This document shows, in pieces, positions 1 through 64,000 of a DNA stretch of 64,000 nt. Made by a program: the position numbers and the translations under genes. The first letter of the stretch is position 1. The number at the start of each line of letters is the position of its first letter. This DNA comes from Phytopseudomonas daroniae (GTDB lineage: Bacteria > Pseudomonadota > Gammaproteobacteria > Pseudomonadales > Pseudomonadaceae), in assembly GCF_004327285.1 (NCBI RefSeq), contig NZ_QJUI01000023.1, positions 1-64,000 of the forward strand, given 5' to 3'. Below the pieces are notes generated by a model. That model saw nothing but the letters and a program-made list of their open reading frames with translations, had not been told where the DNA came from and ran no database searches.

Positions 1-150
1 ATGCGCTGCTGGCGATTTCGTCGTACGCTTTTGCATGGCCTTGCCCTCGCTGCCGTTGGTCATCATTAGAATGCCACCGTGGCGCATCGACGCCTCGGCG
101 GGGGCGAGTCCATCTAATTACGACTACAGTTTCTCAAGAGGCGATAGGAT

Positions 151-253
151 GTAGGGTGGATGACGCTCTTTTCATCCACCATTGCGATCGCAGAGCGGTG
201 GACGGATCGGGCCGCGTAGGCAAGCGTCAGCTGCGCGCCCCGATCCACCCTAC
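151..253. repeat. GTAGGGTGGA palindromic repeat, copy a
   Basis: It begins GTAGGGTGGATGACGCTC and ends GATCCACCCTAC, so the ends are inverted complements. The centre carries CATCCACC...GGTGGACGG, a second inverted pair. The same core recurs at 7209-7298 and, inverted, at 12349-12438; diverged copies lie at 37704-37812 and 43881-43978. This copy sits just downstream of the minus-strand MATE gene. The 150 bases to its left show no gene I can support. Confidence 0.85.
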
Positions 254-284
254 GAATGGCCGCTTCCGCCATAATCCTGTCATT

Positions 285-1685
285 TCATATCGACGCCTCT
301 TCGTGCCTGCGCGCCTCGACCAGCCGGATATGCCGTCGGGCGCTGCTTTTCAGGCGCAGGGTCAGCATCAGGGCCGCGCAGGTCAGGCCGACGATCAAGC
401 CTTCCCACAATCCAGCCGGGCCGCTGGCCTCGCCGAACAGGTCGGTCAGGCCCAGTACGTAGCCGACCGGCAAGCCGATCCCCCAGTAGGCGAACAGGGT
501 CATGATCATGGTCGCGCGAGTGTCCTGGTAACCGCGCAGGGCGCCCGCAGCCGTGACCTGGAGGGCGTCCGAGAACTGGAATAGCGCGGCGTAGACGATC
601 AGGCTCGCGGCCAGGGCGATGACTTCCGGCGCGGGCGTGTAGATCTGCGCGATCTGCTCGCGCATCAGCAGCATGCAACTGGCTGACACGCAGGCATAGG
701 CCAGGGCGGTCACCATGCTGACGCCTGCGGCGAAGCGTGCCTCGCGCGGCTCGCCGCGCCCCAGGGCCTGGCCGACGCGTACGGTGGCCGCCATGCCGAT
801 GGAGTAGGGGATCATGAACACCAGTGAGGCGAAATTCAGGGCGATCTGATGCCCGGCCACCACAGTGGCGCCCAGGCCGCCGATCAGCAGGGCGATCACC
901 GCGAAGATGCTCGACTCGGCGAATACCGAGATACCGATTGGCAGGCCGATGCCCAGCAGTCGTTTGATCAGCGGCCAGCGCGGCGGGTCGAAATGCTGCA
1001 GTGGCGTGGTGTTTTTATACGCCGGCGCGCGGCGAATCCACCAGAGCATGCCCAGCAACATGAACAGCATCACCAGCGCGGTGGCCCAGCCACAGCCGAC
1101 ACTGCCCAGCGGCGGCAGGCCGAGCTTGCCGTAGATCAGCACGTAGTTCAGGGGGATGTTCAGCATCAGGCCGAACAGGCCCACCACCATGGCCGGTCGT
1201 GTGCGGCCCAGGCCGTCGCTGTAGCAGCGCAGTACATGGAACAACGCCACGCAGGGGAAGCCGAATGCCACGCCGTGCAGGTAGCCCATGGCCGGCTCGA
1301 TCAGGTCGGGGTCGACTTTCATCAGCCGTAGCACGACCTCGGCATTCCACAGCACGGCGCCCGCCAGGCAGCCCACCGCCAGAGCCAGCCACAACGCCTG
1401 GCGCACCAGCGGGCCGATTTCCGAGTGCTTCCCGGCGCCGAAACGCTGCGCCACCTTTGGTGTGGTGGCCAGCAGGATGCCGGTCATCAGCAGGAATACC
1501 GGTACCCAGATCGAGTTGCCCAATGCCACCGCGGCCAGGTCGCGCGCGCTGAAGCGCCCGGACATCACCGTATCGACGAAGCCGATGGAGGTGTACGCCA
1601 GTTGCGCGATGATGATGGGCGTGGCCAGGGCCAGCAGCGTGCGCAGTTCGGTGCGCACGCGCTGCAGGCGGGATCGGGCAGGCAT
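285..1685 (-). CDS. MATE family multidrug/Na+ antiporter (NorM-like)
   Basis: An inner-membrane exporter of the MATE family, expected to expel cationic drugs or dyes in exchange for Na+ or H+. The 466 residues are almost entirely hydrophobic helices, compatible with 12 segments in two homologous halves: the first opens with TPIIIAQLAYTSIGFVDTVM near residue 24, and the second with the related GLPIGISVFAESSIFAVIAL near residue 250. The FVDTVMSG stretch and the AxxVALGNSI segment are typical of the NorM branch. Length matches the family (450-480). The ATG at 1685 follows the usual short basic N terminus; no strong ribosome site precedes it. It diverges from pdxB across 116 bp, so the two probably share a promoter gap. 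The substrate cannot be told from sequence. Confidence 0.9.
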   Translation of the reverse strand: MPARSRLQRVRTELRTLLALATPIIIAQLAYTSIGFVDTVMSGRFSARDLAAVALGNSIWVPVFLLMTGILLATTPKVAQRFGAGKHSEIGPLVRQALWLALAVGCLAGAVLWNAEVVLRLMKVDPDLIEPAMGYLHGVAFGFPCVALFHVLRCYSDGLGRTRPAMVVGLFGLMLNIPLNYVLIYGKLGLPPLGSVGCGWATALVMLFMLLGMLWWIRRAPAYKNTTPLQHFDPPRWPLIKRLLGIGLPIGISVFAESSIFAVIALLIGGLGATVVAGHQIALNFASLVFMIPYSIGMAATVRVGQALGRGEPREARFAAGVSMVTALAYACVSASCMLLMREQIAQIYTPAPEVIALAASLIVYAALFQFSDALQVTAAGALRGYQDTRATMIMTLFAYWGIGLPVGYVLGLTDLFGEASGPAGLWEGLIVGLTCAALMLTLRLKSSARRHIRLVEARRHEEASI

Positions 1686-1801
1686 GGAGGATTCGCAGTC
1701 ATACGTGGAAAGCCGTGCAGTCTACGCGCTGACGGTTCGGTCAGGAAAGGCGCCGGGCGATGTATCTGGTTAGAATGTACGCCTGATTGCGGAGATCCCC
1801 C

Positions 1802-2953
1802 ATGCGCATAGTCGCCGACGAAAACATCCCCCTGCTCGAAGAGTTCTTTGCCGGTTTTGGCGAGATTCGCCGGTTGCCTGGCCGGGCCATCGACCGTGCT
1901 GCTCTCGGCGATGCCGAGTTGCTGCTGGTGCGCTCGGTGACCAGGGTCGACCGGGCGTTGCTGGAGGGTAGCCAGGTACGTTTCGTCGGTACCTGCACTA
2001 TCGGCACCGACCATCTGGATCTGGATTATTTCGCCGAGGCCGGCGTTGCCTGGAGCAGTGCGCCGGGTTGCAATGCGCGTGGTGTGGTGGATTACGTACT
2101 TGGCAGCCTCCTGGTGCTGGCCGAGCGACTCGGCGTTGACTTGCCGGAACGTACCTATGGCGTGGTCGGCGCCGGCCAGGTCGGCGGGCGGCTGGTACAG
2201 GTGTTACGCGCTCTGGGCTGGCGCGTGTTGGTCTGCGATCCGCCGCGCCAGTGTGCCGAGGGCGGTGATTTCGTTGAGTTGCAGCAGATTGTCGAGCAAT
2301 GCGATGTGATCAGTTTGCATACGCCGCTGGAGCGCGGCGGCGAATGGCCTACTTATCATCTGTTCGATGCCGAGCGTCTGGGGCGGCTCAAGCCGGGTGC
2401 CTGGCTCATCAATGCCAGCCGTGGTGCGGTGGTGGATACCGTCGTCCTTCGTGAACGCCTGCAACAGGGCGCTGACTTGCACGCGGTGCTGGATGTCTGG
2501 GAGGGCGAGCCGCTGGTCGATCCGCTTCTGGCCGCGCTGTGCGCTATCGCTACGCCGCATATCGCCGGCTACAGCCTGGACGGCAAGCTGCGCGGTACGG
2601 CGCAGATCTACGAGGCTTTCTGTCGGCGCCAGGGCATTTCGCCGACACTGGCACTGGATACCTTTACACCTGAGCGCTGGTTGCCGCGCCTCACTATTTC
2701 CGCCGGAAGTGATCCCGCCTGGGCACTGGCAACCCTGTGTCGTGCGGTCTATGACCCACGTCGCGACGACGCTGACTTACGCCGCAGCCTGGTCGCCGAC
2801 GCGCAGGCACGCAGGGCTGGTTTCGATCTGCTGCGCAAGCAGTATCCGATGCGTCGGGAAATCGAGGGGCTTGAGGTGGAGCTGAGAGGCGAAGATGAAA
2901 GCTTGCGAGCGCTGATCACGGCGTTGGGGGCGCGCGTAATCAGCGTGGCGTAA
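1802..2953 (+). CDS. pdxB: Erythronate-4-phosphate dehydrogenase
   Basis: Cytoplasmic NAD-dependent enzyme of the DXP-dependent pyridoxal-5-phosphate pathway; it oxidises 4-phospho-erythronate to 2-oxo-3-hydroxy-4-phosphobutanoate, the substrate of SerC. The protein has the D-isomer 2-hydroxyacid dehydrogenase layout: N-terminal [16 protein letters not shown], a Rossmann motif [10 protein letters not shown] near residue 120, then the catalytic trio as Arg in NASRGAVVD (about 206), Glu in DVWEGEP (about 236) and His in TPHIAGYS (about 254). The C-terminal 100 residues form the PdxB-specific dimerisation domain. At 383 residues it is the usual size. I chose the ATG at 1802 over an upstream TTG (1787) because GGAG lies at the right distance and the family begins MRI(V/L)ADE. 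Confidence 0.96.
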
Positions 2954-2979
2954 CGGCGGCGTGTGGGCTGGCGGGTGCT

Positions 2980-3156
2980 TCAGGAAGCGCTTTCTTCCCG
3001 TGCTTTGTCCAGCCCCTTGTCCAGCTCGCTGCAAGCTTGCTGGATCATGCTTTCAGTGATCGGAACCTCGCGGCCGCTGGGGTCGATCACCGCGCCATTG
3101 GCGATTTCCGATTTGGCGCTGGATCGATTGGCGTGTTGCTCGTCAGGGCTGCTCAT
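2980..3156 (-). CDS. Small conserved hypothetical protein, 58 aa
   Basis: A short acidic, hydrophilic protein starting MSSPDEQHANRSSAKSEIAN and containing a DPSGREVPITESMIQQACSE segment that looks like a small amphipathic helix. There is no signal peptide or membrane segment. The start at 3156 is supported by AGGAAA eight bases upstream; an in-frame upstream ATG gives a 96-residue version with an unconvincing basic leader. It converges on pdxB with only 26 bp between. I do not recognise a function; proteins of this kind appear to be Pseudomonas-limited, but that is recollection and not shown here. Confidence 0.65.
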   Translation of the reverse strand: MSSPDEQHANRSSAKSEIANGAVIDPSGREVPITESMIQQACSELDKGLDKAREESAS

Positions 3157-3348
3157 GGGTGTTTCCTCATCCGTTTTTCGCGTGTCTACCGAATAGGGCA
3201 GTGCCCGTGCGGTGCCGACAGATAAAGTCTGGGGGCGCTCAGGTATGGCTTCAAGCGCGCTCTGCTTCACTGTTGCAAAAAAATTCCTGTCCAGGCAATA
3301 GGCCGACGAGTGGAGTACTGCGCTTTGCGCGCTCAGGATCGCAAAAAC

Positions 3349-3386
3349 GACAAAGCCCCGCGCCGATCAGGCTGCGGGGCTTTGTC
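3349..3386 (-). terminator. Rho-independent terminator
   Basis: A perfect 13-bp stem (GACAAAGCCCCGC paired with GCGGGGCTTTGTC) around a 12-base loop. On the minus strand it is followed by GTTTTTG, so it ends transcripts of the small gene at 3398-3685. Confidence 0.9.
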
Positions 3387-3397
3387 TTGGACAGGTC

Positions 3398-3685
3398 TCA
3401 GGCGTGGTGGTAGCTGATTACGCTGTCCTGTTCCTTGAGCATCTTGCGCATTTCGGCCGGAATATTGCCAGCTCTGACGGCGAGTTCGAGGCGGATATCT
3501 TCGAGACTCTGAGCGAACGCATTCGAATCATTGAGCTGCAGCTTCTGCAGCACCCGGCTGTAGGCGGTGGCGTCGGCTTCATCGATCAGGGAAAGAACGA
3601 TGCTGCCGTCCGGGCGAGGCCGACTGAAGGTGGCGCGTAGGGGGGCGAATAGCTGCTCGACAAGCTGTCGATTACTATTTTCCAT
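3398..3685 (-). CDS. DUF3509-like small protein
   Basis: A 95-residue soluble protein, MENSNRQLVEQLFAPLRATF, followed by RPRPDGSIVLSLIDEADA and a helical C-terminal half (LEDIRLELAVRAGNIPAEMRKML). The FAPL...RPDGS...L-ID arrangement is what I associate with DUF3509, a Pseudomonas family of unknown role. A GGAG site precedes the ATG and a strong terminator follows the stop, so it is probably a monocistronic unit. A second, shorter relative lies at 4068-4289 on the same strand, with a mobile repeat inserted between the two. The family assignment is from memory of its length and pattern; no function is proposed. Confidence 0.7.
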   Translation of the reverse strand: MENSNRQLVEQLFAPLRATFSRPRPDGSIVLSLIDEADATAYSRVLQKLQLNDSNAFAQSLEDIRLELAVRAGNIPAEMRKMLKEQDSVISYHHA

Positions 3686-3765
3686 TGACGAACTCCAGTT
3701 GAAGTATGAATACCTATGAGTAGCCAGGATTCATTTAGTTCGACGATGGCTGCTATTTGCTCCCG

Positions 3766-4033
3766 TAGGGTCTGTTGATGTTTCAGCACGACCGCGCCGG
3801 AGCCCGTTTTGCCGCGAGGCAAGGCACGAGCCGCGAAGTTTAGCTGGCTAAATGAGCCGGCGAGAAACGCAGCATCGCGACAAAACGGGCCCGGCCCTTT
3901 GGGTTGCGCGGGAAATCTCGCCATGCGTTGTTGGAGGACTTGGCAAGGGAACAACCATTACCGGCGTCCTCCGCCTAGCCTGGCGAGATTTCTCGCGGCA
4001 ACGCGGCTTGCGCTGAAACGTCAACAGACCCTA
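3766..4033. mobile_element. MITE-like element, full copy 1
   Basis: A 268-bp non-coding element bounded by TAGGGTCTGTTGATGTTTC and GAAACGTCAACAGACCCTA: near-perfect terminal inverted repeats with TA at each outer end, fitting a TA target duplication. Inside are two large hairpins, 3800-3816 with 3876-3892 (arms around GCCCGTTTTG) and 3908-3923 with 3981-3996 (GCGGGAAATCTCGCCA with TGGCGAGATTTCTCGC). A second full copy lies inverted at 16402-16670 and a solo end at 45308-45346. It encodes no transposase. It fills most of the gap between the two DUF3509-like genes. Confidence 0.85.
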
Positions 4034-4067
4034 ATAGTGATGTTGTTTGCAACATTACTTGTTTCGA

Positions 4068-4289
4068 TCAGCGACGCAGTGCCTGACGCGTACGTTCGAT
4101 CACGCCTTTCAGGGAATCGTCGCTGTACTGGCCGGGGTACAGACGCTGGCTGTGCTGCGCGACACCAGTGTGGTCGACCACGGTAAAGCTGAAGCTGCCC
4201 TTGCGGGGCGCCAGGATATGACAGGCGAGCGGAGCGAAAGCGTTGGACAGGGTATGGATAGCAGTTTGGATTTGTTGATTGGTATTCAT
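4068..4289 (-). CDS. Small DUF3509-like protein, 73 aa
   Basis: The sequence starts MNTNQQIQTAIHTLSNAFAP and continues with PRKGSFSFTVVDHTGVAQHSQR and a basic end, ERTRQALRR. The NAFAPL segment and the following beta-rich stretch resemble the neighbouring 95-residue protein, so the two may be paralogues, though the similarity is modest. The start at 4289 is preceded by AGGAAAC at good spacing; an ATG further upstream would add a 39-residue leader that looks untranslated. No signal peptide, no membrane segment, no recognised function. Confidence 0.65.
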   Translation of the reverse strand: MNTNQQIQTAIHTLSNAFAPLACHILAPRKGSFSFTVVDHTGVAQHSQRLYPGQYSDDSLKGVIERTRQALRR

Positions 4290-4737
4290 ATTCGGGTGTT
4301 TCCTGATACTACGGGCACATGATCGCGCCATAAAAGAGGGCTCCGGGCACTGGCTTGGGCCAATGGGATTGATTATCGGAGCGGACTGCGCGCTTTTAAG
4401 TTCCACCTGTAAGTGAGGTGAAAACTAGAGCGGGTCTGTACTTCGGAAGGCTGGCGGAAGGTCGACGCGTGAGCGGGACGGCCAGATCAGTCAGCGGAGG
4501 GGGTCTTGGCATTTATGCGTGCATCGTTTGCGATGCCGATTGCCAGGAAACCATCGAGAAGGCCATAAGGCCGAATGACTTGCAGCGTGGTACGAACGAT
4601 GCGGACTATACGTGGCTGTATAAAATTTAGCCAGCCCTGATCCCATTCTTTTTCATGTCCGCTGATCGGCATCGCACTGAGAGAGCGATTTGAGCTAGCA
4701 TTAGTCCTCTTTTGCTTTCCTCTGGCGACGGTTTTCA
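4290..4737. other. Gap upstream of dnaX without a supported gene
   Basis: These 448 bases contain two opposed small open frames (70 codons plus from 4418, and a minus frame reading MPISGHEKEWDQGWLNFIQP...), neither with a good ribosome site or a family I recognise. The sequence is less GC-rich than its surroundings. The minus frame looks somewhat protein-like in its middle and might be a gene remnant. I looked for the 4.5S RNA signature GGAAGGAAGCAGCC because an SRP RNA near dnaX seemed possible; it is absent. Confidence 0.5.
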
Positions 4738-6840
4738 ATGAGTTATCAGGTTCTTGCACGCAAATGGCGCCCGCGTTCGTTTCGCGAAATGGTCGGGCAG
4801 ACCCATGTGCTGAAAGCGCTGATCAACGCACTCGACAGCCAGCGCCTACACCACGCCTATCTGTTTACCGGCACCCGTGGCGTGGGCAAGACCACGATCG
4901 CGCGGATCATCGCCAAGTGCCTGAACTGCGAAACCGGTATCAGTTCCACGCCCTGCGGCACTTGCTCGGTGTGCCGGGAGATCGATGAAGGCCGCTTCGT
5001 CGACCTGATCGAAGTGGACGCCGCCAGCCGCACCAAGGTGGAAGACACCCGCGAACTGCTCGACAACGTGCAGTACTCGCCGAGCCGTGGGCGTTTCAAG
5101 GTCTACCTGATCGACGAAGTGCACATGCTCTCCACCAGTTCCTTCAACGCCTTGCTCAAGACGCTCGAGGAACCACCACCCCACGTCAAATTCCTGCTCG
5201 CCACCACCGACCCGCAGAAGTTGCCGGTCACCGTGCTGTCGCGCTGCCTGCAGTTCTCCCTGAAGAACATGCCGCCAGAACGTGTGGTCGAGCACCTGAC
5301 CCACGTTCTGGGTGCCGAGAACATCCCCTTCGAAGACGATGCCCTGTGGCTGCTCGGTCGCGCGGCCGACGGTTCCATGCGCGACGCCATGAGCCTGACC
5401 GACCAGGCCATCGCCTTCGGTGAGGGCAAGGTACTCGCCGCCGACGTGCGCGCCATGCTCGGTACCCTCGACCATGGCCAGGTGTACGGCGTGCTCCACG
5501 CGCTGATCGAGGGCGACGCCCGCGGCTTGATCGAGGCGGTGCGCCAGCTCGCCGAGCAAGGCCCGGACTGGAGTGGCGTGCTGGCGGAAATGCTCAATGT
5601 GCTGCACCGCGTGGCCATCGCCCAGGCGCTGCCGGATGCGGTGGACAATGGTCAGGGCGACCGTGACCGGGTTCTGGGTCTCGCCCAGGCGCTGCCGGCT
5701 GAGGACGTACAGTTCTATTATCAGATGGGCCTGATCGGCCGGCGTGACCTGCCTCTGGCGCCGGATCCGCGCAGCGGTTTCGAGATGGTGCTGCTACGCA
5801 TGCTGGCGTTCAGGCCAGCGGGCGAGGGCGATGTCCCGAAGGTGGCGCTAAAGCCACTGGGGATCAGCCAGGCCAAGGCTGATCCCCAGGCAACTCCGCT
5901 GGCCGACGCGGCTCCTGCCGTGTCGCCGTCTGTTGCCAGTGCCCCCCCCGGGGTTGCGGCGGCGTCAAGCGAACCCGCGCCAGTCGCCGTCGTGCAACCA
6001 GCACCAGCACTTGAGCCTGTTGTCGAACCTGCGCCTGTCGCGCCAGCGCCCGTTGCGCAAGCGGCGGTTGTTGCTGTACCTGCGGTAACCCCGCCTTGGG
6101 AAGAGGCTCCGGCCGAAATCAAAACCATCGCGCCTGCGGCGCCAGTGAGCGAAGCGCCGCAGGAGCCGGTTGCCGTGCAGGCGCAGCCTGAGCCGAAGCC
6201 TGAGGAACCAGCCAAGGCACCTGAACCCGAGCCGGCAGCAGCATTGCCCGTTCCGGAACTGGCCGAGGTGCCGGTGATCGATAGCAGTGATCTGAATCCA
6301 CCCGACAACGATGACGAGCCGCCACCCGGTGACTACGACTACGTGGCGATGGATACCGAGAACCTGGATTACGATTTCGCCGATGCGCTATCCGACGAGC
6401 AGCCGGAAGCGGAGCCCGAGCCTGCTTCATTGCCGGCCAGCGGTCTGGCGGCGGACTGGCTCGAGTTGTTCCCGAAACTGGGCCTGAGCGGCATGACGGG
6501 CAGCATCGCCGCCAACTGCAGCCTGATCGCCGTGGAGGGTGACAAGTGGCTGCTGCACCTGGATCCCGCCCACAGTGCGCTGTTCAACGCGACCCAGCAG
6601 CGGCGCCTGAACGATGCGCTGAACGGCTACCATGGCCGTGAGCTGCAACTGAATATCGAGCTGATCAAGCCCGAGCAGGAAACGCCTGCCCAGGCGGCGG
6701 CGCGCAAACGCGCCAATCGCCAGCGCGAGGCCGAGGCTTCGATCCAGAACGATCCGCTGATCCAGCAGATGATTTCGCAGTTCGCGGCCTCCGTGCGTGC
6801 GGGCAGCATCGAACCCGTCGATACCGTCGTTAATCCCTGA
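4738..6840 (+). CDS. dnaX: DNA polymerase III subunits gamma/tau
   Basis: ATPase core of the sliding-clamp loader; the long tau form also links polymerase cores and DnaB helicase at the fork. Residues 1-370 carry the AAA+ module: Walker [10 protein letters not shown] (45-53), a four-cysteine zinc knuckle (C61 or C64, C73, C76, C79), Walker B DEVHML (from 126), and SRC sensor motif in TVLSRCLQF. Residues about 375-540 are a low-complexity Ala/Pro/Val/Glu linker. The C-terminal 150 residues ([12 protein letters not shown]...) are the tau-specific domain that contacts PolC. A C8 run at 5942-5949 lies at codons 402-404, close to where E. coli shifts frame to make gamma (see findings). The ATG lacks a strong ribosome site. 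ybaB follows 17 bp later. Confidence 0.97.
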
Positions 6841-6857
6841 CTACCGAGGACAACATC

Positions 6858-7184
6858 ATGATGAAAGGTGGCATGGCCGGCCTGATGAAGCAGGCACAGC
6901 AGATGCAGGAAAAAATGCAGAAGATGCAGGAAGAATTGGCCAACGCCGAGGTCACCGGGCAGTCCGGCGCCGGTCTGGTCAGCGTGGTGATGACGGGCCG
7001 TCATGACGTCAAGCGCGTCAGCCTCGACGACAGCCTGATGCAGGAAGACAAGGAAATCCTCGAAGACCTGATCGCCGCTGCCGTCAATGATGCCGTGCGC
7101 AAGATCGAACAGAACAGCCAGGACAAGATGTCCGGCATGACCTCCGGCATGCAGCTGCCGCCCGGCTTCAAGATGCCGTTCTAA
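6858..7184 (+). CDS. ybaB: YbaB/EbfC nucleoid-associated protein
   Basis: A small DNA-binding protein that dimerises into a tweezer-like fold and coats the nucleoid. The 108 residues show the family pattern: Met/Gln/Lys-rich N-terminal helix ([18 protein letters not shown]), a central beta region with [20 protein letters not shown], then VSLDDSLM, a long helix, and a flexible Met/Gly/Pro tail ending PPGFKMPF. It lies 17 bp after dnaX with AGGACAAC as ribosome site, so it is co-transcribed. The usual third partner, recR, follows after an unusually long 210-bp gap that holds a repeat. Confidence 0.95.
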
Positions 7185-7208
7185 GGCCGCTGCAAGGCGA
7201 TAGCGGCC

Positions 7209-7298
7209 GTAGGGTGGATGACGCTCTTTTCATCCACCATTGCGATCGCAGAGCGGTGGACGGGTCGGGCCGCGTAGGTGAAGCGTCGTCCACCCTAC
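7209..7298. repeat. GTAGGGTGGA palindromic repeat, copy b
   Basis: Ninety bases from GTAGGGTGGATGACGCTC to GTCGTCCACCCTAC with inverted-complement ends and an internal CATCCACC/GGTGGACG pair. The first 70 bases are almost identical to copy a (151-253) and the whole is the inverted match of copy c (12349-12438). It separates ybaB from recR. The flank CCGCTTCCGCC after it is also shared with copy a. Confidence 0.88.
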
Positions 7299-7394
7299 GC
7301 ATGTCCGCTTCCGCCTTAAAGCATCCGCAGGATCGAGTCGCATAGCGACGCTTTGCCGTACTATCTTCCCGTTTTTATCGTCGAGCCCCGCACC

Positions 7395-7994
7395 ATGAGC
7401 TTCAGTCCCCTGATCCGCCATCTGATCGACTCCCTGCGCATCCTGCCCGGCGTCGGCCAGAAGACCGCCCAGCGCATGGCCCTGCAGTTGCTCGAGCGCG
7501 ACCGCAGCGGCGCAGTGCGTCTGGCCCAGGCGCTGAATCAGGCAATGGACGGTGTCGGTTACTGCAAGTCGTGCCGCAGCCTGAGTGAAGACGAGCTCTG
7601 CCAGATCTGCCTCGATCCGCGCCGTGACGACAGCCTGCTGTGTGTGGTCGAAGGGCCGATGGACGTCTATGCCGTGGAGCACACCGGTTTCCGTGGACGT
7701 TATTTCGTGCTCAAGGGCCACCTGTCGCCGCTCGATGGGCTGGGCCCGGAAGCCATCGGCATTCCGGAATTGCTGTTGCGCATCGATGCCGGCCAGTTCA
7801 ACGAAGTGATACTGGCGACCAACCCGACGGTGGAGGGCGAAGCGACTGCCCACTACATCGCCCAGTTGCTGGCCGGCAAAGGCCTGGTGGCTTCGCGCAT
7901 TGCCCACGGCATGCCGCTCGGTGGAGAACTGGAACTGGTGGATGGCGGCACCCTGGCCCATGCATTGGCAGGTCGCCGACCGATAAATATCTGA
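7395..7994 (+). CDS. recR: Recombination mediator RecR
   Basis: RecR works with RecF and RecO to load RecA on gapped DNA covered by SSB. At 199 residues it has family length. The order is a helix-hairpin-helix segment ([20 protein letters not shown], about 11-30), a zinc finger with C57, C60, C69 and C72 (CKSC...CQIC), and a Toprim domain with [12 protein letters not shown] followed by the Walker-like [21 protein letters not shown] chose ATG 7395 ([15 protein letters not shown]) over a start 42 bases upstream, because RecR proteins begin at this point. No terminator with a T-run follows; a small GAGCGA/TCGCTC hairpin overlaps the stop. Confidence 0.97.
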
Positions 7995-8117
7995 GCGAAG
8001 GTCGCTCTTGTAGCCAGGGTTGAAAATAACGATACCCAGGGTGCGATCTACCGGGTATCGCTGCGCTCGACCCAGGCGACCGGTCAGCAAAACTACGAAT
8101 CCCTATAATTCGCTTCT

Positions 8118-8136
8118 GAGAAGCATTACCATTCTT
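8118..8136. promoter_or_regulatory. Candidate Fur box before the ECF sigma gene
   Basis: GAGAAGCATTACCATTCTT matches the 19-base consensus GATAATGATAATCATTATC at 12 positions and retains the inverted AAGCATT-A-CCATTCTT symmetry. It lies 32 bases upstream of the sigma-factor start, where Fur would block initiation under iron sufficiency. No DNA-binding evidence is available. Confidence 0.5.
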
Positions 8137-8167
8137 GCCTTGTCCAGGTACGGTGATGGTGTGCTCG

Positions 8168-8674
8168 ATGTCGCTTGTTTCCTCTCAGCAATCCCTGCAA
8201 CAGTTGTATCGCGAGCACAGCAGCTGGTTGAACGGCTGGCTGCGCAGGCGTCTGGGCTGTGCCGAGAATGCGGCGGATCTGGCTCAGGACACCTTCCTGC
8301 GCGTGCTCAGCAAGGAGCGCGAGCTGCCGGCACTGCGCGAGCCGCGTGCCTACCTGTCGACCATCGCCCACTCGCTGCTGGTCAATCACTGGCGGCGCCA
8401 GGCGATCGAGCGTGCCTACCTCGAAGCCCTGGTGTTGCAGCCCGAGCAGCGTGCACCCTCGCCGGAAGCGGCCGAACTGATCATCGAAACCCTGCTGGCC
8501 ATCGACGCCATGCTGCTGCGCCTGCCGAGCAAGGTGCGCGAGGCGTTTCTGCTGTCGCAGCTGGACGGGCTTACCTATGCGGCCATCGCGCAGCGCCTGC
8601 AGGTTTCCGAGCGCATGGTGAAGAAGTACATGGCCCAGGCGATGTTGCAGTGCCTCGTTCTGGTCGAGTGCTGA
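8168..8674 (+). CDS. ECF sigma factor, FecI type
   Basis: An extracytoplasmic-function sigma-70 of the iron-starvation group; it would direct RNA polymerase to the adjacent receptor promoter. Region 2 is visible as LYREHSSWLNGWLRRRLGCAENAADLAQDTFLRVL and the following YLSTIAHSLLVNHWRRQ; region 4 as LPSKVREAFLLSQLDGLTYAAIAQRLQVSERMVKKYMAQA. At 168 residues it matches FecI-like proteins. ATG 8168 was preferred over a start 33 bases upstream because it gives the usual N terminus. The stop is 3 bp from the anti-sigma start, so the two are co-transcribed, and a possible Fur box precedes. Confidence 0.93.
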   Translation: MSLVSSQQSLQQLYREHSSWLNGWLRRRLGCAENAADLAQDTFLRVLSKERELPALREPRAYLSTIAHSLLVNHWRRQAIERAYLEALVLQPEQRAPSPEAAELIIETLLAIDAMLLRLPSKVREAFLLSQLDGLTYAAIAQRLQVSERMVKKYMAQAMLQCLVLVEC

Positions 8675-8677
8675 GCG

Positions 8678-9625
8678 ATGGCTCCCGATCACCGCACCCT
8701 GCAGGAAGCCGCCGAGTGGTTCGCGGTGCTGGCCGATCCACCGGTCAGCGACCATCAGCAACAGGCCTGGCGGCAGTGGCTGGCGGCGCGGCCCGAGCAT
8801 GCGGCGGCCTGGCAGCGGGTCGAAGCGATCAGCGGCCAGTTCGCCCGGCTGCCCGGCGATACCCGCCGTCAGGCCGCCGGCCAGGCGCTGCGCAGTACAG
8901 GTCGCAGCCGGCGTCAGGTGCTTGGCCTGTTCGCATTGCTGGGCGCAGCCGGCATGCTGACGGTGGCGGCACAGGGGCGTCCCTGGCGCGCCTGGGTGGC
9001 CAGCGAGCGAACCGGCACCGGCGAGATTCGTGACAGACGCCTGGCCGATGGTACCCATCTGTGGCTGAGCAGCCGTACCGCCCTGGATGTCGATTACAGC
9101 GCGTCGGCACGTCTCCTGCGGCTGTTCCAGGGCGAGGTGCTGATCGACACGGCCCGCGATCCGCGCCCGTTGGTGGTGGATGCCGTGCACGGTCGTTTGC
9201 AAGCACTGGGCACCCGTTTCAGCGTGCGCGAAGGCGATGGCTTCACTCAGCTCAGCGTGTTCGAAGGAGCCGTGCGTATCGAGCCCTTTGGCAGCGCCGT
9301 ACCACGGGTATTGCAGGCGGGAAATCAGGTGCGCTTTGGCCAGCATGGCATCGCGGCCAGCGAGCCGGTGGATCAGGCCCGTGAGGCCTGGAGCCGGGGT
9401 GTGCTGCTGGCCGATAACCGGCGGTTGGGGGATTTCATCGAGGAGCTGGCCGAACATGTACCGGGCTATCTCGCATGCGACCCGCGGGTTGCCGATCTGC
9501 GCCTGGTCGGTGCCTATCCCCTGAGCGATACCGGGCGCATTCTCGACGCCCTGGAGGGCAGCCTGCCGGTTCGCGTCAACCGCCGCTTGCCATGGTGGGT
9601 GACCCTGGAGCCGCTGCAAGGCTGA
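8678..9625 (+). CDS. FecR/FpvR-like anti-sigma transmembrane sensor
   Basis: The inner-membrane partner of the sigma factor: its cytoplasmic N terminus holds or activates sigma, and its periplasmic domain reads the signal from the ligand-loaded receptor. Residues 1-75 are the DUF4880-like cytoplasmic part with the conserved WLAARPEHAAAWQRVE. A single membrane segment lies at about 82-99 (VLGLFALLGAAGMLTVAA). Residues about 110-205 are the FecR domain (GEIRDRRLADGTHLWLSSRTALDVDY..., FQGEVLIDTA..., VHGRLQALGTRFSVR). The last 70 residues match the signalling domain that meets the receptor STN domain (LADNRRLGDFIEELAEH). Length 315 is typical. Confidence 0.93.
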   Translation: MAPDHRTLQEAAEWFAVLADPPVSDHQQQAWRQWLAARPEHAAAWQRVEAISGQFARLPGDTRRQAAGQALRSTGRSRRQVLGLFALLGAAGMLTVAAQGRPWRAWVASERTGTGEIRDRRLADGTHLWLSSRTALDVDYSASARLLRLFQGEVLIDTARDPRPLVVDAVHGRLQALGTRFSVREGDGFTQLSVFEGAVRIEPFGSAVPRVLQAGNQVRFGQHGIAASEPVDQAREAWSRGVLLADNRRLGDFIEELAEHVPGYLACDPRVADLRLVGAYPLSDTGRILDALEGSLPVRVNRRLPWWVTLEPLQG

Positions 9626-9773
9626 AAGCGTGGGCCGTCAGCCGTGTGCCGTGGCGGTCTCGCGGCTTTCGCCAAAAAAATTGCAATCAGTGGTTCCCCT
9701 TTTTCGGTTTCGCTTGGCTTCAGTGCATCCGGCCCTTGCGTGTCATGCGCGGCCCCTGCAATGAGGAATACCC

Positions 9774-12263
9774 ATGTACCCGAGTCTCAGTTTCTCGCCG
9801 ACCTGCCTGCGTCGCTCCATCCGCCTTGCCACGCTGACGCTGGCGGCATTGTCGCCGGTGATCGGCCATGCCCAGGCCGTCGAGGCTGACAGCTACCAGC
9901 AGAGCGCACGTAGCTACCAGATTCCGGCCGGCCCGCTGTCGGCAGCATTGAGTCGTTTCGCGGCGGAGACAGGTGTCTTGCTGTCGGTGGATGCACGCCT
10001 CACCGAAGGCAAGCAGAGCCCTGGTCTGCAGGGCGAGTTCGACATCGACGAGGGGTTTTCCCGATTGCTGCAAGGCAGCGGCCTGCAGGCAGCCGCTGAC
10101 GGCAATGGCGGCTACTCGCTGCAGGCCGCTGGCCAGGACGACGCAGGCTCGCTGGAACTGGAGAGCACCGCTATCCGTGCCTTCGCCCTCGGCAATGCGC
10201 TGGGCAGCATGGACGGTTACAACGCCACCCACAGCAGCGTGGCGAGCAAAACCAGCAAGGAGCTGCTGAAAACCTCGCAGAGCGTGTCGGTGGTCACTCG
10301 CGAGCAGATCGAGAAGCAGGGCGCCGTCAGCGCTGCCGATGCGATGCGCTACACCCCGGGCGTGCTGACCAATCCCTATGGCAATACGCACCGCTACGAT
10401 TACCTGGCGATTCGCGGCATCAACGATGGCGCGGTGGACAACATCATCATCGACGGCCTGAAGTCCATGGGCGATCCCGGCTCCTACAGCAGCCTGCAGA
10501 TCGACCCGTACTTCATCGAGCGTATCGACGTGCTCAAGGGCCCATCCTCGGTACTTTACGGCCGCAGCAATCCGGGAGGTCTGGCCGCCATCAGCACCAA
10601 GCGCCCCGAGTTCAGCCAGGCTGGGCAGGTCGATATCTCCTACGGCAGCAACAACCGCAAGTCGCTGGGTTTCGACGTTACCGGGCCGTTGAACGAGAAC
10701 ATCGCCTACCGCGTCGTCGGGCTGGCCAAGGACGCCGACTCCCAGGCCGATCATGTCACGGAGACCCGCTATGCGCTGATGCCCAGCCTGGCGTTGAACC
10801 TCGGTGAAGACACTTTCATGACCCTCTACGCCTACCTGCAGGACGATCCCAACGGTGGCTACCACGGCAGCCTGCCGGCATCCGGTACCCTGCACAAACG
10901 CAATGGCCAGCGAATCTCGAGCAGTTTCTTCGAGGGCGACCCCGCCGTCGAAGAGTTCACCCGAACCCAGCAGATGCTCGGTTACGAGCTGGAGCATCGT
11001 TTCGACGATACCTGGAGCGCCCGGCAGAACTTCCGCTACCTGGATGCGCGCGTGTCGAACAGCCAGATCTGGGGCTCGGGTTATCTGAGTGACACCAGCA
11101 ACGAGCTGTATCGCGGCTACAGCGGCGGCCAGGAGCGTTTGCACGCCTGGATCGTCGATAACATGCTGCAGGCCGAGTTCGCCACTGGTGCCGCTCAGCA
11201 CACCGTGGTGGTCGGTCTGGATTATCAGTACTCGAAGAACAAGATCGCCGACCAGCGTGACAACTCGATACTGCAGCCGCCAGGTTCGGTCACGCCCATC
11301 GATGTGTTCGATCCTGTCTACGACAACAACGGCCTGACAGCCATCAACCCGGTGACCGATGCCCTGCGTCGGCAGAAGCAGACCGGCTTGTACGTACAGG
11401 ATCTGATCGAGATCGACAGCTGGAACCTGTCCCTCGGCCTGCGCCAGGACTGGTACGATGTTTCCATCGACGATGAAATCAACGGCCAGAACGACAACCA
11501 GGGCGAGAAACTCAGCGGCCATGTCGGCGTGCTCTACGCGTTCGACAACGGTGTGTCGCCTTACGTCAGTTATTCGACCTCGTTCAACCCGACCTCCAAT
11601 TACTCCAGTGGCGCACAGATTCTCGACCCGACCACGGGCGAGCAGTGGGAAGCCGGTATCAAGTTCCAGCCCCAGGGCACCGACGACCTCTACACGCTGT
11701 CGTTCTTCAACCTGGAAATGGAAAACCTGTTCGCCAAGGAAAACAGCCTGGTCACTGACAGCTTCTACAAGGGCGTTGGCGGCATCCAATCCAAGGGCAT
11801 CGAGCTCGAAGCGCGCTTCAAACCCATCGACAACCTGCAACTGATGGCCAGCTACACCTACACGGACGTCTCCTACAGCAAGTCCTACTTCGTCAACGAC
11901 GGTGCGGGTGTAGTGGATGCCAAAGGCAATACGCCACCGCAGACGCCGGAACAGATGGCCACCCTGTGGGCGGACTACAGCTTTACCGAAGGTGCGCTCG
12001 CCGGGCTGACGGTCGGTGCCGGTGCGCGTTATGTAGGGGAGAGCAAGGGCAGCGAACTGAATGACTTCAAGGTGCCGTCCTATACCCTGTTCGACGCCTC
12101 CGTCGGTTATGACCTGACCCAGGTCGGGCTGCGGGGAACCTCGGTGCGGGTCACCGCCAACAACCTCACCGATGAATACTACGTGGCGTCCTGCTATTCG
12201 GCGGTCGCATGCTATCTGGGTGATGAGCGTAGCGTTACAGCGACCCTTACCCAGCGTTTCTAA
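9774..12263 (+). CDS. TonB-dependent siderophore receptor with STN signalling domain
   Basis: Outer-membrane transducer importing a ferric siderophore and signalling its presence to the FecR-like protein. Residues 1-35 are a signal peptide ending GHAQA; about 44-120 form the STN domain (SYQIPAGPLSAALSRFAAET...); the plug follows with QSVSVVTREQIEKQGA, ADAMRYTPGVL and RIDVLKGPSSVLYG; the rest is a 22-strand barrel ending in Phe. Length 829 fits. The plug and barrel resemble hydroxamate receptors such as FoxA, FiuA and FhuE more than pyoverdine receptors, which is a judgement from motif style. AGGAA precedes the ATG. No obvious FecI-type promoter could be placed in the 148-bp gap to fecR. An 851-codon open frame on the opposite strand is a codon-bias shadow. 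Confidence 0.94.
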   Translation: MYPSLSFSPTCLRRSIRLATLTLAALSPVIGHAQAVEADSYQQSARSYQIPAGPLSAALSRFAAETGVLLSVDARLTEGKQSPGLQGEFDIDEGFSRLLQGSGLQAAADGNGGYSLQAAGQDDAGSLELESTAIRAFALGNALGSMDGYNATHSSVASKTSKELLKTSQSVSVVTREQIEKQGAVSAADAMRYTPGVLTNPYGNTHRYDYLAIRGINDGAVDNIIIDGLKSMGDPGSYSSLQIDPYFIERIDVLKGPSSVLYGRSNPGGLAAISTKRPEFSQAGQVDISYGSNNRKSLGFDVTGPLNENIAYRVVGLAKDADSQADHVTETRYALMPSLALNLGEDTFMTLYAYLQDDPNGGYHGSLPASGTLHKRNGQRISSSFFEGDPAVEEFTRTQQMLGYELEHRFDDTWSARQNFRYLDARVSNSQIWGSGYLSDTSNELYRGYSGGQERLHAWIVDNMLQAEFATGAAQHTVVVGLDYQYSKNKIADQRDNSILQPPGSVTPIDVFDPVYDNNGLTAINPVTDALRRQKQTGLYVQDLIEIDSWNLSLGLRQDWYDVSIDDEINGQNDNQGEKLSGHVGVLYAFDNGVSPYVSYSTSFNPTSNYSSGAQILDPTTGEQWEAGIKFQPQGTDDLYTLSFFNLEMENLFAKENSLVTDSFYKGVGGIQSKGIELEARFKPIDNLQLMASYTYTDVSYSKSYFVNDGAGVVDAKGNTPPQTPEQMATLWADYSFTEGALAGLTVGAGARYVGESKGSELNDFKVPSYTLFDASVGYDLTQVGLRGTSVRVTANNLTDEYYVASCYSAVACYLGDERSVTATLTQRF

Positions 12264-12274
12264 GAGCCTGTTCA

Positions 12275-12438
12275 CGATCTTTGTGCACTTGGCAAACAGG
12301 AACCCGTATCCCTATAGATCGGCGGCAATGTGGCGATAGCGGCCTTTCGTAGGGTGGACGACGCTTCACCTACGCGGCCCGACCCGTCCACCGCTCTGCG
12401 ATCGCAATGGTGGATGAAAAGAGCGTCATCCACCCTAC
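12275..12438. repeat. Composite repeat: GTAGGGTGGA copy c plus shared flank
   Basis: 12349-12438 is the palindromic repeat in inverted orientation relative to copies a and b (GTAGGGTGGACGACGCTTC ... GTCATCCACCCTAC). The 75 bases before it, from GCCTGTTCACGATCTTTG through GGCAAACAGGAACCCGTATCC and GATCGGC, recur in inverted orientation at 43978-44044 beside copy d. The repeated unit is therefore larger than the palindrome. It lies between the receptor stop and the AraC stop, two convergent genes. Confidence 0.75.
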
Positions 12439-12469
12439 GGAGTGAGCGTCCGCTTACGCCTTTCTGCAA

Positions 12470-13384
12470 TCAGCCCGCGTTGCGCAATCTGTGCATGTCG
12501 CGCAGCGGTGGTGCACCGAACAGGCGGCTATATTCACGGCTGAACTGCGACGGGCTCTCGTAGCCGACGCGGAAACTGGCCGATGCCGCTTCCAGCCCTT
12601 CGCTGAACATCAGGCGGCGGGCCTCCTGCAAGCGCAATTGCTTCTGGTATTGCAGCGGGCTCAAGGCAGTGACCGACTTGAAGCGGTGGTGCAGGGTCGA
12701 GGCGCTGAGATTGACCTCGCGGGCCAGTTCTTCGATGCGCAGCGGTTTATCGTAATGCCGGTTGATCCACTCGATGGCGCGGGCGATACGGTGGCCCTGG
12801 CTGTCGGCCATGACTAGTTCGCGTAAACGCTGACCCTGCGGGCTGCGCAGCAGGCGATAGAAAATCTCGCGCAGCGCCAGGGGCGCCAGCATGGCGGCAT
12901 CGCGCGGTGTGTCGAGCAGGCGCAGCAGGCGAATCACCGCGTCGAGCATCGATGGATCCAGGCGGTCGACGAACAGTGCCCGGTTAGGGCCGGGGTCTGG
13001 CAGGCCGATAGGGCCGGCTTCGGCGAGCAGGTCGCTGATCAGCGCAGGGTCGATGTCCAGCTTCAGGCTCAGGTACGGCAGCTCGGGTGTCGCCTCGATC
13101 ACCTGACCGGTGACCGGCAAGGTAACCGATGCCACCAGGTAATTCAGCGGGTCGTAGAAGTACTGTTCCGTACCCAGGCGAACCTCCTTGCGACCCTGGG
13201 CGATGATGCACAGGCAGGGCCGGTAAAGCGCCGGCATCGGCAGGCTGGGCGCTGTCGTATAGGAGAGGCCCAACCCCTCGATGAGGGTGTCGTGCATGCC
13301 CTCCGAGGGCGTTTTACGTTTGATCAAGTTGGCGAGTTCGATTTGCCGGGCGGCCAGTTCATCAAGCTGATCGGGTTGCATCAT
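12470..13384 (-). CDS. AraC family transcriptional regulator
   Basis: A 304-residue regulator. The N-terminal 190 residues match the AraC-type effector domain seen in many pseudomonads (GLSYTTAPSLPMPALYRPCLCIIAQGRKEVRLG, then a beta-sandwich); the C-terminal 100 residues hold two helix-turn-helix units, the first as LRIEELAREVNLSASTLHHRFKSVT and the second as EAASASFRVGYESPSQFSREYSRLFG. Two adjacent ATG codons are possible; AGGAGTG precedes them. It is divergent from the SDR operon across 276 bp that contain a long direct repeat, so it most likely controls that operon. The effector is unknown. Confidence 0.92.
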   Translation of the reverse strand: MMQPDQLDELAARQIELANLIKRKTPSEGMHDTLIEGLGLSYTTAPSLPMPALYRPCLCIIAQGRKEVRLGTEQYFYDPLNYLVASVTLPVTGQVIEATPELPYLSLKLDIDPALISDLLAEAGPIGLPDPGPNRALFVDRLDPSMLDAVIRLLRLLDTPRDAAMLAPLALREIFYRLLRSPQGQRLRELVMADSQGHRIARAIEWINRHYDKPLRIEELAREVNLSASTLHHRFKSVTALSPLQYQKQLRLQEARRLMFSEGLEAASASFRVGYESPSQFSREYSRLFGAPPLRDMHRLRNAG

Positions 13385-13464
13385 GGGGGCACTCCTGAGT
13401 CTCGGCGCAGACTATCCGGGATTTGCCCAAACGTCCTGCGCGCCAGGCGTAGTCCGCAGGAATG

Positions 13465-13578
13465 GGCAAGCATCTGAGAGTAATAGGCAATTTTATATCT
13501 GTACGCCAGCATGCATGGGAGTGACGAGGTAGCACTCGCAAGCAGTTGCGCAGAATCAGGCAAGAATGCTCCAGTAAT
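13465..13578. promoter_or_regulatory. Direct repeat GGCAAG-N8-AGTAAT, putative AraC operator pair
   Basis: Two identically spaced copies of GGCAAG-N8-AGTAAT lie at 13465-13484 and 13559-13578, 94 bp apart, on the same strand between the divergent AraC and SDR genes. AraC proteins typically bind asymmetric direct half-sites of about this length. The 94-bp spacing is near nine helical turns, which would suit a DNA loop. Binding is inferred only from position and repetition. Confidence 0.55.
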
Positions 13579-13660
13579 CGACTAACGGAAAATTGGCCTG
13601 CCCCCCTAATCTCTGGAGCTATCGCGGCGCAGTCAGCCGCACTTACCAGAGGATCGCGTC

Positions 13661-14398
13661 ATGTCCAATATCCAAGAAAAAGTCGTACTGATCACTGGCG
13701 CCAGCAGCGGTATCGGCGAAGGCTGCGCCCGTTTGCTGGCAGAGAAGGGCGCTCGAGTCGTGCTCGGCGCCCGCCGTGTCGAGCGTCTGCAGCAGTTGGT
13801 CGAAGAAATCGGCGCGACTGGTGGCAAGGCCATCGCCCGCCAGCTGGATGTCACCGATGCCGCCGATGTTCAGGCTTTCGTGGACGCCGCGCTTGCCGAA
13901 TATGGCCGCGTCGACGTGCTGATCAACAACGCCGGAGTGATGCCACTGTCGATGCTCGAAGCCCTCAAGCTCGACGAGTGGAACCGCATGATCGACGTCA
14001 ATATCCGCGGTGTGCTGCATGGCATTGCCGCTGCCTTGCCGGTGATGCAGGGGCAGCGTAGCGGGCAGATCATCAATGTGGCTTCCATCGGCGCCTATCG
14101 CGTATCGCCGACGGCAGCGGTGTATTGCGCCACCAAGTATGCGGTGCGGGCGATCAGCGATGGCCTGCGTCAGGAAGTGGGCGGCGATATCCGCGTCACC
14201 CTGGTCTCGCCGGGTGTGGTCGAGTCCGAACTGGCCGAGAGCATTTCCGATGAAGCCACCCGTGAAGTCATGCGTGAGTTCCGCAAGGTCGCCATCGGCC
14301 CCGATGCCATCGCCCGAGCCGTGGCCTACGCCATCGAGCAACCGGCAGATGTCGACGTCAGCGAGCTGGTGGTTCGTCCCACCGCAAGCATTCACTGA
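13661..14398 (+). CDS. Short-chain dehydrogenase/reductase
   Basis: A cytoplasmic NAD(P)-dependent oxidoreductase of 245 residues, classical SDR type. Visible are the cofactor loop TGASSGIG (12-19), the NNAG motif in DVLINNAGVMPLS, the catalytic Ser in INVASIGAYR and the YxxxK pair in YCATKYAVRAIS. The ARR after VVLGA suggests NADP preference, which is an inference. It resembles YdfG/serine-3-dehydrogenase-like SDRs, but the substrate cannot be told. A GAGGATCG site precedes the ATG. It heads an operon with a CMD-like protein (17-bp gap) and an ABM monooxygenase-like protein. Confidence 0.9.
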   Translation: MSNIQEKVVLITGASSGIGEGCARLLAEKGARVVLGARRVERLQQLVEEIGATGGKAIARQLDVTDAADVQAFVDAALAEYGRVDVLINNAGVMPLSMLEALKLDEWNRMIDVNIRGVLHGIAAALPVMQGQRSGQIINVASIGAYRVSPTAAVYCATKYAVRAISDGLRQEVGGDIRVTLVSPGVVESELAESISDEATREVMREFRKVAIGPDAIARAVAYAIEQPADVDVSELVVRPTASIH

Positions 14399-14415
14399 GC
14401 CTGGGAGAAACCATC

Positions 14416-14859
14416 ATGAATAATCCATGGTTCGGCATGCCGGTACTGTTATTGGCCATCGCCTCTGCCGAGGCAACCCAGGATGAACGTCGGGCACGGG
14501 GCGAGAAGGTCATCGAGACGCTTGTCGGTACTGGCGGTCAGCCGGTGCTACAGGCGATGCACGAGGACTTTCCGTTTCTCGCCGGTGCCATTACCGATTA
14601 CGCGTTGGGTGATGTGTGGGCGCGCGAGGTGCTCGATCACCGTACCCGACAGCTCGCCACCGTCGCGGCCTTCGCGGCTCAGGGCAACCTGGCGCAACTG
14701 AAGATTCACGCCGGTTATGCCCTGCGGCTGGGCGTCACTCCCGATGAGCTCAAGGAAATGATCTACCTGACCACCGTGACGGCTGGGTTTCCGCGTGCCA
14801 TCGATGCGGCGCAAGCTCTGCGCGAGGTGCTCGCCAGCGCCGACGCTTCGCCATCCTGA
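14416..14859 (+). CDS. Carboxymuconolactone decarboxylase-like protein, probably exported
   Basis: A 147-residue protein of the CMD/AhpD fold: the core DVWAREVLDHRTRQLATVAAFAAQGNLAQLKIHAGYALRLGVTPDELKEMI is diagnostic. The CxxC pair that gives AhpD its peroxidase activity is absent, as in the CMD proper. The first 20 residues (MPVLLLAIASAEA) look like a short signal peptide with an A-x-A cleavage site, which would place the protein in the periplasm. That is unusual for the fold but known for some paralogues. GGGAGAAA is a good ribosome site. Its neighbours (an SDR and an ABM protein) suggest small quinone-like or cyclic substrates. Confidence 0.85.
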   Translation: MNNPWFGMPVLLLAIASAEATQDERRARGEKVIETLVGTGGQPVLQAMHEDFPFLAGAITDYALGDVWAREVLDHRTRQLATVAAFAAQGNLAQLKIHAGYALRLGVTPDELKEMIYLTTVTAGFPRAIDAAQALREVLASADASPS

Positions 14860-14879
14860 TTCATCCCCCGAGGGGAAAC

Positions 14880-15155
14880 ATGCTCATGCAGACCCACATC
14901 ACCGTTCTTGATGCTCCACCTGGCCGCTGCGAAGAATTGGGCGGCTACCTGCGCGATCTGCTGGAGCCGGTACGTGGCCTTGAAGGCTGCGTGGCATTCG
15001 AGTTGCACCGGGATCGGCAGCGCTGGCAACTGCTCGGCAGTTGGCGGTCGAACGCCGATCTGGATCGCTACTTCCATGCGCCATTACTGCAGGAGGTGCT
15101 GGACAGCGCCTGGCGTAGCGGGGCGATCCAGCATCTGGAGAGCCGCGCCGCCTGA
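14880..15155 (+). CDS. ABM-domain protein (antibiotic biosynthesis monooxygenase family)
   Basis: A 91-residue ferredoxin-like protein of the dimeric alpha/beta barrel family. The pattern ITVLDAPPGRCEELGGYLRDLLEPVRGLEGCVAFELHRDRQRWQLLGSWRSNADLDRYFH is typical, with the L-E-G-C-V-x-F-E-L strand and the W-x-S-x-x-D-L motif. Members include YgiN-like quinol monooxygenases that act without a cofactor. Two starts are possible, ATG 14880 and ATG 14886; AGGGGAAAC sits before the first. It is the last gene of the SDR operon, and a strong shared terminator follows 7 bp after the stop. Confidence 0.85.
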   Translation: MLMQTHITVLDAPPGRCEELGGYLRDLLEPVRGLEGCVAFELHRDRQRWQLLGSWRSNADLDRYFHAPLLQEVLDSAWRSGAIQHLESRAA

Positions 15156-15161
15156 ACCCAT

Positions 15162-15199
15162 AACGACAACGCCCCGGCATAATCCGGGGCGTTGTCGTT
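15162..15199. terminator. Bidirectional Rho-independent terminator
   Basis: A perfect 16-bp stem (AACGACAACGCCCCGG with CCGGGGCGTTGTCGTT) with a 6-base loop between the convergent ABM gene and ohr. The outer A/T pairs supply only short T-tracts on either strand, yet the stem is strong and well placed for both genes. Confidence 0.85.
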
Positions 15200-15222
15200 C
15201 GAGCATACGCTTAGCGCGAGGA

Positions 15223-15651
15223 TCACTCGACCAGGGTCAGAGTCACGTCGATATTGCCTTGAGTGGCGTTCGAGTAAGGGCAAACGATATGCGCCTTGTC
15301 GATCAGCGCCTGGGCTTCTTCACGATCCAGACCTGGCAGGGTGATCTTCAATTCCACTTCGATGGCGAAACCGGTGGGCACTGCGCCGATGCCGACGATG
15401 CCTTCGATCCAGCTGTCCGGGGAGACCTTGTGCTTGTCACGGGCGCCAACGAACTTGATCGCCCCAAGGAAGCAGGCCGAATAACCGGCGGCGAACAGTT
15501 GCTCCGGGTTGGTGCCCAGGCCGCCAGCACCGCCGAGTTCTTTCGGAGTGGTGAGCGCGACATCGAGCACGCCGTCGGAGGAAATGGCACGGCCTTCACG
15601 ACCGCCAGTGGCTTCAGCGTAAGCGCGGTAGGCAACGGTTTCGATAGACAT
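15223..15651 (-). CDS. ohr: Organic hydroperoxide resistance protein Ohr
   Basis: A cytoplasmic thiol peroxidase that reduces organic and fatty-acid hydroperoxides with lipoyl-protein electron donors. At 142 residues it is family length. The two catalytic cysteines are C60 in [13 protein letters not shown] and C124 in [15 protein letters not shown], with the conserved [11 protein letters not shown] before the first. It begins [20 protein letters not shown], which fixes the start. The MarR-type gene ohrR lies 211 bp upstream on the same strand, and the gap contains TTGYGCGC-type inverted motifs likely to be its operators, so expression should be peroxide-induced. Confidence 0.97.
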
Positions 15652-15680
15652 GATAAGAGTCCTCAGTTTGGGTATGTGTA

Positions 15681-15751
15681 TTGTGCATTAAAATTTAGCG
15701 CACAAGTTAGTTGCTGATTCGGACTCTAGTCCTGATTTAGTTTGCGCGCAA
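15681..15751 (-). promoter_or_regulatory. Putative OhrR operator region of ohr
   Basis: On the minus strand the ohr upstream region contains TTGCGCGCAAACTAAAT (starting at 15751) and TTGTGCGCTAAATTTTAAT (starting at 15705), two related motifs. The second also forms TTGTGC...GCACAA, an inverted repeat over 25 bases. A perfect GGACTCTAGTCC palindrome lies between (15721-15732). OhrR repressors bind AT-rich inverted repeats overlapping the ohr promoter; these are the best candidates here, unproven. Confidence 0.5.
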
Positions 15752-15862
15752 GGTATTTTTAGAATTTTATCGAGTGTGGTTCAGGAGCCCGAACAGGCAA
15801 GCCGGTAGGCGAGGCTGATCGTAGACCTGCTGCTGGGCGTACGCGGACGCGAGCCGCAGGTG

Positions 15863-16312
15863 TCAGAGGCTTTCATGGAGCTGCTTGCGCAGTGCGATGA
15901 GTTCGGCGGTCAGGCTGGCCAGGCGCTTGGCCGTTTGCGCGCTGGCATTGATGATGCAACCGGGAATCCGTCGGGCCTCGGCGTGCAGGGCACGGCCCTT
16001 GTCGGTGAGCTGCAGATGCACGACGCGCTCGTCGGTACTGCTACGGGTTCGACTGAGCAGGCCCTCGGCTTCCAGACGCTTGAGCAGTGGCGTGAGTGAA
16101 CCCGGATCGGTCAGCAGCCGGGCACTGATCTCGCCTACGGTGATGCCGTCGCGTTCCCACAGCACCAGCATGGCCAGGTACTGCGGATAGGTCAGCCCGA
16201 GCTTCTTGAGCAGCGGCTTGTAGACCTTGGTCATCATCAGCGAGGTGGAATGCAGGGCAAAGCACACCTGATTGTCGAGGAGCAGATCGGCGCAGGTGTC
16301 GTCGGTGGTCAT
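15863..16312 (-). CDS. ohrR: Organic-peroxide sensing repressor OhrR (MarR family)
   Basis: A dimeric winged-helix repressor released from DNA when its reactive cysteine is oxidised by organic hydroperoxides. The 149-residue protein has [37 protein letters not shown], where C17 is the conserved sensing cysteine, followed by the recognition region [26 protein letters not shown] and wing [16 protein letters not shown]. Further cysteines at C7 and in RIPGCIIN could act as resolving partners. I placed the start at 16312 ([10 protein letters not shown]); an upstream ATG adds a 12-residue leader. It precedes ohr on the same strand. A mobile repeat starts 90 bp upstream of it. Confidence 0.94.
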
Positions 16313-16401
16313 GAAGGCTCCGGAATCGGGGGCAGGTGGATAGCGCAATTTATCGTGGCATCCGTGCCGATACCAGCGGATGCCTGCAAATCCGGAGTGA
16401 T

Positions 16402-16670
16402 TAGGGTCTGTTGCCGTTTCAACGCGAGCCGCGTTGCTGCGAGAAATCTCGCCAGGCTAGGCGGAGGACGCAGGGAATGGTTGTTCCCTTGCCAAGTCCT
16501 CCAACAACGCATGGCGAGATTTCCCGCGCAACCCAAAGGGCCGGGCCTGTTTTGCCGCGATGCTGCGTTTCTCGCCGGCTCATTTAGCCAGCTAAACTTC
16601 GCGGCTCGTGCCTTGCCTCGCGGCAAAACGGGCTCCGGCGCGGCCGTGCGTGAAACGGCAACAGACCCTA
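16402..16670. mobile_element. MITE-like element, full copy 2 (inverted relative to copy 1)
   Basis: TAGGGTCTGTTGCCGTTTC at the left and GAAACGGCAACAGACCCTA at the right, 269 bases with outer TA. Read in reverse, it matches copy 1 (3766-4033) nearly base for base through both internal hairpins. The terminal repeats here are TTGCCGTTTC in place of TTGATGTTTC/TTGACGTTTC, and both ends changed together. It lies in the 503-bp gap between ohrR and the lipoprotein gene, transcribed apart from each other; the remaining ~145 bases hold no recognised feature. Confidence 0.87.
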
Positions 16671-16815
16671 GCTCAACTATCGGTAGCTGATCGTGACCTG
16701 GCGCAGGTGAACCGACGGCTAGCAGGCATACAATGCAGCGCCGCTGATCGCCCTCCTGCAAAGCAGCAGGCGAGATGACGAGCAGTCCTGATCGGATTCC
16801 ACGGGAGTGAAACGC

Positions 16816-17208
16816 ATGAAAACCTTGATGGTCGCACTTGTCGCTGCGCTGATGCTGGCCGGTTGCAGCAGTCAAAGGACGCCGCCTGCGCCGCAGGTTC
16901 CCGTCGCTGGCAAGATCAACCCAGCGCGGTTTCTGGTGACGCCCGCCCAGGCCGATATCGAGGCGGCCAAGACCAGCCTGTTCACGGCGATCGATCCGCG
17001 CGGCATCAGCTTCGATTCATTGTTCGGTACTGCCGCCAGTGCGGCCGGCGATGATCTCGCCGTATGTGGTTTTGCCAGCCGCGACGAGCAGGAGGGAGCG
17101 CTGTATTTCGCTTACTACAATGGCGAACTGCTGCTCTGGGACGAAACCGCGCCGCATGGCACCAGCACCGAAAACCAGTTTCTGGCGATGATCTGTTCCT
17201 ACCGCTAA
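16816..17208 (+). CDS. Small lipoprotein of unknown function
   Basis: The protein has a type II signal peptide, MKTLMVALVAALMLAGCSSQ, with lipobox LAGC and acylated C17; Ser at +2 predicts outer-membrane sorting. The mature part starts with a Pro-rich stretch (TPPAPQVPVAGKINPARF) and then a compact domain ending in NQFLAMICSYR. Two further cysteines (VCGFASRDE and MICSYR) could form a disulfide in the periplasm. I chose ATG 16816 over GTG 16807 because GGGAG lies eight bases before the ATG and overlaps too closely with the GTG. I do not recognise the domain. Confidence 0.8.
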   Translation: MKTLMVALVAALMLAGCSSQRTPPAPQVPVAGKINPARFLVTPAQADIEAAKTSLFTAIDPRGISFDSLFGTAASAAGDDLAVCGFASRDEQEGALYFAYYNGELLLWDETAPHGTSTENQFLAMICSYR

Positions 17209-17277
17209 AGCCGCTCCGATTGCACGAGACAGGCATGCCCGCCTAAGCAGGGATGCTCCTGGCCATCTTGCTCACCA

Positions 17278-17535
17278 TTAGCCGAGCAAGCGTCGAGGCG
17301 CAGGCAGCCGTTTCAGCTGTGCTGTCGGCTCCCTGGAACCCATGCGTCGTTTCGCCGGACAGATACCCGTCACCCCGCGAAACACCCCCAGAGCACCTGC
17401 CGCGATATCCACCAGGCCGAACAGTCCGCGAACGGTCAGTCCTTTTCGTATCAGCAATACGCCGCCGGCGATGGAAATGACGCGCTCCATGGGCGCCAGG
17501 TTGATCGCGCTGTTCTGCTTGTTCTGCTCACTCAT
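17278..17535 (-). CDS. DUF2892/YgaP-transmembrane-like inner-membrane protein
   Basis: An 85-residue protein starting MSEQNKQNSAINLAPMERVI, then two hydrophobic segments (SIAGGVLLIRKGLTVRGL and FGLVDIAAGALGVFRGVTG), then CPAKRRMGSR and a basic tail. The N-x-x-x-x-E-R-x-I-x-I-x-G-G pattern and the CP motif after the second segment are what I associate with DUF2892 (YgaP-type membrane anchors). No function is known to me. It follows the Rho-N-like gene by 13 bp on the same strand, so they are probably one transcript within the stress block. Confidence 0.8.
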   Translation of the reverse strand: MSEQNKQNSAINLAPMERVISIAGGVLLIRKGLTVRGLFGLVDIAAGALGVFRGVTGICPAKRRMGSREPTAQLKRLPAPRRLLG

Positions 17536-17548
17536 GCCGCTACTCCAT

Positions 17549-17926
17549 TCAAGAGGCTTTCTTCAGCGCGCCGACCAGCTCGGCTTTGCGCATGGTCGAG
17601 CGCCCCGTGATCTGCCGGGCGCGAGCCAGGTGCAGCAGTTCCTGCTTGCTCTGGCTTTCCAGCGGTCGGTCAGGGCGTATCTCACCCTGGCGGGTAGATA
17701 CCGCCTGGCGTGCGGAGCCCTTGCGGGCTTTGGCTTTTTGCGTGGCGCTGGTGGTGCGCCCGGAGCCGCCGACGCGCTCACCGCCACCGGACTGCTTGTT
17801 CACGGTCGCCCAGGCGCGAGCGCGGGCCTCGTCTTCCGAGACACCACGTTCTTCATAGGTGGCCTCGATCGCCGCCGCCTTGCGTTTCTGGGCCGCGGTG
17901 TATTTGTCCTTGCTTCCACGTGGCAT
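17549..17926 (-). CDS. Small basic protein with Rho-N/SAP-like C-terminal motif
   Basis: A 125-residue Lys/Arg/Ala-rich protein. The N terminus MPRGSKDKYTAAQKRKAAAIEATYEERGVSEDEARARAWATVNKQSGGG is a pattern I have seen labelled 'plasmid stabilization protein' in pseudomonads. The C terminus (SKQELLHLARARQITGRSTMRKAELVGALKKA) has the L-x-x-x-A-R-x-x-x-I-x-G-R-x-x-M-x-K-x-E-L-x-x-A-L signature of a Rho N-terminal or SAP-type nucleic-acid-binding helix pair. DNA or RNA binding is inferred from this and the charge. Start 17926 is preceded by GGAGAC; a further upstream ATG adds seven residues. Its place between katE/glgP and a lipoprotein suggests a stress-induced chromatin-type role. Confidence 0.75.
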   Translation of the reverse strand: MPRGSKDKYTAAQKRKAAAIEATYEERGVSEDEARARAWATVNKQSGGGERVGGSGRTTSATQKAKARKGSARQAVSTRQGEIRPDRPLESQSKQELLHLARARQITGRSTMRKAELVGALKKAS

Positions 17927-18160
17927 GGGAGTCTCCTCAGGCTTCATGCGTCAAAGACCGGCTCGTGGCCGATAGGGATTGTGAAACGTGCCCGGCAGGG
18001 CGAGTTCATGACGATGGATGAGTGGTCGTCGGCAAATGCATCTATGGGTTGAACTCTAGTCGCGCGTGGGGGACTCATTGCTAAGTGTGCTTTTGGAACA
18101 GGGCGCCCCCGCTCTGAAATGCGCCTGTCAGCCACTGACAATTTCATGAGGAGATCGACG

Positions 18161-18559
18161 ATGAAACGAGATTGGGAACTGATTCGTGAGCTACTGTTGC
18201 AGATCGAAGCACTGGAAGCCGGGCACCACTTCTACCCGCAGGCCGTAGGCGAGCACTGTGCTGAAGCCGTCAGCTACCATATTCACCTGATGTGCCAGGC
18301 CAACCTGATCGAGTGTTCCCAGCACCATCCGTGGAACGGTGCGCCAGTGGCCATCGTCAGTGGCTTGACCCTGACCGGGCATGATCTGCTCGACGGCATC
18401 CGCGAAGCGTCGCTGTGGGAAGCCAAGAAGACCTTTCTGCAGGCACGTGCCGGTGGTATCACCTATGAAGGTCTGAAGAACGCACCGACCGCCGACTCCA
18501 TGCTGTTCGCCGCCAATCGCGGCGCCGGCGAGGGTCACAACGGACGCCTCTACAACTGA
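18161..18559 (+). CDS. DUF2513 family protein
   Basis: A 132-residue soluble protein starting MKRDWELIRELLLQIEALEA. The MKRDWDLIRxIL opening and the later VSGLTLTGHDLLDGIREASLWEAKK (a winged-helix-like end with L-T-x-x-G-H-D-x-L) are the hallmarks I associate with DUF2513, often phage- or plasmid-borne and sometimes linked to YjcQ. No function is established to my knowledge. GAGGAGATC is a very good ribosome site for ATG 18161. It is 19 bp upstream of glgP on the same strand, so it likely shares that promoter and is the first gene of the transcript. Confidence 0.82.
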   Translation: MKRDWELIRELLLQIEALEAGHHFYPQAVGEHCAEAVSYHIHLMCQANLIECSQHHPWNGAPVAIVSGLTLTGHDLLDGIREASLWEAKKTFLQARAGGITYEGLKNAPTADSMLFAANRGAGEGHNGRLYN

Positions 18560-18578
18560 TTCAGGGAGTGAACCTGTT

Positions 18579-21035
18579 ATGGCCGAAGAAGCAGCGAAAG
18601 CAACAGACCCTGTCGAAACTTTCAAACAACTGATTCTGGCCAAGCTCAAGTACTCGGTCGGTAAGGATCCGGGCAATGCCTATGACCATGACTGGTTCGA
18701 AGCCGTCGCCCTGGCAGCCCGCGATCATCTGATCGATCACTGGGAAGACGCCTCGCTGCAGGTCGACCGCCAGGAGCAGAAGCGGGTCTATTACCTCTCC
18801 CTGGAGTTTCTGATCGGTCGTCTGCTGGTCGATAACCTGAGCAACCTCGGTCTGCTGGACACCGCTCGCGAGGCGCTCGCCCAACTGGATGTGGATTTCG
18901 AACAGATCCGCAACATGGAGCCGGATGCGGCTCTAGGGAACGGTGGCCTGGGGCGATTGGCAGCCTGCTTCATGGAAAGTATGGCGTCGCTGAATATCGC
19001 CGCTCATGGGTACGGCATCCGTTATGAGCACGGCTTGTTCCGCCAGGTGGTGGTCGATGGTTGGCAGCAGGAACACACCGAAACCTGGCTGGATTTCGGC
19101 AACCCCTGGGAGTTCGAGCGCCCCGAAGTCAGCTACCTCGTCGGTTTTGGTGGCAGCGTGGCCAATCTCGCCGAGTCCAGCGAAGTGCCGCGTCATGAGT
19201 GGCTGCCGAATGAGCATATCCGCGCCATCGCCTATGACACGCCCGTGGTCGGCTGGCGCCATTCCAGCGTCAACACCCTGCGTTTATGGCGTGCCCGCGC
19301 CGAAGAAGACCTGAAACTGGAGCGCTTCAACGCCGGCGACCATTTCGGCGCCGTAGCCGATGTCGTCAAGGCCGAGAGCATTTCCCGGGTGCTCTATCCG
19401 GCCGACAGCACCGAGGCTGGCCAGGAGCTGCGCCTGTGTCAGGAATTCTTCTTCGTTTCCGCCTCGCTGCAGGATCTGATCGCGCGGCACCTGGAGTTGA
19501 ACCTCGATATTCACTCGCTGCCGGATCGCGTCGCCATCCAGCTCAATGACACTCACCCGGCAATTGCCGTCGCCGAGCTGATGCGTCTGCTGGTCGACGT
19601 GTATCGCCTGGAGTGGTTCGAAGCCTGGAAGCTCACTGTCGCCACGCTGTCCTACACCAACCACACCCTGCTGCCCGAAGCGCTGGAGTCCTGGCCGGTG
19701 TCGCTGATGGAGCGTCTGTTGCCGCGGCACATGCAGATCATCTACCTGATCAACGCCTATCACATCGATTCGCTGCGGGCGAAGGAGATCCATGATTTCG
19801 ACCTGCTGCGCTCCATCTCGCTGATTGAGGAAGACCACGGTCGCCGTGTGCGCATGGGCAACCTGGCGTTTCTCGGCTCGCACAGCATCAACGGGGTATC
19901 GGCGCTGCACACCAACCTGATGCGCAAGAGCGTGTTCAGCGACTTCCATCGCCTGTATCCGGAACGCATCAACAACAAGACCAACGGCGTGACCTTCCGC
20001 CGCTGGCTGTATCAGTCCAACCCGCAACTGACCGAGCTGCTGGTCGGCGCGGTGGGTGAAGAGCTGCTCGATGCGCCAGAAACCACCTTGCGCAAGCTCG
20101 AGCCGTTCGCGGCCAAGGCGTCGTTTCGCAAGCAGTTCGCCGCTCAGCGCCAACACGCCAAGCGCGAGCTGGCAAAGCTGGTTCGCGAGCGTATGGGCAT
20201 CAACCTGGACACTCAGGCGATCTTCGATGTGCAGGTCAAACGCATCCATGAATACAAGCGCCAGCTGCTCAATCTGCTACACACCGTGGCGCTGTACCAG
20301 GCGATGCGCAACGATCCGGCCACCGACTGGGCGCCGCGGGTGAAGATCTTCGCCGGCAAGGCCGCGGCCAGCTATCACCAGGCCAAGCTGATCATCAAGC
20401 TGGCCAACGATATCAGCCGCACCATCAACGTCGACCCGACCCTGCGCGGCTTGCTCAAGGTGGTGTTCATCCCCAACTACAACGTCAGCCTGGCCGAGGT
20501 GATCATCCCGGCGGCCGATCTTTCCGAGCAGATTTCCACGGCAGGGCTGGAGGCGTCGGGTACCAGCAACATGAAGTTCGCCCTCAACGGTGCACTGACC
20601 ATCGGCACCCTCGACGGTGCCAACGTGGAGATGTCCGAGCAGATCGGTCGGGAGAACATGTTCATCTTCGGCATGACCGCCCAGCAGGTGGCGGCGCGCT
20701 CGCGCCGTGATCTGAACATGAGTGCCGAAGTCGCCGCCTCGGAGCGGTTGGCGGGGGCGCTGGAAGCGATTCGTTCCGGCGTGTTCTCGCCGGATGATCC
20801 CGGCCGCTATGTCGGTCTGATCGATGGCCTGCTGGCCCACGACCGCTTCCTGGTCTGCGCCGACTTCCAGGCCTATTGGGACGCGCAACGCAAGGTCGAC
20901 ATGCTGTGGCGAACCCCGGATCGCTGGTGGCAGGCAGCGGTGCTCAATACCGCCCGCACTGGCTGGTTCTCCTCGGATCGCACCATTCGTGAATACGCCA
21001 AGGATATCTGGAAGGTATCGGGTATCGGTGACTGA
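18579..21035 (+). CDS. glgP: Glycogen/maltodextrin phosphorylase
   Basis: A PLP-dependent enzyme that releases glucose-1-phosphate from the non-reducing ends of alpha-1,4-glucan. At 818 residues it is family length. The active site shows NGGLGRLAACFMESMASL, the phosphate-binding region and the PLP lysine K666 in EASGTSNMKFALNGALTIGTLDGAN. It also has GNLAFLGSHSINGVSALHT and the IHEYKRQLLN motif. A specific choice between glycogen and maltodextrin cannot be made; the context (glgX, malQ, GlgE pathway) fits glycogen-like alpha-glucan breakdown. Ribosome site AGGGAG. A terminator follows. Confidence 0.96.
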   Translation: MAEEAAKATDPVETFKQLILAKLKYSVGKDPGNAYDHDWFEAVALAARDHLIDHWEDASLQVDRQEQKRVYYLSLEFLIGRLLVDNLSNLGLLDTAREALAQLDVDFEQIRNMEPDAALGNGGLGRLAACFMESMASLNIAAHGYGIRYEHGLFRQVVVDGWQQEHTETWLDFGNPWEFERPEVSYLVGFGGSVANLAESSEVPRHEWLPNEHIRAIAYDTPVVGWRHSSVNTLRLWRARAEEDLKLERFNAGDHFGAVADVVKAESISRVLYPADSTEAGQELRLCQEFFFVSASLQDLIARHLELNLDIHSLPDRVAIQLNDTHPAIAVAELMRLLVDVYRLEWFEAWKLTVATLSYTNHTLLPEALESWPVSLMERLLPRHMQIIYLINAYHIDSLRAKEIHDFDLLRSISLIEEDHGRRVRMGNLAFLGSHSINGVSALHTNLMRKSVFSDFHRLYPERINNKTNGVTFRRWLYQSNPQLTELLVGAVGEELLDAPETTLRKLEPFAAKASFRKQFAAQRQHAKRELAKLVRERMGINLDTQAIFDVQVKRIHEYKRQLLNLLHTVALYQAMRNDPATDWAPRVKIFAGKAAASYHQAKLIIKLANDISRTINVDPTLRGLLKVVFIPNYNVSLAEVIIPAADLSEQISTAGLEASGTSNMKFALNGALTIGTLDGANVEMSEQIGRENMFIFGMTAQQVAARSRRDLNMSAEVAASERLAGALEAIRSGVFSPDDPGRYVGLIDGLLAHDRFLVCADFQAYWDAQRKVDMLWRTPDRWWQAAVLNTARTGWFSSDRTIREYAKDIWKVSGIGD

Positions 21036-21050
21036 TTCTCGCCAGCCCTG

Positions 21051-21088
21051 AAGGCCCGGCTCGGAATCTTTCCGTACCGGGCCTTTTT
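21051..21088 (+). terminator. Rho-independent terminator after glgP
   Basis: AAGGCCCGG pairs with CCGGGCCTT, with an inner CGGA/TCCG pair in the 17-base loop, followed by TTTTT. It begins 15 bases after the glgP stop. Confidence 0.88.
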
Positions 21089-21289
21089 CAATTCCGGGCA
21101 TGCCGAAAAGCCAGTATGCCGTCCGTCTTGCCAGGCCTCTGGGCGCTGACAAACAACCCGAACCTCCCGCCGTCCATGACCTCACATTTCCAAGGGATCA
21201 CGCCTGCCTGAGCGTGGCCCGGCCGCCCGAATTCCGTTTCGATGTCGCTCTCGCGACTCGACGGGCCATGAAAGCCGAGGAGATGACCG

Positions 21290-23428
21290 ATGAAATCTGA
21301 TGACAAGGGCCGCGCCAGCGAGCTCGCCGGAACCGATACCCTGGATCGCGGCAACAGCAACAAGAAGATCGAGCAATTGGAACGCTATCGTGAGGACGCC
21401 ACCGGCCAGGCGCTGACCAGCGACCACGGCACGCGTATCGCCGATAACCAGAACAGCTTGCGGGCAGGCGAAAGAGGGCCGTCGTTGCTGGAGGATTTCC
21501 TCCTGCGCGAGAAGCTCACCCACTTCGATCACGAACGCATTCCTGAGCGCGTGGTGCATGCGCGTGGAGCAGCGGCTCATGGTCACTTCCAGGTCTATGA
21601 GTCATTGGCCGACCTGACCAAGGCCGACTTCCTCACCGACCCGAGCAAGAAGACGCCGGTCTTCGTGCGCTTCTCCACCGTGCAGGGGCCCCGGGGCTCG
21701 GCTGATACGGTGCGCGATGTGCGCGGCTTCGCCACCAAGTTCTATACCGACGAGGGCAACTTCGACCTGATCGGCAACAACATGCCGGTGTTCTTCATTC
21801 AGGATGCCATCAAGTTTCCGGATTTCGTGCATGCCGTGAAACCCGAGCCACATAACGAGATTCCCACCGGCGGCTCTGCTCACGATACCTTCTGGGACTT
21901 CGTTTCGCTGACCCCCGAGTCTGCGCACATGGTGCTCTGGACAATGTCCGACCGGGCAATTCCCGTGGGCTTTCGTGGCATGCAGGGGTTTGGCGTGCAC
22001 ACCTTCCGCCTGGTCAACGCGGAAGGTCGCGCCAGTTTCGTGAAATTCCACTGGCGCCCGGTCGCCGGGGTGTTCTCGCTCGTCTGGGACGAGGCTCAGA
22101 AACTCGCCGGCAAGGATCCGGACTTTCATCGCCGTACCCTGTGGGACGATATCGAACAGGGCGACTACCTGGAGTGGGAGCTTGGCCTGCAGGTGATCGC
22201 CGAAGAGGACGAACACAATTTCGACTTCGACCTTCTCGACGCCACCAAACTGGTGCCGGAAGAGCAGGTTCCCGTGCGGGTGGTGGGCAAGCTCGTGCTT
22301 GACCGTAACCCGGACAATTTCTTCGCGGAAACCGAACAGGTGGCGTTTCAACTGGCCAATATCGTGCCGGGCATCGATTTCACCAACGACCCGCTACTGC
22401 AGGGCCGACTGTTTTCCTATACCGACACCCAATTGCTGCGCCTGGGCGGGCCGAACTTCAACGAGATCCCCATCAATCGCCCGGTCTGTCCGTTCCACAA
22501 CAACAACCGCGATTCCTTCCACCGCCAGACCATCAACAAGGGGCGCGCGTCCTACGAGCCGAATTCCATCGACGGCGGCTGGCCCAAGGAAACGCCGGAA
22601 GCACCGCAAGACGGTGGTTTCGTCAGCTATCCGCAAGAGGTGTCGGGGCCGAAGATTCGCAAGCGTGCCGAGTCGTTCGGCGATCACTTTTCCCAGGCCA
22701 GGCTGTTCTTCAACAGCATGAGCGACGCGGAGAAAGGGCATATCGTCGCGGCTTACAGTTTCGAACTGGGTAAGGTCGAACGCATGCATATCCGTGAACG
22801 CCAGGTGCACGAAATTCTGGCCAATATCGATCTGGATCTGGCTACCCAGGTTGCTGCCAATGTCGGCGTCAAGGCCCCCGCCGGGCCATCCGTGCAGGTG
22901 CCGGAGATTTCCCTCAAGGCTTCACCGGCGCTCAGCCAGATGAACCTGCTCCCGGGCAATATCAAGTCGCGCAAGGTGGCGATCCTGATTGGCAATGGTG
23001 TGAAGCAGGCCGATATCGACACGCTCACTGCGCAACTGGACAAGGAAGGGGCGCACTTCAAGCTGCTGGCTCCGAGCGCCTCTGCGGTGAAAAGCGATGC
23101 CGGCAAAAACCTGGTACCGAACGGTTCCATGCAGGGCTTGCCGTCTGTAGCTTTCGATGCCGTTTGGGTGCCGGGCGGTGCGGATTTCTCCAAGGCGTTG
23201 GCCGCGGATGGTGTCGCGTTGCACTACCTGCTCGAAGCCTACAAGCACTTGAAGGCCATCGCCTTGTGTGGCGAGGCTGCCGATCTGCTGGGGTTGTTGC
23301 GGCTCAAGGAAGATGAAGGGCTGCTGACCGACAAGAATGGCAAGGCCCTGGTCAAGCCCTTTACCGAGGCCATTGCCAAGCACCGGGTCTGGGCGCGGGA
23401 GCCGCTGACCAAGGCCATTCCGGCCTGA
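21290..23428 (+). CDS. katE: Large-subunit (clade II) catalase HPII
   Basis: A monofunctional haem catalase of 712 residues, the large-subunit type with a C-terminal class I amidotransferase/DJ-1-like domain (from about residue 560, [20 protein letters not shown]). The catalytic His is H90 in [14 protein letters not shown], the Asn is in [18 protein letters not shown], and the proximal haem Tyr is Y377 in [16 protein letters not shown]. The residue 23 positions before the haem Tyr, which is His392 by E. coli HPII numbering, is Gln here. The start has GAGGAG just upstream. HPII is usually a stationary-phase enzyme; here it stands between glgP and NHEJ genes. A terminator follows. Confidence 0.96.
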
Positions 23429-23434
23429 TATGAG

Positions 23435-23464
23435 AATGCCCCCGCGCCATGGCGCGGGGGCATT
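23435..23464 (+). terminator. Rho-independent terminator after katE
   Basis: A perfect 14-bp stem, AATGCCCCCGCGCC with GGCGCGGGGGCATT, and a two-base loop (functionally a larger one), ending in TTTC. It starts 6 bases after the katE stop and could also stop the convergent minus-strand transcript ending at 23505. Confidence 0.85.
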
Positions 23465-23504
23465 TCGATGGGATTGGAATGAGCCGTGGGCCGTTGCGGG
23501 TGTT

Positions 23505-23741
23505 TCAGTGCGCGTGCTGTAGCCGGGTACGTTGCGCACGCTCACGCAGTCGCGCACGGCGCGGCGCATGCTGGCGACGCCAGGACTGGTTACTTGGTGA
23601 GGTGGGCAGCGGAGGGAATTCCTCGGCCAGCTGGGCTTCGAGCTGGTAACGATTGACCAGGCGCAGCATGCCCCAGAGCATCGCGGCCGAAACCATCAGC
23701 CAGCCCGATATCATCAACAGAATGTAGCTTTCAGGACTCAT
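23505..23741 (-). CDS. Small single-pass membrane protein
   Basis: A 78-residue protein. One hydrophobic helix (YILLMISGWLMVSAAMLWGML, residues 5-25) is followed by a polar linker and a very Arg-rich tail (RRQHAPRRARLRERAQRTRLQHAH). It is probably an inner-membrane protein with a basic cytoplasmic end. AAGGAGG precedes the start, one of the best ribosome sites in the window. Its ATG overlaps the stop of the upstream Rossmann-fold gene by four bases, so they are translationally coupled. I do not recognise a family. Confidence 0.75.
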   Translation of the reverse strand: MSPESYILLMISGWLMVSAAMLWGMLRLVNRYQLEAQLAEEFPPLPTSPSNQSWRRQHAPRRARLRERAQRTRLQHAH

Positions 23742-24364
23742 GGTGCCTCCTTGGCCTGAGGGCGAGAGTCGACGTGTATGCGTTGATTGACACTCGTCCC
23801 CAGCAGGCATTGGTCTATCACGCTGCAGGCGTAATGTTGCAGGGTGATGATTGCAGTATGGTCGATATCCCGAGCGGTCGCCTTGCTGCCGTTCGAGCGA
23901 TGACTTGGCGCATCCACCAGCGTCCAGGCCAGTGGCGACTTGTGCAGGCTGTGCTGCAGATGCTCGACCTTTTCGGCCGGCAGCTCACTGGCATCGTCCA
24001 GCCAGCCGTGATCGCCGATCAGCATCAGGCGTTCCACCCGCGCCGTGGGTAGCCCCTCCAGCAGGGCGATAATGGCGTCGTACGTCCTGGCGAAACCGCG
24101 GGCGTCACCGCCGGCGCGCAGCTGCCAACTGCTCAACACGGCAATCACCGCATCCGTGCCCGCTATGCTGTGGCCAACGCTGGTGGCGTCGAACAGATCG
24201 CCGTTCTTGGCGCTCAACCTGGGGCGTGCCGCAATATCGGTCGGATCGTCGACGATCACGATGGCCTGCAGGCCTTTGCCCAGCAGGGCCTCCAGCAGGG
24301 CATCGGTAATTCTGTCCGGGGCGCCGTACAGGGCGATCTTATCGATGGTGTGCGAGGTGCTCAT
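23738..24364 (-). CDS. NAD(P)-binding Rossmann-fold protein (YwnB/NmrA-like)
   Basis: A 208-residue protein that starts with KIALYGAPDRITDALLEALLGKGLQAIVIVDDPTDIAARPRLSAKNGDLFDATSVGHSIAGTDAVIAVLSSW. This is the beta-alpha-beta opening, the GD-x-x-D segment and the A-x-x-G-x-D-A-V-I strand of NAD(P)H-binding proteins such as YwnB/YwnH-like epimerase relatives. The glycine motif GAPDRIT departs from GxxGxxG, so cofactor binding may be weak or lost. The substrate is unknown. It forms an overlapping pair with the small membrane protein downstream, and probably a transcript with the 74-residue gene upstream (9-bp gap). Confidence 0.8.
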   Translation of the reverse strand: MSTSHTIDKIALYGAPDRITDALLEALLGKGLQAIVIVDDPTDIAARPRLSAKNGDLFDATSVGHSIAGTDAVIAVLSSWQLRAGGDARGFARTYDAIIALLEGLPTARVERLMLIGDHGWLDDASELPAEKVEHLQHSLHKSPLAWTLVDAPSHRSNGSKATARDIDHTAIITLQHYACSVIDQCLLGTSVNQRIHVDSRPQAKEAP

Positions 24365-24373
24365 GGTGATCGC

Positions 24374-24598
24374 TCAAGACTGTCGTACTTGACCAGGCTC
24401 CTGCTCGGTCACAGCCACATCGCCGAGCGGCTTCACCTCGATATCGGTGATTTCGCTGGGCAGGTCGCTGCTGTGCAGCGATTCGACGTGGTAACGCGCC
24501 TGCTCGGGTGTGAGCACCGATGCTCCGGCCTGAACTTCGGTGGATTTCTTCTGTTTGCCGAGCCTGTAGCTGACGAGAAAGTAGTGATTTCTGGACAT
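24374..24598 (-). CDS. Small hypothetical protein, 74 aa
   Basis: A short hydrophilic protein starting MSRNHYFLVSYRLGKQKKSTEVQAGASVLTPEQARYHVESLHSSDLPSEITDIEVKPLG. The pattern of two beta strands, a helix and a third strand suggests a small alpha/beta domain. GAAGG precedes ATG 24598; a longer frame running 55 codons further upstream would cross a strong terminator-like structure and is rejected. First gene of a minus-strand set of three small genes. Function unknown; it is one of several small proteins in the stress block. Confidence 0.7.
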   Translation of the reverse strand: MSRNHYFLVSYRLGKQKKSTEVQAGASVLTPEQARYHVESLHSSDLPSEITDIEVKPLGDVAVTEQEPGQVRQS

Positions 24599-24694
24599 CC
24601 GAACCTTCTTTTTCCGTCGGGCGCTCTCGAGCGCGTTCAAGTGATGCTGCTTGTATGAAAGACCGGGCAACGTATCGGCGCGTTCAGGTTTTTT

Positions 24695-24768
24695 GTTGCC
24701 TGCCATCCCTGGCGGCAACCCTGCGGGCCGTCGCGGAGCGACGTCAAAAATTGCTCCCGGCAATTTTT
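24695..24768 (+). promoter_or_regulatory. Structured leader or small RNA with terminator, upstream of mgtC-like gene
   Basis: Three hairpins stand in a row: 24695-24719 (GTTGCC-T-GCCA / TGGC-GGCAAC), 24729-24743 (CGTCGC / GCGACG, loop GGA) and 24746-24768 (AAAAATTGC / GCAATTTTT, loop TCCCG). The last is an intrinsic terminator with T-tracts on both strands. It lies in a divergent gap, 128 bases before the mgtC-like start and 148 after the minus gene start. It could be an attenuating leader or a small RNA. No known riboswitch class was recognised. Confidence 0.5.
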
Positions 24769-24895
24769 TGCCGGACGGTCAGGCCTCTGAAAAAAGGACA
24801 AACCTATAGGCCTGCGCAAGGTCGATACAGGAGCGCCAGCAGCGGTTCGGCGAGGCGCGCTCATTTGGATCAAAGACAGGCTGGGAGCGATCATC

Positions 24896-25384
24896 TTGAG
24901 TTTCTGGGACGAGGTACTGGCCACACTGGCCAACGAGTTTTCCGATCTGAGTACTCCCGAGCAATTCACCCAGGTCACCTTGCGCCTGCTATTGGCGGCG
25001 CTGCTGGGTGGCCTGCTGGGGCTTGAGCGCGAAACTCATGGCAAGGCCGCGGGCGTCCGCACGCACATGCTGGTGGCGATGGGCTCGGCGCTGTTCGTAC
25101 TGGTGCCTGCACAGATGGGCGCCGAGAGCGACGCCATGAGCCGGGTCATCCAGGGGCTGGTGGCCGGTATCGGTTTTCTCTGCGCCGGTACCATCATCAA
25201 GGGCAGCTCCATGGCCGAGGTGAAGGGGCTGACCACTGCTGCCGGTATCTGGCTGACCGCTGCGATCGGCATCACCGTGGGTATGGGCCGCGAGGCCACG
25301 GCGGTCTTGAGCACACTGCTGGCACTGTTCATCTTCAACACCGTGCAGCACTTCGTCACCTGGTTGGAAAAGCGCGCTCGCTGA
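24896..25384 (+). CDS. MgtC/SapB family inner-membrane protein
   Basis: A 162-residue membrane protein with the MgtC signature: TLRLLLAALLGGLLGLERETHGKAAGVRTHMLVAMGSALFVLV, then RVIQGLVAGIGFLCAGTIIKGSSMAEVKGLTTAAGIWLTAAIGITVGMG, and a final hydrophobic helix. Five membrane segments are expected. MgtC proteins help bacteria cope with low Mg2+ and regulate the F-type ATP synthase in Salmonella; short forms lacking the C-terminal ACT domain, as here, are common and less characterised. The start is TTG (24896) with GGGAG upstream; no ATG in frame fits. A three-hairpin structure lies upstream, and an Mg2+- or stress-responsive leader would be plausible. Confidence 0.93.
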   Translation: MSFWDEVLATLANEFSDLSTPEQFTQVTLRLLLAALLGGLLGLERETHGKAAGVRTHMLVAMGSALFVLVPAQMGAESDAMSRVIQGLVAGIGFLCAGTIIKGSSMAEVKGLTTAAGIWLTAAIGITVGMGREATAVLSTLLALFIFNTVQHFVTWLEKRAR

Positions 25385-25465
25385 ATCCACTGGAACGCCT
25401 GGGCTTGCTTGCGCTCCTATCAGATAGGCCCGTATTAAATGGCCTCGAGAGAAGTGGAGTTCGGT

Positions 25466-25708
25466 ATGTTCAGAAACTTCAAGGGATGCATTGCCTGGAC
25501 GGATGCCATGAAGGATGGCCAGCAATATGTTGGCCTGATCGAATACCAACCCAAGTGCGCTGGCGCTGCGGTGCAGATGCTGTGGGTCGTCGCCCCCGGC
25601 TGCATCTGCGAGAGCGAAGCGGAAACCGTTGCTGACAACATGCTGCGCGAGATCCGCGACATCACCATCGACGGCAGCGTGATCTATCGCGACGGCGTGG
25701 CCCTGTAG
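25466..25708 (+). CDS. Small hypothetical protein, 80 aa
   Basis: The 80-residue protein starts MFRNFKGCIAWTDAMKDGQQYVGLIEYQPKCAGAAVQMLWVVAPGCICESEAETVADNMLREIRDITIDGSVIYRDG. It has four cysteines spread over the first 45 residues and reads as a mixed alpha/beta domain (strand-rich with one helix). GTGGAG precedes ATG 25466; an ATG nine codons upstream is less well placed. A clear terminator follows. No family is recognised. It sits 81 bp after the mgtC-like gene and before ku, within the stress block. Confidence 0.75.
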   Translation: MFRNFKGCIAWTDAMKDGQQYVGLIEYQPKCAGAAVQMLWVVAPGCICESEAETVADNMLREIRDITIDGSVIYRDGVAL

Positions 25709-25734
25709 CGAGACCCACTTGCCAGCAGAACCCG

Positions 25735-25760
25735 AACTGCGCCATCGCGGCGCAGTTTTC
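25735..25760 (+). terminator. Rho-independent terminator
   Basis: AACTGCGCC pairs with GGCGCAGTT around ATCGC and runs into TTTTC. It lies 27 bases after the stop of the 80-residue gene and separates it from ku. Confidence 0.85.
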
Positions 25761-25882
25761 GTCTATCCGTTCTTCTCATTCCCCCCTGACACTGCCGCCA
25801 ATCACGACACCTCGGCGGATCACTGAAACTTTTGTTTTCGCCCCCCAGTCACCCGTAAACGTTCATACAGCGGGGAGCCCTC

Positions 25883-26707
25883 ATGGCACGTGCAATCTGG
25901 AAAGGGGCGATCAGTTTCGGGCTGGTGCACATTCCCGTTTCGCTGGTATCGGCGACCGAGACGCAGGGTATCGATTTCGACTGGCTCGATTCGCGCAGCA
26001 TGGAGCCGGTCGGCTACAAGCGCGTCAACAAGGCCACTGGCAAGGAAGTCGACAAGGCACACATCGCCAAGGGCGTGCAGGTGGAGAAGGGCCGCTACGT
26101 GATCCTCGGCGAAGACGAGATTCGTGCCGCTCACCCCGAATCCACGCAGACCATCGATATCTTCGGCTTTCTCGATGCAGAAGCCATTCCGCTGCAGCAT
26201 ATCGAACGCCCCTATTACCTGGCGCCAGACAAGCGCGGTGAAAAGGTCTACGCGCTGTTGCAGCAAACCTTGAAGGACACCGGCAAGGTGGCCCTGGCTC
26301 ACGTGGTGCTGCACGTCAAACAGCACCTCGCTGCGCTGATGGTCGACGACTCCGCGCTGCTGCTGGTGTTGCTGCGCTGGCCCGACGAGGTGCGTGGCCT
26401 CGATACCCTGGAACTGGGCGAGGCGGTGACCGGCGCCAAGCTGAGCAAGGGCGAGCGCGACATGGCCAAGCGTCTGGTGCGCGACATGGCGGTCGATTGG
26501 CAACCGGATGAGTACCACGACACCTTCCGCGACAAGATCATGACGCTGGTCGAGAAGAAGGCCAAGGCCGGCAAGATCGAGGATGTCGAAAGCGGCGAAC
26601 GCAAGCCGGCAAGCAAAAGTGCCGATGTCATCGACCTGACCGATCTGCTCAAACGCAGTCTGGAGGGCAATTCATCCAAGCCGGCGCGCAAGCGGTCGGC
26701 GAAGTGA
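25883..26707 (+). CDS. ku: Bacterial Ku, NHEJ end-binding protein
   Basis: Ku forms a homodimeric ring that threads onto double-strand DNA ends and recruits LigD. The 274-residue protein opens MARAIWKGAISFGLVHIPVSLVSATE, the diagnostic bacterial Ku start, followed by the core beta barrel (GRYVILGEDEIRAAHPESTQTIDIFGF...YYLAPDKRGEKVYALLQQTLKDTG). The C terminus is Lys-rich (SSKPARKRSAK), the kind of tail that aids threading and ligase contact. GGGGAG is the ribosome site. ligD follows 11 bp downstream, so the two form a transcriptional unit. A weak AlgU-like promoter can be drawn at 25826-25853 but is not convincing alone. Confidence 0.97.
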   Translation: MARAIWKGAISFGLVHIPVSLVSATETQGIDFDWLDSRSMEPVGYKRVNKATGKEVDKAHIAKGVQVEKGRYVILGEDEIRAAHPESTQTIDIFGFLDAEAIPLQHIERPYYLAPDKRGEKVYALLQQTLKDTGKVALAHVVLHVKQHLAALMVDDSALLLVLLRWPDEVRGLDTLELGEAVTGAKLSKGERDMAKRLVRDMAVDWQPDEYHDTFRDKIMTLVEKKAKAGKIEDVESGERKPASKSADVIDLTDLLKRSLEGNSSKPARKRSAK

Positions 26708-26718
26708 GGTGAGCAGGC

Positions 26719-29265
26719 ATGGCCAAGGCAACCAGCGTCTACAACCGAAAACGCAACTTCGAATCCACCAGCGAGCCCCGAGAATCCGCGCAGCGCCGTC
26801 GCTCCAAGGCCGGAGCGTTGCGTTTCGTGGTGCAGAAGCACGACGCCCGCAACCTGCACTACGATTTTCGCCTGGAGCTGCAGGGCACCCTGAAAAGCTG
26901 GGCGGTGCCCAAAGGGCCGAGCCTCGATCCCAAGCAGAAGCGCCTGGCGGTACATGTCGAGGATCACCCGTTGGACTACGCGACCTTCGAGGGCAGCATT
27001 GCCGAGGGCAATTATGGCGCGGGCGATGTGATCGTCTGGGATCACGGCATCTGGCAGCCCGAGGGCGATCCTGTCGCCGCCTACGAGGCCGGCAAGCTCA
27101 AGTTCACCCTGATCGGCGAGAAGCTCGGCGGCGCCTGGGCGCTGGTGCGCACGCGGCTGAAGGGCAGCGGCGACAAACAGCAGTGGTTGCTGATCAAGGA
27201 ACAGGACGACGTGGCGCGGCCCGCGAGCGATTACGACATCGTGACAGCGCTGCCGGCCAGTGTGATCAGTGGCGGTCTGGTCGGCGGCATGCAGAAGCCG
27301 GCGGCCAATCAGTCGCGATCATCCACAACCAGGCGCAAGGCCACGTCGAATACCAAGGCTCGCGGCAAAGACCAAGCCATGCCCGAGCTCCTGTCACCGC
27401 AACTGGCGACGCTGGTCAGCGCTCCGCCAGGCGGCGACTGGATGTACGAGGTCAAATATGACGGTTACCGCATCATGGCGCGCATCGCCGATGGCGAGGT
27501 GAAACTGTTCAGCCGCAACGGCCACGACTGGACGCAGCGCATGGCACCCCAGGCCGCGGCGCTGACCAAGCTCAAACTGGGTGATAGTTGGCTGGATGGC
27601 GAAGCCGTGGTGCTCGATGACAAAGGCCTGCCGGATTTCCAGGCTCTGCAGAATGCCTTCGATGAGGAGCGCAGTGCGGACATCCTGTATTTTCTCTTCG
27701 ACGCGCCTTGGCTCGATGGGCGGGATCAGCGCAGCCTGCCGGTGGAAGAACGGCGTGCGGCCTTGCAGAAAGAATTGCCGGCACGGCGCAGCCTGCTGCG
27801 TTTCTCCGAGGCCTTCGAGGTGGATCACCAGAGCGTGCTGGGCAGCGCCTGCTCCCTGGGCCTGGAGGGTGTGATCGGCAAACGCGTGGGCAGTCCTTAT
27901 CGATCTGCCCGCGGCCCGGACTGGATCAAGCTCAAATGCCGGCAACGCCAGGAGTTCGTGGTGGCCGGCTACACCGTTCCCCAGGGCAGCCGCTCGGGCT
28001 TTGGCGCGTTACTGTTGGCCGTCAATGATGCCGACGGCCTGCGTTACGCCGGGCGTGTTGGCACTGGCTTCAACCAGGCGCTGCTGAGCAACCTGCACAA
28101 ACGCATGAAGGCACTCGCGCGTGATGCCTCGCCGCTAAGCAAGCAGCCGAGCGCGGCCCAACGCCGCGGCGTGCACTGGATCGAGCCGCAGTTGGTGGTG
28201 GAAGTGGCATTCGCCGGCTGGACGCAGGAAGGCCTGGTTCGCCAGGGTGCCTTCGTCGGTGAGCGCAGCGACAAACCGGCCGAGCAGATCGTCCGCGAAC
28301 ATGCGGCTTCCGCCGAGGCGGTGAGCGAGGTGTCAGAGAACGCGGCCAAGGGCTCGCGTCGTAATGGCCGGGAAAGCGTCGCCGATGTGTCCATCAGCCA
28401 TCCGGATCGCGTCATCGATCCGCAGAGCGGGACAACCAAGGTCGAGCTCGCGCATTTCTATGCCGAGATCGCCGACTGGTTGCTGCCGGATGTGCGTACT
28501 CGCCCGGTATCGCTGCTGCGTGCGCCAAGTGGCGTGGACGGTGAGCAGTTCTTCCAGAAGCACGCCGAGCGTCTGGCGATTCCCAATATTCGGCACCTCG
28601 ACCCAGCGCTGGATCCCGGTCACGACCGCTTGATGGCGATCGAGAATGTGCCAGCGCTGGTCGGCGCAGTGCAGATGGGCGCCATTGAGCTGCATACCTG
28701 GAACGCCACCTACGCCAGCATCGAGCGGCCAGATCGGCTGATCCTCGACCTTGATCCGGATCCGGCGTTGCCCTGGCGCGCCGTTGTCGAAGCGACGCGC
28801 CTGAGCCTGGCGGTACTCGATGAGCTGGGGCTGGAGGCGTTCCTGAAAACCAGCGGCGGCAAGGGCATGCACCTGGTCGTGCCACTTGCCCGGCATGTCG
28901 ATTGGGACACGCTCAAGGTGTTCGGCAAGGCCGTCTCGCAGTTCATGGCCGACGAATTGCCGGATCGCTTCAGCGCGCGCATGGGCCCGAAAAACCGTAT
29001 CGGCAAGGTTTATCTGGATTACCTGCGCAACCAGCGCGGTGCCAGCACGGTGGCAGCTTATTCGGTGCGCGCGCGGCCGGGACTGCCGGTATCCGTGCCG
29101 ATCCGCCGTGAGGAGCTGGCGGAACTGCGTGACTCGGCGCACTGGCATATCGGCAATCTGCAGCAGCGGCTGTCGCGGTTGAAAACCGACCCCTGGGAGG
29201 GCTACGCCAACCGCCAGCGAATCACCCGAGCGATGTGGAAAAAGCTCGCTGCCGAAGCGCCGTGA
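26719..29265 (+). CDS. ligD: Multifunctional ATP-dependent DNA ligase D
   Basis: The NHEJ ligase with three domains in the Pseudomonas order. The N-terminal phosphoesterase (about 30-180) shows HDARNLHYDFRLE with H41, H47, D49 and R51, and H83 in HVEDHPLDY, matching the metal ligands known from P. aeruginosa LigD within one residue. The ligase domain has the nucleotidyl lysine K246 in EVKYDGYR, motif LDGEAVV, and the OB fold. The C-terminal primase-polymerase domain starts near 555 and carries the metal-binding pair D677/D679 in LDLDPDPALPW, plus HxV in KGMHLVVPL. At 848 residues it is normal in length. It is the last gene before the promoter region of glgE. Confidence 0.97.
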   Translation: MAKATSVYNRKRNFESTSEPRESAQRRRSKAGALRFVVQKHDARNLHYDFRLELQGTLKSWAVPKGPSLDPKQKRLAVHVEDHPLDYATFEGSIAEGNYGAGDVIVWDHGIWQPEGDPVAAYEAGKLKFTLIGEKLGGAWALVRTRLKGSGDKQQWLLIKEQDDVARPASDYDIVTALPASVISGGLVGGMQKPAANQSRSSTTRRKATSNTKARGKDQAMPELLSPQLATLVSAPPGGDWMYEVKYDGYRIMARIADGEVKLFSRNGHDWTQRMAPQAAALTKLKLGDSWLDGEAVVLDDKGLPDFQALQNAFDEERSADILYFLFDAPWLDGRDQRSLPVEERRAALQKELPARRSLLRFSEAFEVDHQSVLGSACSLGLEGVIGKRVGSPYRSARGPDWIKLKCRQRQEFVVAGYTVPQGSRSGFGALLLAVNDADGLRYAGRVGTGFNQALLSNLHKRMKALARDASPLSKQPSAAQRRGVHWIEPQLVVEVAFAGWTQEGLVRQGAFVGERSDKPAEQIVREHAASAEAVSEVSENAAKGSRRNGRESVADVSISHPDRVIDPQSGTTKVELAHFYAEIADWLLPDVRTRPVSLLRAPSGVDGEQFFQKHAERLAIPNIRHLDPALDPGHDRLMAIENVPALVGAVQMGAIELHTWNATYASIERPDRLILDLDPDPALPWRAVVEATRLSLAVLDELGLEAFLKTSGGKGMHLVVPLARHVDWDTLKVFGKAVSQFMADELPDRFSARMGPKNRIGKVYLDYLRNQRGASTVAAYSVRARPGLPVSVPIRREELAELRDSAHWHIGNLQQRLSRLKTDPWEGYANRQRITRAMWKKLAAEAP

Positions 29266-29316
29266 TGGCCCGGTGCCGGCCTTGTTCTGACCTGCTCATG
29301 GCGCCTCGGAAACTCT

Positions 29317-29344
29317 GAACTTTGCCAGCGCCAGCAGGTTCGGA
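29317..29344 (+). promoter_or_regulatory. Candidate AlgU (sigma-22)-type promoter of glgE operon
   Basis: GAACTT, 17 bases, then TCGGA, matching the AlgU consensus GAACTT-N16/17-TCtga with an exact -35. The downstream start of glgE is 186 bases away. A second GAACTT (29368-29373) lies 51 bases on, without a clean -10. A full 6/6 match with the TC at the right distance is expected by chance in under one in a hundred gaps this size. No transcript data are available. Confidence 0.45.
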
Positions 29345-29529
29345 GATAGACAGGTCACGGTGCCTCGGAACTTTTCTGTCAGAGCCTTTTTTCGATGCCG
29401 CAGATCTTGATTTCCCTCCAGGTGCCGCGGCTAACCCGCATTCAGGTACGCACTGTCGCGTACGGCCCATGGCATGTGCCATGGGGCTAACAGCTTAATA
29501 CGCCTGCCAGGTGTGAGGAGCCCGTTTCG

Positions 29530-31554
29530 ATGCCACCTGCTTATCTGCAAATCCCTTATCTGCAAGAGCCTGTCCGTCTTAGTCATGGCGAGTTGTCATT
29601 GGAACAGGCGCTGGAGTTGCCGCGCCTGGCCATCGAGGAGGTAGAGCCGCAGGTCGAGCAGGGCCGCTTCGCCGTCAAGGCGATAGCCGGCGATCGGGTC
29701 ACGGTCAGCGCGCTGATCTTTGCCGATGGCCACGACAAGCTCGCTGGTGAAGTGCTGTGGCGCTATGTCGGCGCCCAGGATTGGCATCGCGAGCCTCTGG
29801 AATCTATCGGCAATGACCGCTGGCAGGCCGAGATAACCCCGCAGCGGGTCGGTGAGGTCGAGTTCCTTATCGAGGCCTGGTGGGATGTTTACGCGAGCTA
29901 TTGCTACGAGTTGTCGAAGAAATTCGGTGCTGGCGTGATCATCACCCTGGAGCTGCAGGAAGGCGAACTGTTGTTGCGTCAGGCTGCGGAGCGTGCCGAA
30001 GGCGACCTGGCCATGATCCTGCAAGCGCTGATCGATGAATTACTCGATTTGCAGAGCCTCGACGAGCGCGTGGCCCTGCTGCTGGCGCCGCAAACCCAGC
30101 ATATGGTGCGCCGTGCCGAAGGGCATCCGCACCGAGCCCGCAGCGCCGTCTATCAGCTCGATGTGGAGCGCCCGCTGGCGCGCTTCGCCAGCTGGTACGA
30201 GTTGTTCCCGCGCTCCGAGACCGATGATCCGTCCCGCCACGGCACCCTGCGCGATGTGATTCGCCGGCTGCCAGACATCCAGGCCATGGGCTTCGATGTG
30301 CTGTATTTTCCGCCCATTCACCCCATCGGTACCACACACCGCAAGGGCCGCAACAATTCGCTCACGGCCGGGCCGGACGATCCTGGCAGCCCTTACGCCA
30401 TCGGTAGCCACGAAGGCGGACACGAGGCGATTCACCCGCAGCTCGGTACCCGCGAGGACTTCATCGCCCTGGTCGAGGCCGCCCGCGAGCATGACCTGGA
30501 GATCGCCCTGGATTTCGCCATCCAGTGTTCGCCGGATCACCCGTGGCTCGAGCAGCATCCGGGCTGGTTCAGCTGGCGCCCGGACGGCAGCATCCGCCAT
30601 GCGGAAAACCCGCCGAAGAAGTACGAAGATATCGTCAACGTCGACTTCTACGCCGAGGACGCGGTGCCCGGATTGTGGCTGGCGCTGCGTGACGTGGTGC
30701 GTGGCTGGGTCGAGCTGGGCGTGTACCAGTTCCGCGTCGACAACCCGCACACCAAGCCGCTGCCGTTCTGGGAATGGCTGATCGCCGATATTCGCAAGAC
30801 CCATCCGCAGGTGATGTTCCTCGCCGAGGCCTTCACCCGCCCGGCGATGATGGCGCGCCTCGGCAAGCTGGGGTTCACCCAGAGCTACACCTACTTCACC
30901 TGGCGCAACACCAAGGCCGAACTGGAAACCTACCTCACCGAGCTCAACGAGGCGCCGTGGCGCGACTGCTACCGGCCCAACTTCTTCGTCAACACGCCAG
31001 ATATCAACCCATACTTCCTGCACCACAACGGTCGTGCCGGTTTCCTGATTCGCGCCGCGCTGGCGACCATGGGCTCGGGGCTGTGGGGCATGTACTCCGG
31101 CTTCGAGATCTGCGAATCCCTGCCGGTGCCGGGCAAGGAGGAGTACCTGGATTCGGAGAAGTACGAGATCCGCCCGCGCGACTATCAGGCGCCCGGCAAT
31201 ATCGTCGCCGAGATCGCCCAGCTCAACCGCATCCGCCGCCTCAACCCGGCCCTGCAGACACACCTGGGTTTCCAGGCCTTCACCTGCTGGAACGACAACA
31301 TCCTGTACTTCGGCAAGCGCACCGCCGACCGCGAGAACTTCATCCTCGTGGCCATCAGCCTCGATCCGCACAACGCCCAGGAAGCGCACTTCGAATTGCC
31401 GCTCTGGGAGCTGGGGCTGGACGACGACGCCACGACCCTGGGCGAGGATCTGATGAGCGGCCATACCTGGCAGTGGCACGGCAAGGTGCAGTGGATGCGC
31501 ATCGAGCCCTGGCACCAGCCGTTCGGTATCTGGCGTATCCGCGTGGCAGGCTGA
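29530..31554 (+). CDS. glgE: Maltosyltransferase GlgE (alpha-1,4-glucan:maltose-1-P)
   Basis: A GH13_3 enzyme that extends alpha-glucan by two glucoses using maltose-1-phosphate, releasing phosphate. The 674-residue protein has an N-terminal beta-sandwich domain, then the catalytic barrel with the fingerprint of the family: D404 in FRVDNPHTKPLPFW (nucleophile; Asp394 in the Streptomyces enzyme) and E433 in VMFLAEAFTRP (acid/base; Glu423 there). GTTHRKGRNNSLTAGPDDPGSPYAIG is the GlgE-specific stretch. It is the first gene of a three-gene unit, with treS-pep2 13 bp downstream. Ribosome site GTGAGGAG. An AlgU-like promoter candidate precedes it. Confidence 0.97.
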   Translation: MPPAYLQIPYLQEPVRLSHGELSLEQALELPRLAIEEVEPQVEQGRFAVKAIAGDRVTVSALIFADGHDKLAGEVLWRYVGAQDWHREPLESIGNDRWQAEITPQRVGEVEFLIEAWWDVYASYCYELSKKFGAGVIITLELQEGELLLRQAAERAEGDLAMILQALIDELLDLQSLDERVALLLAPQTQHMVRRAEGHPHRARSAVYQLDVERPLARFASWYELFPRSETDDPSRHGTLRDVIRRLPDIQAMGFDVLYFPPIHPIGTTHRKGRNNSLTAGPDDPGSPYAIGSHEGGHEAIHPQLGTREDFIALVEAAREHDLEIALDFAIQCSPDHPWLEQHPGWFSWRPDGSIRHAENPPKKYEDIVNVDFYAEDAVPGLWLALRDVVRGWVELGVYQFRVDNPHTKPLPFWEWLIADIRKTHPQVMFLAEAFTRPAMMARLGKLGFTQSYTYFTWRNTKAELETYLTELNEAPWRDCYRPNFFVNTPDINPYFLHHNGRAGFLIRAALATMGSGLWGMYSGFEICESLPVPGKEEYLDSEKYEIRPRDYQAPGNIVAEIAQLNRIRRLNPALQTHLGFQAFTCWNDNILYFGKRTADRENFILVAISLDPHNAQEAHFELPLWELGLDDDATTLGEDLMSGHTWQWHGKVQWMRIEPWHQPFGIWRIRVAG

Positions 31555-31567
31555 GAGGGCATAACCG

Positions 31568-34500
31568 ATGGCACGAAAAGCCCGACGCGATACGTTCCTC
31601 AACGACCCGCAGTGGTACAAGGACGCGATCATCTATCAGGTGCACGTCAAGTCATTCTTCGACGCCAACAATGACGGCATCGGTGATTTCACGGGGTTGA
31701 TCGACAAGCTCGACTACATCGCCGACCTGGGCGTCAACACCCTGTGGTTGCTGCCGTTCTACCCGTCACCGCGCCGCGATGACGGTTATGACATCGCCGA
31801 GTACCGCGGTGTGCACCCGGACTACGGCACCATGGCCGATGCCCGCCGCTTCATCGCCGAAGTCCACAAGCGCGGCTTGCGGGTGATCACCGAACTGGTC
31901 ATCAACCACACCTCGGATCAGCATCCCTGGTTCAAGCGGGCCCGTGCCGCGAAGCGTGGCAGCAAGGCGCGGGACTTCTACGTGTGGTCCGATGATGACG
32001 GCAAGTACGACGGTACGCGGATCATCTTTCTCGATACCGAGAAATCCAACTGGAGCTGGGATGCCGAGGCCGGGCAGTACTACTGGCACCGCTTCTATTC
32101 GCACCAGCCGGATCTGAATTTCGATAACCCGCAAGTGCTCAAGGAAGTGCTGGCGGTGATGCGCTTCTGGCTGGACATGGGCGTCGATGGTTTGCGCCTG
32201 GACGCCATCCCGTACCTGATCGAGCGCGACGGCACCAACAACGAGAATCTGCCGGAAACCCACGAAGTGCTGAAGAAGATTCGCGCCGAGCTGGATGCCA
32301 ATTACCCGGATCGCATGTTGCTGGCCGAAGCCAACCAGTGGCCCGAAGACACTCAGCTGTATTTCGGCGGCCAGAACGGCGGCCCTGGCGATGAATGCCA
32401 TATGGCGTTCCATTTCCCGCTGATGCCGCGCATGTACATGGCCATCGCCCAGGAAGATCGCTTTCCGATCACCGATATCCTGCGCCAGACGCCGGAGATT
32501 CCGGACAACTGCCAGTGGGCGATCTTTCTGCGCAACCACGATGAGCTGACCCTGGAAATGGTCACCGACCACGAGCGCGACTACCTGTGGAACTACTACG
32601 CGGCCGATCGCCGCGCACGTATCAACCTGGGTATTCGTCGCCGCCTCGCGCCGCTGGTAGAACGTGATCGGCGTCGCATCGAACTGCTCAACTGTTTGCT
32701 GCTGTCCATGCCGGGTACGCCGACGCTGTACTACGGCGATGAGATCGGTATGGGCGACAACATCTTTCTGGGCGACCGCGACGGCGTGCGCACACCGATG
32801 CAATGGTCGCCGGATCGCAATGGTGGGTTTTCCCGCGCCGATCCCGCCAGCCTGGTGCTGCCACCGGTAATGGATCCGCTGTATGGTTTTCAGAGCGTCA
32901 ACGTCGAGACCCAGTCCCGCGATCCGCACTCGCTGCTCAACTGGACGCGGCGCATGCTCAACATCCGCAAGCAGCACAGGGCATTCAGCCGCGGCACCCT
33001 GAAGATGCTCACGCCCAACAACCGTCGTGTGCTGGCTTACCTGCGCGAGTCGACCGATGCTGAAGGCAACCCGGAACTGATCCTCTGCGTGGCCAATCTG
33101 TCCCGCGCGGCCCAGGCGGTCGAGCTGGAGTTGTCGGCCCACGACGGCAAGGTGCCGGTGGAGATGGTTGGCGGCTCGTCGTTCCCACCCATCGGCCAGC
33201 TCAATTACCTGCTGACCCTGCCACCTTACGGCTTTTACTGGTTCCTGCTCGCCGAGGCGGCGCAAATGCCCAGCTGGCACGTGCCACCGGTCGATCGCCT
33301 GCCGGAACTGACCACCCTGGTCATCAAGAAGCAGCTCGGCGAGCTGCTGCAACTGCCAGCCCGCGCGACCCTGGAGCAGGAGTCGCTGCCGGCCTATCTG
33401 CCCAAGCGTCGCTGGTTCTCGGGGCAGGGCGAGGATCTGGGCCCGGTCAAGCTGCTCTACGCCATTCCCTTCGGTGGCGCGGACGAGCTGTACGTGCTCA
33501 GTGAGGTGGAAGTCAGCCGTGAGTCGGGCGCCTGCGAGCATTACCAGGTGCCACTGGGGTTCGTTGGCGAGCATGAAGCCGGCAGCAGCGTGCCTCAGCA
33601 ACTGGCCATGGCGCGTCTGCGCCGTGGACGGCAGGTCGGGTTGCTGACCGATGGTTTCACCCTCCCTGGTTTCGTCCGTCACGTGATGCGTCATTTGCGT
33701 GAGCGCAGCGTGCTGGGTTGGCAGGGCAGCGAGATCCAGTTCGTGCCGACGCCGCGTCTGGAGGCGCTGGGTGATCTGGCCGACGCGGACGTGCAGCTGA
33801 TCTCTGCCGAGCAATCCAACAGTTCGGCGATCATCGCCGAGCTGGCGGTGCTCAAGCTGGTTCGCCGCGTGCTGCCCGGCATTCACCCGGAAGCCGAGGT
33901 GGGCGGCTACCTGACCGCCGTCGGCTTCGAGCACATCGCGCCGCTGTTGGGCGAGGTGCGCCGGGTCGACGAGCAGGGCGTGCCCCATACGCTGATGATT
34001 CTGCAGGGCTATCTGAACAATCAGGGCGATGCCTGGCAGTGGACGCAGAACAACCTGGAGCGGGCCATTCGCGATGAGCTGGCCGGTGGCCTCTCGCAAC
34101 AGGAAAACCAGTACACCGCCCTGGCAGAACTGGAATCCTTCGCCGGACTCCTCGGGCAGCGCCTGGGCGAAATGCATGTGGCCCTCGGCCAGCCCAGCGA
34201 CAACCCGGATTTCGGTTATCGGGAAGCCAATGAGGCCGATGTGGCCGAGTGGTCGCAGAGCATCGCCGCCCAGGTGCGGGAAGCACTGAATGTAGTGGCC
34301 GAAGGCAGAGGGCATCCGCCGGGTGAGGCGGCCAATCAGGCCGATTGGCTGGCCGCGCGGCACGAGCAGATCATCACTCTGGTGAACGATCTGGCACGCC
34401 GTTCGGCGGGCGGTATCCGCATGCGCGTGCATGGCGACCTGCACCTTGGCCAGGTGCTGGTGGTGCAGGGCGATGCCTACCTGATCGACTTCGAAGGCGA

Positions 34501-34900
34501 GCCGACGCGCACCCTGGACGAGCGCCGTGCATTCTACAGCCCGCTCAAGGATGTCGCCGGCATGCTGCGCTCTTTCGACTATGCCGCCGCCATGGCCATG
34601 CGCAGTGCCCAGAGCGCGGACGTATCGAACGAGGCAGAGGAGGCGCGTCAGCGCATCGCCGGGCTCTATCGCAGCCAGGCCAGAACGGCTTTCAACGAAG
34701 CCTATCGCCTGGCCGCGGCGAATCTGCCCCATGCCTGGCACGACCGCGAAGGTGAAGTGGCGGCGTTGGCGCTGTTCTGTATCGAGAAAGCGGCCTACGA
34801 AATCCTGTATGAAGCGCGCTATCGACCCGATTGGCTGGAGGTTCCAGTACAAGGACTGATAGAGCTGACCAAATATCTTTTGGGGAGCGGTAAACGATGA
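31568..34900 (+). CDS. treS: Trehalose synthase-maltokinase fusion (TreS-Pep2)
   Basis: A bifunctional protein of 1110 residues. Residues 1 to about 555 are TreS, which interconverts trehalose and maltose: nucleophile D212 in [13 protein letters not shown], acid/base E254 in [11 protein letters not shown] and the H324-D325 pair in [10 protein letters not shown]. Residues about 590-1105 are the maltokinase Pep2, which phosphorylates maltose to maltose-1-phosphate; its kinase-like HGDLHLGQ motif has D957, and DFEGEP is the metal-binding part. The fusion channels trehalose to GlgE. It ends in an ATGA overlap with glgB. In mycobacteria the two parts are separate polypeptides; in pseudomonads the fusion is the usual form as I recall. 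A 1028-codon opposite-strand frame is a shadow. Confidence 0.97.
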
Positions 34901-37101
34901 TCAATGGAGAAACCGATCGCCAGGTGGCGGGTGTCGAGCGCGCTGCCATCGAGGCCCTGGTGCGGGCCGAGCACGGCGATCCATTTTCGATTCTAGGGCC
35001 CCATGAACTGGCTCACGGCCTGACGATTCGCACCTATTTGCCCGGCGCCCTGGGTGTCGAGCTGATCCACGCGGTTACCGGCGAGGAGCTCGGCGCGCTG
35101 GAGCAGTCCAGTGTGCCAGGGCTGTTCAGCATTCGCGTGGAGCAGCGCATTCCCTATCGCTACCGCATCCACTGGAGTTCCGGTGTACAGGAAACCGAAG
35201 ACCCCTACGCCTTCGGCCAACTGCTCGGTGAGATGGATCTGTACCTGTTCGCCGAAGGCAACCACCGCGAGCTTGGCAAGAGCCTCGGCGCCCAATTGAC
35301 CACCCATGAAGGTGTGCAGGGCGTGCGCTTTTCCGTGTGGGCACCGAATGCCCGCCGGGTGTCGGTGGTCGGCGGTTTCAATGACTGGGATGGTCGTCGC
35401 CACCCGATGCGTCTGCGCCAGCCGAGCGGGGTCTGGGAATTGTTCATTCCGCGCCTCGCTGCGGGCGAAGTCTACAAGTACGAGATTCTCGGTCGTGACG
35501 GCCTGTTGCCGCTCAAGGCCGACCCCATGGCGCTGGCCAGCGAGCTGCCGCCGGCCACCGGTTCGGTGGTTTCCGCGCCGCTGGAGTTCGACTGGCGTGA
35601 CGGCGACTGGATGCAGCGCCGTCAGGCCCATCAGGGCTACCAGGCGCCCATGTCGATCTACGAAGTGCATGCTGGCTCATGGCGCCACGATGGTGATGAA
35701 GAGGGCCGCGTGCTGAGCTGGAAAGAGCTGGGCGAGCAGTTGATTCCCTATGTGCAGCAGTTGGGCTTCACCCATATCGAGCTGATGCCGATCATGGAGC
35801 ATCCCTTTGGTGGCTCCTGGGGTTACCAGTTGCTGTCGCAGTTCGCGCCCACAGCGCGCTATGGCAGCCCGGCGGATTTCGCCGCCTTCGTCGACGCTTG
35901 CCACCAGGCCGGCATCGGCGTGATTCTCGACTGGGTGCCGGCGCATTTCCCCACCGATGCTCACGGCCTGGGCCAGTTCGATGGCACCGCGTTGTACGAG
36001 TACGCGCACCCCTTCGAAGGCTTCCACCAGGATTGGGATACCTACATCTACAACCTCGGCCGCACCGAGGTGCATGGTTTCATGCTGGCCTCGGCGCTGC
36101 ACTGGCTGCGTGCCTATCATATCGATGGCCTGCGCGTGGATGCGGTGGCTTCGATGCTTTACCGCGACTATTCGCGCAAGGAAGGCGAGTGGATTCCCAA
36201 TCGTCATGGCGGGCGCGAGAATCTGGAGAGCATCGACTTCCTCCGTCATCTCAACGATGTGGTGACCCAGGAAGTGCCCGGTGCCCTGGTGATTGCCGAA
36301 GAGTCGACCGCCTGGCCCGGCGTCAGTCGGCCGGCTCAGGAGGGCGGCCTGGGGTTTGCCTACAAGTGGAACATGGGCTGGATGCACGACAGCCTCCAGT
36401 ACGTCGCCGAAGACCCGCTGCACCGTCAGCACCATCACCACCAGTTGACCTTCGGCCTGCTGTACGCCTTTTCCGAGCACTTCGTGCTGCCGATTTCCCA
36501 TGACGAAGTGGTGCACGGCAAGCGCTCGCTGCTCGACAAGATGCCCGGTGATCGTTGGCAGAAGTTTGCCAACCTGCGCCTGTACCTGAGCTTCATGTGG
36601 AGCCATCCGGGCAAGAAGCTGCTGTTCATGGGCTGCGAGTTCGGCCAGTGGCGCGAGTGGAACCACGACCATGAACTGGATTGGTACCTGCTGCGTTACG
36701 GCGAGCACAAGGGCGTGCAGCAACTGGTCAGCGACCTCAACGGTCTGTACCGCCACGAGCCTGCGCTGCACAGATTGGACGGCCAGGCCGAGGGCTTCGC
36801 CTGGCTGATCGGCGACGATGCCATCAACAGTGTGTTCGCCTGGCTGCGTCAGGATGAAAGCGGTGCACCACTCCTTGTGGTGCACAACTTCACGCCCGAG
36901 CCGCGCAATGGCTATCGCGTCGGCGTACCGAAGGAGGGGGCCTGGCACGTGCTGCTCAACAGCGATGCCGAGCGCTACGCCGGCTCGAATGCTGGCAGTC
37001 AAGGCGGGCTGCTGACCGAGGCACTCGCCAGCCATGGCCAGCCGCAGTCGTTGTTACTGGATCTGCCACCACTCGCCACGCTGGTGATCAAGCCGCAGTG
37101 A
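34897..37101 (+). CDS. glgB: 1,4-alpha-glucan branching enzyme
   Basis: A GH13_9 enzyme that introduces alpha-1,6 branches by moving a glucan segment. At 734 residues it carries two N-terminal beta domains (CBM48 near 120-230: [23 protein letters not shown]), the barrel and a C-terminal all-beta domain. D415 in [12 protein letters not shown] is the nucleophile and E468 in [10 protein letters not shown] the acid/base; [13 protein letters not shown] completes the site. Each is ten residues from the E. coli numbering, consistent with a slightly longer N terminus. The start overlaps the treS stop by four bases (ATGA), so it is coupled. Third gene of the GlgE unit. Confidence 0.97.
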
Positions 37102-37160
37102 GGGCAGGAAGGATGGATCTAGAGGGCGATCCATCTTTCTTCGTGAAGCGCCATTCGCCT

Positions 37161-37221
37161 GGAAGGCCGTTTTCAACGGCTTTCCATGGGCTACCTGTTC
37201 TTGAAGGCTCAGGTGGCCCAT
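37161..37221 (+). other. Two adjacent hairpins downstream of glgB
   Basis: 37161-37185 pairs GGAAGGCCGTT with AACGGCTTTCC (one G-T wobble), and 37186-37221 pairs ATGGGCTACCTG with CAGGTGGCCCAT (one mismatch). They abut with no gap. Neither is followed by a T-tract, so they are not plain terminators; they may retard RNase attack on the glgE-treS-glgB message or be a REP-like pair. Confidence 0.5.
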
Positions 37222-37244
37222 GGCAACGCCAGGACGCTATGCCG

Positions 37245-37529
37245 TCAGACGTAGGGCTGACCGGAGAAACCGCGTGGCAGACGATGGGTACCCGGCAGCT
37301 CGGTGAGGTGCTGTTGCCAGGCGGAGCGCCAGTCAGTGCGAGGCTGATTACTCTTGGCCTGGCGAGCGGCACGACGGGCCGCATTGCGGGTGTCGCGACG
37401 GGCCTGTTGGTAGACTTCGGTGTTGCGGCAGTTGCGGCACTTGACCCGATTCAGCTCTTTGCTGGAGGTGACGTTTTCGCCGTGGGTGCCACAGGCCAGG
37501 TGACCATTGGTCTTGTAATGGGTAACCAT
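37245..37529 (-). CDS. Small basic protein with Cys-rich N terminus
   Basis: A 94-residue protein. The N-terminal half NGHLACGTHGENVTSSKELNRVKCRNCRNTEVY contains C-x-x-H, then CxxC, an arrangement that could bind one zinc as a ribbon. The second half is Arg/Ala-rich (QQARRDTRNAARRAARQAKSNQPRTDWRSAW). It begins with a strong AAGGAG site. A hairpin GGCCTGA/TCAGGCC (37585-37602) sits in its 5' region. I do not recognise a family; a nucleic-acid-binding role would fit the charge. It lies between glgB and a divergent lipoprotein gene. Confidence 0.72.
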   Translation of the reverse strand: MVTHYKTNGHLACGTHGENVTSSKELNRVKCRNCRNTEVYQQARRDTRNAARRAARQAKSNQPRTDWRSAWQQHLTELPGTHRLPRGFSGQPYV

Positions 37530-37703
37530 GGGTGGATCTCCTTACACATGTCGATCCTGGAGCGAAACTTGCTCCGTGTCCGCAGGCCTGATGATTCAGG
37601 CCGTAGGTGTTTGGTAGACCGTTACGCCTGTGCCTCGGTTCGAACTGCTTTTCCGCCGCACATGGGTCAATGCCCGTCACCGCGGTAAGGCGGATCAATA
37701 TCT

Positions 37704-37812
37704 GTAGGGTGGATCGGGGCGCGCAGCCTGGCGAAGCGTAATCCGTCGTTTTACCGTGAACGGTTTTGTCGCTTCATTCGGCGGATTACGCCTTCGGCTA
37801 ATACGCCCTACG
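37704..37812. repeat. GTAGGGTGGA repeat, diverged copy e
   Basis: Starts GTAGGGTGGATCGGGGCGCGCAG and ends AATACGCCCTACGG, retaining the terminal inverted pair, with an internal GCGTAATCCG/CGGATTACGC stem. The centre is unrelated to copies a-c. It lies in the 509-bp gap between the Cys-rich gene and the DUF1615 gene; the bases around it show nothing else besides a 7-bp hairpin at 37585-37602. Confidence 0.7.
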
Positions 37813-38038
37813 GCCTGAATGGTCATGGTTCATGCGCCTATCTGAAGGATGTTCTCACGCGCCTGCCGACGCAGAGGGCGAGTGAGATCGAGCAGTTGTT
37901 ACCACATAGGTGGCGGCTGGCTTGATCACACAAGGCGTGACGCCCGGACGCATACCTCCGAGCCTGGCGAAATTATCGCGGATAGGCTGCGTGCTGGCGT
38001 TGTCTCACCAAGGTTGTATCTATCTGAGGATGTTCCTG

Positions 38039-39130
38039 GTGAAGCCATTGTTCCTGCGTACGCCTTGTGCGCTGTTGATCCTGCTGCTGGCTGGCTGTTC
38101 CAGCCGTGGGCCGCAGGTACCGGCGCCGAAACCGGCCGAGGTGCGCGCGCAGATCGTCCGGCTGTTGCCAGCACAGACAGCGGATCGTCAGGGGTGGGCG
38201 GCCGATATCTATGCCGCGTTCGCCGCCCAGGACATTCCGCCGACCACCGAGAACATCTGCGCCGTGCTGGCGGTGACGGAGCAGGAGTCGGCTTTCCAGG
38301 CCGACCCGCAGGTGCCGGGCCTGGCGAAGATCGCCCGGGCGGAAATCGACCGCCGTGCAGCCAGCCTGCATATTCCGCGCATGCTGGTGAATGCCGCGCT
38401 GAACATCGAATCGCCCACTGGCAAGACCTATCAGCAACGCCTGGACAGCGTGCGCACGGAAAAACAACTGAGCGCCATCTTCGATGACTTCACCGGCATG
38501 GTGCCTCTCGGTCGGCAATTGTTCGGCACCCTCAATCCGGTGCGTACCGGTGGGCCGATGCAGGTCAGCATCGCCTTCGCCCAGGCGAATGCCGAGGGTT
38601 ATCCCTATCCGCCCGACGGCTCGATTCGCCGCGAGGTATTCAGCCGCCGCGGTGGCATGTATTTCGGCATCGCACACCTGCTGGGTTATCCAGCCAATTA
38701 CCCGAAACCTCTGTACCGTTTCGCCGACTTCAACGCCGGCTGGTACGCCAGCCGCAATGCCGCCTTCCAGCATGCGGTCACCACCGCCTCGGGCATCCCG
38801 CTGGCGCTGGATGGCGACCTGATCATCCACGGCAGCAGCAAGGCCGGTTCCACCGAACTGGCCGTGCGCTCCCTGGGCAACCGCCTGAACATGAGCGATA
38901 GGGCGATCCGTCGGGCGCTGGAGCAGGGCAACAGCCTGGACTTCGAGTCGAGCCGTCTGTACGAACGGGTTTTCGCCCTGGCAGAAGACGCCGAAGGCAA
39001 GCCATTGCCGCGGGCCGTGCTACCAGGGATCGTGCTGAAAAGCCCGAAGATCACCCGGCGCCTGACCACCGCCTGGTTCGCCGAGCGTGTCGACAGCCGC
39101 CATCAGCGGTGTATGGCGCGGGCCAGGTAA
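38039..39130 (+). CDS. DUF1615 family lipoprotein
   Basis: A 363-residue predicted lipoprotein: KPLFLRTPCALLILLLAGCSS is a type II signal peptide with lipobox LAGC. The mature part (VRAQIVRLLPAQTADRQGWAADIYAAFAAQDIPPTTENICAVLAVTEQESAFQADP...) is the DUF1615 domain, whose E-S-x-F region resembles a lytic transglycosylase-like core; activity is inferred only from that likeness. The start is GTG 38039, with GAGG at 38026-38029 placed nine bases ahead. ATG 38030 is in frame but abuts the site, and it would give a poor signal peptide. No partner genes nearby suggest a pathway. Confidence 0.85.
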   Translation: MKPLFLRTPCALLILLLAGCSSRGPQVPAPKPAEVRAQIVRLLPAQTADRQGWAADIYAAFAAQDIPPTTENICAVLAVTEQESAFQADPQVPGLAKIARAEIDRRAASLHIPRMLVNAALNIESPTGKTYQQRLDSVRTEKQLSAIFDDFTGMVPLGRQLFGTLNPVRTGGPMQVSIAFAQANAEGYPYPPDGSIRREVFSRRGGMYFGIAHLLGYPANYPKPLYRFADFNAGWYASRNAAFQHAVTTASGIPLALDGDLIIHGSSKAGSTELAVRSLGNRLNMSDRAIRRALEQGNSLDFESSRLYERVFALAEDAEGKPLPRAVLPGIVLKSPKITRRLTTAWFAERVDSRHQRCMARAR

Positions 39131-39210
39131 AGGACTGCACAAAACTTCCAGAATAAGCGCGGCGGCTCGGTTAGCATGGAAGTTCCACAGAACGTGGCGC
39201 TGGAGCAGGC

Positions 39211-40050
39211 ATGAGCGCACAGAGCTGGGTCGATCTGGCCCAGGACGAAGACACCGGTATCGAGACCATCCGCGCGCATTTTCGCGGACACGCCTACGAT
39301 CCTCACTGGCACGACGCCTATCTGGTCGGTTTTACCGAGCAGGGCGTGCAGCAGTTCCATTGCCGCAAGCAACTGAACAGCAGCCTGGCCGGTCAGGTGT
39401 TTCTGCTCGAGCCCGGTGAGCTGCATGATGGCCATGCGCCGGAACCGGAAGGCTTCACCTATTCCATGCTGTACCTGGATGCCCAGTGGCTGGAGCGCGA
39501 GTTGCGCAGCCTGTTCGAACAGGCGCCCGCCGACTGCCTGCCGGGGTTCAGTGCGACCCTGGCCAGTGAGCCGCGCCTGCTGGCGGCTGTCGGCGAGGCC
39601 TTTGGCGCCCTGCATCGCCAGGAGATGCGCATGGTCAGGCAGGGTGCACTCGACGGCCTGCTGACTCGCCTGACCGAACAACTGCACTGGCGTCGACGAC
39701 TCGATCCGGATCCGCGTCTGCCACTGGTGGCGCAACGGGCGCGGGATTTCCTGCATGATCAGCACACCCGCGATATTGGCCTCGATGACCTGGCCGCTGC
39801 CTGCGGTGTCGATCGCTTTCGCCTGAGCCGCGCCTTCAAGGCAGCGTTCGGCCTGGCGCCGCACGCTTACCTGGTGCAATTGCGCCTGGCGCGAGCCCGA
39901 CATCTGCTGGCCCGTGGCGAGCCACCGGTGCAGGTCGCGGCGATCCTCGGTTTCGCTGACCAGAGCCACCTTGGCCGCTGGTTCCGGCGCGCTTACGGCA
40001 TGACCCCCGCCCATTACCAGCGCCGCTGCTCAAACCTTCCAGACGCCTGA
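39211..40050 (+). CDS. AraC family regulator with N-terminal cupin
   Basis: A 279-residue activator. The first 150 residues are an AraC-type cupin (IETIRAHFRGHAYDPHWHDAYLVGFTEQGVQQFHCRKQ, with HDAY and FLLEPGELHDGHAP), the C-terminal 100 hold the double helix-turn-helix (IGLDDLAAACGVDRFRLSRAFKAAFGLAPHAYLVQLRLARARHLL and VAAILGFADQSHLGRWFRRAYGMTPAHYQR). The pattern is that of regulators sitting next to LysE exporters in pseudomonads. LysE follows 47 bp downstream on the same strand. Its effector is probably an amino acid or amine. GGAG is the ribosome site. Confidence 0.92.
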   Translation: MSAQSWVDLAQDEDTGIETIRAHFRGHAYDPHWHDAYLVGFTEQGVQQFHCRKQLNSSLAGQVFLLEPGELHDGHAPEPEGFTYSMLYLDAQWLERELRSLFEQAPADCLPGFSATLASEPRLLAAVGEAFGALHRQEMRMVRQGALDGLLTRLTEQLHWRRRLDPDPRLPLVAQRARDFLHDQHTRDIGLDDLAAACGVDRFRLSRAFKAAFGLAPHAYLVQLRLARARHLLARGEPPVQVAAILGFADQSHLGRWFRRAYGMTPAHYQRRCSNLPDA

Positions 40051-40097
40051 CTCTGCTCGACTCATCATCAGCTTTCGGTTTGTTCTGGAGCGGGTCG

Positions 40098-40703
40098 ATG
40101 AGTCAGTTGTTGCCTTTCATGCTGTTCGCTTTCGTCGCGTCCATCACGCCGGGGCCGACCAATGTGCTGGTGCTCGGTAGCAGTGCCCGCTACGGCGTGG
40201 CGGCGACCTTGCCGCTGGTGCTGGGTGCCTGTTTCGGTGCGGCGGCTATCGTGGTAGCGGTGGGGCTTGGCCTGGGCGAGCTGCTGCAACAACATCCGCG
40301 CCTGCAGTGGGCGATGGCCTGGTTCGGCGTGCTGTGGCTGAGCTACCTGGCGTGGCGGATCTTCACCAGCCCGCCTGCTGCACTGGATGGCTCGGATGTA
40401 CAGCGTGGCGAGCACCGGCTCGGGCTGTTCGCCGGTGCGGCGCTGCAACTGGTCAACCCCAAGACCTGGATGATGGCCCTGGCGGTGGTCAGCATTTTCG
40501 CCACGCCCGGCCCCGGGCAGGCCATGCGGGTGAGCCTGCTGGCGGCGATCTTCCTGGCGATTTCGCTACCCTGTCTGGGTTGCTGGGCATTGCTGGGGCG
40601 CGGTGCTGCCAGGGTGTTCACGTCAGCGCGGGCCATGACCCGTTTCAATCAGGCCATGGCGTTGCTGTTGCTGCTTTCGGCCTGGCTCGGCGCGCCGCTG
40701 TAA
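40098..40703 (+). CDS. LysE/RhtB family amino-acid exporter
   Basis: A 201-residue inner-membrane exporter with five or six hydrophobic segments. The N-terminal SITPGPTNVLVLGSSARYGV is the LysE-family signature, and LQLVNPKTWMMALAVVSIF the middle one. It removes amino acids or derivatives such as homoserine and threonine; the exact substrate cannot be told. ATG 40098 follows CTGGAGCGGG; a start six codons upstream is less likely. It is probably controlled by the AraC gene upstream. Confidence 0.9.
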   Translation: MSQLLPFMLFAFVASITPGPTNVLVLGSSARYGVAATLPLVLGACFGAAAIVVAVGLGLGELLQQHPRLQWAMAWFGVLWLSYLAWRIFTSPPAALDGSDVQRGEHRLGLFAGAALQLVNPKTWMMALAVVSIFATPGPGQAMRVSLLAAIFLAISLPCLGCWALLGRGAARVFTSARAMTRFNQAMALLLLLSAWLGAPL

Positions 40704-40765
40704 TCCCATCGCCCGCAAGGCTAGGCGCCCCCGCAGCTCCTACATGACGGTGGGTAACGCAATCC

Positions 40766-40858
40766 TGTAGGAGCGGCGACCTCGCCGCGAATGCTGGCGG
40801 TGATGCGGAGAGTGCGGGATGGCTGCAATCGCATCGCCCCGAGGTCGGGGCTCCTACC
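40766..40858. repeat. Pair of REP elements in inverted orientation (REPIN-like)
   Basis: Left arm TGTAGGAGCGGCGACCTCGC (from 40766) forms the hairpin GCGGCGA/TCGCCGC (40773-40788); the right arm, read in reverse, is GGTAGGAGCCCCGACCTCGG with GCCCCGA/TCGGGGC (40836-40851). GTAGGAGC plus a GC hairpin is a Pseudomonas REP signature. The pair is separated by 44 bases. The right arm supplies the TAG stop codon of the GNAT gene (40854-40856). A third partial arm (CAGCTCCTACA) is near 40733. Confidence 0.8.
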
Positions 40859-41531
40859 GGGTGCGCAGTTCTTCCAGGCGCTGACGCTGATTGCCCTGCT
40901 CGTCGAAATTGTCGGGTGACAGCCAGCGTTGCAGAGCGTTGCGGCACCGCGGCCATTCGCTGTCGATGATCGAGAACCAGGCGGTATCGCGGTTCTGTCC
41001 CTTGATCACGGCGTGCTGGCGGAACAGGCCCTCCTGAACGAAACCCAGGCGTTCGGCGGCGCGTCGCGAACGCTGGTTGCGAGCGTTGCACTTCCACTCC
41101 AGGCGCCGATTGCCGAGGTTGTCCATTGCCAGGCTCATCAACAGCCAGATCGCCTCGGTGGAGGCGGGCGAGCGCTGCATGGCACGGCCAAAGGCGATAT
41201 GGCCAATCTCGATACAACCGTCATTCACGGCGATGCGCAGGAAACTGAGCAGGCCCACGACGCGTTGCGTGGCGTTGTCCCGTACGGCGAAGAACAGTGG
41301 ATCGCTGCTGGCCTGATTGGCCGCCAGCCAGGCATCGAACGGTGCACGTTCGGCGAACGGGCCGTAGGGCAGGTAATCCCACAAGGATGGGTCGCTGTCC
41401 GCACCCTGCAGTGCATGCCAGAGATCATCGCCATGGCGCGCGGCATCCAGTGGTTCCAGGCGCACGTAGCGGCCATCGATGGCCGCGCGGGGCGGTGTCG
41501 AGACGGGTTTCCAGTCGAGCAGGGTGGTCAT
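40854..41531 (-). CDS. GNAT acetyltransferase (RimJ/RimL type)
   Basis: A 225-residue acetyl-CoA-dependent N-acetyltransferase: VRLEPLDAARHGDDLWHALQ at the start, then the GNAT core with RVVGLLSFLRIAVNDGCIEIGHIAFGRAMQRSPASTEAIWLLMSLA and NLGNRRLEWKCNARNQRSRRAAERLGFVQEG, the acetyl-CoA-binding R/Q-x-x-G/A part. The RxxE and A-x-R-L-G-F motif place it with RimJ/RimL-like proteins that acetylate protein N termini or small amines. Its substrate is unknown. Its stop codon is embedded in a REP element. It is followed upstream by a PaiB-like gene on the same strand (38-bp gap). Confidence 0.88.
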   Translation of the reverse strand: MTTLLDWKPVSTPPRAAIDGRYVRLEPLDAARHGDDLWHALQGADSDPSLWDYLPYGPFAERAPFDAWLAANQASSDPLFFAVRDNATQRVVGLLSFLRIAVNDGCIEIGHIAFGRAMQRSPASTEAIWLLMSLAMDNLGNRRLEWKCNARNQRSRRAAERLGFVQEGLFRQHAVIKGQNRDTAWFSIIDSEWPRCRNALQRWLSPDNFDEQGNQRQRLEELRTR

Positions 41532-41569
41532 GGTGCACCTCGGGATGTACGCGGTTTGTATTGTGCTGC

Positions 41570-42196
41570 TCAGGGATTCATGCGTTGCGCCAGGGCGCGG
41601 TCGCGATAGTCGCTGCTGGCGCTGAGGCCGTCATGTACGCCCTGGCGATCCGCCTCGCTGCGGTTCTGGCCAAGCTTCCATTTGCCTTCCAGGCGCTCGA
41701 TGGGCAGGGCGAAGCCGACGATGGCGCGTAACATGCCGGCGATGTAATCCTGTGGCGCATCGCCTGGCGCCCAGGGTTGCGGGCGCGGGTCTTCGTGGCG
41801 TGCGGTCAGTTCGTCGAGCAGGCTCAGCAGGCGCTCGGCATCGTCGAATACTTCAGCGCGACCATAGGCGTGCACGGCAATGTAATTCCAGGTCGGCACC
41901 ACCTTGCCGTGCTCGGCCTTGGCCGGGTACCAGGACGGACTGACATAGGCATCGGCGCTATTGAAGATCACCAGCGCCTCGCCGCCTTCGGCCAGCACCC
42001 GCCAGTGTGGATTGGCCCGCGCCAGGTGGCCGTACAACGTGCCATAGGGGCCTTCTTCGGGGCGCAGCAGCAAGGGCAGGTGGCTGGCTTGCAGGCCGTT
42101 TTCGCCATGGCTGATCAGGGTGGCCAGGCGGCAATCGGCGATCTCCCGGTGCAGGGCAGCGAGGTCGTTCTGGCGGAAAGCGGAGGGCACGTACAT
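41570..42196 (-). CDS. PaiB-like FMN-binding negative transcriptional regulator family protein
   Basis: A 208-residue split-barrel flavin-fold protein: MYVPSAFRQNDLAALHREIADCRLATLISHGENGLQASHLPLLL, then AYVSPSWYPAKAEHGKVVPTWNYIAVHAYGRAEVF, and PIERLEGKWKLGQNRSEADRQGV at the end, all PaiB signatures. PaiB in Bacillus lowers protease expression; in other bacteria the family may bind FMN or haem, role uncertain. Start 42196. It is divergent from the MocR gene across 90 bp, an arrangement I recall as common in pseudomonads, so the MocR may regulate it. The ATTGG/CCAAT motifs lie in the gap. Confidence 0.88.
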   Translation of the reverse strand: MYVPSAFRQNDLAALHREIADCRLATLISHGENGLQASHLPLLLRPEEGPYGTLYGHLARANPHWRVLAEGGEALVIFNSADAYVSPSWYPAKAEHGKVVPTWNYIAVHAYGRAEVFDDAERLLSLLDELTARHEDPRPQPWAPGDAPQDYIAGMLRAIVGFALPIERLEGKWKLGQNRSEADRQGVHDGLSASSDYRDRALAQRMNP

Positions 42197-42286
42197 GGCT
42201 CGTTCCAATGAGAGGACGAGCTCATGCTAGAACTGCTATTGGTCTGTTGTAAGATCCATTTTCTGTGACTTTAATGGGGCCAATTC

Positions 42287-43843
42287 ATGGCGTCTTCAGC
42301 ACTCTTGCCGGTCGATCTGTCGGGCCTGCGTCTGCAGCCTGGCAGGGGATTGGCTCGTCAGCTCTACCAGGCTCTGCGCGAACGCATGCTCGATGGTCGC
42401 TTGCCCGGTGGCACACGTTTGCCAGCCAGCCGGCAGTTGGCCGAGCGTCTGGGCGTGTCACGCAATACCGTGAACCGTGCGCTGGATCAGCTCTACGCCG
42501 AGGGCTACGTGCAGGGGCGCGTCGGTGATGGCACCTATGTGGCCGATATCGCCGCGGTGGCAGAGGCGCCAGTTGCCGAAACGCCTGGCACCGCTACGAG
42601 TGCCGCGCTGCAGTTGCTTGACGAGCACCACCTGCCGTCGCCGTTGCCGGGGGCGCCACGGGCTTTTCGCGTCGGCGTGCCGGCCTTCGATCTGTTTCCG
42701 TTCGAGACCTGGGCGCGGCTCTCGGCGCGTTTCTGGCGCAGGCCATCGCCGGCGCGGCTGGGCTACGGCGATCCGGCTGGCGACCCGCAATTGCGCGAAT
42801 TGATCGCTGCCTACCTGCGCAGTAGCCGTGGGCTGCAGTGCGATCCGGCGCAGATCATCGTTACCTGCGGTGCGCAGCAGGCAATCAGTCTGTGCGCGCA
42901 ACTGCTGATCGGGCCGGGCGACCCGGTGGCCGTCGAAGACCCGGGTTACCGTGCCGCCGCCCATGCCTTCACCGTTGCCGGTGCACGGTTGCGGGGTATT
43001 GCCATCGATGCCGACGGCTTGGATGTCGCGGCGCTGGAGCGGGCAGGGGCCTGCCGACTGGTCTATGTCACGCCTTCGCACCAGTATCCGACCGGAGTAA
43101 CGCTGTCGCTGTCCAGGCGCCTGGCGCTGCTCGACTGGGCTGAGCGCAACGAGGCCTGGATCATCGAAGACGATTACGACGGCGAGTACCGCTACAGCGG
43201 CACGCCCCTGGCGCCGCTGGCCGCCTTGGATCGCGCGCAGCGCGTTCTCTACGTCGGCACCTTCTGCAAGATCGCTTTTCCGGCCCTGCGCCTCGGCTAT
43301 CTGGTACTGCCGCCCAGGCTGGCCCGTGCCTTCGCCCGCCGTCGCGCCGTGGATATGCGCCATTGCGAAATCGGCACCCAAGCGGTGATGGCCGAGTTCA
43401 TCGCCGCCGGGCATTTCCAGCGGCATATCCGCCGCATGCGCAATGCCGCCCGCGCGCGCCGCGATGCCTTGCTTGCAGGCTGGCCATGGGCCGTGCCGGG
43501 CTGCGCGTCGCTGCCCGAAGTACAGGCAGGTCTGCATGTGAGCGTGCGTTGCGAAAGCCTGGCGCGCGAGCGCGAGCTGGTTGCCGGGGCCGCCGCCGTT
43601 GGCGTCGAGATCAATCCACTCAGCGCCTACTGGCTGCCCGACAGTAATACGCCGCAGAATGAGCGTGCCGGCCTGGTACTCGGCTTTGCGGCGGTGCCGG
43701 AAAAGGATATCGATGATGCGCTGCAAGCCTTGCGCGGCGCTTGGAATCTCCCTAGCCACCAAGCCATTCACGCCGAGGCTGGCTGGCAAACAACCGCTAC
43801 GCCGTCGAAGCGCACTTCGGGCGGACACCGCGATGATCGATGA
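42287..43843 (+). CDS. MocR/PdxR family GntR regulator with aminotransferase-like domain
   Basis: A 518-residue chimera: an N-terminal GntR winged helix (residues about 20-85, [63 protein letters not shown]) and a fold-type I aminotransferase domain that would sense PLP or an amino compound. The PLP lysine is visible in [16 protein letters not shown], with [10 protein letters not shown] before it. The gap to the divergent PaiB-like gene holds ATTGGTC (42238-42244) and GGCCAAT (42278-42284), an imperfect inverted pair that may be an operator. GGGG precedes the ATG. The effector is unknown. Confidence 0.93.
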
Positions 43844-43880
43844 AAAGAGCGGCGCAGACACAACCGGCGAAACTGCTCCA

Positions 43881-44044
43881 GTGGATCGGGCGCGTAGCTG
43901 ACGCTCTTTTCATCCACCATCGCGATTGCAGAGCGGTGGACGGGGCGGGCCGCGCAGGTGAAGTGTCGTCCACCCAACGAACTGCTGCCGATCATACGGA
44001 TACGGGTTCCTGTTTGCCGACTAAGCAAAGATCGTGAGCAGCTT
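43881..44044. repeat. Composite repeat: diverged GTAGGGTGGA copy d plus shared flank
   Basis: 43881-43978 contains GACGCTCTTTTCATCCACC, GAGCGGTGGACGG and GTCGTCCACCCAAC, the same internal and right-hand parts as copies a and b, with the left end degraded (GTGGATCGGGCG). 43978-44044 (GATCATACGGATACGGG...GATCGTGAGCAG) is the inverted match of the flank at 12275-12345. A broken part of the core (GATGAAAAGAGCG) also occurs at 43840. It follows the MocR gene. Confidence 0.68.
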
Positions 44045-44081
44045 TTAAGATAGGCACCCACCCGAGCATGAGGAAACACCG

Positions 44082-45308
44082 ATGCGGATGTTGCAGTCTG
44101 CCGAATTCCAGCCCCGCCTGCGTGATGGCCTGATCGAGTTTCCTGTACATCACGTGCGCGGCGGAACCTCCACCGGCCTGGTGCTCTGGGAGCCGTTCGC
44201 GCCTGCTGACCCGGCGTTGCGTGAAGAGCTGTTGCGCCATCTGATGGGCGTGCCGCTGAGTGGTTCGCAACCCGGCAATCGGCAGATCACCGGTCTTGGC
44301 CGCGGCGCTCCAACCAGCAACAAGGTGTTTTTCGTCGATTGGGAATCTGCCAGCGACGGCGAGCGACTGGTCAGCACCCTGGCGCAGTTGGCCGGTGATC
44401 ACGCGGCAGTCGACTGGAGCGTCAATTGCGGGAATCTTTCCAGCGCCTTGCCGCTGTGGGCGCTGGATGTCGGCCTGGTCACGGCCGCGCCGGGCGAGGC
44501 CCGCGATATCGGCATTCGCAATAGCAACACCGGCGTACTCAGTACCGGGCGTATCGGTCGTGCTGCCGATGGTGCCCTGGTCACGGCAGCGATTCCTGGC
44601 GTCGACGGTGAGTTTCCCTCCGTCGACCTGTTCCTGCACGACCCCGTGGGTGCCAAGACAGGGCAACTGCTGCCGACCGGCCAGGTCGTCGAGCGGATCG
44701 ACGGGCGTGCGGTGTCCTGCGTCGATGTGGCGGTGCCGATGGTCATCGCTCTGGCCAGCGATTTCGGCAAGACCGCCCACGAGCCGCTCGCCGAACTGCA
44801 AAGCGATCAGGCGTTCATGGCCGACTTGCGCCGTGTGTGGGTGGAGGCGGGCCTGCGCATGAGGCTGCGTCGCCGCGACGGTGAGTTGATGACGGCCGAC
44901 GAGTTGGCACGCAGCGAAACCCAGCCAAAGGTCTGTATCGTTGGGCCACCCAAAGCGGACGGTAACCTTTCGGTGCGCTATTTCACGCCGCAGGTTCTGC
45001 ATGCATCGATGGCGGTTTCCGGCGGTTGCTGTCTGGCGGCTGCGGCATTGATTCCGGGCTCGGTGGCCTGGCAGGTCGCCAAAGGGCTCGAAGCGCCGTC
45101 AGGCGAGTTCGCCGATATCGAAGTGGCCATCGAAAACCCCGCCGGCATTCTCGCCACTACCGTGGTGGCGCGTGAGCACGAGGGCAAGTTGCAGATCAGC
45201 AGTGCGGCTTATCGGCGAACGGCGCAGGTGCTGCTGCGCGGGTATGTGCCGCTGTATCGGGCATCGCCGGCCCTGGTCGCGGCACTGCGGCCGCTGACGC
45301 AAGGCTAG
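44082..45308 (+). CDS. prpF: PrpF family aconitate isomerase-like protein
   Basis: A 408-residue protein of the PrpF fold (two diaminopimelate-epimerase-like halves). The N-terminal HHVRGGTSTGLVLWE and the SNTGV / GVDGEFPSV region are family traits; VSGGCCLAAAALIPGSVA in the second half matches the C-terminal signature. PrpF proteins assist AcnD in the 2-methylcitrate cycle by isomerising trans-aconitate or 2-methylaconitate; relatives act on 4-oxalomesaconate. No prp genes are nearby, so the physiological substrate is open and the symbol is family-level. GAGGAAAC precedes ATG 44082. Its stop codon overlaps the solo end of the MITE family. Confidence 0.82.
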   Translation: MRMLQSAEFQPRLRDGLIEFPVHHVRGGTSTGLVLWEPFAPADPALREELLRHLMGVPLSGSQPGNRQITGLGRGAPTSNKVFFVDWESASDGERLVSTLAQLAGDHAAVDWSVNCGNLSSALPLWALDVGLVTAAPGEARDIGIRNSNTGVLSTGRIGRAADGALVTAAIPGVDGEFPSVDLFLHDPVGAKTGQLLPTGQVVERIDGRAVSCVDVAVPMVIALASDFGKTAHEPLAELQSDQAFMADLRRVWVEAGLRMRLRRRDGELMTADELARSETQPKVCIVGPPKADGNLSVRYFTPQVLHASMAVSGGCCLAAAALIPGSVAWQVAKGLEAPSGEFADIEVAIENPAGILATTVVAREHEGKLQISSAAYRRTAQVLLRGYVPLYRASPALVAALRPLTQG

Positions 45309-45346
45309 GCTCCGGCGCGGTCGTGCGGAAACGTCAACAGACCCTA
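45308..45346. mobile_element. Solo terminal fragment of the MITE family
   Basis: Thirty-nine bases, GGCTCCGGCGCGG...GAAACGTCAACAGACCCTA, match the last 40 of copy 2 (16631-16670) with one deletion and two changes; the TIR end is intact and ends in TA. It abuts the prpF stop codon and is 15 bases from the ybhN-like stop. The rest of the element is missing, so this is a broken insertion or the remnant of a deletion. Confidence 0.78.
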
Positions 45347-45360
45347 ACATGCCCACGGCC

Positions 45361-46353
45361 TCAGGCCGGATCGGTACTCTCTGCGGAGGTTTCCTGGTTG
45401 CTGTTCCGGCGCAGCTTCTTCGCGCGTTTCTCCAGCACCAGGTACACCACGCAGGCGACGGCCAGGGGCAGCAGGAAGTAGATTGCCCGGTAGCCGATCA
45501 ACGCGGCGACGATGCTGCCCTTGGGCATCTGGTGCTGCAGCAGGGCGATGAACACCGCCTCGATCACACCCAGCCCGGCAGGGATATGGGTGATCACCCC
45601 AGCGATGCTGCTGATCATCAGAATGCCGAGAATCATCGGGTAGAAGGCTTCTTCCGGCAGCAGCAGGTAGATGATCAGCGCCATCAGCGACCAGTTCAGC
45701 GCGCCCAGTGCCGCTTGCAACAAAGCCATGGGCAGTGCCGGCAGGGTCAGTTCATGGCCGCGTACGCTCCAGGTACGGCGCTTGGAAAACTGGCAGGCCA
45801 GCAGATAGCCGATCCCCACCGCCAGCAAAGCCAGGCCGATGATGCGCAGCCCGGTGGCGCCGATGCTCCAGCTTTCCGGCAGCTCCAGCAGGCCGAAGGT
45901 GAACAGCACTCCCGCCAGCAGGATGTAGCCCAGCCAGTTGGTGATCAGGCTCATGCTCAATACGCGGGTGATGGTCGAGACCTTGAGCCCCAGGCGCGAA
46001 TACAGGCGATAGCGCAGGGCGACGCCGCCGACCCAGGAACTGAGGTTGAGGGTGAAGGCATAACAGACGAAGGTCAGCGGCAGGATCTGCCGCGCCGGCA
46101 GTTTGTGGCCGGTGTAGGCGCGGCCGATCAGGTCGAAGCTCGAGTACACGGCGTAGCTCAGCGCCGAGACGCCGACTGCTGCGAGCAGAATACCGCCGCT
46201 GTAACCGCGCAGCGCCTTGCTGACCTCCTGCCAGTCGAGATTCTTGACCAGCACGAACAGCAACACCGGCACCAGGATGAAGAAACACAGGGTCAGCAGG
46301 CGTTTGGCCCAACGCCACACGGGCTTGCCTTGCTTGTCGTCGGGCGCGCTCAC
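45361..46353 (-). CDS. ybhN: YbhN/UPF0104-like membrane protein (lysylphosphatidylglycerol synthase TM region fold)
   Basis: A 330-residue polytopic inner-membrane protein with about eight hydrophobic segments: WRWAKRLLTLCFFILVPVLLFVLVKNLDWQEV at the start, then GILLAAVGVSALSYAVYSSFDLIGR, and the family motif GGVALRYRLYSRLGL with SSWVGG. The fold is shared with the flippase half of MprF. The function in E. coli YbhN is not established to me, but the operon link with a cardiolipin synthase suggests lipid handling. Start is GTG 46353 with AGGAGA upstream; a longer upstream frame lies within clsB and is rejected. It overlaps clsB by four bases (GTGA). Confidence 0.88.
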   Translation of the reverse strand: MSAPDDKQGKPVWRWAKRLLTLCFFILVPVLLFVLVKNLDWQEVSKALRGYSGGILLAAVGVSALSYAVYSSFDLIGRAYTGHKLPARQILPLTFVCYAFTLNLSSWVGGVALRYRLYSRLGLKVSTITRVLSMSLITNWLGYILLAGVLFTFGLLELPESWSIGATGLRIIGLALLAVGIGYLLACQFSKRRTWSVRGHELTLPALPMALLQAALGALNWSLMALIIYLLLPEEAFYPMILGILMISSIAGVITHIPAGLGVIEAVFIALLQHQMPKGSIVAALIGYRAIYFLLPLAVACVVYLVLEKRAKKLRRNSNQETSAESTDPA

Positions 46354-47582
46354 GAGACTTTCTCCTGGTCGACCTGCAAAGTACTGCACGGCGGATTTTC
46401 GACTTCCGGCTGCAGCAGCTTGAGCCGTGGAGAGTGCGCCGGGAACCAGCCGGCGATGGCCGGGAAATGGCGCAGGAAGTGGAAGCACAGGAAGATCAGC
46501 GGCGCGCGCCACCAGTAGCCGCGCATCACCCGTTTCAGCGGCACCGACTTGCAGCTGGAGGTAGCCAGCTCCATCAGGTGTTCGTACAGGCGGCGGTTGA
46601 GCGCCGGGTCGCGGACGATCACGTTGGCTTCCAGGTTCAGCGACAGGCTCAGCGGATCCAGGTTGCTGGAGCCCACGGTCGACCATTCATGATCGGCCAG
46701 TGCCACCTTGCCGTGCAGCGGACGCTGGCAGTATTCGTAGATGGTCACGCCGTCGCGCAGCAGGTAGTTGTAGGTCAGCCGTGAGCACAGGCGTACCAGC
46801 GGCATGTCCGGCTGGCCCTGCAGGATCAGCGTGACCTTGACCCCACGCCGCGCTGCGTTGCGCAGTTCGCGCAGCAGGCGATAGCCCGGGAAGAAATAGG
46901 CGTTGGCCACCACCAGCCGGTGCTGGGCATTGCGGATAGCGTCCAGGTAGTGCTGTTCGATGGTGTTGGTATCGGTGTCATTGTCACGCACGGCCATCAA
47001 CAGGCGGCTGTTACCGGCGTGGCGCTGCAGGGTCGGCTGATTGCTGCGGCGCAACGCCACCTGGCGGTCGTCGCGGCTTTCCAGCAGGCGCTCGCTGGCG
47101 GCATGCAGGTCGGCGACGATCGGGCCGCGTACGCGTACCGCGTAGTCCTGCTTGGCCATCGGCCCGTAGTCATCGAGGTGGTCGGCGCCGAAGTTGATGC
47201 CGCCGACATAGGCGATTTCGCTGTCGATCACCACGATCTTGCGGTGCAGGCGACGGAACAGGTTGGTGCGCATGCCCAGCAGGCGCTTGCCTGGGTCGAA
47301 CATATGCACGCGCACACCGGCCTCGACCAGTGCGGCGACATACTGCGGCGTCAGGTCGGCGGTGCCGTAACCGTCCACGGTGATCTCCACGCGGGCGCCA
47401 TTTTTCGCCGCGGCGATCAGCGCTTCCTGCAGCTCCATGCCGACCTTGTCTTCGAAGATGATGAAGGTTTCCAGCAGCACTTCGCGTTGCGCATTGCGAA
47501 TGCTCTCGAACACGGCCGGAAAGAAATCCTCGCCATTGATCAGCAAATCGACCTGGTTGCCATCACGCCAGTCGTACTTCAT
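46350..47582 (-). CDS. clsB: Cardiolipin synthase B
   Basis: A phospholipase-D-superfamily enzyme that makes cardiolipin (and in E. coli phosphatidylglycerol in part) at the inner membrane. The 410-residue protein has two HKD motifs: HRKIVVIDSEIAYVGGIN and HGKVALADHEWSTVGSSNLD, and lacks N-terminal membrane segments, which distinguishes ClsB from ClsA. A hydrophobic patch occurs near the C terminus (APLIFLCFHFLRHFPAIAGWF). It overlaps the ybhP stop and the ybhN start, each by four bases, the same gene order as E. coli ybhP-clsB-ybhN. Confidence 0.95.
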   Translation of the reverse strand: MKYDWRDGNQVDLLINGEDFFPAVFESIRNAQREVLLETFIIFEDKVGMELQEALIAAAKNGARVEITVDGYGTADLTPQYVAALVEAGVRVHMFDPGKRLLGMRTNLFRRLHRKIVVIDSEIAYVGGINFGADHLDDYGPMAKQDYAVRVRGPIVADLHAASERLLESRDDRQVALRRSNQPTLQRHAGNSRLLMAVRDNDTDTNTIEQHYLDAIRNAQHRLVVANAYFFPGYRLLRELRNAARRGVKVTLILQGQPDMPLVRLCSRLTYNYLLRDGVTIYEYCQRPLHGKVALADHEWSTVGSSNLDPLSLSLNLEANVIVRDPALNRRLYEHLMELATSSCKSVPLKRVMRGYWWRAPLIFLCFHFLRHFPAIAGWFPAHSPRLKLLQPEVENPPCSTLQVDQEKVS

Positions 47583-48358
47583 AGCCGTATCTCCACAGCC
47601 AACGGTGCATGATCCGACAGGTGCGACCAGGGGCGAGTCGACAGCACCTGCGGGTGGTGAGTCGTTGCGTTACGCACGTAGATGCGATCCAGACACAACA
47701 GCGGCCAGCGCGCGGGGAAGCTCTTGGCCGGTGTGCCGTGCTCGCTGACGAAAGCCTCTTTCAAGCCGCTGGCGGCCAGCAGCCCGTCGGCGCGCTTGCG
47801 CCAATCGTTGAAGTCCCCGGCGACGATCACCGGGGCATCGGCGGGCAGTCGGTCGAGCACCTTGCACAGCAGGTCGAGCTGCTGCTTGCGATGGATTTCG
47901 CGCAGCCCAAGGTGCACGCAGATGGCGTGCACTTCGGCGTGGCCCGGCACGTCGAGTACCGAGTGCAGCAGGCCGCGTTGCTCCTGGGTACCGATGGAGA
48001 TATCCAGGTTCTCGTGGCGCAGGATGGGGAATTTCGACAGCAGCGCGTTGCCGTGATCGCCGTGCGGGTAAACGGCGTTGCGCCCGTAGGCGAACTGCGG
48101 CCACATGCTGTCGGCGAGAAACTCGTACTGTGGCGTCGGCGGCCAGTCTTCGTAGCGCTTGGCATGGTGTTCGTGGGTGCCGTGCACCTCCTGCAGGAAC
48201 ACCATATCCGCCGACAGCGTGCGCACCGCGTCGCGCAGCTCCGGCAGGATGAAACGCCGATTCAGCGCGGTGAAACCCTTGTGGGTGTTGACCGTGAGAA
48301 TCTTCAGCGAATGTACCGCGCTGGCCAATTCGGTCGGGGCGGGTTGGAGGGTGGTCAT
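47579..48358 (-). CDS. ybhP: YbhP-like endonuclease/exonuclease/phosphatase family protein
   Basis: A 259-residue protein of the EEP superfamily: LKILTVNTHKGF at the start, MVFLQEVHGTH, then VHAICVHLGLREIHRKQQLDLLC, VIVAGDFNDWRKRA and the end motif WSHLSDHAPLAVEI. The catalytic residues of the fold are in place (N in VNTHKG, E in LQEV, D/N in GDFNDW, DH in SDHAP). The substrate might be nucleic acid, a phosphoinositide-like lipid or another phosphodiester. It overlaps clsB (ATGA) and DUF72 (ATGA), the reason to expect a lipid-linked role. Confidence 0.88.
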   Translation of the reverse strand: MTTLQPAPTELASAVHSLKILTVNTHKGFTALNRRFILPELRDAVRTLSADMVFLQEVHGTHEHHAKRYEDWPPTPQYEFLADSMWPQFAYGRNAVYPHGDHGNALLSKFPILRHENLDISIGTQEQRGLLHSVLDVPGHAEVHAICVHLGLREIHRKQQLDLLCKVLDRLPADAPVIVAGDFNDWRKRADGLLAASGLKEAFVSEHGTPAKSFPARWPLLCLDRIYVRNATTHHPQVLSTRPWSHLSDHAPLAVEIRL

Positions 48359-49266
48359 GAGGGAGCTCCTGGCGACCGGCCGGGGGCGTTGGGTAGAGCC
48401 TCGGCCAGATCGAACTTCTGTAAAAGCGAGTAGGCGTCGTAGGGCGCGCGTACCTTGAGGTCGTTGTCGAAATAGCAGTAAACGTCACGCGAGGCCCGTG
48501 CCCGCGGCTTGTGTTTGTCGATCAGTTGCGCGTCGCCGGGGTGGTGACCGCGGCTCCAGGTGGCGATGCGCTGGTGCCAGTGATCCAGCGCCTGTTCGTC
48601 ATAGCCACTCTCGTAGAGCTTGCCGTTGCCGTGCAGGCGCAGGTAGACGAAGTCGCTGGTCAGGTCTTCGGCGTAGGGCCACTTGCCGCCGCTGTCGGCG
48701 AACACCAGGGCGACCTTGTGCTTGCGCAGCAGGGCGATGAAGGCTGGGTCACGGAAGCTGTCATGGCGGATTTCCACGGCATGCTGCAGGCGCTGGTGAT
48801 GGGTCACCTCGAGGCTGCCCTCGCTGTGGCGATCCGCTGCGCGCGCACAGCGCTGCGCCTGTTCGGTATCTTTCGGCAGCAGGGCGAGAAATTCGGCGAA
48901 GCGCTGCTCGTCGAAAGCCATGCTCGGCGGGAATTGCCAGAGAATCGGGCCCAGCCTGTCGCCCAGTTGCAGCGGGCCGGAGGCGAAGAAATTGGCGATT
49001 GGCGTGGCCACATCGTTCAAGCGGCGTATGTGGGTGATATAGCGCGGCGCCTTGACCGCGAAGCGAAAACCGCTCGGTGTTTCGCTGGCCCAGCCGGCAT
49101 AACGCTCGGGTGTCTGCAGGGCATAGAACGAACCATTGATCTCGATGCTGCTGACTGCGCGGGAGGCGAATTCCAGCTCCTCGCGCTGGCGCAACCCGGG
49201 CGGATAGAAATCGCCACGCCAGGGCGCGTAGCGCCAGCCGGAGATGCCGATATGGATACGGTTCAA
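48355..49266 (-). CDS. DUF72 (YecE-like) protein
   Basis: A 303-residue TIM-barrel protein: IHIGISGWRYAPWRGDFYPPGLRQREELEFASRAVSSIEINGSFYALQTPERYAGWASETPSGFRFAVKAPRYITHIRRL, and later LGPILWQFPPSM, FAVEIRHDSF and YVYLRLHG-type stretch (FVYLRLHGNGKLYESGYDE). This is the DUF72 pattern. No activity is established to my knowledge. The start appears to be TTG 49266, as no ATG or GTG in frame lies before the conserved IHIGISGW; it has no clear ribosome site. An 18-bp perfect palindrome lies about 40 bases upstream of it. It is the first gene of the overlapping set with ybhP, clsB and ybhN. Confidence 0.85.
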   Translation of the reverse strand: MNRIHIGISGWRYAPWRGDFYPPGLRQREELEFASRAVSSIEINGSFYALQTPERYAGWASETPSGFRFAVKAPRYITHIRRLNDVATPIANFFASGPLQLGDRLGPILWQFPPSMAFDEQRFAEFLALLPKDTEQAQRCARAADRHSEGSLEVTHHQRLQHAVEIRHDSFRDPAFIALLRKHKVALVFADSGGKWPYAEDLTSDFVYLRLHGNGKLYESGYDEQALDHWHQRIATWSRGHHPGDAQLIDKHKPRARASRDVYCYFDNDLKVRAPYDAYSLLQKFDLAEALPNAPGRSPGAPS

Positions 49267-49307
49267 GGGTGTGCACCGACATGATGGGCACCGGCCGGCA
49301 GGCTACC

Positions 49308-49325
49308 TGTGCGAACGTTCGCACA
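49308..49325. promoter_or_regulatory. 18-bp perfect palindrome, possible operator
   Basis: TGTGCGAACGTTCGCACA is self-complementary over all 18 bases. It stands in the 86-bp gap between the CBS gene stop and the DUF72 start, about 40 bases upstream of the DUF72 gene. That position suits a dimeric regulator controlling the lipid operon. No known regulator's consensus was matched with confidence. Confidence 0.5.
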
Positions 49326-49352
49326 CGCAACCGGCTGCCTTCGCCCCATGGC

Positions 49353-49766
49353 TCAGTGAGCCCCGGTGACGCTGCGCAGCAGGGCTACGCTGGCATCGTT
49401 GTCGCCGCCCTGAGCGATATTGCCCAGGGAAATCACGCCAACCAGCCGCTTCTCGCGGCTGAGCACCGGTAGGCGGCGCACCCTGTTCTCGCCCATGTTG
49501 CGGGCGACATGCTGCAGGTCTTCATCCTCGAAGCAGTAGCGGATGTCGCCACTCATCACTTCGGAGATCGGCGTTTCGCCCGGCATACCGGTGGCCACAG
49601 CGCGAATGGCGATGTCGCGGTCGGTGATCATGCCGATCAGGCGATCGTCCTGATTGACCAGCAGGGCACCACAATCGATGCGCGCCATTATCGCGGCCGC
49701 TTCGTGGATGGTCTGGCTTGGCGTGATGGTTTGCACGCCGCGGGTCATGATATCGCTGACTTTCAT
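49353..49766 (-). CDS. Two-CBS-domain protein
   Basis: A 137-residue protein composed of two CBS repeats: MKVSDIMTRGVQTITPSQTIHEAAAIMARIDCGALLVNQDDRLIGMITDRDIAIRAVA and then ISEVMSGDIRYCFEDEDLQHVARNMGENRVRRLPVLSREKRLVGVISLGNIA. Stand-alone CBS pairs bind adenine nucleotides (AMP, ATP or others) and regulate partner proteins; here the partner is unknown. AGGAGGACAG is a strong ribosome site. It lies 149 bp downstream of the glycosyltransferase of the glg/tre operon on the same strand, and 86 bp ahead of DUF72. Confidence 0.93.
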   Translation of the reverse strand: MKVSDIMTRGVQTITPSQTIHEAAAIMARIDCGALLVNQDDRLIGMITDRDIAIRAVATGMPGETPISEVMSGDIRYCFEDEDLQHVARNMGENRVRRLPVLSREKRLVGVISLGNIAQGGDNDASVALLRSVTGAH

Positions 49767-49915
49767 TCTGTCCTCCTGGTCGGTGGTCGAGCTGGTTCAG
49801 CGAGGCGCCTGGGTAGCCGTATGCGTTCCAGGCGTCGTTAAATTCCGACTGGAAGGACAGAGTGGGGTTCAAGGTTTCTGCCGGCTGGACGGCGGGCGCT
49901 CGGGCTTGTTCGGTG

Positions 49916-50560
49916 CTAAAGCAGGGACTTGAGATAGTCGCCGAAGCCACCTCGGGCTCGGCAGTCCAGCCGCGCGCTGGTGTACACCTGCGGCAGGCAG
50001 CTCCAGGCGATGCGCGCGCCAATACGCTCGAAGGCCGCCACCAGTTGCACGTCTTCGTCGACCGGGATTGCCTTGAACCCGCCCGCGCGGCGGTAGCAGG
50101 CGGCGCTGAAGGAGAGATTGGCACCATGGATGTGGCGGTGTCCGTCGCGGGCCTGGTAAGCGCTTTCGTAGCGCGTCTGTACTGCCTGGCCGAGGTCGCC
50201 CCATTCGGCGATCTGCACGGTGCCACACACCATGTCGGCATTCAGATCCAGCTGGCGCACCAGCCAGTCCTGCGCGACGTGGCTGTCGGCGTCGGAGCAC
50301 GCGATCCAGGTGGCGCCGTGAGACAGCAGCCACTCGATGCCTGCAGCCCGCGCCAGGCCGACATTGTGTGCTTGCAGCGTCAGGGTATCGACCGGATAGC
50401 TGGCCGCGATACTGGCAGAGCCGTCGCTACAGCTATCCAGCACCACCAGTATGCGAACCGGCACGGCCAGGTCGGGATGAGCTGCAGCAGCCAGTACCGC
50501 ACCAAGGCATTGGTCGAGAGACAGCTCTTCGTTGTGCGCGGGAATGACGATACCGATCAT
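49916..50560 (-). CDS. Family 2 glycosyltransferase, short form
   Basis: A 214-residue GT-A fold enzyme: MIGIVIPAHNEELSLDQCL, LVVLDSCSDGSASIAA, LARAAGIEWLL, the DxD-like WIACSDADSHVAQDWL and the acceptor-base region FKAIPVDEDVQLVAAFERIG. All core GT2 elements are present, but it lacks membrane segments, unlike NodC or cellulose synthase, so it is probably a soluble transferase acting on a small or carrier-linked acceptor. The donor is unknown. It overlaps the methyltransferase stop (ATGA) and is the last gene of the ten-gene operon. No terminator is seen in the 149 bp after it. Confidence 0.88.
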   Translation of the reverse strand: MIGIVIPAHNEELSLDQCLGAVLAAAAHPDLAVPVRILVVLDSCSDGSASIAASYPVDTLTLQAHNVGLARAAGIEWLLSHGATWIACSDADSHVAQDWLVRQLDLNADMVCGTVQIAEWGDLGQAVQTRYESAYQARDGHRHIHGANLSFSAACYRRAGGFKAIPVDEDVQLVAAFERIGARIAWSCLPQVYTSARLDCRARGGFGDYLKSLL

Positions 50561-51183
50561 GCTGGCAACTCATGTCCATCGCCGGGGGCGAGCCCCTCGC
50601 GTTGTGCCACGGAAGTCGACTGGGTACCCCACACCTCAAGCAGCATGTCGGTATCCTCGTGACGGAGCAGGTGCGGCAGCCCCAGACCCTGGTGAAGACG
50701 CTCGTGTACTTCATCACCGGTCAGTGGGCATTCGTCGATGGGCCTGCGCCAGTGGCAGGCGAGCAGGTTGCCGCCCTGGTTGAGCGCAGCGCGGGCACGG
50801 GTGATCAGTTGGTCGAGATCCTGCTCGTCCAGGTAGTAGCACAGTTCGCTGAGCACGATCAGGTCGAAGCTGCCTGGCGGCCATTGTTCGGGCAGGCGAG
50901 TCTGCAGCAGACGCACGTTGCTGCGGTGTTCGAGGCGGTTGCGGGCCAGCTCCAGGGCGATGGCCGAGGTGTCGCTGCACAGCAACTGAGTGCAGCGTTC
51001 CGCCAGACGGACGCTGAGCTCGCCATTGGCGCAACCCGGTTCGAAGATACTGCCGTAATGGCTGCGTGGCAGAGCGGCGAGCGTCAGGTTGCGCTTGCGC
51101 TGCTCGTACCAGCGCTCGCGGAACGACCAGGGATCCTGGCTGCCCTTGTAGAGCTTTTCGAAGTAGTTGTCTGCGACGCTCAT
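50557..51183 (-). CDS. SAM-dependent methyltransferase, NodS-like
   Basis: A 208-residue class I methyltransferase: SVADNYFEKLYKGSQDPWSFRERWYEQRKRNLTLAALPRSHYGSIFEPGCANGELSVRLAERC contains the motif I GPGCANG-type (EPGCANGE) and FDLIVLSELCYYL motif IV/V. The sequence PWSFRERWYEQRKRNLTLAALP before it is what I associate with NodS, the N-methyltransferase of Nod-factor synthesis. N-methylation of an amine freed by the neighbouring PIG-L deacetylase is a natural inference. It overlaps both neighbours by four bases (ATGA). Start 51183 follows AGGTGGTG. Confidence 0.86.
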   Translation of the reverse strand: MSVADNYFEKLYKGSQDPWSFRERWYEQRKRNLTLAALPRSHYGSIFEPGCANGELSVRLAERCTQLLCSDTSAIALELARNRLEHRSNVRLLQTRLPEQWPPGSFDLIVLSELCYYLDEQDLDQLITRARAALNQGGNLLACHWRRPIDECPLTGDEVHERLHQGLGLPHLLRHEDTDMLLEVWGTQSTSVAQREGLAPGDGHELPA

Positions 51184-51938
51184 AAGAACACCACCTCGAA
51201 TGGTTGCTGCAGGCGTTCCACGGTAATGGCCGAAAGCACCGGCTCGTGGTCGGTATCCGGATCGCTGTACAACTGGCTGGCAAAGGCCTGTATGGCGTGA
51301 CGCTTGCGCGCCTGGGCCCATTTATCCAGCTGTAGCTTGCGGGCACGAGCCCACGGAATGCGCGGGTCTTCCGGGTTGGCCCAGTGCCAGGCCCATACGG
51401 GTATCTCGTGCACGCGCGCGCCACATTCCCGAGCCACCGCCAGGGCAGCACGGCCTACGGCCTCGTGGTCGCTGTGGCCATCCTCGCTCCAGGTGGTGAA
51501 CACCACGTCGCTGGATTGCAGGTAGGTTTTGAGAAAATCGCGCAGTTGGTTTTCCTGAGTGGCTACCCCGGTATCGGGAAAGCCACCGTGTATCCATTGC
51601 ATCTGGTTGAGTGGCAGACCCAGGCGCTTCAGCGCGTCGGCGGTCTCCAGCGGGCGTACGATGCTCAGCCGTTGCGGTGTCCAGTAACGCGAGCCCTGGT
51701 GGCTGGCACCGCCATCGGTAACCGAGATCAGCAGGACTTGGCGTTGTTCGCGAGCCAGCAGTTGCAGCAAGCCTCCGCAACCGAGGATTTCATCGTCCGG
51801 ATGGGGCGAAACGATCACCGCCCGTGACCCGGCCGGCACCAGCTCCGCGCAGTCGATATCGGCCACCCGTGCCAGGTGCCGTGACGCTTTCCAGGCTTGT
51901 GGCGAGGTGCCTTGTCCTTGAATCGGGTTGGCATTCAT
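51180..51938 (-). CDS. PIG-L family deacetylase
   Basis: A 252-residue zinc-dependent amidase of the LmbE/PIG-L fold. The metal motif VSPHPDDEILGCGG (HPDDE) and the later DGHSDHEAVGRAA (H-x-x-H) provide the zinc ligands and base. Characterised members remove acetyl from N-acetylglucosaminyl lipids, GlcNAc-inositol (MshB) or bacillithiol precursors (BshB). A GlcNAc-type sugar would therefore be the first guess for the substrate. Start 51938 (MNANPIQGQG); it overlaps the acyl-CoA-dehydrogenase-like stop and the methyltransferase start by ATGA. Soluble, no signal peptide. Confidence 0.9.
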   Translation of the reverse strand: MNANPIQGQGTSPQAWKASRHLARVADIDCAELVPAGSRAVIVSPHPDDEILGCGGLLQLLAREQRQVLLISVTDGGASHQGSRYWTPQRLSIVRPLETADALKRLGLPLNQMQWIHGGFPDTGVATQENQLRDFLKTYLQSSDVVFTTWSEDGHSDHEAVGRAALAVARECGARVHEIPVWAWHWANPEDPRIPWARARKLQLDKWAQARKRHAIQAFASQLYSDPDTDHEPVLSAITVERLQQPFEVVFL

Positions 51939-52972
51939 AGCATCCAGCTCCCTTGTTGTTGTCGCGCTGTGAGGCTGCCGAGGGCGGCCAGATCGCGCTC
52001 GGCATGGCTCTGTCGCAGGAACACCGGCAGGTCGGCGAGATGCCGGGCGAGCGCGGCATCTCGGCAGTACGGGGCGGCGCCCAGCGCACGGCCGACATGG
52101 CGAATCACGGTCTCGGCGCTGCTTTCGCACAAGGCACGTACGCGACGCACCGGTAACTCGGCGTTGGCCTGTGGGTTTTCGTCGATCCAGCGGGCGCAGT
52201 CGTGCAGTGCGCTGGCAGCCGCCAGCAGCGTACTGTCCACCTCGCCGAGGTGGGCGAGGGCATGGGGTTCATCGTGCCGGGCACAGTGCCTGCGCAACGC
52301 CTCGCCGATGGTCTGTGCCGAGCCATACCAGCAGGCCGCGATACCCGCGCCGCCTTGCCAGAAACCTGGTCGCTGCAGATAGCCGTCGGCTGGGCCTACG
52401 AGCCACCCGCGGGCTTCCTCGAACAACACTTCGACGCTCTGCGTGGCCTGCATGCCGATCGCCTGCCAGCCCTGGTCTGTGATGTGCACACCAGGCTGCT
52501 GCAATGCGACGGCGACCAGTTGCTGCTCGCCGCGGGTATTCCAGGCGGTGAGCAGCCCATGGCTGAGCACCTTCGCGCCGGAGCACCAGGCCTTGCGTCC
52601 ATGCAGGCGCACACTGCCGTCGCTTTGCTCGGCGTCCAGCTTGACGCGCGCCTGCGGCGGTTCGGCTGCCCACATGCCCCAGGTACTGTCCGCGGGCGGT
52701 GGGTTGGCAGCGAAGTGCTGCATGATCGCCAGCGCGTCAGTGTGCCCTTCGTAGAGTTTGCACAGGCTCAGGTCATGTGCAGCGACCGCGGCCAGCGCCT
52801 GCCAGCGGTGCATCGTCTGGCCGCTGCCAGGCTGCGGTAACTGGTCGAGATCGGCGCGGCAAAGCGTTTGCAATGCCTGCGCGAGGGCCTCGGGCTGGAT
52901 CGGTGCGGGTAGCGGCAGCTCGCTTAGTAGAGCGCCGAGGCGATCCGCTGAAAAGCCGCCGCTGTGTGTCAT
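51935..52972 (-). CDS. Acyl-CoA dehydrogenase-fold flavoprotein, probably not a dehydrogenase
   Basis: A 345-residue flavoprotein of the ACAD fold, shorter than the 380 of true dehydrogenases. WQALAAVAAHDLSLCKLYEGHTDALAIM, GSVRLHGRKAWCSGAKVLSHGLLTAW and FWQGGAGIAACWYGSAQTIGEAL show the N-terminal, beta and C-terminal helical domains. At the point where dehydrogenases carry the catalytic Glu (I-Y-E-G-T), it has PVFLRQSHAERDLAALG, so the base is missing; the RxxHAERDLxxLG ending resembles flavin monooxygenase/oxidase members (DszC-like). It overlaps glgX and PIG-L by ATGA, so it is coupled to both. Substrate unknown. Confidence 0.85.
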   Translation of the reverse strand: MTHSGGFSADRLGALLSELPLPAPIQPEALAQALQTLCRADLDQLPQPGSGQTMHRWQALAAVAAHDLSLCKLYEGHTDALAIMQHFAANPPPADSTWGMWAAEPPQARVKLDAEQSDGSVRLHGRKAWCSGAKVLSHGLLTAWNTRGEQQLVAVALQQPGVHITDQGWQAIGMQATQSVEVLFEEARGWLVGPADGYLQRPGFWQGGAGIAACWYGSAQTIGEALRRHCARHDEPHALAHLGEVDSTLLAAASALHDCARWIDENPQANAELPVRRVRALCESSAETVIRHVGRALGAAPYCRDAALARHLADLPVFLRQSHAERDLAALGSLTARQQQGSWML

Positions 52973-55098
52973 ACCGGCTTTTCCTTGTGCAGCTCGAAGA
53001 GCACCAGCGAGCGATGAGTCATGGTGAACTCGCTGCCGAACTGGAAGACTTCGTCTTCCGGCTCGTCGGTGCGGTTGGTGTCGAGCATGCACGTCCAGTG
53101 GCTGCCCTGGGCGACTTCCGGCAGGTGGAAATTGACCACGTCGTGGTGGGCGTTGACCACCAGCAGCAGGGTCGCGTCGGCGCCGCTGCGGCGAATACCG
53201 GTCGGCTGAGCGCGGCCATCGAGCAGCATGCCCAGGCAGCGGGCGTGCGGGTCGTGCCAGTTTTCCTCGCTCATCTCCTCGCCGTGGGGCGCCAGCCAGG
53301 TCACGTCCTTGACGCCCAGCTCTTCGTTGTAGGCGCCGACGAAGAAGCGCCCGCGACGCAGGATCGGATAGTTCATGCGCAGCTTGATCAGCCGGCTGAC
53401 GAAGGCCTGCAGTTGCTTGCCCTGCTCACCGAGGTTCCAGTCGATCCAGCCGATTTCGCTGTCCTGGCAGTAGGCGTTGTTGTTGCCGTGCTGGGTGCGG
53501 GCGAACTCATCGCCGGCCACCAGCATCGGCGTGCCCTGCGACAGCAGCAGGGTGGACATGAAGTTGCGCATCTGACGGAAGCGCAGGTCGTTGATTTCCT
53601 CGTCGTCGGTTGGCCCCTCGACGCCGTGGTTCCAGGACAGGTTGTTGTTGCTGCCGTCCTGATTGTTCTCGTCGTTGTCCTCGTTGTGCTTGTCGTTGTA
53701 CGACACCAGATCATTGAGGGTGAAACCATCGTGGGCGGTGATGAAGTTCACCGAGGTGAACGGCCGCCGACCGCGCTGGTTGTACAGGTCGCCGGATGCG
53801 GTAAGGCGGCTGGCAAGCTCGGCCAGCTGACCTTCGTCGCCTTTCCAGAAACCGCGCACGTTGTCGCGGAATTTGTCATTCCACTCTGCCCAGCCCGGCG
53901 GGAAGCCACCGACCTGATAGCCACCGGGGCCGCAATCCCACGGCTCGGCGATCAGTTTCACCTTGCTCAGCAGCGGATCCTGGCGGCAGGCGACCAGGAA
54001 GCTGTGGCGCTCGTCGTAGCCGTCATGGGCACGGGCAAGAATGGTCGCCAGGTCGAAGCGGAAACCGTCCACACCCATTTCCCTGGCCCAGTAGCGCAGC
54101 GAGTCGGTGACCATCTGCAGCACGCAGGGGTGGCTCAGATCCAGGGTGTTGCCGGTGCCGGAATCGTTGATGTAGTAACGCTTGTCATCGGGCATCAGCC
54201 GGTAATAACTGGCGTTGTCGATACCGCGCATGGACAGGGTCGGGCCCAGCTCGTTGCCTTCGGCGGTATGGTTGTAGACCACGTCGAGAATCAGCTCCAG
54301 GCCGGCATCGTGCAGGTGCGCGGCCATCTCCTTGAACTCGTTGATGTGCCCGCTGGCCAGGTAGCGCGGATGCGGCGCGAAGAAGCCGATGCTGTTATAG
54401 CCCCAGTAGTTGTTCATGCCTTTTTCCAGCAGGTGCTGGTCGTTGACGAAGGCATGGATGGGCAGCAGCTCTACCGAGGTAACGCCGAGCTTGCGGATGT
54501 GCTTGATCACATCGGCGTTCATCAGCCCGGCGAAGGTGCCGCGCTTGTCGTCGGCCACCGCCGGATGACGCATGGTCAGGCCGCGCAGGTGCGCTTCGTA
54601 CAGCACGGTCTTGTCCCAATCCACGCGATGGCTACGATGCTTGCCCCAGGTGTACGCCGGATCGACGACCTTGCACTTGGGCACGAAGGACGCACTGTCA
54701 CGCTCGTCGAAACTGAGGTCGCCATCGGGATGACCGATCTCGTAGCCGAACAGTGCTTCCGACCATTTCAATTCGCCCACCAGTTGCTTGGCATAGGGGT
54801 CGATCAGCAGTTTGTTGGGGTTGAAGCGGTGCCCGGCTTCCGGCTCGTAAGGGCCATACACGCGGTAGCCGTAGATCAGCCCCGGATGCGCATCGGGCAG
54901 GTAGCCGTGCCAGATTTCGTCGCTGTACTCCGGCAGTTCGATGCGCTCGATCTCCTCCAGGCCGTCGGGATCGAAAATGCACAGCTCGACCTTGGTGGCG
55001 TGGGCCGAGAAGAGCGCGAAGTTGACGCCCAAACCATCCCAGGTCGACCCCAGAGGAAAGGGGTGACCTTCGGTAATACGCGAGCGTGGATGACTCAT
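52969..55098 (-). CDS. glgX: Glycogen debranching enzyme
   Basis: A GH13_11 isoamylase-type enzyme that hydrolyses alpha-1,6 branches of phosphorylase-limit dextrin. The 709-residue protein has an N-terminal CBM48 (GHPFPLGSTWDGLGVNFALFSAHATKVELCIFD), the barrel with EMGVDGFRFDLATILAR (nucleophile D), KLIAEPWDCGPGGYQVGGFP (acid/base E) and TAHDGFTLNDLVSYNDKHNEDN, the GlgX signature. A long Asp/Asn-rich loop (HNEDNDENNQDGSNNNLSWN) follows. AGGAG precedes the ATG. It is 18 bp from the DUF2934 gene; the flavoprotein gene overlaps its stop by four bases, so the cassette downstream is tied to it. Confidence 0.97.
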   Translation of the reverse strand: MSHPRSRITEGHPFPLGSTWDGLGVNFALFSAHATKVELCIFDPDGLEEIERIELPEYSDEIWHGYLPDAHPGLIYGYRVYGPYEPEAGHRFNPNKLLIDPYAKQLVGELKWSEALFGYEIGHPDGDLSFDERDSASFVPKCKVVDPAYTWGKHRSHRVDWDKTVLYEAHLRGLTMRHPAVADDKRGTFAGLMNADVIKHIRKLGVTSVELLPIHAFVNDQHLLEKGMNNYWGYNSIGFFAPHPRYLASGHINEFKEMAAHLHDAGLELILDVVYNHTAEGNELGPTLSMRGIDNASYYRLMPDDKRYYINDSGTGNTLDLSHPCVLQMVTDSLRYWAREMGVDGFRFDLATILARAHDGYDERHSFLVACRQDPLLSKVKLIAEPWDCGPGGYQVGGFPPGWAEWNDKFRDNVRGFWKGDEGQLAELASRLTASGDLYNQRGRRPFTSVNFITAHDGFTLNDLVSYNDKHNEDNDENNQDGSNNNLSWNHGVEGPTDDEEINDLRFRQMRNFMSTLLLSQGTPMLVAGDEFARTQHGNNNAYCQDSEIGWIDWNLGEQGKQLQAFVSRLIKLRMNYPILRRGRFFVGAYNEELGVKDVTWLAPHGEEMSEENWHDPHARCLGMLLDGRAQPTGIRRSGADATLLLVVNAHHDVVNFHLPEVAQGSHWTCMLDTNRTDEPEDEVFQFGSEFTMTHRSLVLFELHKEKPV

Positions 55099-55116
55099 TC
55101 TGGGGGGCTCCTGGTG

Positions 55117-55443
55117 TCAGGCCTTGGGCTTCTTGGTGGTGGGCTTGGGGGCGGTCGGTTTGGCTTTGGTCGGCGCCTTGGCCGGTTTGAGCAAGGCTGG
55201 CTTCTCTGCCTCGGGCGGAGCCGTCTTGCGGGCACGCGACTTGGTCGGTGCGGCGGGCGCTGGCTCGGTGGCGGCAGCTTTAGGCTTGCTCACGCGCTTG
55301 GCCGTGGCCTTGGCGGGCGTCTGCTCGGCTTCAACGAGCTTGGTGGCCATTTCCCAATGACGTTTGGCTTGGCCATGGGGTTTCCCTTCGGATTCCCAGA
55401 TCTGGTAGGCGAATTCACGGATGCGTTCTTCATTGGCGCTCAT
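55117..55443 (-). CDS. DUF2934 protein with Lys/Ala/Pro-rich histone-H1-like tail
   Basis: A 108-residue protein. The first 37 residues (ERIREFAYQIWESEGKPHGQAKRHWEMATKLVEAE) are the DUF2934 helix pair, found in small stress-linked proteins of many proteobacteria. The following 70 residues are TPAKATAKRVSKPKAAATEPAP..., a repeating K-P/A tail like eukaryotic histone H1 or Pseudomonas AlgP, which suggests nucleic-acid or polyanion binding. It overlaps the treY stop (ATGA) and precedes glgX by 18 bp; it is therefore part of the operon. Function unknown. Confidence 0.85.
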   Translation of the reverse strand: MSANEERIREFAYQIWESEGKPHGQAKRHWEMATKLVEAEQTPAKATAKRVSKPKAAATEPAPAAPTKSRARKTAPPEAEKPALLKPAKAPTKAKPTAPKPTTKKPKA

Positions 55444-58244
55444 GGGGGTGACTCCTGAGATTGGGTAGAGACGATCAGCAGGTTGACAGGGACATCGCGC
55501 AGTACGTCGCGTAGCGCGATATGGCAGTCACTCGGTAATGGGGCGGCAGGGCAGAAAACGCTGTACAAAGCCTTGCCGGACAGCGCCGATGGCAGGGCGA
55601 TGCGGGTGTCGCCCCATTGGTCATGGGTAATCAGTGGCGTCTGGCTGTCGCCCAGTAGCGAGGCGGCCAGGCGTGGCACGACCACCAGCAGGTGGGTCTC
55701 GCCATGGTTGCGCAGGAAGGCGAGTACCTTGTCGGCATGGCGTCCTGTCACGCAGAGTGGCTGATAGTCGCCTTCTGCGAACAACCGTCGGTGCTGCTTG
55801 CGGGCCGTGAGGGTTGCAGCGATCAGTGCCTGCTTGACCTGGCCGTCGTGCCAGTGCGGCAGCGTCTCGGCAATCGACGCGTTGCTGTCCAGCGCCTGCT
55901 GGCGAGCGGCGAAATCCACCGGGCGGCGGTTATCCGGATCGACCAGGGAGAAGTCCCAGAACTCACAGCCCTGATACAGATCGGGCACGCCCGGTACGCT
56001 CATGCGCAGCAGGCTCTGCGCCAGGCTGTTGAGCGCGCCGGCCGGGGCGATCCGGGCAGCGGCGAGGCGGATCTCATTACGCAGCTCGGCACCTTCTTCG
56101 CTACCGAGCAGCTTCTCCAGATACGTCTTGCAGGCACTTTCGTAGCTATCGTTGGGGTTGCTCCAGGTGCTGCGCAGCTTGGCCTCACGCACGGCTTTTT
56201 CCTGCCAGGCGATCAGTCGCTCGGTGAATGCCTGCAGACCCGCGGCGTCATCCGCTGGCAGATCCAGCGGCCAGCAGGCCAGCAGGATCTGCAGCAGCAT
56301 CAGTTCATCACCTGGCGACGGCGCGGTGCCGTCATCGAGTTCTTCGCGCAACGGTGCCGCCAGTTCGCGCCAGTGTCGGCAGCGTTCGGCGAACCATTCG
56401 GCGCGCTCGCTGAGTACCGCCAGTCGCGCACGGGTGTCTTCGCCGCGCTTGTGGTCATGGGTCGCGGTGGTCAGCAGGTTGGCCGGGAAGTGCCGGGCCC
56501 GCTGCAGGCAGCCCTGGTGAAAGGCGTCGACCGGCGCGCTGAACTGTTGCGGGTCGAAACCCACGTCATTGCGCGACAGCAGCACGGCGCTGCGATAGCA
56601 GGCAGTGTCTTCCACGGCCTTGGCGGCAGCCGGAGAGGTGAGCTGCTGGAAGCGCTCGATCATCTTCGTCCAGAGTTTGCGCTGTGGGCTCGGTGGCCGC
56701 TCGGACAGCACCTGACCGCCGAGCCAGTTGTCGAGGTGCTCGAGCAGCGGCCAGTCGGCTTCTGCCAACGTGTTGCGCGCGCCTTCCAGCGCCTGATCGA
56801 AAACCGCCTGATCGCTGGCGCTGCGGCCTGCCGCAGAGACATAGGTGCGATACACCGGGAAGTGCACGATCAGTTCCAGCAAGGCACGGCGAATGGCGCC
56901 CAGGGTCAGATCGCGGGTGGCGATATCGTCCCGGGCGATCAGCAGCAGACCCTGGGCCAGCGCCTCGAGATCGCCGGCCAGGGAGGTGGTTAGCACCAGT
57001 TGCCGGGCCTGGCGCACTTCCTCCATGAAGTCGGCGCCACGGCCGCTGGTCTCGCTCCACAACTGGGCCAGCACGGCCTCGCCTTCGGGAGCGTGCTGCA
57101 GCAGGGAAACCTGGTTCATGAATTCGTAGCCGGTGGTGCCGTCGACGCCCCAGTCGTGAGGCAGTTGTTCACCTTCACCGAGAATCTTTTCGACGTAGAT
57201 CGGGAAACGGCTGCCACGCAATTCGGCGGGCCTCTGTGGCAGCAGGCGCTCGACGCGGCGACGCAGCTTGCGACAGTACGCACGCGGGTTGGCCAGACCA
57301 TCGACGTGGTCGATACGCAGCCCGTCGACCAGGCCGTTTTCGATCATCTCGAAGATCTTCGCGTGGGTCGCTTCGAACACCTCATGGCGCTCGACCTTGA
57401 GGCCGCCCAGTTCGTTGATGTCGAAGAAGCGCCGCCAGTTGATGTCGTCCGCCGCCGTGCGCCAGCTGGCCAGGCGATAGTGCTGGCGTTCGAGCAATTG
57501 GTGCAGGGCCATGAAGCCGTGCTCCTCGCTGGGCCGCAGGCTGGCAATGGCACGCTCGACGGCGCCACCGGTCTTGCCGGCCAGGGCGAGCAGTTCACGG
57601 AACAGGGTGTGCGCCTGGCGTTGGCTGTCCTGGCTGTCATCCAGCGCCGCGAAACGGTTGCCCAGGGCCTGCAGCTCGGCGTGCTCACTGCGTTGCAGCA
57701 CGTCGCCATAGGTCGGTGGGTTGAGCGGGAACCGATGGTCGTAGTGCTTGGCGTAGAGCAGGCCACGTTCGGCATCGAAGTGCAGTTCGATTTCGCCCGC
57801 CGCCAGCACTTCGCCGTAGTCGCTGCGCAGGAAGGGCACCAGCAACTGGCCGCGCAGCAGCGGGTCGGGGGATTGCCAGTGGATATCGAAGAACTTCGCG
57901 TGGCGGCTGTTGGCGCCCCATTCCAGCACATCCAGCCACCAGGGGTTGGCGTCGCCGCCTACCGCCATATGGTTGGAAACGATATCGAGGATCAGTCCCA
58001 TGCCCCGGGAGCGCAGCGCTGCGACCAGGCGTTGCAGAGCAGCTTCGCCACCGAGCTCCGGGTTGACGCGGGTCGGGTCGACCACGTCATAGCCATGCAT
58101 CGAACCCGGTCGTGCGGTGAGCAGCGGCGAGGCGTAGATGTGGCTGATGCCCAGGCGCGCGAAGTAATCCACCAGGGGCACGGCATCGTCGAGGGTGAAG
58201 CTCTTGTGAAACTGCAGGCGCACGCTGGCGCGTAATTCAGTCAT
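55440..58244 (-). CDS. treY: Malto-oligosyltrehalose synthase
   Basis: A GH13_26 intramolecular transglucosylase that turns the reducing-end alpha-1,4 bond of maltooligosaccharide into the alpha-1,1 bond of trehalose. The 934-residue protein starts MTELRASVRLQFHKSFTLDDAVPLVDYFARLGISHIYASPLLTARPGSMHGYDVVDPTRVNPELGG, the TreY signature, with DGLRIDHVDGLANP (nucleophile D) and VEKILGEGEQLP (E). Start is ATG 58244; a frame running 184 codons further upstream lies antisense-free but inside malQ and is rejected. It overlaps malQ by eight bases and DUF2934 by four. Confidence 0.96.
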   Translation of the reverse strand: MTELRASVRLQFHKSFTLDDAVPLVDYFARLGISHIYASPLLTARPGSMHGYDVVDPTRVNPELGGEAALQRLVAALRSRGMGLILDIVSNHMAVGGDANPWWLDVLEWGANSRHAKFFDIHWQSPDPLLRGQLLVPFLRSDYGEVLAAGEIELHFDAERGLLYAKHYDHRFPLNPPTYGDVLQRSEHAELQALGNRFAALDDSQDSQRQAHTLFRELLALAGKTGGAVERAIASLRPSEEHGFMALHQLLERQHYRLASWRTAADDINWRRFFDINELGGLKVERHEVFEATHAKIFEMIENGLVDGLRIDHVDGLANPRAYCRKLRRRVERLLPQRPAELRGSRFPIYVEKILGEGEQLPHDWGVDGTTGYEFMNQVSLLQHAPEGEAVLAQLWSETSGRGADFMEEVRQARQLVLTTSLAGDLEALAQGLLLIARDDIATRDLTLGAIRRALLELIVHFPVYRTYVSAAGRSASDQAVFDQALEGARNTLAEADWPLLEHLDNWLGGQVLSERPPSPQRKLWTKMIERFQQLTSPAAAKAVEDTACYRSAVLLSRNDVGFDPQQFSAPVDAFHQGCLQRARHFPANLLTTATHDHKRGEDTRARLAVLSERAEWFAERCRHWRELAAPLREELDDGTAPSPGDELMLLQILLACWPLDLPADDAAGLQAFTERLIAWQEKAVREAKLRSTWSNPNDSYESACKTYLEKLLGSEEGAELRNEIRLAAARIAPAGALNSLAQSLLRMSVPGVPDLYQGCEFWDFSLVDPDNRRPVDFAARQQALDSNASIAETLPHWHDGQVKQALIAATLTARKQHRRLFAEGDYQPLCVTGRHADKVLAFLRNHGETHLLVVVPRLAASLLGDSQTPLITHDQWGDTRIALPSALSGKALYSVFCPAAPLPSDCHIALRDVLRDVPVNLLIVSTQSQESPP

Positions 58245-60318
58245 GGCGTGTGCCCTCGACCCGATTACGTGCCCACTGCAAACGTTGTAGACGGCGACTG
58301 ACCGCAGGTTGCTCGAGCATGTCTTCGGCGTGCGCCGGCCAGCGCCGGCGCCAGTTCGGGTGATCGTCTCCCGGGCCCGGCAGATTGGGTTGCTCGGTGG
58401 TGGCCATGGCATCTTCCAGGGGCAACAGCACCAGCGGTGCTGGCGTGCTGCCGATAAAGGCGATGCTGGCGTCCAACTGCTGTTGCTCGTCGTCCGTTTC
58501 GTCTGAAGCGACGTGACCGTGCTGCTGCAAGGCCTGACGCAGCGCCCGGGTTTCGTGCGCGCGCAAGTCGTGATCCTGTCTGGTGTAGTCGTCGCTGCGG
58601 TGGCCCGCGGTTTGGCGCCAATCAATGTCGCGTGAGGCGAACCAGCCGCGGATGCTCGGTAAATCGTGCGTGGTGGTGGTCGCCAGGGCGTCCCGTGGCC
58701 AATGCGTCGGCGCGTGGAAGTGGCCGTTGCTTTGCTCGAACAGCAGCACGCGCATGCCCAGAATGTTGCGCCGGGCCAGCTCTTCGCGCAGGCCATCGGG
58801 CACGGTGCCGAGGTCTTCGCCGATGATCAGTGCGCCATGGCGCTCGGCTTCCAGGCACAACAGGCGCAGCAGATCCTGGGACGGATAATTGAGGTAGGCA
58901 CCGGCCCCGGGCGCTTCTCCGTCAGGGATCACCCACAAGCGGCGCATGCTCATCACATGGTCGATACGCATACCACCGGCATGGGCCAGGTTGGCACGCA
59001 GCATTTCGATGTAGGCGCGAAAGCCATTGCTTTGCAGGCCTTGGGGCGAAAATGCGGAAACGCCCCAGTTCTGCCCGGAGCGATTGAGGATGTCCGGCGG
59101 TGCGCCGACGCTTACCGCTTGCAGCAGCTCCGACTGCCGCGCCCAGGCCTGGCTGCCCGACGCATCGGCGCCCACGGCCAGGTCTGCGATCAGGCCTACG
59201 GCCATGCCGGCATCCCGGGCGCTGCTTTGGGCACGGTCGAGGCAGCGAGCGATCAGCCATTGGGCGAAGGTGTGGAATTCGATCTCCTGTTCGTGGCCAT
59301 CACAGAACTGTGTAACAGCTTCGCTGGCCGGATCACGATACTGTTCGGGCCATACGCGCCAATCCACCGGCAGCCCGTTGAGATCCATGAAACCGCGCAG
59401 CGCCTCGAAACGGCAGTGCTGATGCAGCGCATCGCCGCCCTCGCGACGAAAGGCCTCGAAGTCGGCGCGCAGCGGATGGGCGTCCTGGCTGAAGTCGGCG
59501 TGCAACTGACGCAGGATGCGCATTCGGCTACTTGCCACGCCAGGCCAGTCGATCAGGTCGAGACTTTCCAGGCGCGCCAGTTCTTCACCGAGACCACAAC
59601 TGCTGATCGCCCGTTGCAGGGCTTCCTCGCCTAGAACGCTGCCCGGCGCCGCATGCAGTACGTTGAAGAACAGACGGCTGGAAGGCGAGTAGGGGCTGTA
59701 GGTATGCAGGTTGGCGCTGAACATGGCATGCACCGGGCTGATCGCCACGGCATCGGCACCATGCCTGGCCGCGCTGCGCACCAGGGATTCCAGTGCCTGG
59801 GTGTTGCCCAGGCCGCCATCCCGAGGGCGGCGCAGCGAATAGAGCTGCGCGCTGAGGCCCCAGATTTTCGCGTCCGCACGCCCGGCCAACTGGGCCACGC
59901 TCGGGCACGCCGCTGGGGCAACGGCAAGCGTCACTTCGCCACCGGCAATCCGTAAGCGGTGATAACCGGTGATGCCGATAACGGGCAGGCGCCCGCTGCC
60001 ATCGAGGCGGCCTTCGAGGCGTTCGCCCTGTTCCAACTCGAGTTCGAAGGAGGTGCCTGGCGGGAAATAGCGGGTCAGATCCAGCGCTTCCTGCTGGTCG
60101 AGAGTCACCAGTGGCCCGAGAGCCTGGGTGTCCTGGCGGTGTTGCAGCTGGCCGAGGCTGTCTTCGATCTGCTCGCTGCTTTGCGCCGGATAACCCAAGG
60201 CTTCCAGCAGGCGACGCTGGTGTTCCGAGGTGACTGATTGGGCGCGGCCATCGGCGTCGATCCAGTCGACGCTCAAGCCTGCGGCTTTGCTCAGATCGGC
60301 AAGGCGTGCATCGCTCAT
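58237..60318 (-). CDS. malQ: 4-alpha-glucanotransferase (amylomaltase)
   Basis: A GH77 enzyme that transfers alpha-1,4-glucan segments between maltooligosaccharides, smoothing chain lengths for TreY and GlgP. The 693-residue protein has PVHAMFSANLHTYSPYSPSSRLFFNVLH, then GGMRIDHVMSMRRLWVIPDG (nucleophile D), IIGEDLGTVP (acid/base E) and TTTHDLPSIRGWFASRDIDW. An N-terminal 140-residue extension precedes the barrel, as in other MalQ of this length. The start overlaps the treZ stop by ATGA; the end overlaps treY by eight bases. The name follows the E. coli gene. Confidence 0.95.
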   Translation of the reverse strand: MSDARLADLSKAAGLSVDWIDADGRAQSVTSEHQRRLLEALGYPAQSSEQIEDSLGQLQHRQDTQALGPLVTLDQQEALDLTRYFPPGTSFELELEQGERLEGRLDGSGRLPVIGITGYHRLRIAGGEVTLAVAPAACPSVAQLAGRADAKIWGLSAQLYSLRRPRDGGLGNTQALESLVRSAARHGADAVAISPVHAMFSANLHTYSPYSPSSRLFFNVLHAAPGSVLGEEALQRAISSCGLGEELARLESLDLIDWPGVASSRMRILRQLHADFSQDAHPLRADFEAFRREGGDALHQHCRFEALRGFMDLNGLPVDWRVWPEQYRDPASEAVTQFCDGHEQEIEFHTFAQWLIARCLDRAQSSARDAGMAVGLIADLAVGADASGSQAWARQSELLQAVSVGAPPDILNRSGQNWGVSAFSPQGLQSNGFRAYIEMLRANLAHAGGMRIDHVMSMRRLWVIPDGEAPGAGAYLNYPSQDLLRLLCLEAERHGALIIGEDLGTVPDGLREELARRNILGMRVLLFEQSNGHFHAPTHWPRDALATTTTHDLPSIRGWFASRDIDWRQTAGHRSDDYTRQDHDLRAHETRALRQALQQHGHVASDETDDEQQQLDASIAFIGSTPAPLVLLPLEDAMATTEQPNLPGPGDDHPNWRRRWPAHAEDMLEQPAVSRRLQRLQWARNRVEGTRHD

Positions 60319-62057
60319 GCTGCGCCCTCCAGCAGAACCCGGATGCTGCGCGGTAGCAGGCGATCGGCACCTGCATCCGTACGGTAGGTAAACAATGTAC
60401 GGGCCTGTTCGTGAGCTTGAGTCGCAACTTCGGCGTCGCTCAGGTTCAGGTCGATACGCAGAATCTGCCCATCCCCCAACTGCCAGCTGGCAGCCACTGC
60501 CGCTTCGCCCAGTACCCGGCTTTCCAGCGCCTGGCTACCTTGCAGGCGCGGCACGATGTGTTCATGGCGCAGCGTCAGCAACTCACGGTAGAAGGCCACC
60601 CAGGCTTGCCCTGCGGGCGTGTTGCGTGCGGCGTAATCGGGTACGGACGCCTCGAATGTGCCAGCTTCGTTGGGGGCGGGAATGGCCAGGCCGGAAAACC
60701 TCGAGAACTCGCGAAACTCGTTTTGCCGACCCTTGCGCACCGCCTCGCCCAGTTCGTCGTTGTGCGAGGTGAAGAACTGGAACGGCTGCTCGCAGCCCCA
60801 TTCCTCGCCCATGAACAGCAGCGGAATCATCGGGCTGAGCAGCAACAGGGCTGTGGCGCTCTTCAAGGCATCGGTATCGGCCAGCGCCAGCAGACGTTCA
60901 CCGAGGGCGCGGTTGCCGACCTGGTCGTGGTTCTGCAGGAACAGCACGAAAGCGCTTGGGGGAAGGTGTCCGCTGCTGCTGCCGCGGGCAGTGCCGTGAC
61001 GGGTGGTTTCACCCTGGTAGATGAAGCCTTCACGCAGGCAGCGAGCAAGCTTGTGGGTGGCATCCTCGGCGAAGTCGGCGTAGTAGCCTTCGTGTTCGCC
61101 GGTCAGCAAATGGTGCAGCACGTTATGGCCGTCGTCGTTCCATTGGGCGACGAAGCCTCGTTGCAGCAGTTCGGCGTCGTTGTTCTCGTTTTCCAGCACC
61201 AGATGCAGGTGGCGCGTCGAAGGGATCGAAGCGTGCAACCGATCCGCCAGTTCGAGCAGGAAGTCGCGCTCGTCGATGGCATGTACCGCGTCCAGGCGCA
61301 GGCCGTCGACGCGATAGTCCTGTATCCACATCAGGGCGTTGTCGAGAAAGTAGTCACGCACTTCGCGGCGGCGGAAATCGATGACCGGGCCCCAGGGGGT
61401 GTGCACGTCCTTGCGGAAGAAATCGCTGGCGTACTGCCCCAGGTAATTGCCGTCGGGGCCGAAGTGGTTGTAGACCACATCGATGAAGACCATCAGGCCC
61501 AGTTCGTGAGCACGGTCGATCAGTGCGCGCAGTTCATCGGGCGTGCCGTAAGAGGAATCCGGAGCGAAAGGCAGAACGCCGTCGTAACCCCAGTTGCGGC
61601 CACCGGGAAACTCACCCAGGGGCATCAGTTCGATGGCGGTGATACCGAGTTCGCTCAGCGCCTGCAGCCTGGCTTCGACACCTTTATAACCGCCCAGCGT
61701 GCCGACGTGGAGTTCATAGAGCACCGTCTCCTGCCAGGGGCGGCCCTGCCAGTCGCTGGTACGCCAGGCGTATCGTTTGGGGTCGGCTACACGGCTTGGG
61801 CCGTGTACGTCGCTGGCTTGCCAGCGCGAAGCCGGGTCGGGCACCAGCAGGTTGTCATCGATCAGGTAGCGGTAATCGCTACCGGCGCCTATCGATAGCG
61901 TTGCCGTGAACCAGCCATCTTCAGTGGCCGCCATCGCATGCTGCTCAGCGTCCTGCAGTTGTACCGCCACACTTTTGGCGTCTGGCGCCCAAAGGGAAAA
62001 ATGGGTTTGACCGTCCTCGTCCAGCCAGGCGCCGTATCGTCGCTTTTTTTCTACCAT
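60315..62057 (-). CDS. treZ: Malto-oligosyltrehalose trehalohydrolase
   Basis: A GH13_10 hydrolase that cuts trehalose from the end of the product of TreY. The 580-residue protein has an N-terminal beta domain (RRYGAWLDEDGQTHFSLWAPDAKSVAVQL), the barrel with [21 protein letters not shown] (nucleophile D), HLHLVLENENND (E) and FLQNHDQVGNRALGERL. GGRNWGYDGVLPFAPDSSYGTPDELR is typical. Start at ATG 62057 overlaps the glgA stop by one base (TGATG), which rejects a longer upstream frame inside glgA. It ends in an ATGA overlap with malQ. Confidence 0.96.
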   Translation of the reverse strand: MVEKKRRYGAWLDEDGQTHFSLWAPDAKSVAVQLQDAEQHAMAATEDGWFTATLSIGAGSDYRYLIDDNLLVPDPASRWQASDVHGPSRVADPKRYAWRTSDWQGRPWQETVLYELHVGTLGGYKGVEARLQALSELGITAIELMPLGEFPGGRNWGYDGVLPFAPDSSYGTPDELRALIDRAHELGLMVFIDVVYNHFGPDGNYLGQYASDFFRKDVHTPWGPVIDFRRREVRDYFLDNALMWIQDYRVDGLRLDAVHAIDERDFLLELADRLHASIPSTRHLHLVLENENNDAELLQRGFVAQWNDDGHNVLHHLLTGEHEGYYADFAEDATHKLARCLREGFIYQGETTRHGTARGSSSGHLPPSAFVLFLQNHDQVGNRALGERLLALADTDALKSATALLLLSPMIPLLFMGEEWGCEQPFQFFTSHNDELGEAVRKGRQNEFREFSRFSGLAIPAPNEAGTFEASVPDYAARNTPAGQAWVAFYRELLTLRHEHIVPRLQGSQALESRVLGEAAVAASWQLGDGQILRIDLNLSDAEVATQAHEQARTLFTYRTDAGADRLLPRSIRVLLEGAA

Positions 62058-63595
62058 CACACCAATTTCCCACCCGACTTCTTCGCGGCCAGCAGCTTGC
62101 GATACAGCGCCGCGTAGGGTTCCACCGACTGCCTCCAGTACAGCGGTGATGCCATCGCACGGGCGCGCATGGCGTTGAGCAGTTGCGGATTGCGGTAAAC
62201 CGCCATCGCCCGACGCACGGCTTCCAGGTAGCTCTCGGTGGTAGTTTCGTTGAACAGGAAACCGCTGACACCGTCCTCGATGGTATCGGCCAGGCCGCCG
62301 GTAGCTCTGGCAATAGGCAGCGAGCCAAAGCGCTGGGCGTACATCTGGCTGAGGCCGCACGGCTCGAAGCGCGAAGGCATGAGCAGGAAGTCGCTACCCG
62401 CGAACATGCAGCGGGCATCGGCTTCATTGAAGCCGACATTGGCGCCGATACGTCCAGGGTGACGGCGGGCCAGCTCGCGCACTGCTTCTTCCAGGTGTTC
62501 TTCACCACGGCCGATGATGGCGATACGGCCACCCTCGGCGACGATGGCGTCGGCGATCTGCAGGGTCAGATCAATGCCTTTTTGCTGCACCAGACGCGAC
62601 ACCACGGCGAACAGCGGGCCGTCGCTGGGCTCCAGGCCGAACATCTGCTCGACGTGGCGGGTGTTTACGCGCTTGCCTTCCCAATCATGGGCGTCGAAAC
62701 CTTGCACCAGATGGGGATCGTTCAGCGAATCCCAGCTGTCGTCGATGCCATTGGGAATGCCGCTCAACTGATTGAGCCGTACCTTGAACTGCAACATGCC
62801 TTCCAGGCCGCAGCCGAAGGCTTCGGTGGTGATTTCGCGGGCGTAGTTGGCGCTCACGGTGGTCACGTGATCCGAATACACCAGCCCTGCCTTGAGGAAC
62901 GACAGCCGGCCGTAGAACTCCATGCCCTGATGGCCGCACGCCGAGGAGGGCAGGCCCAGTTCCGGACTGCATTCCAGGCTGCACAGGCCCTGGTAGGCGA
63001 GGTTGTGGATGGTGAACACGGTAGGCGTGCTCTGGCCGCGCCAGCTCATGTAGGCCGGGGTCAGTGCGGCAGGCCAGTCGTTGGCGTGAACCACTTCGGG
63101 GCACCAACTGAGGCACGCGGTACCTGCGGCGATTTCAGCGGCAGCCAGACCCAGGCGGGCGAAACGGATGTGGTTGTCCTGCCAGTCACGACCGTGGCTG
63201 TCGGCGTAGGGCGTACCGTCACGGTCATAGAGTTCGGGGCATATCAATACGTAGACGATCAGCCCATCGGGCAAGGTCATGCAGCCGACACGTGCCGGGG
63301 GCAGGGCGGCATGGCCGGGAACGCTGCCGACGTCACGAATGGGGTGGCCGCTTTCAAGCACCTGACGGTAGCCGGGAATCAATACCCGGACGTCATGATC
63401 CGCGCTCATGGCACGCGGCAGCGAAGCGGACACATCACCCAGGCCACCAACCTTGATCAGGTCGGCGAGCTCAGGGCTTACAAAGAGGATTTTCTTTTTC
63501 ACCGCGTGCAGATTGGTAATTTTGGTTTGAGGCTTGAGCGTTGTTTCTATCGATGCCGATTGATCAAACCGTGTTGCTGCGACAGCGTTTCCCAT
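62057..63595 (-). CDS. glgA: Glycogen synthase (ADP-glucose type)
   Basis: A GT5 glycosyltransferase that elongates alpha-1,4-glucan from ADP-glucose. At 512 residues: VKKKILFVSPELADLIKVGGLGDVSASLPRAMSADHDV is the donor-binding N terminus (KVGGLGDV in place of the KTGGLADV of E. coli); the C-terminal half has VVSRLVQQKGIDLTLQI and the SRFEPCGLSQMYAQRFGSLPIARATGGLADTI signature. ATG 63595 is chosen because GGAGG sits five bases ahead; a frame with 25 more codons exists. It heads the ten-gene operon. No glgC is in the window. Its N-terminal 37 residues before the VKKKILF core are non-conserved. Confidence 0.95.
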   Translation of the reverse strand: MGNAVAATRFDQSASIETTLKPQTKITNLHAVKKKILFVSPELADLIKVGGLGDVSASLPRAMSADHDVRVLIPGYRQVLESGHPIRDVGSVPGHAALPPARVGCMTLPDGLIVYVLICPELYDRDGTPYADSHGRDWQDNHIRFARLGLAAAEIAAGTACLSWCPEVVHANDWPAALTPAYMSWRGQSTPTVFTIHNLAYQGLCSLECSPELGLPSSACGHQGMEFYGRLSFLKAGLVYSDHVTTVSANYAREITTEAFGCGLEGMLQFKVRLNQLSGIPNGIDDSWDSLNDPHLVQGFDAHDWEGKRVNTRHVEQMFGLEPSDGPLFAVVSRLVQQKGIDLTLQIADAIVAEGGRIAIIGRGEEHLEEAVRELARRHPGRIGANVGFNEADARCMFAGSDFLLMPSRFEPCGLSQMYAQRFGSLPIARATGGLADTIEDGVSGFLFNETTTESYLEAVRRAMAVYRNPQLLNAMRARAMASPLYWRQSVEPYAALYRKLLAAKKSGGKLV

Positions 63596-64000
63596 ACCAT
63601 CCTCCGATCTATTCTGTCCTTGATCCGTGATTGTTTTGCTTGCTTGCACGCTATCGGGAATATGCCGCATGTCTTTCCAGTTGAATCCCGTGTTGGGGCA
63701 GGAGGAAAAGCTGCTTTCTGGTTGTTAATTCCCACCTAATTGATGACCCAGGAGGGAAAGAAGAAGTTTCGGCTATTTTTGCTGCCGCTTCGGACAGGAA
63801 GGAACTAATGGAAAGCAGCAGGTTTTCGCTGCGCGTATCCTGGAAATCATGGTTTTTCGACTGCGTTAGTCGCTTTTGGCTGGAGCTTTCAACTGTTTGC
63901 AGGAGGGCTTGGAGGTGTCTTTCAGGCATTCGCACCCGCATAGGGCGACAGGCGGTCATTTCTAAGCGGGCATGCTTAGTTGACCCATCCTGTACCTGCC
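63596..64000 (-). promoter_or_regulatory. Upstream region of the glgA operon
   Basis: The last 405 bases of the window have no gene I can support; a 102-codon minus frame (63651-63959) lacks a plausible start. The region is comparatively AT-rich. On the minus strand GAAACTT (63770-63764), 17 bases, then TCATC (63746-63742) resembles the AlgU type with one extra A in the -35; it is 150 bases before the start. The window ends before the operon's own promoter can be bounded. Confidence 0.4.

Follow-up and report, generated by a model that had tools for sequence, protein, structure and literature searches.

The genes for an ACAD-fold flavoprotein (ACAD), a PIG-L family protein, a NodS-like SAM methyltransferase (MT) and a short GT2 glycosyltransferase (GT) constitute a real, co-conserved module whose link to trehalose genes arose repeatedly, with the two unrelated pathways treYZ and otsA/otsB. 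In the stretch of 64,000 nucleotides from Phytopseudomonas daroniae which we analysed (hereafter the window), they lie head to tail behind glgX, all on the minus strand (Table 1). Across 74 loci spanning 38 genus labels all four genes are found within 10 kb in 62 and at least three of them in 68, although contig ends truncate some loci and a coded genus may be identical with a named one. With a confidence just short of even, we read the set as a biosynthetic module of the osmotic, desiccation or oxidative stress response which makes an N-methylated, oxidised amino-sugar metabolite.

Table 1. The four-gene set and its neighbours in the window.
Feature	Coordinates	Strand	Remark
CBS-domain protein, after the set	49353..49766	-	Pfam
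GT2 glycosyltransferase, short, 214 aa (P0001)	49916..50560	-	ATGA overlap with MT gene
NodS-like SAM methyltransferase, 208 aa (P0002)	50557..51183	-	ATGA overlap with PIG-L gene
PIG-L (LmbE-type) deacetylase family protein, 252 aa (P0003)	51180..51938	-	ATGA overlap with ACAD gene
ACAD-fold flavoprotein, 345 aa (P0004), possibly a monooxygenase	51935..52972	-	4-nt ATGA overlap with glgX
glgX, glycogen debranching enzyme, directly upstream of the set	52969..55098	-	TIGR02100, 1086 bits (cut-off 640.9)
DUF2934 protein within the trehalose operon	55117..55443	-	Pfam
treY, malto-oligosyltrehalose synthase	55440..58796	-	ORF start too early; family match from residue 185-189
malQ	58237..60318	-	TIGR00217, 318 bits (cut-off 205.65)
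treZ	60315..62360	-	TIGR02402, 692 bits (cut-off 538.8); match from residue 120
glgA	62057..63670	-	NF001901, 835 bits (cut-off 649)

As glgX ends at position 52969, four 4-nt ATGA overlaps connect the genes from glgX through GT2, and the coordinates and junctions agree with what the earlier note had described. Its wording that the cassette is "fused translationally" holds insofar as such overlaps suggest translational coupling of the genes, but not in the sense of a fused protein. In 80 Pseudomonas loci, being the best 80 of 165 and hence near relatives, 4-nt overlaps of ATGA, GTGA or TTGA form were scored; they are kept in 77 at the ACAD/PIG-L junction, in 75 at PIG-L/MT and in 64 at MT/GT (12 not scorable), compared with only 13 at glgX/ACAD. 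The block is therefore tight internally and loose towards glgX, and the kept overlaps inside it are more than chance. Its loosest part is the GT gene, which has no match in 10 of these 80 loci (with ACAD and PIG-L kept) and is present as fragments only in an eleventh. The operon adjoining the set is the glgA-treZ-malQ-treY-glgX operon known from Pseudomonas; in P. syringae it is described up to glgX (PSPTO3125-3130), and the accessible parts of the two papers do not mention the four genes (PMC8084333, PMC8982409). No RNA family reaches its gathering score within positions 44000-64000, and the one promoter-like site found is matched by as many in shuffled sequences.

The 74 loci comprise 34 of 52 hits within the family, 5 more of the order, 20 of 21 hits of the phylum beyond the order (G733 being left out) and 15 stretches hand-picked from plasmid records. 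The 80 closely related Pseudomonas loci were tallied separately; the window, L046 (weak, E 3.7e-11), L165 (a lone ACAD gene of Methylobacterium) and the partial hit G122 likewise stand outside. The genus labels of these loci include Acinetobacter, Comamonas, Sphingomonas, Legionella, actinomycetes and Nostoc, and the complete module is present under 34 of the labels, which excludes that the four genes occur together only in the genome of the window, a possibility raised in advance. A mere chance neighbourhood was dropped on the same 62 of 74 loci. When viral contigs were pattern-scanned with P0004, no relative appeared. Among the 30 best-scoring of 58 glgX loci (matches in 54 genomes of the same genus) the gene next to glgX is ACAD in 20, while six carry PIG-L without ACAD, this PIG-L being nearer to a second PIG-L type; in two glgX is directly followed by the CBS-domain gene and in two none of ACAD, PIG-L and CBS is found. 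L296 and L320 of the same genus, where the CBS-domain gene follows glgX with no ACAD gene between, represent the empty site. The set thus behaves as a discrete block; that it moves between genomic sites is part of the biosynthetic reading given above and shares its tentative standing.

In 30 of the 74 loci (15 of 38 genus labels) the set has a trehalose gene no more than 10 kb away, compared with 3 of 40 control regions which were taken from 26 set-bearing genomes at round rather than random coordinates, one of the three control matches being weak (52 bits). The tie to trehalose synthesis proposed by the earlier note is thus recurrent and involves treYZ as well as otsA/otsB, but its expectation that the set is always next to glg/tre genes fails, since in 44 of the 74 loci none of otsA, otsB, treY, treZ and glgE is present within 10 kb. 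Where the genes are linked, their arrangement varies: otsB-otsA-set in three genera (L044, L079, L228), otsA-set-otsB in both Comamonas loci (L161, L169), the set facing otsA/otsB (L164, L233), otsB-GH65-set (L168), glgX-treZ-malQ-treY-glgA-set (L229) and set-glgA-treZ-malQ-treY (L051). On the ACAD tree the "ots" linkage needs 6 changes and the "treYZ" linkage 4. At the level of whole genomes, 31 of the 33 that carry the ACAD gene also have OtsA or TreY, as do 106 of the 365 that lack it, counts which are confounded by kinship and genome size.

Beside the set, catalase occurs in 12 of the 74 loci and LigD/Ku in 9, each against none of the 40 control regions, both classes having been chosen after the neighbours had been seen; Mn-catalase and DUF892 are further neighbours, and extra glycosyltransferases are found in 7 of the 74 loci. 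A glycosyltransferase-like neighbour of other loci which belongs to no Pfam family has no match in the genome of the window at E <= 1e-8. In A. baumannii, operon "e" (ACICU_02432-02435) encodes a glycosyltransferase, a SAM-MT, LmbE and an ACAD-related protein; two colistin-dependent mutants show this operon down 31- to 62-fold, the distant otsA/otsB down 12- to 50-fold and a catalase down as well, and decreases of more than 10-fold affect many further genes in them (PMC5660220). The four gene names of operon "e" are the same as those of the set described here.

It is quite conceivable, although we would not call it probable, that the set has no biochemical tie to trehalose at all and shares with it a general stress regulon and stress islands, its product being an unrelated protectant or redox compound. 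The catalase, Mn-catalase, LigD/Ku and DUF892 neighbours, the joint fall with distant otsA/otsB in A. baumannii (PMC5660220) and the 44 loci unlinked to trehalose genes are consistent with this explanation. Yet, both the glgX overlap of the window and the otsA-set-otsB order of Comamonas are tighter than a regulon needs, the former, however, being found in only 13 of 80 Pseudomonas loci. The opposite explanation, that trehalose or trehalose-6-phosphate is itself the substrate, to which an amino sugar would be added, deacetylated, N-methylated and oxidised to give a charged trehalose derivative, appears unlikely to us. The gene orders in Comamonas and in the three genera with otsB-otsA-set, together with the linkage to treYZ and glgE loci, argue for it, but the same 44 unlinked loci argue against it, as do genomes G060 and G620 which carry the ACAD and MT genes and neither OtsA nor TreY (TreS lay outside the search).

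Turning to the individual proteins, P0003 matches PIG-L in Pfam with 95.1 bits (cut-off 28.2), and the zinc motif H46-P-D-D-E50, H155, D157, H158 (HPDDE and HxDH) is invariant in 29 rows. Its best solved relative is a diacetylchitobiose deacetylase (9e-21), and the other PIG-L protein of the same genome reads as a catabolic enzyme; members of the PIG-L family are not all deacetylases. P0002 scores 43 bits with Pfam NodS (cut-off 24) and fits Methyltransf_12 better (51.1); the nearest solved structure is 4isc (8e-76), followed by NodS 3ofj (2.2e-29) as the nearest named one. P0001 matches Glycos_transf_2 (47 bits, cut-off 23.3) and consists of a bare 214-aa GT-A domain filling the whole protein, with D90 and D92 of the acidic metal motif present in at least 90% of 28 rows. 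Its structure was predicted from 44 rows, consisting of the window protein and 43 of 45 GTs; in a Foldseek search with it WrtF came out best (3.5e-10), the GT-A enzymes listed sharing 11-19% identity and offering no pointer to donor or acceptor. Judged from sequence, the assignment of these three families to an amino-sugar product is supported, with deacetylase activity being predicted for P0003. Of the amino-sugar conjugate put forward previously, the fit of the families stands (invariant PIG-L motif, NodS-related MT), substrate and product being putative.

The logic of glycosyl transfer, N-deacetylation and N-methylation is common to the set and to Nod-factor synthesis (NodC-NodB-NodS), and in this chemical respect the parallel drawn earlier survives. 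Family kinship, in contrast, does not accompany it. The MT reaches 52.5 bits with the NodS equivalog (NCBIfam NF041650) whose cut-off is 300; P0003 matches only PIG-L in Pfam (E <= 0.001), whereas NodB belongs to the CE4 family; and the GT is a single 214-aa GT-A domain, unlike NodC with its design of a membrane chitooligosaccharide synthase. The Pfam scan of 10 window proteins revealed no NodA, and the ACAD-fold flavoprotein is additional in the present set. A Nod-factor cassette was consequently dropped, the NodS equivalog, NodB-type and NodC-type tests all failing. Bacillithiol and mycothiol synthesis (BshA-BshB-BshC, MshA-MshB) also proceeds by glycosyl transfer followed by a PIG-L deacetylase and yields a stress metabolite, but P0003 scores only 44.8 with BshB1 (cut-off 182.5) and 16.7 with MshB (cut-off 224.35), the glycosyltransferases of these pathways are GT4 and not GT2 enzymes, and no cysteine-adding enzyme was recognised in the set. 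A thiol of this type was dropped as the BshB1 and MshB equivalog cut-offs are not reached.

It seems improbable that the set yields a glycoconjugate of envelope or lipid nature, in which a GlcNAc-lipid or a piece of LPS would be deacetylated and methylated and the ACAD-fold protein would work on an acyl chain: the full ACAD fold predicted, the extra glycosyltransferases at 7 of 74 loci and the fall of operon "e" in colistin-dependent mutants would agree with it, but GT2 and MT are short single-domain proteins, and since otsA/otsB and catalase fall in these mutants too, the envelope is not singled out (PMC5660220).

The only Pfam family found for P0004 is Acyl-CoA_dh_M, with 28.1 bits below the cut-off of 33.3; no other acyl-CoA dehydrogenase family matches. 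The best PDB profile match is TdsC, a DszC-type monooxygenase (8.5e-13), and human ACAD8 (9e-9) ranks ahead of KijD3 (4.2e-7). Compared with 13 proteins of its own genome (7 group D, 6 dehydrogenases), the flavoprotein profile gives 1.2e-15 for group D and 6e-12 for dehydrogenases; the five best are group D types, while two of the 7 group D proteins score below three of the 6 dehydrogenases. The structure predicted from 46 rows (45 of 58 non-redundant ACADs plus the window protein) displays the full ACAD fold, and its best structural matches include DnmZ and KijD3. The fold search does not split dehydrogenase from monooxygenase, TdsC and isovaleryl-CoA dehydrogenase both obtaining a Z of 30.0 in VIA-align (2.9 Å and 3.0 Å over 325 and 320 residues).

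With group D monooxygenases (DszC/TdsC, HPAH) and amino-sugar nitrososynthases (KijD3, DnmZ) the protein has in common the ACAD fold, the serine of the SG motif and a candidate loop histidine, but it is shorter (345 aa), is about 18% identical to them and is matched almost as well by dehydrogenases. S131-G132 is invariant in 31 rows and aligns with the [ST]G motif of all seven group D proteins of the genome; we take S131 to correspond to Ser171 of HPAH. H323, the candidate for the catalytic histidine, is present in at least 90% of 31 rows, aligns with the loop histidine of the same seven proteins and is lost in both Sphingomonas rows. According to the accessible parts of the sources, Ser171 of HPAH stabilises the hydroperoxyflavin (PMC10696468), and the loop histidine is His396 in HPAH and His391 in DszC, where its roles are described (PMC10537072, PMC11134501). 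Q321, invariant in 31 rows, is aligned with the glutamate of the dehydrogenase EGT loop (YEGT type). Only four of the six dehydrogenases of the genome contain EGT or EGS, however, one showing an IVD-type GAGT and one neither, so that absence of this motif does not exclude a dehydrogenase; in IVD-type enzymes the catalytic base is located elsewhere. Beside the set we recognised no gene for a flavin reductase. As far as sequence allows, P0004 may lean, by a small degree, to a group D flavin monooxygenase rather than a dehydrogenase; of its earlier designation as ACAD-fold flavoprotein the fold is retained, to which a possible monooxygenase function is added. That P0004 is an ordinary dehydrogenase acting on an acyl group bound to CoA or to a carrier, with the set making an acylated sugar, is in our view a rather poor prospect: the tied Z of isovaleryl-CoA dehydrogenase and the matches to ACAD8 and the own dehydrogenases point to it, but the sub-threshold Acyl-CoA_dh_M as sole Pfam family and Q321 in place of the glutamate, with the reservation concerning IVD-type enzymes, do not.

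For the stress-response module making an N-methylated, oxidised amino-sugar metabolite, which we prefer, we envisage that GT2 would attach an N-acetylated amino sugar to a small acceptor molecule and that PIG-L would then take off the acetyl group. The NodS-like enzyme would N-methylate the freed amine, and oxidation of the product would fall to the ACAD-fold flavoprotein, acting as flavin monooxygenase or oxidase. A small, soluble, N-methylated, oxidised amino-sugar glycoside would result whose genes would, in this bacterium, be coupled to trehalose synthesis. The module, its families, the conserved motifs and the recurrent trehalose link are computed observations, and the common expression with otsA/otsB stems from A. 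baumannii (PMC5660220). The order of steps, the substrate, nitrogen as methyl target and the oxidation we infer, and the methyl group could go to oxygen instead. Within the open-licence PMC literature no paper was found which names a product of the four-gene set.

As the module is recurrently joined to two trehalose pathways and, in some loci, to genes for catalase and NHEJ, the compound is maybe made under drying or salt. With four short genes in one operon the set is small enough for a direct test, and it would extend PIG-L/NodS-type chemistry beyond symbiosis and antibiotics. In a more specific and, to our mind, very doubtful version the product represents a new class of stress metabolite, namely an N-methylated and N-oxygenated glycoside of an amino sugar, of the hydroxylamine or nitrone type and possibly on trehalose, which protects drying or oxidised cells. 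If this were true, the ACAD-fold protein would act on the sugar nitrogen like the KijD3-type sugar N-oxygenases. The pathway would then span pseudomonads, Acinetobacter, actinomycetes and cyanobacteria, having been overlooked because the genes are annotated by family only.

In the window, the minus strand carries glgA, treZ, malQ, treY, a DUF2934 gene and glgX, followed by four genes encoding an ACAD-fold flavoprotein (ACAD), a PIG-L protein, a NodS-like methyltransferase (MT) and a GT2 glycosyltransferase (GT). The ATGA overlaps which the earlier note had described are indeed present, with 4 nt at each of the four junctions from glgX-ACAD through MT-GT2. They suggest translational coupling of glgX and the set genes, although to call the genes "fused" overstates this. 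Genes for a CBS protein, DUF72, EEP, a cardiolipin-synthase-like PLD and an MprF-N-like protein lie 3' of GT2. The last four (45361-49266) are co-directional; their run also occurs at other loci and precedes the set in L072 and L075. No RNA family reached its gathering score within 44000-64000.

Genes of the four-gene set in the window
Gene	Position	Strand	Placement
ACAD	51935-52972	minus	directly after glgX
PIG-L	51180-51938	minus	after ACAD
MT	50557-51183	minus	after PIG-L
GT2	49916-50560	minus	after MT

The closest named relative of ACAD (81%) belongs to Pseudomonas flavescens. A scan of named genomes yielded 165 stretches with an ACAD relative, the best 80 of which are all Pseudomonas, with glgX as the recognised gene just 5' of ACAD. 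Since these 80 are too closely related, wider samples were taken, giving ACAD matches in 9 of 194 genomes of the order (E <= 1e-5), 52 of 248 in the family sample (E 1e-10) and, for the phylum, which was searched by profile, in 33 of 398 genomes and 22 of 212 genera (E 1e-25), besides 38 matches in plasmid records (E 1e-8). From these matches 74 loci, bearing 38 genus labels (coded and named labels may coincide), were inspected with up to 20 kb around each.

The four genes form a unit. All of them lie within 10 kb at 62 of the 74 loci and at least three at 68, so that the co-conservation required by the earlier note extends beyond the window's genome. The most frequent order is ACAD-PIGL-MT-GT; GT comes first in Sphingomonas and some others, ACAD is last in Legionella, and GT is inverted in L073 and L245-L247. 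Among the 80 Pseudomonas loci, GT was not found in the fetched DNA of ten (L093, L094, L099, L108, L111, L118, L122, L139, L154 and L156) and is in pieces in an eleventh (L142); ACAD and PIG-L are retained in all 11, and L122 also shows a short MT match. Because of these losses and the varying placement of GT, we regard ACAD-PIGL-MT as the core and GT as more loosely attached. At glgX the block is gained or lost as one piece: glgX was matched in 54 of 59 genomes of the genus, and at the best-scoring 30 loci the next gene is ACAD in 20, a PIG-L nearer the second type, without ACAD, in 6, and CBS directly in 2, while 2 have none of these within 1.5 kb 3' of glgX. A second PIG-L lies 3' of the block at many P. 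fluorescens-group loci, namely L055, L056, L058, L065, L069 and, among the 80 Pseudomonas loci from named genomes (L081-L160), a further 62. The only other PIG-L match of the window's genome (L002, G000:C33:235554-235940) adjoins an ORF resembling RraA or an aldolase and a regulator of the LysR type; we interpret it as catabolic rather than as a deacetylase of amino sugars.

The supposition that the set always stands beside glg/tre genes does not hold as such: a trehalose gene (otsA, otsB, treY, treZ or glgE) is found within 10 kb at 30 of the 74 loci (15 of 38 genus labels). This is, however, far above the controls, where such a gene occurs in 3 of 40 regions, once through a weak match (Fisher p 0.0002 for loci and 0.001 for genera, uncorrected for kinship and genome size). 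Arrangements vary, comprising otsB-otsA-set, otsA-set-otsB, otsB-GH65-set and the set facing the ots genes, with treYZ 5' of the set at some loci and 3' at others. In a phylogeny of 82 ACAD proteins, built by a quick method and including four long end branches (among them Legionella), the ots link requires 6 changes, of which the starred branches enforce 5 or more, the treYZ link 4 and the glgE link 2. Among the 398 phylum genomes, assuming an identical draw in every search, OtsA or TreY occurs in 31 of 33 genomes with the ACAD gene versus 106 of 365 without (kinship and genome size uncorrected); the figures are 26/33 versus 96/365 for OtsA and 26/33 versus 41/365 for TreY. TreY is present in 16 of 22 cassette genera versus 38 of 212 overall, likewise uncorrected for both. 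That trehalose itself is the acceptor is a minority view which we consider unlikely.

The other neighbours also speak of stress, namely catalase (12/74 loci), LigD/Ku (9/74) and DUF892 (4/74), each absent from the 40 controls; these counts are only descriptive since the references were picked after the genes had been noticed. We hold the module together with its stress link to be nearly certain. At L057, L060, L072, L075, L077 and L080 the set lies directly 3' of ligD (NHEJ ligase) with ku close by and, in one genus, glgE too; this gives the family a second stress context. Additional glycosyltransferases adjoin the set at 7 of the 74 loci (six genus labels). One of them, a glycosyltransferase-like protein without Pfam family, which has no match in the window's genome (E <= 1e-8), recurs beside the set in L045, L047, L239, L240, L243 and L246, mostly accompanied by a GT7C/GT2-like and a GT4 protein; it may extend the product.

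In two colistin-dependent A. baumannii mutants ACICU_02432-02435, annotated as glycosyltransferase, SAM-dependent methyltransferase, LmbE protein and ACAD-related protein and marked as one operon, are down 31- to 62-fold, along with otsA/otsB (12- to 50-fold), catalase (22- to 31-fold) and many further genes (>10-fold); the text of section 8 of that paper does not discuss the operon (PMC5660220). Equating it with the set rests on names, order and the A. baumannii record L171, where ACAD-PIGL-MT-GT are consecutive.

ACAD has a complete ACAD fold (model pLDDT 89). Its best solved relatives by profile are TdsC and DszC (8.5e-13 to 8.5e-10). Human ACAD8, which is an acyl-CoA dehydrogenase, comes next (9e-9), and then KijD3 (4.2e-7) and DnmZ (1e-4), both nitrososynthases acting on sugars. 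When 13 proteins of its own genome are compared with it, the top five are of the group D flavin monooxygenase type, but two further group D proteins rank under three dehydrogenases; taken as families, group D matches at 1.2e-15 and the dehydrogenases at 6e-12. A Ser-Gly motif is invariant in 31 aligned rows and a loop His is present in at least 90% of them (missing in Sphingomonas); both are common to 7/7 own-genome group D proteins, and an invariant Gln occupies the loop-Glu position of dehydrogenases. We take the Ser and His positions to be those of HPAH. In HPAH and DszC, these residues are described as serving the hydroperoxyflavin (PMC10696468, PMC10537072, PMC11134501). The missing His in Sphingomonas speaks against a monooxygenase, as does the fact that no flavin reductase was seen near the set. 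On balance, we lean slightly towards a group D monooxygenase rather than a dehydrogenase.

The PIG-L zinc motif is invariant in 29 rows. Solved structures related to PIG-L include diacetylchitobiose deacetylases (9e-21), enzymes of the BshB type, glycopeptide deacetylases and MshB. The top match of MT is 4isc, a solved protein titled "Methyltransferase" that is covered along its full length of 164 residues (8e-76); NodS (2.2e-29) and phosphoethanolamine N-methyltransferases (1e-14) rank next; given these relatives, methylation of nitrogen is favoured, not proven. GT adopts a GT-A fold (model pLDDT 93), whose fold search gave no specific near relative.

The open-licence literature searched, outside which most subscription papers lie, assigns no product to the set. 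The P. syringae deletion of PSPTO3125-3130 ends at glgX, and we infer that the four genes would come next in that strain. What is directly established is confined to the protein families and their motifs, the gene linkage and the shared expression. Judged by family, GT2 would probably build a GlcNAc-type glycoside, PIG-L would deacetylate it and free an amine, MT would methylate this amine, and the flavoprotein would oxidise the methylated product; amino-sugar chemistry as such we place somewhat below an even chance. The logic of sugar transfer, PIG-L and methylation is of an already known kind; its combination with an ACAD-fold flavoprotein and trehalose is, to our knowledge, undescribed.
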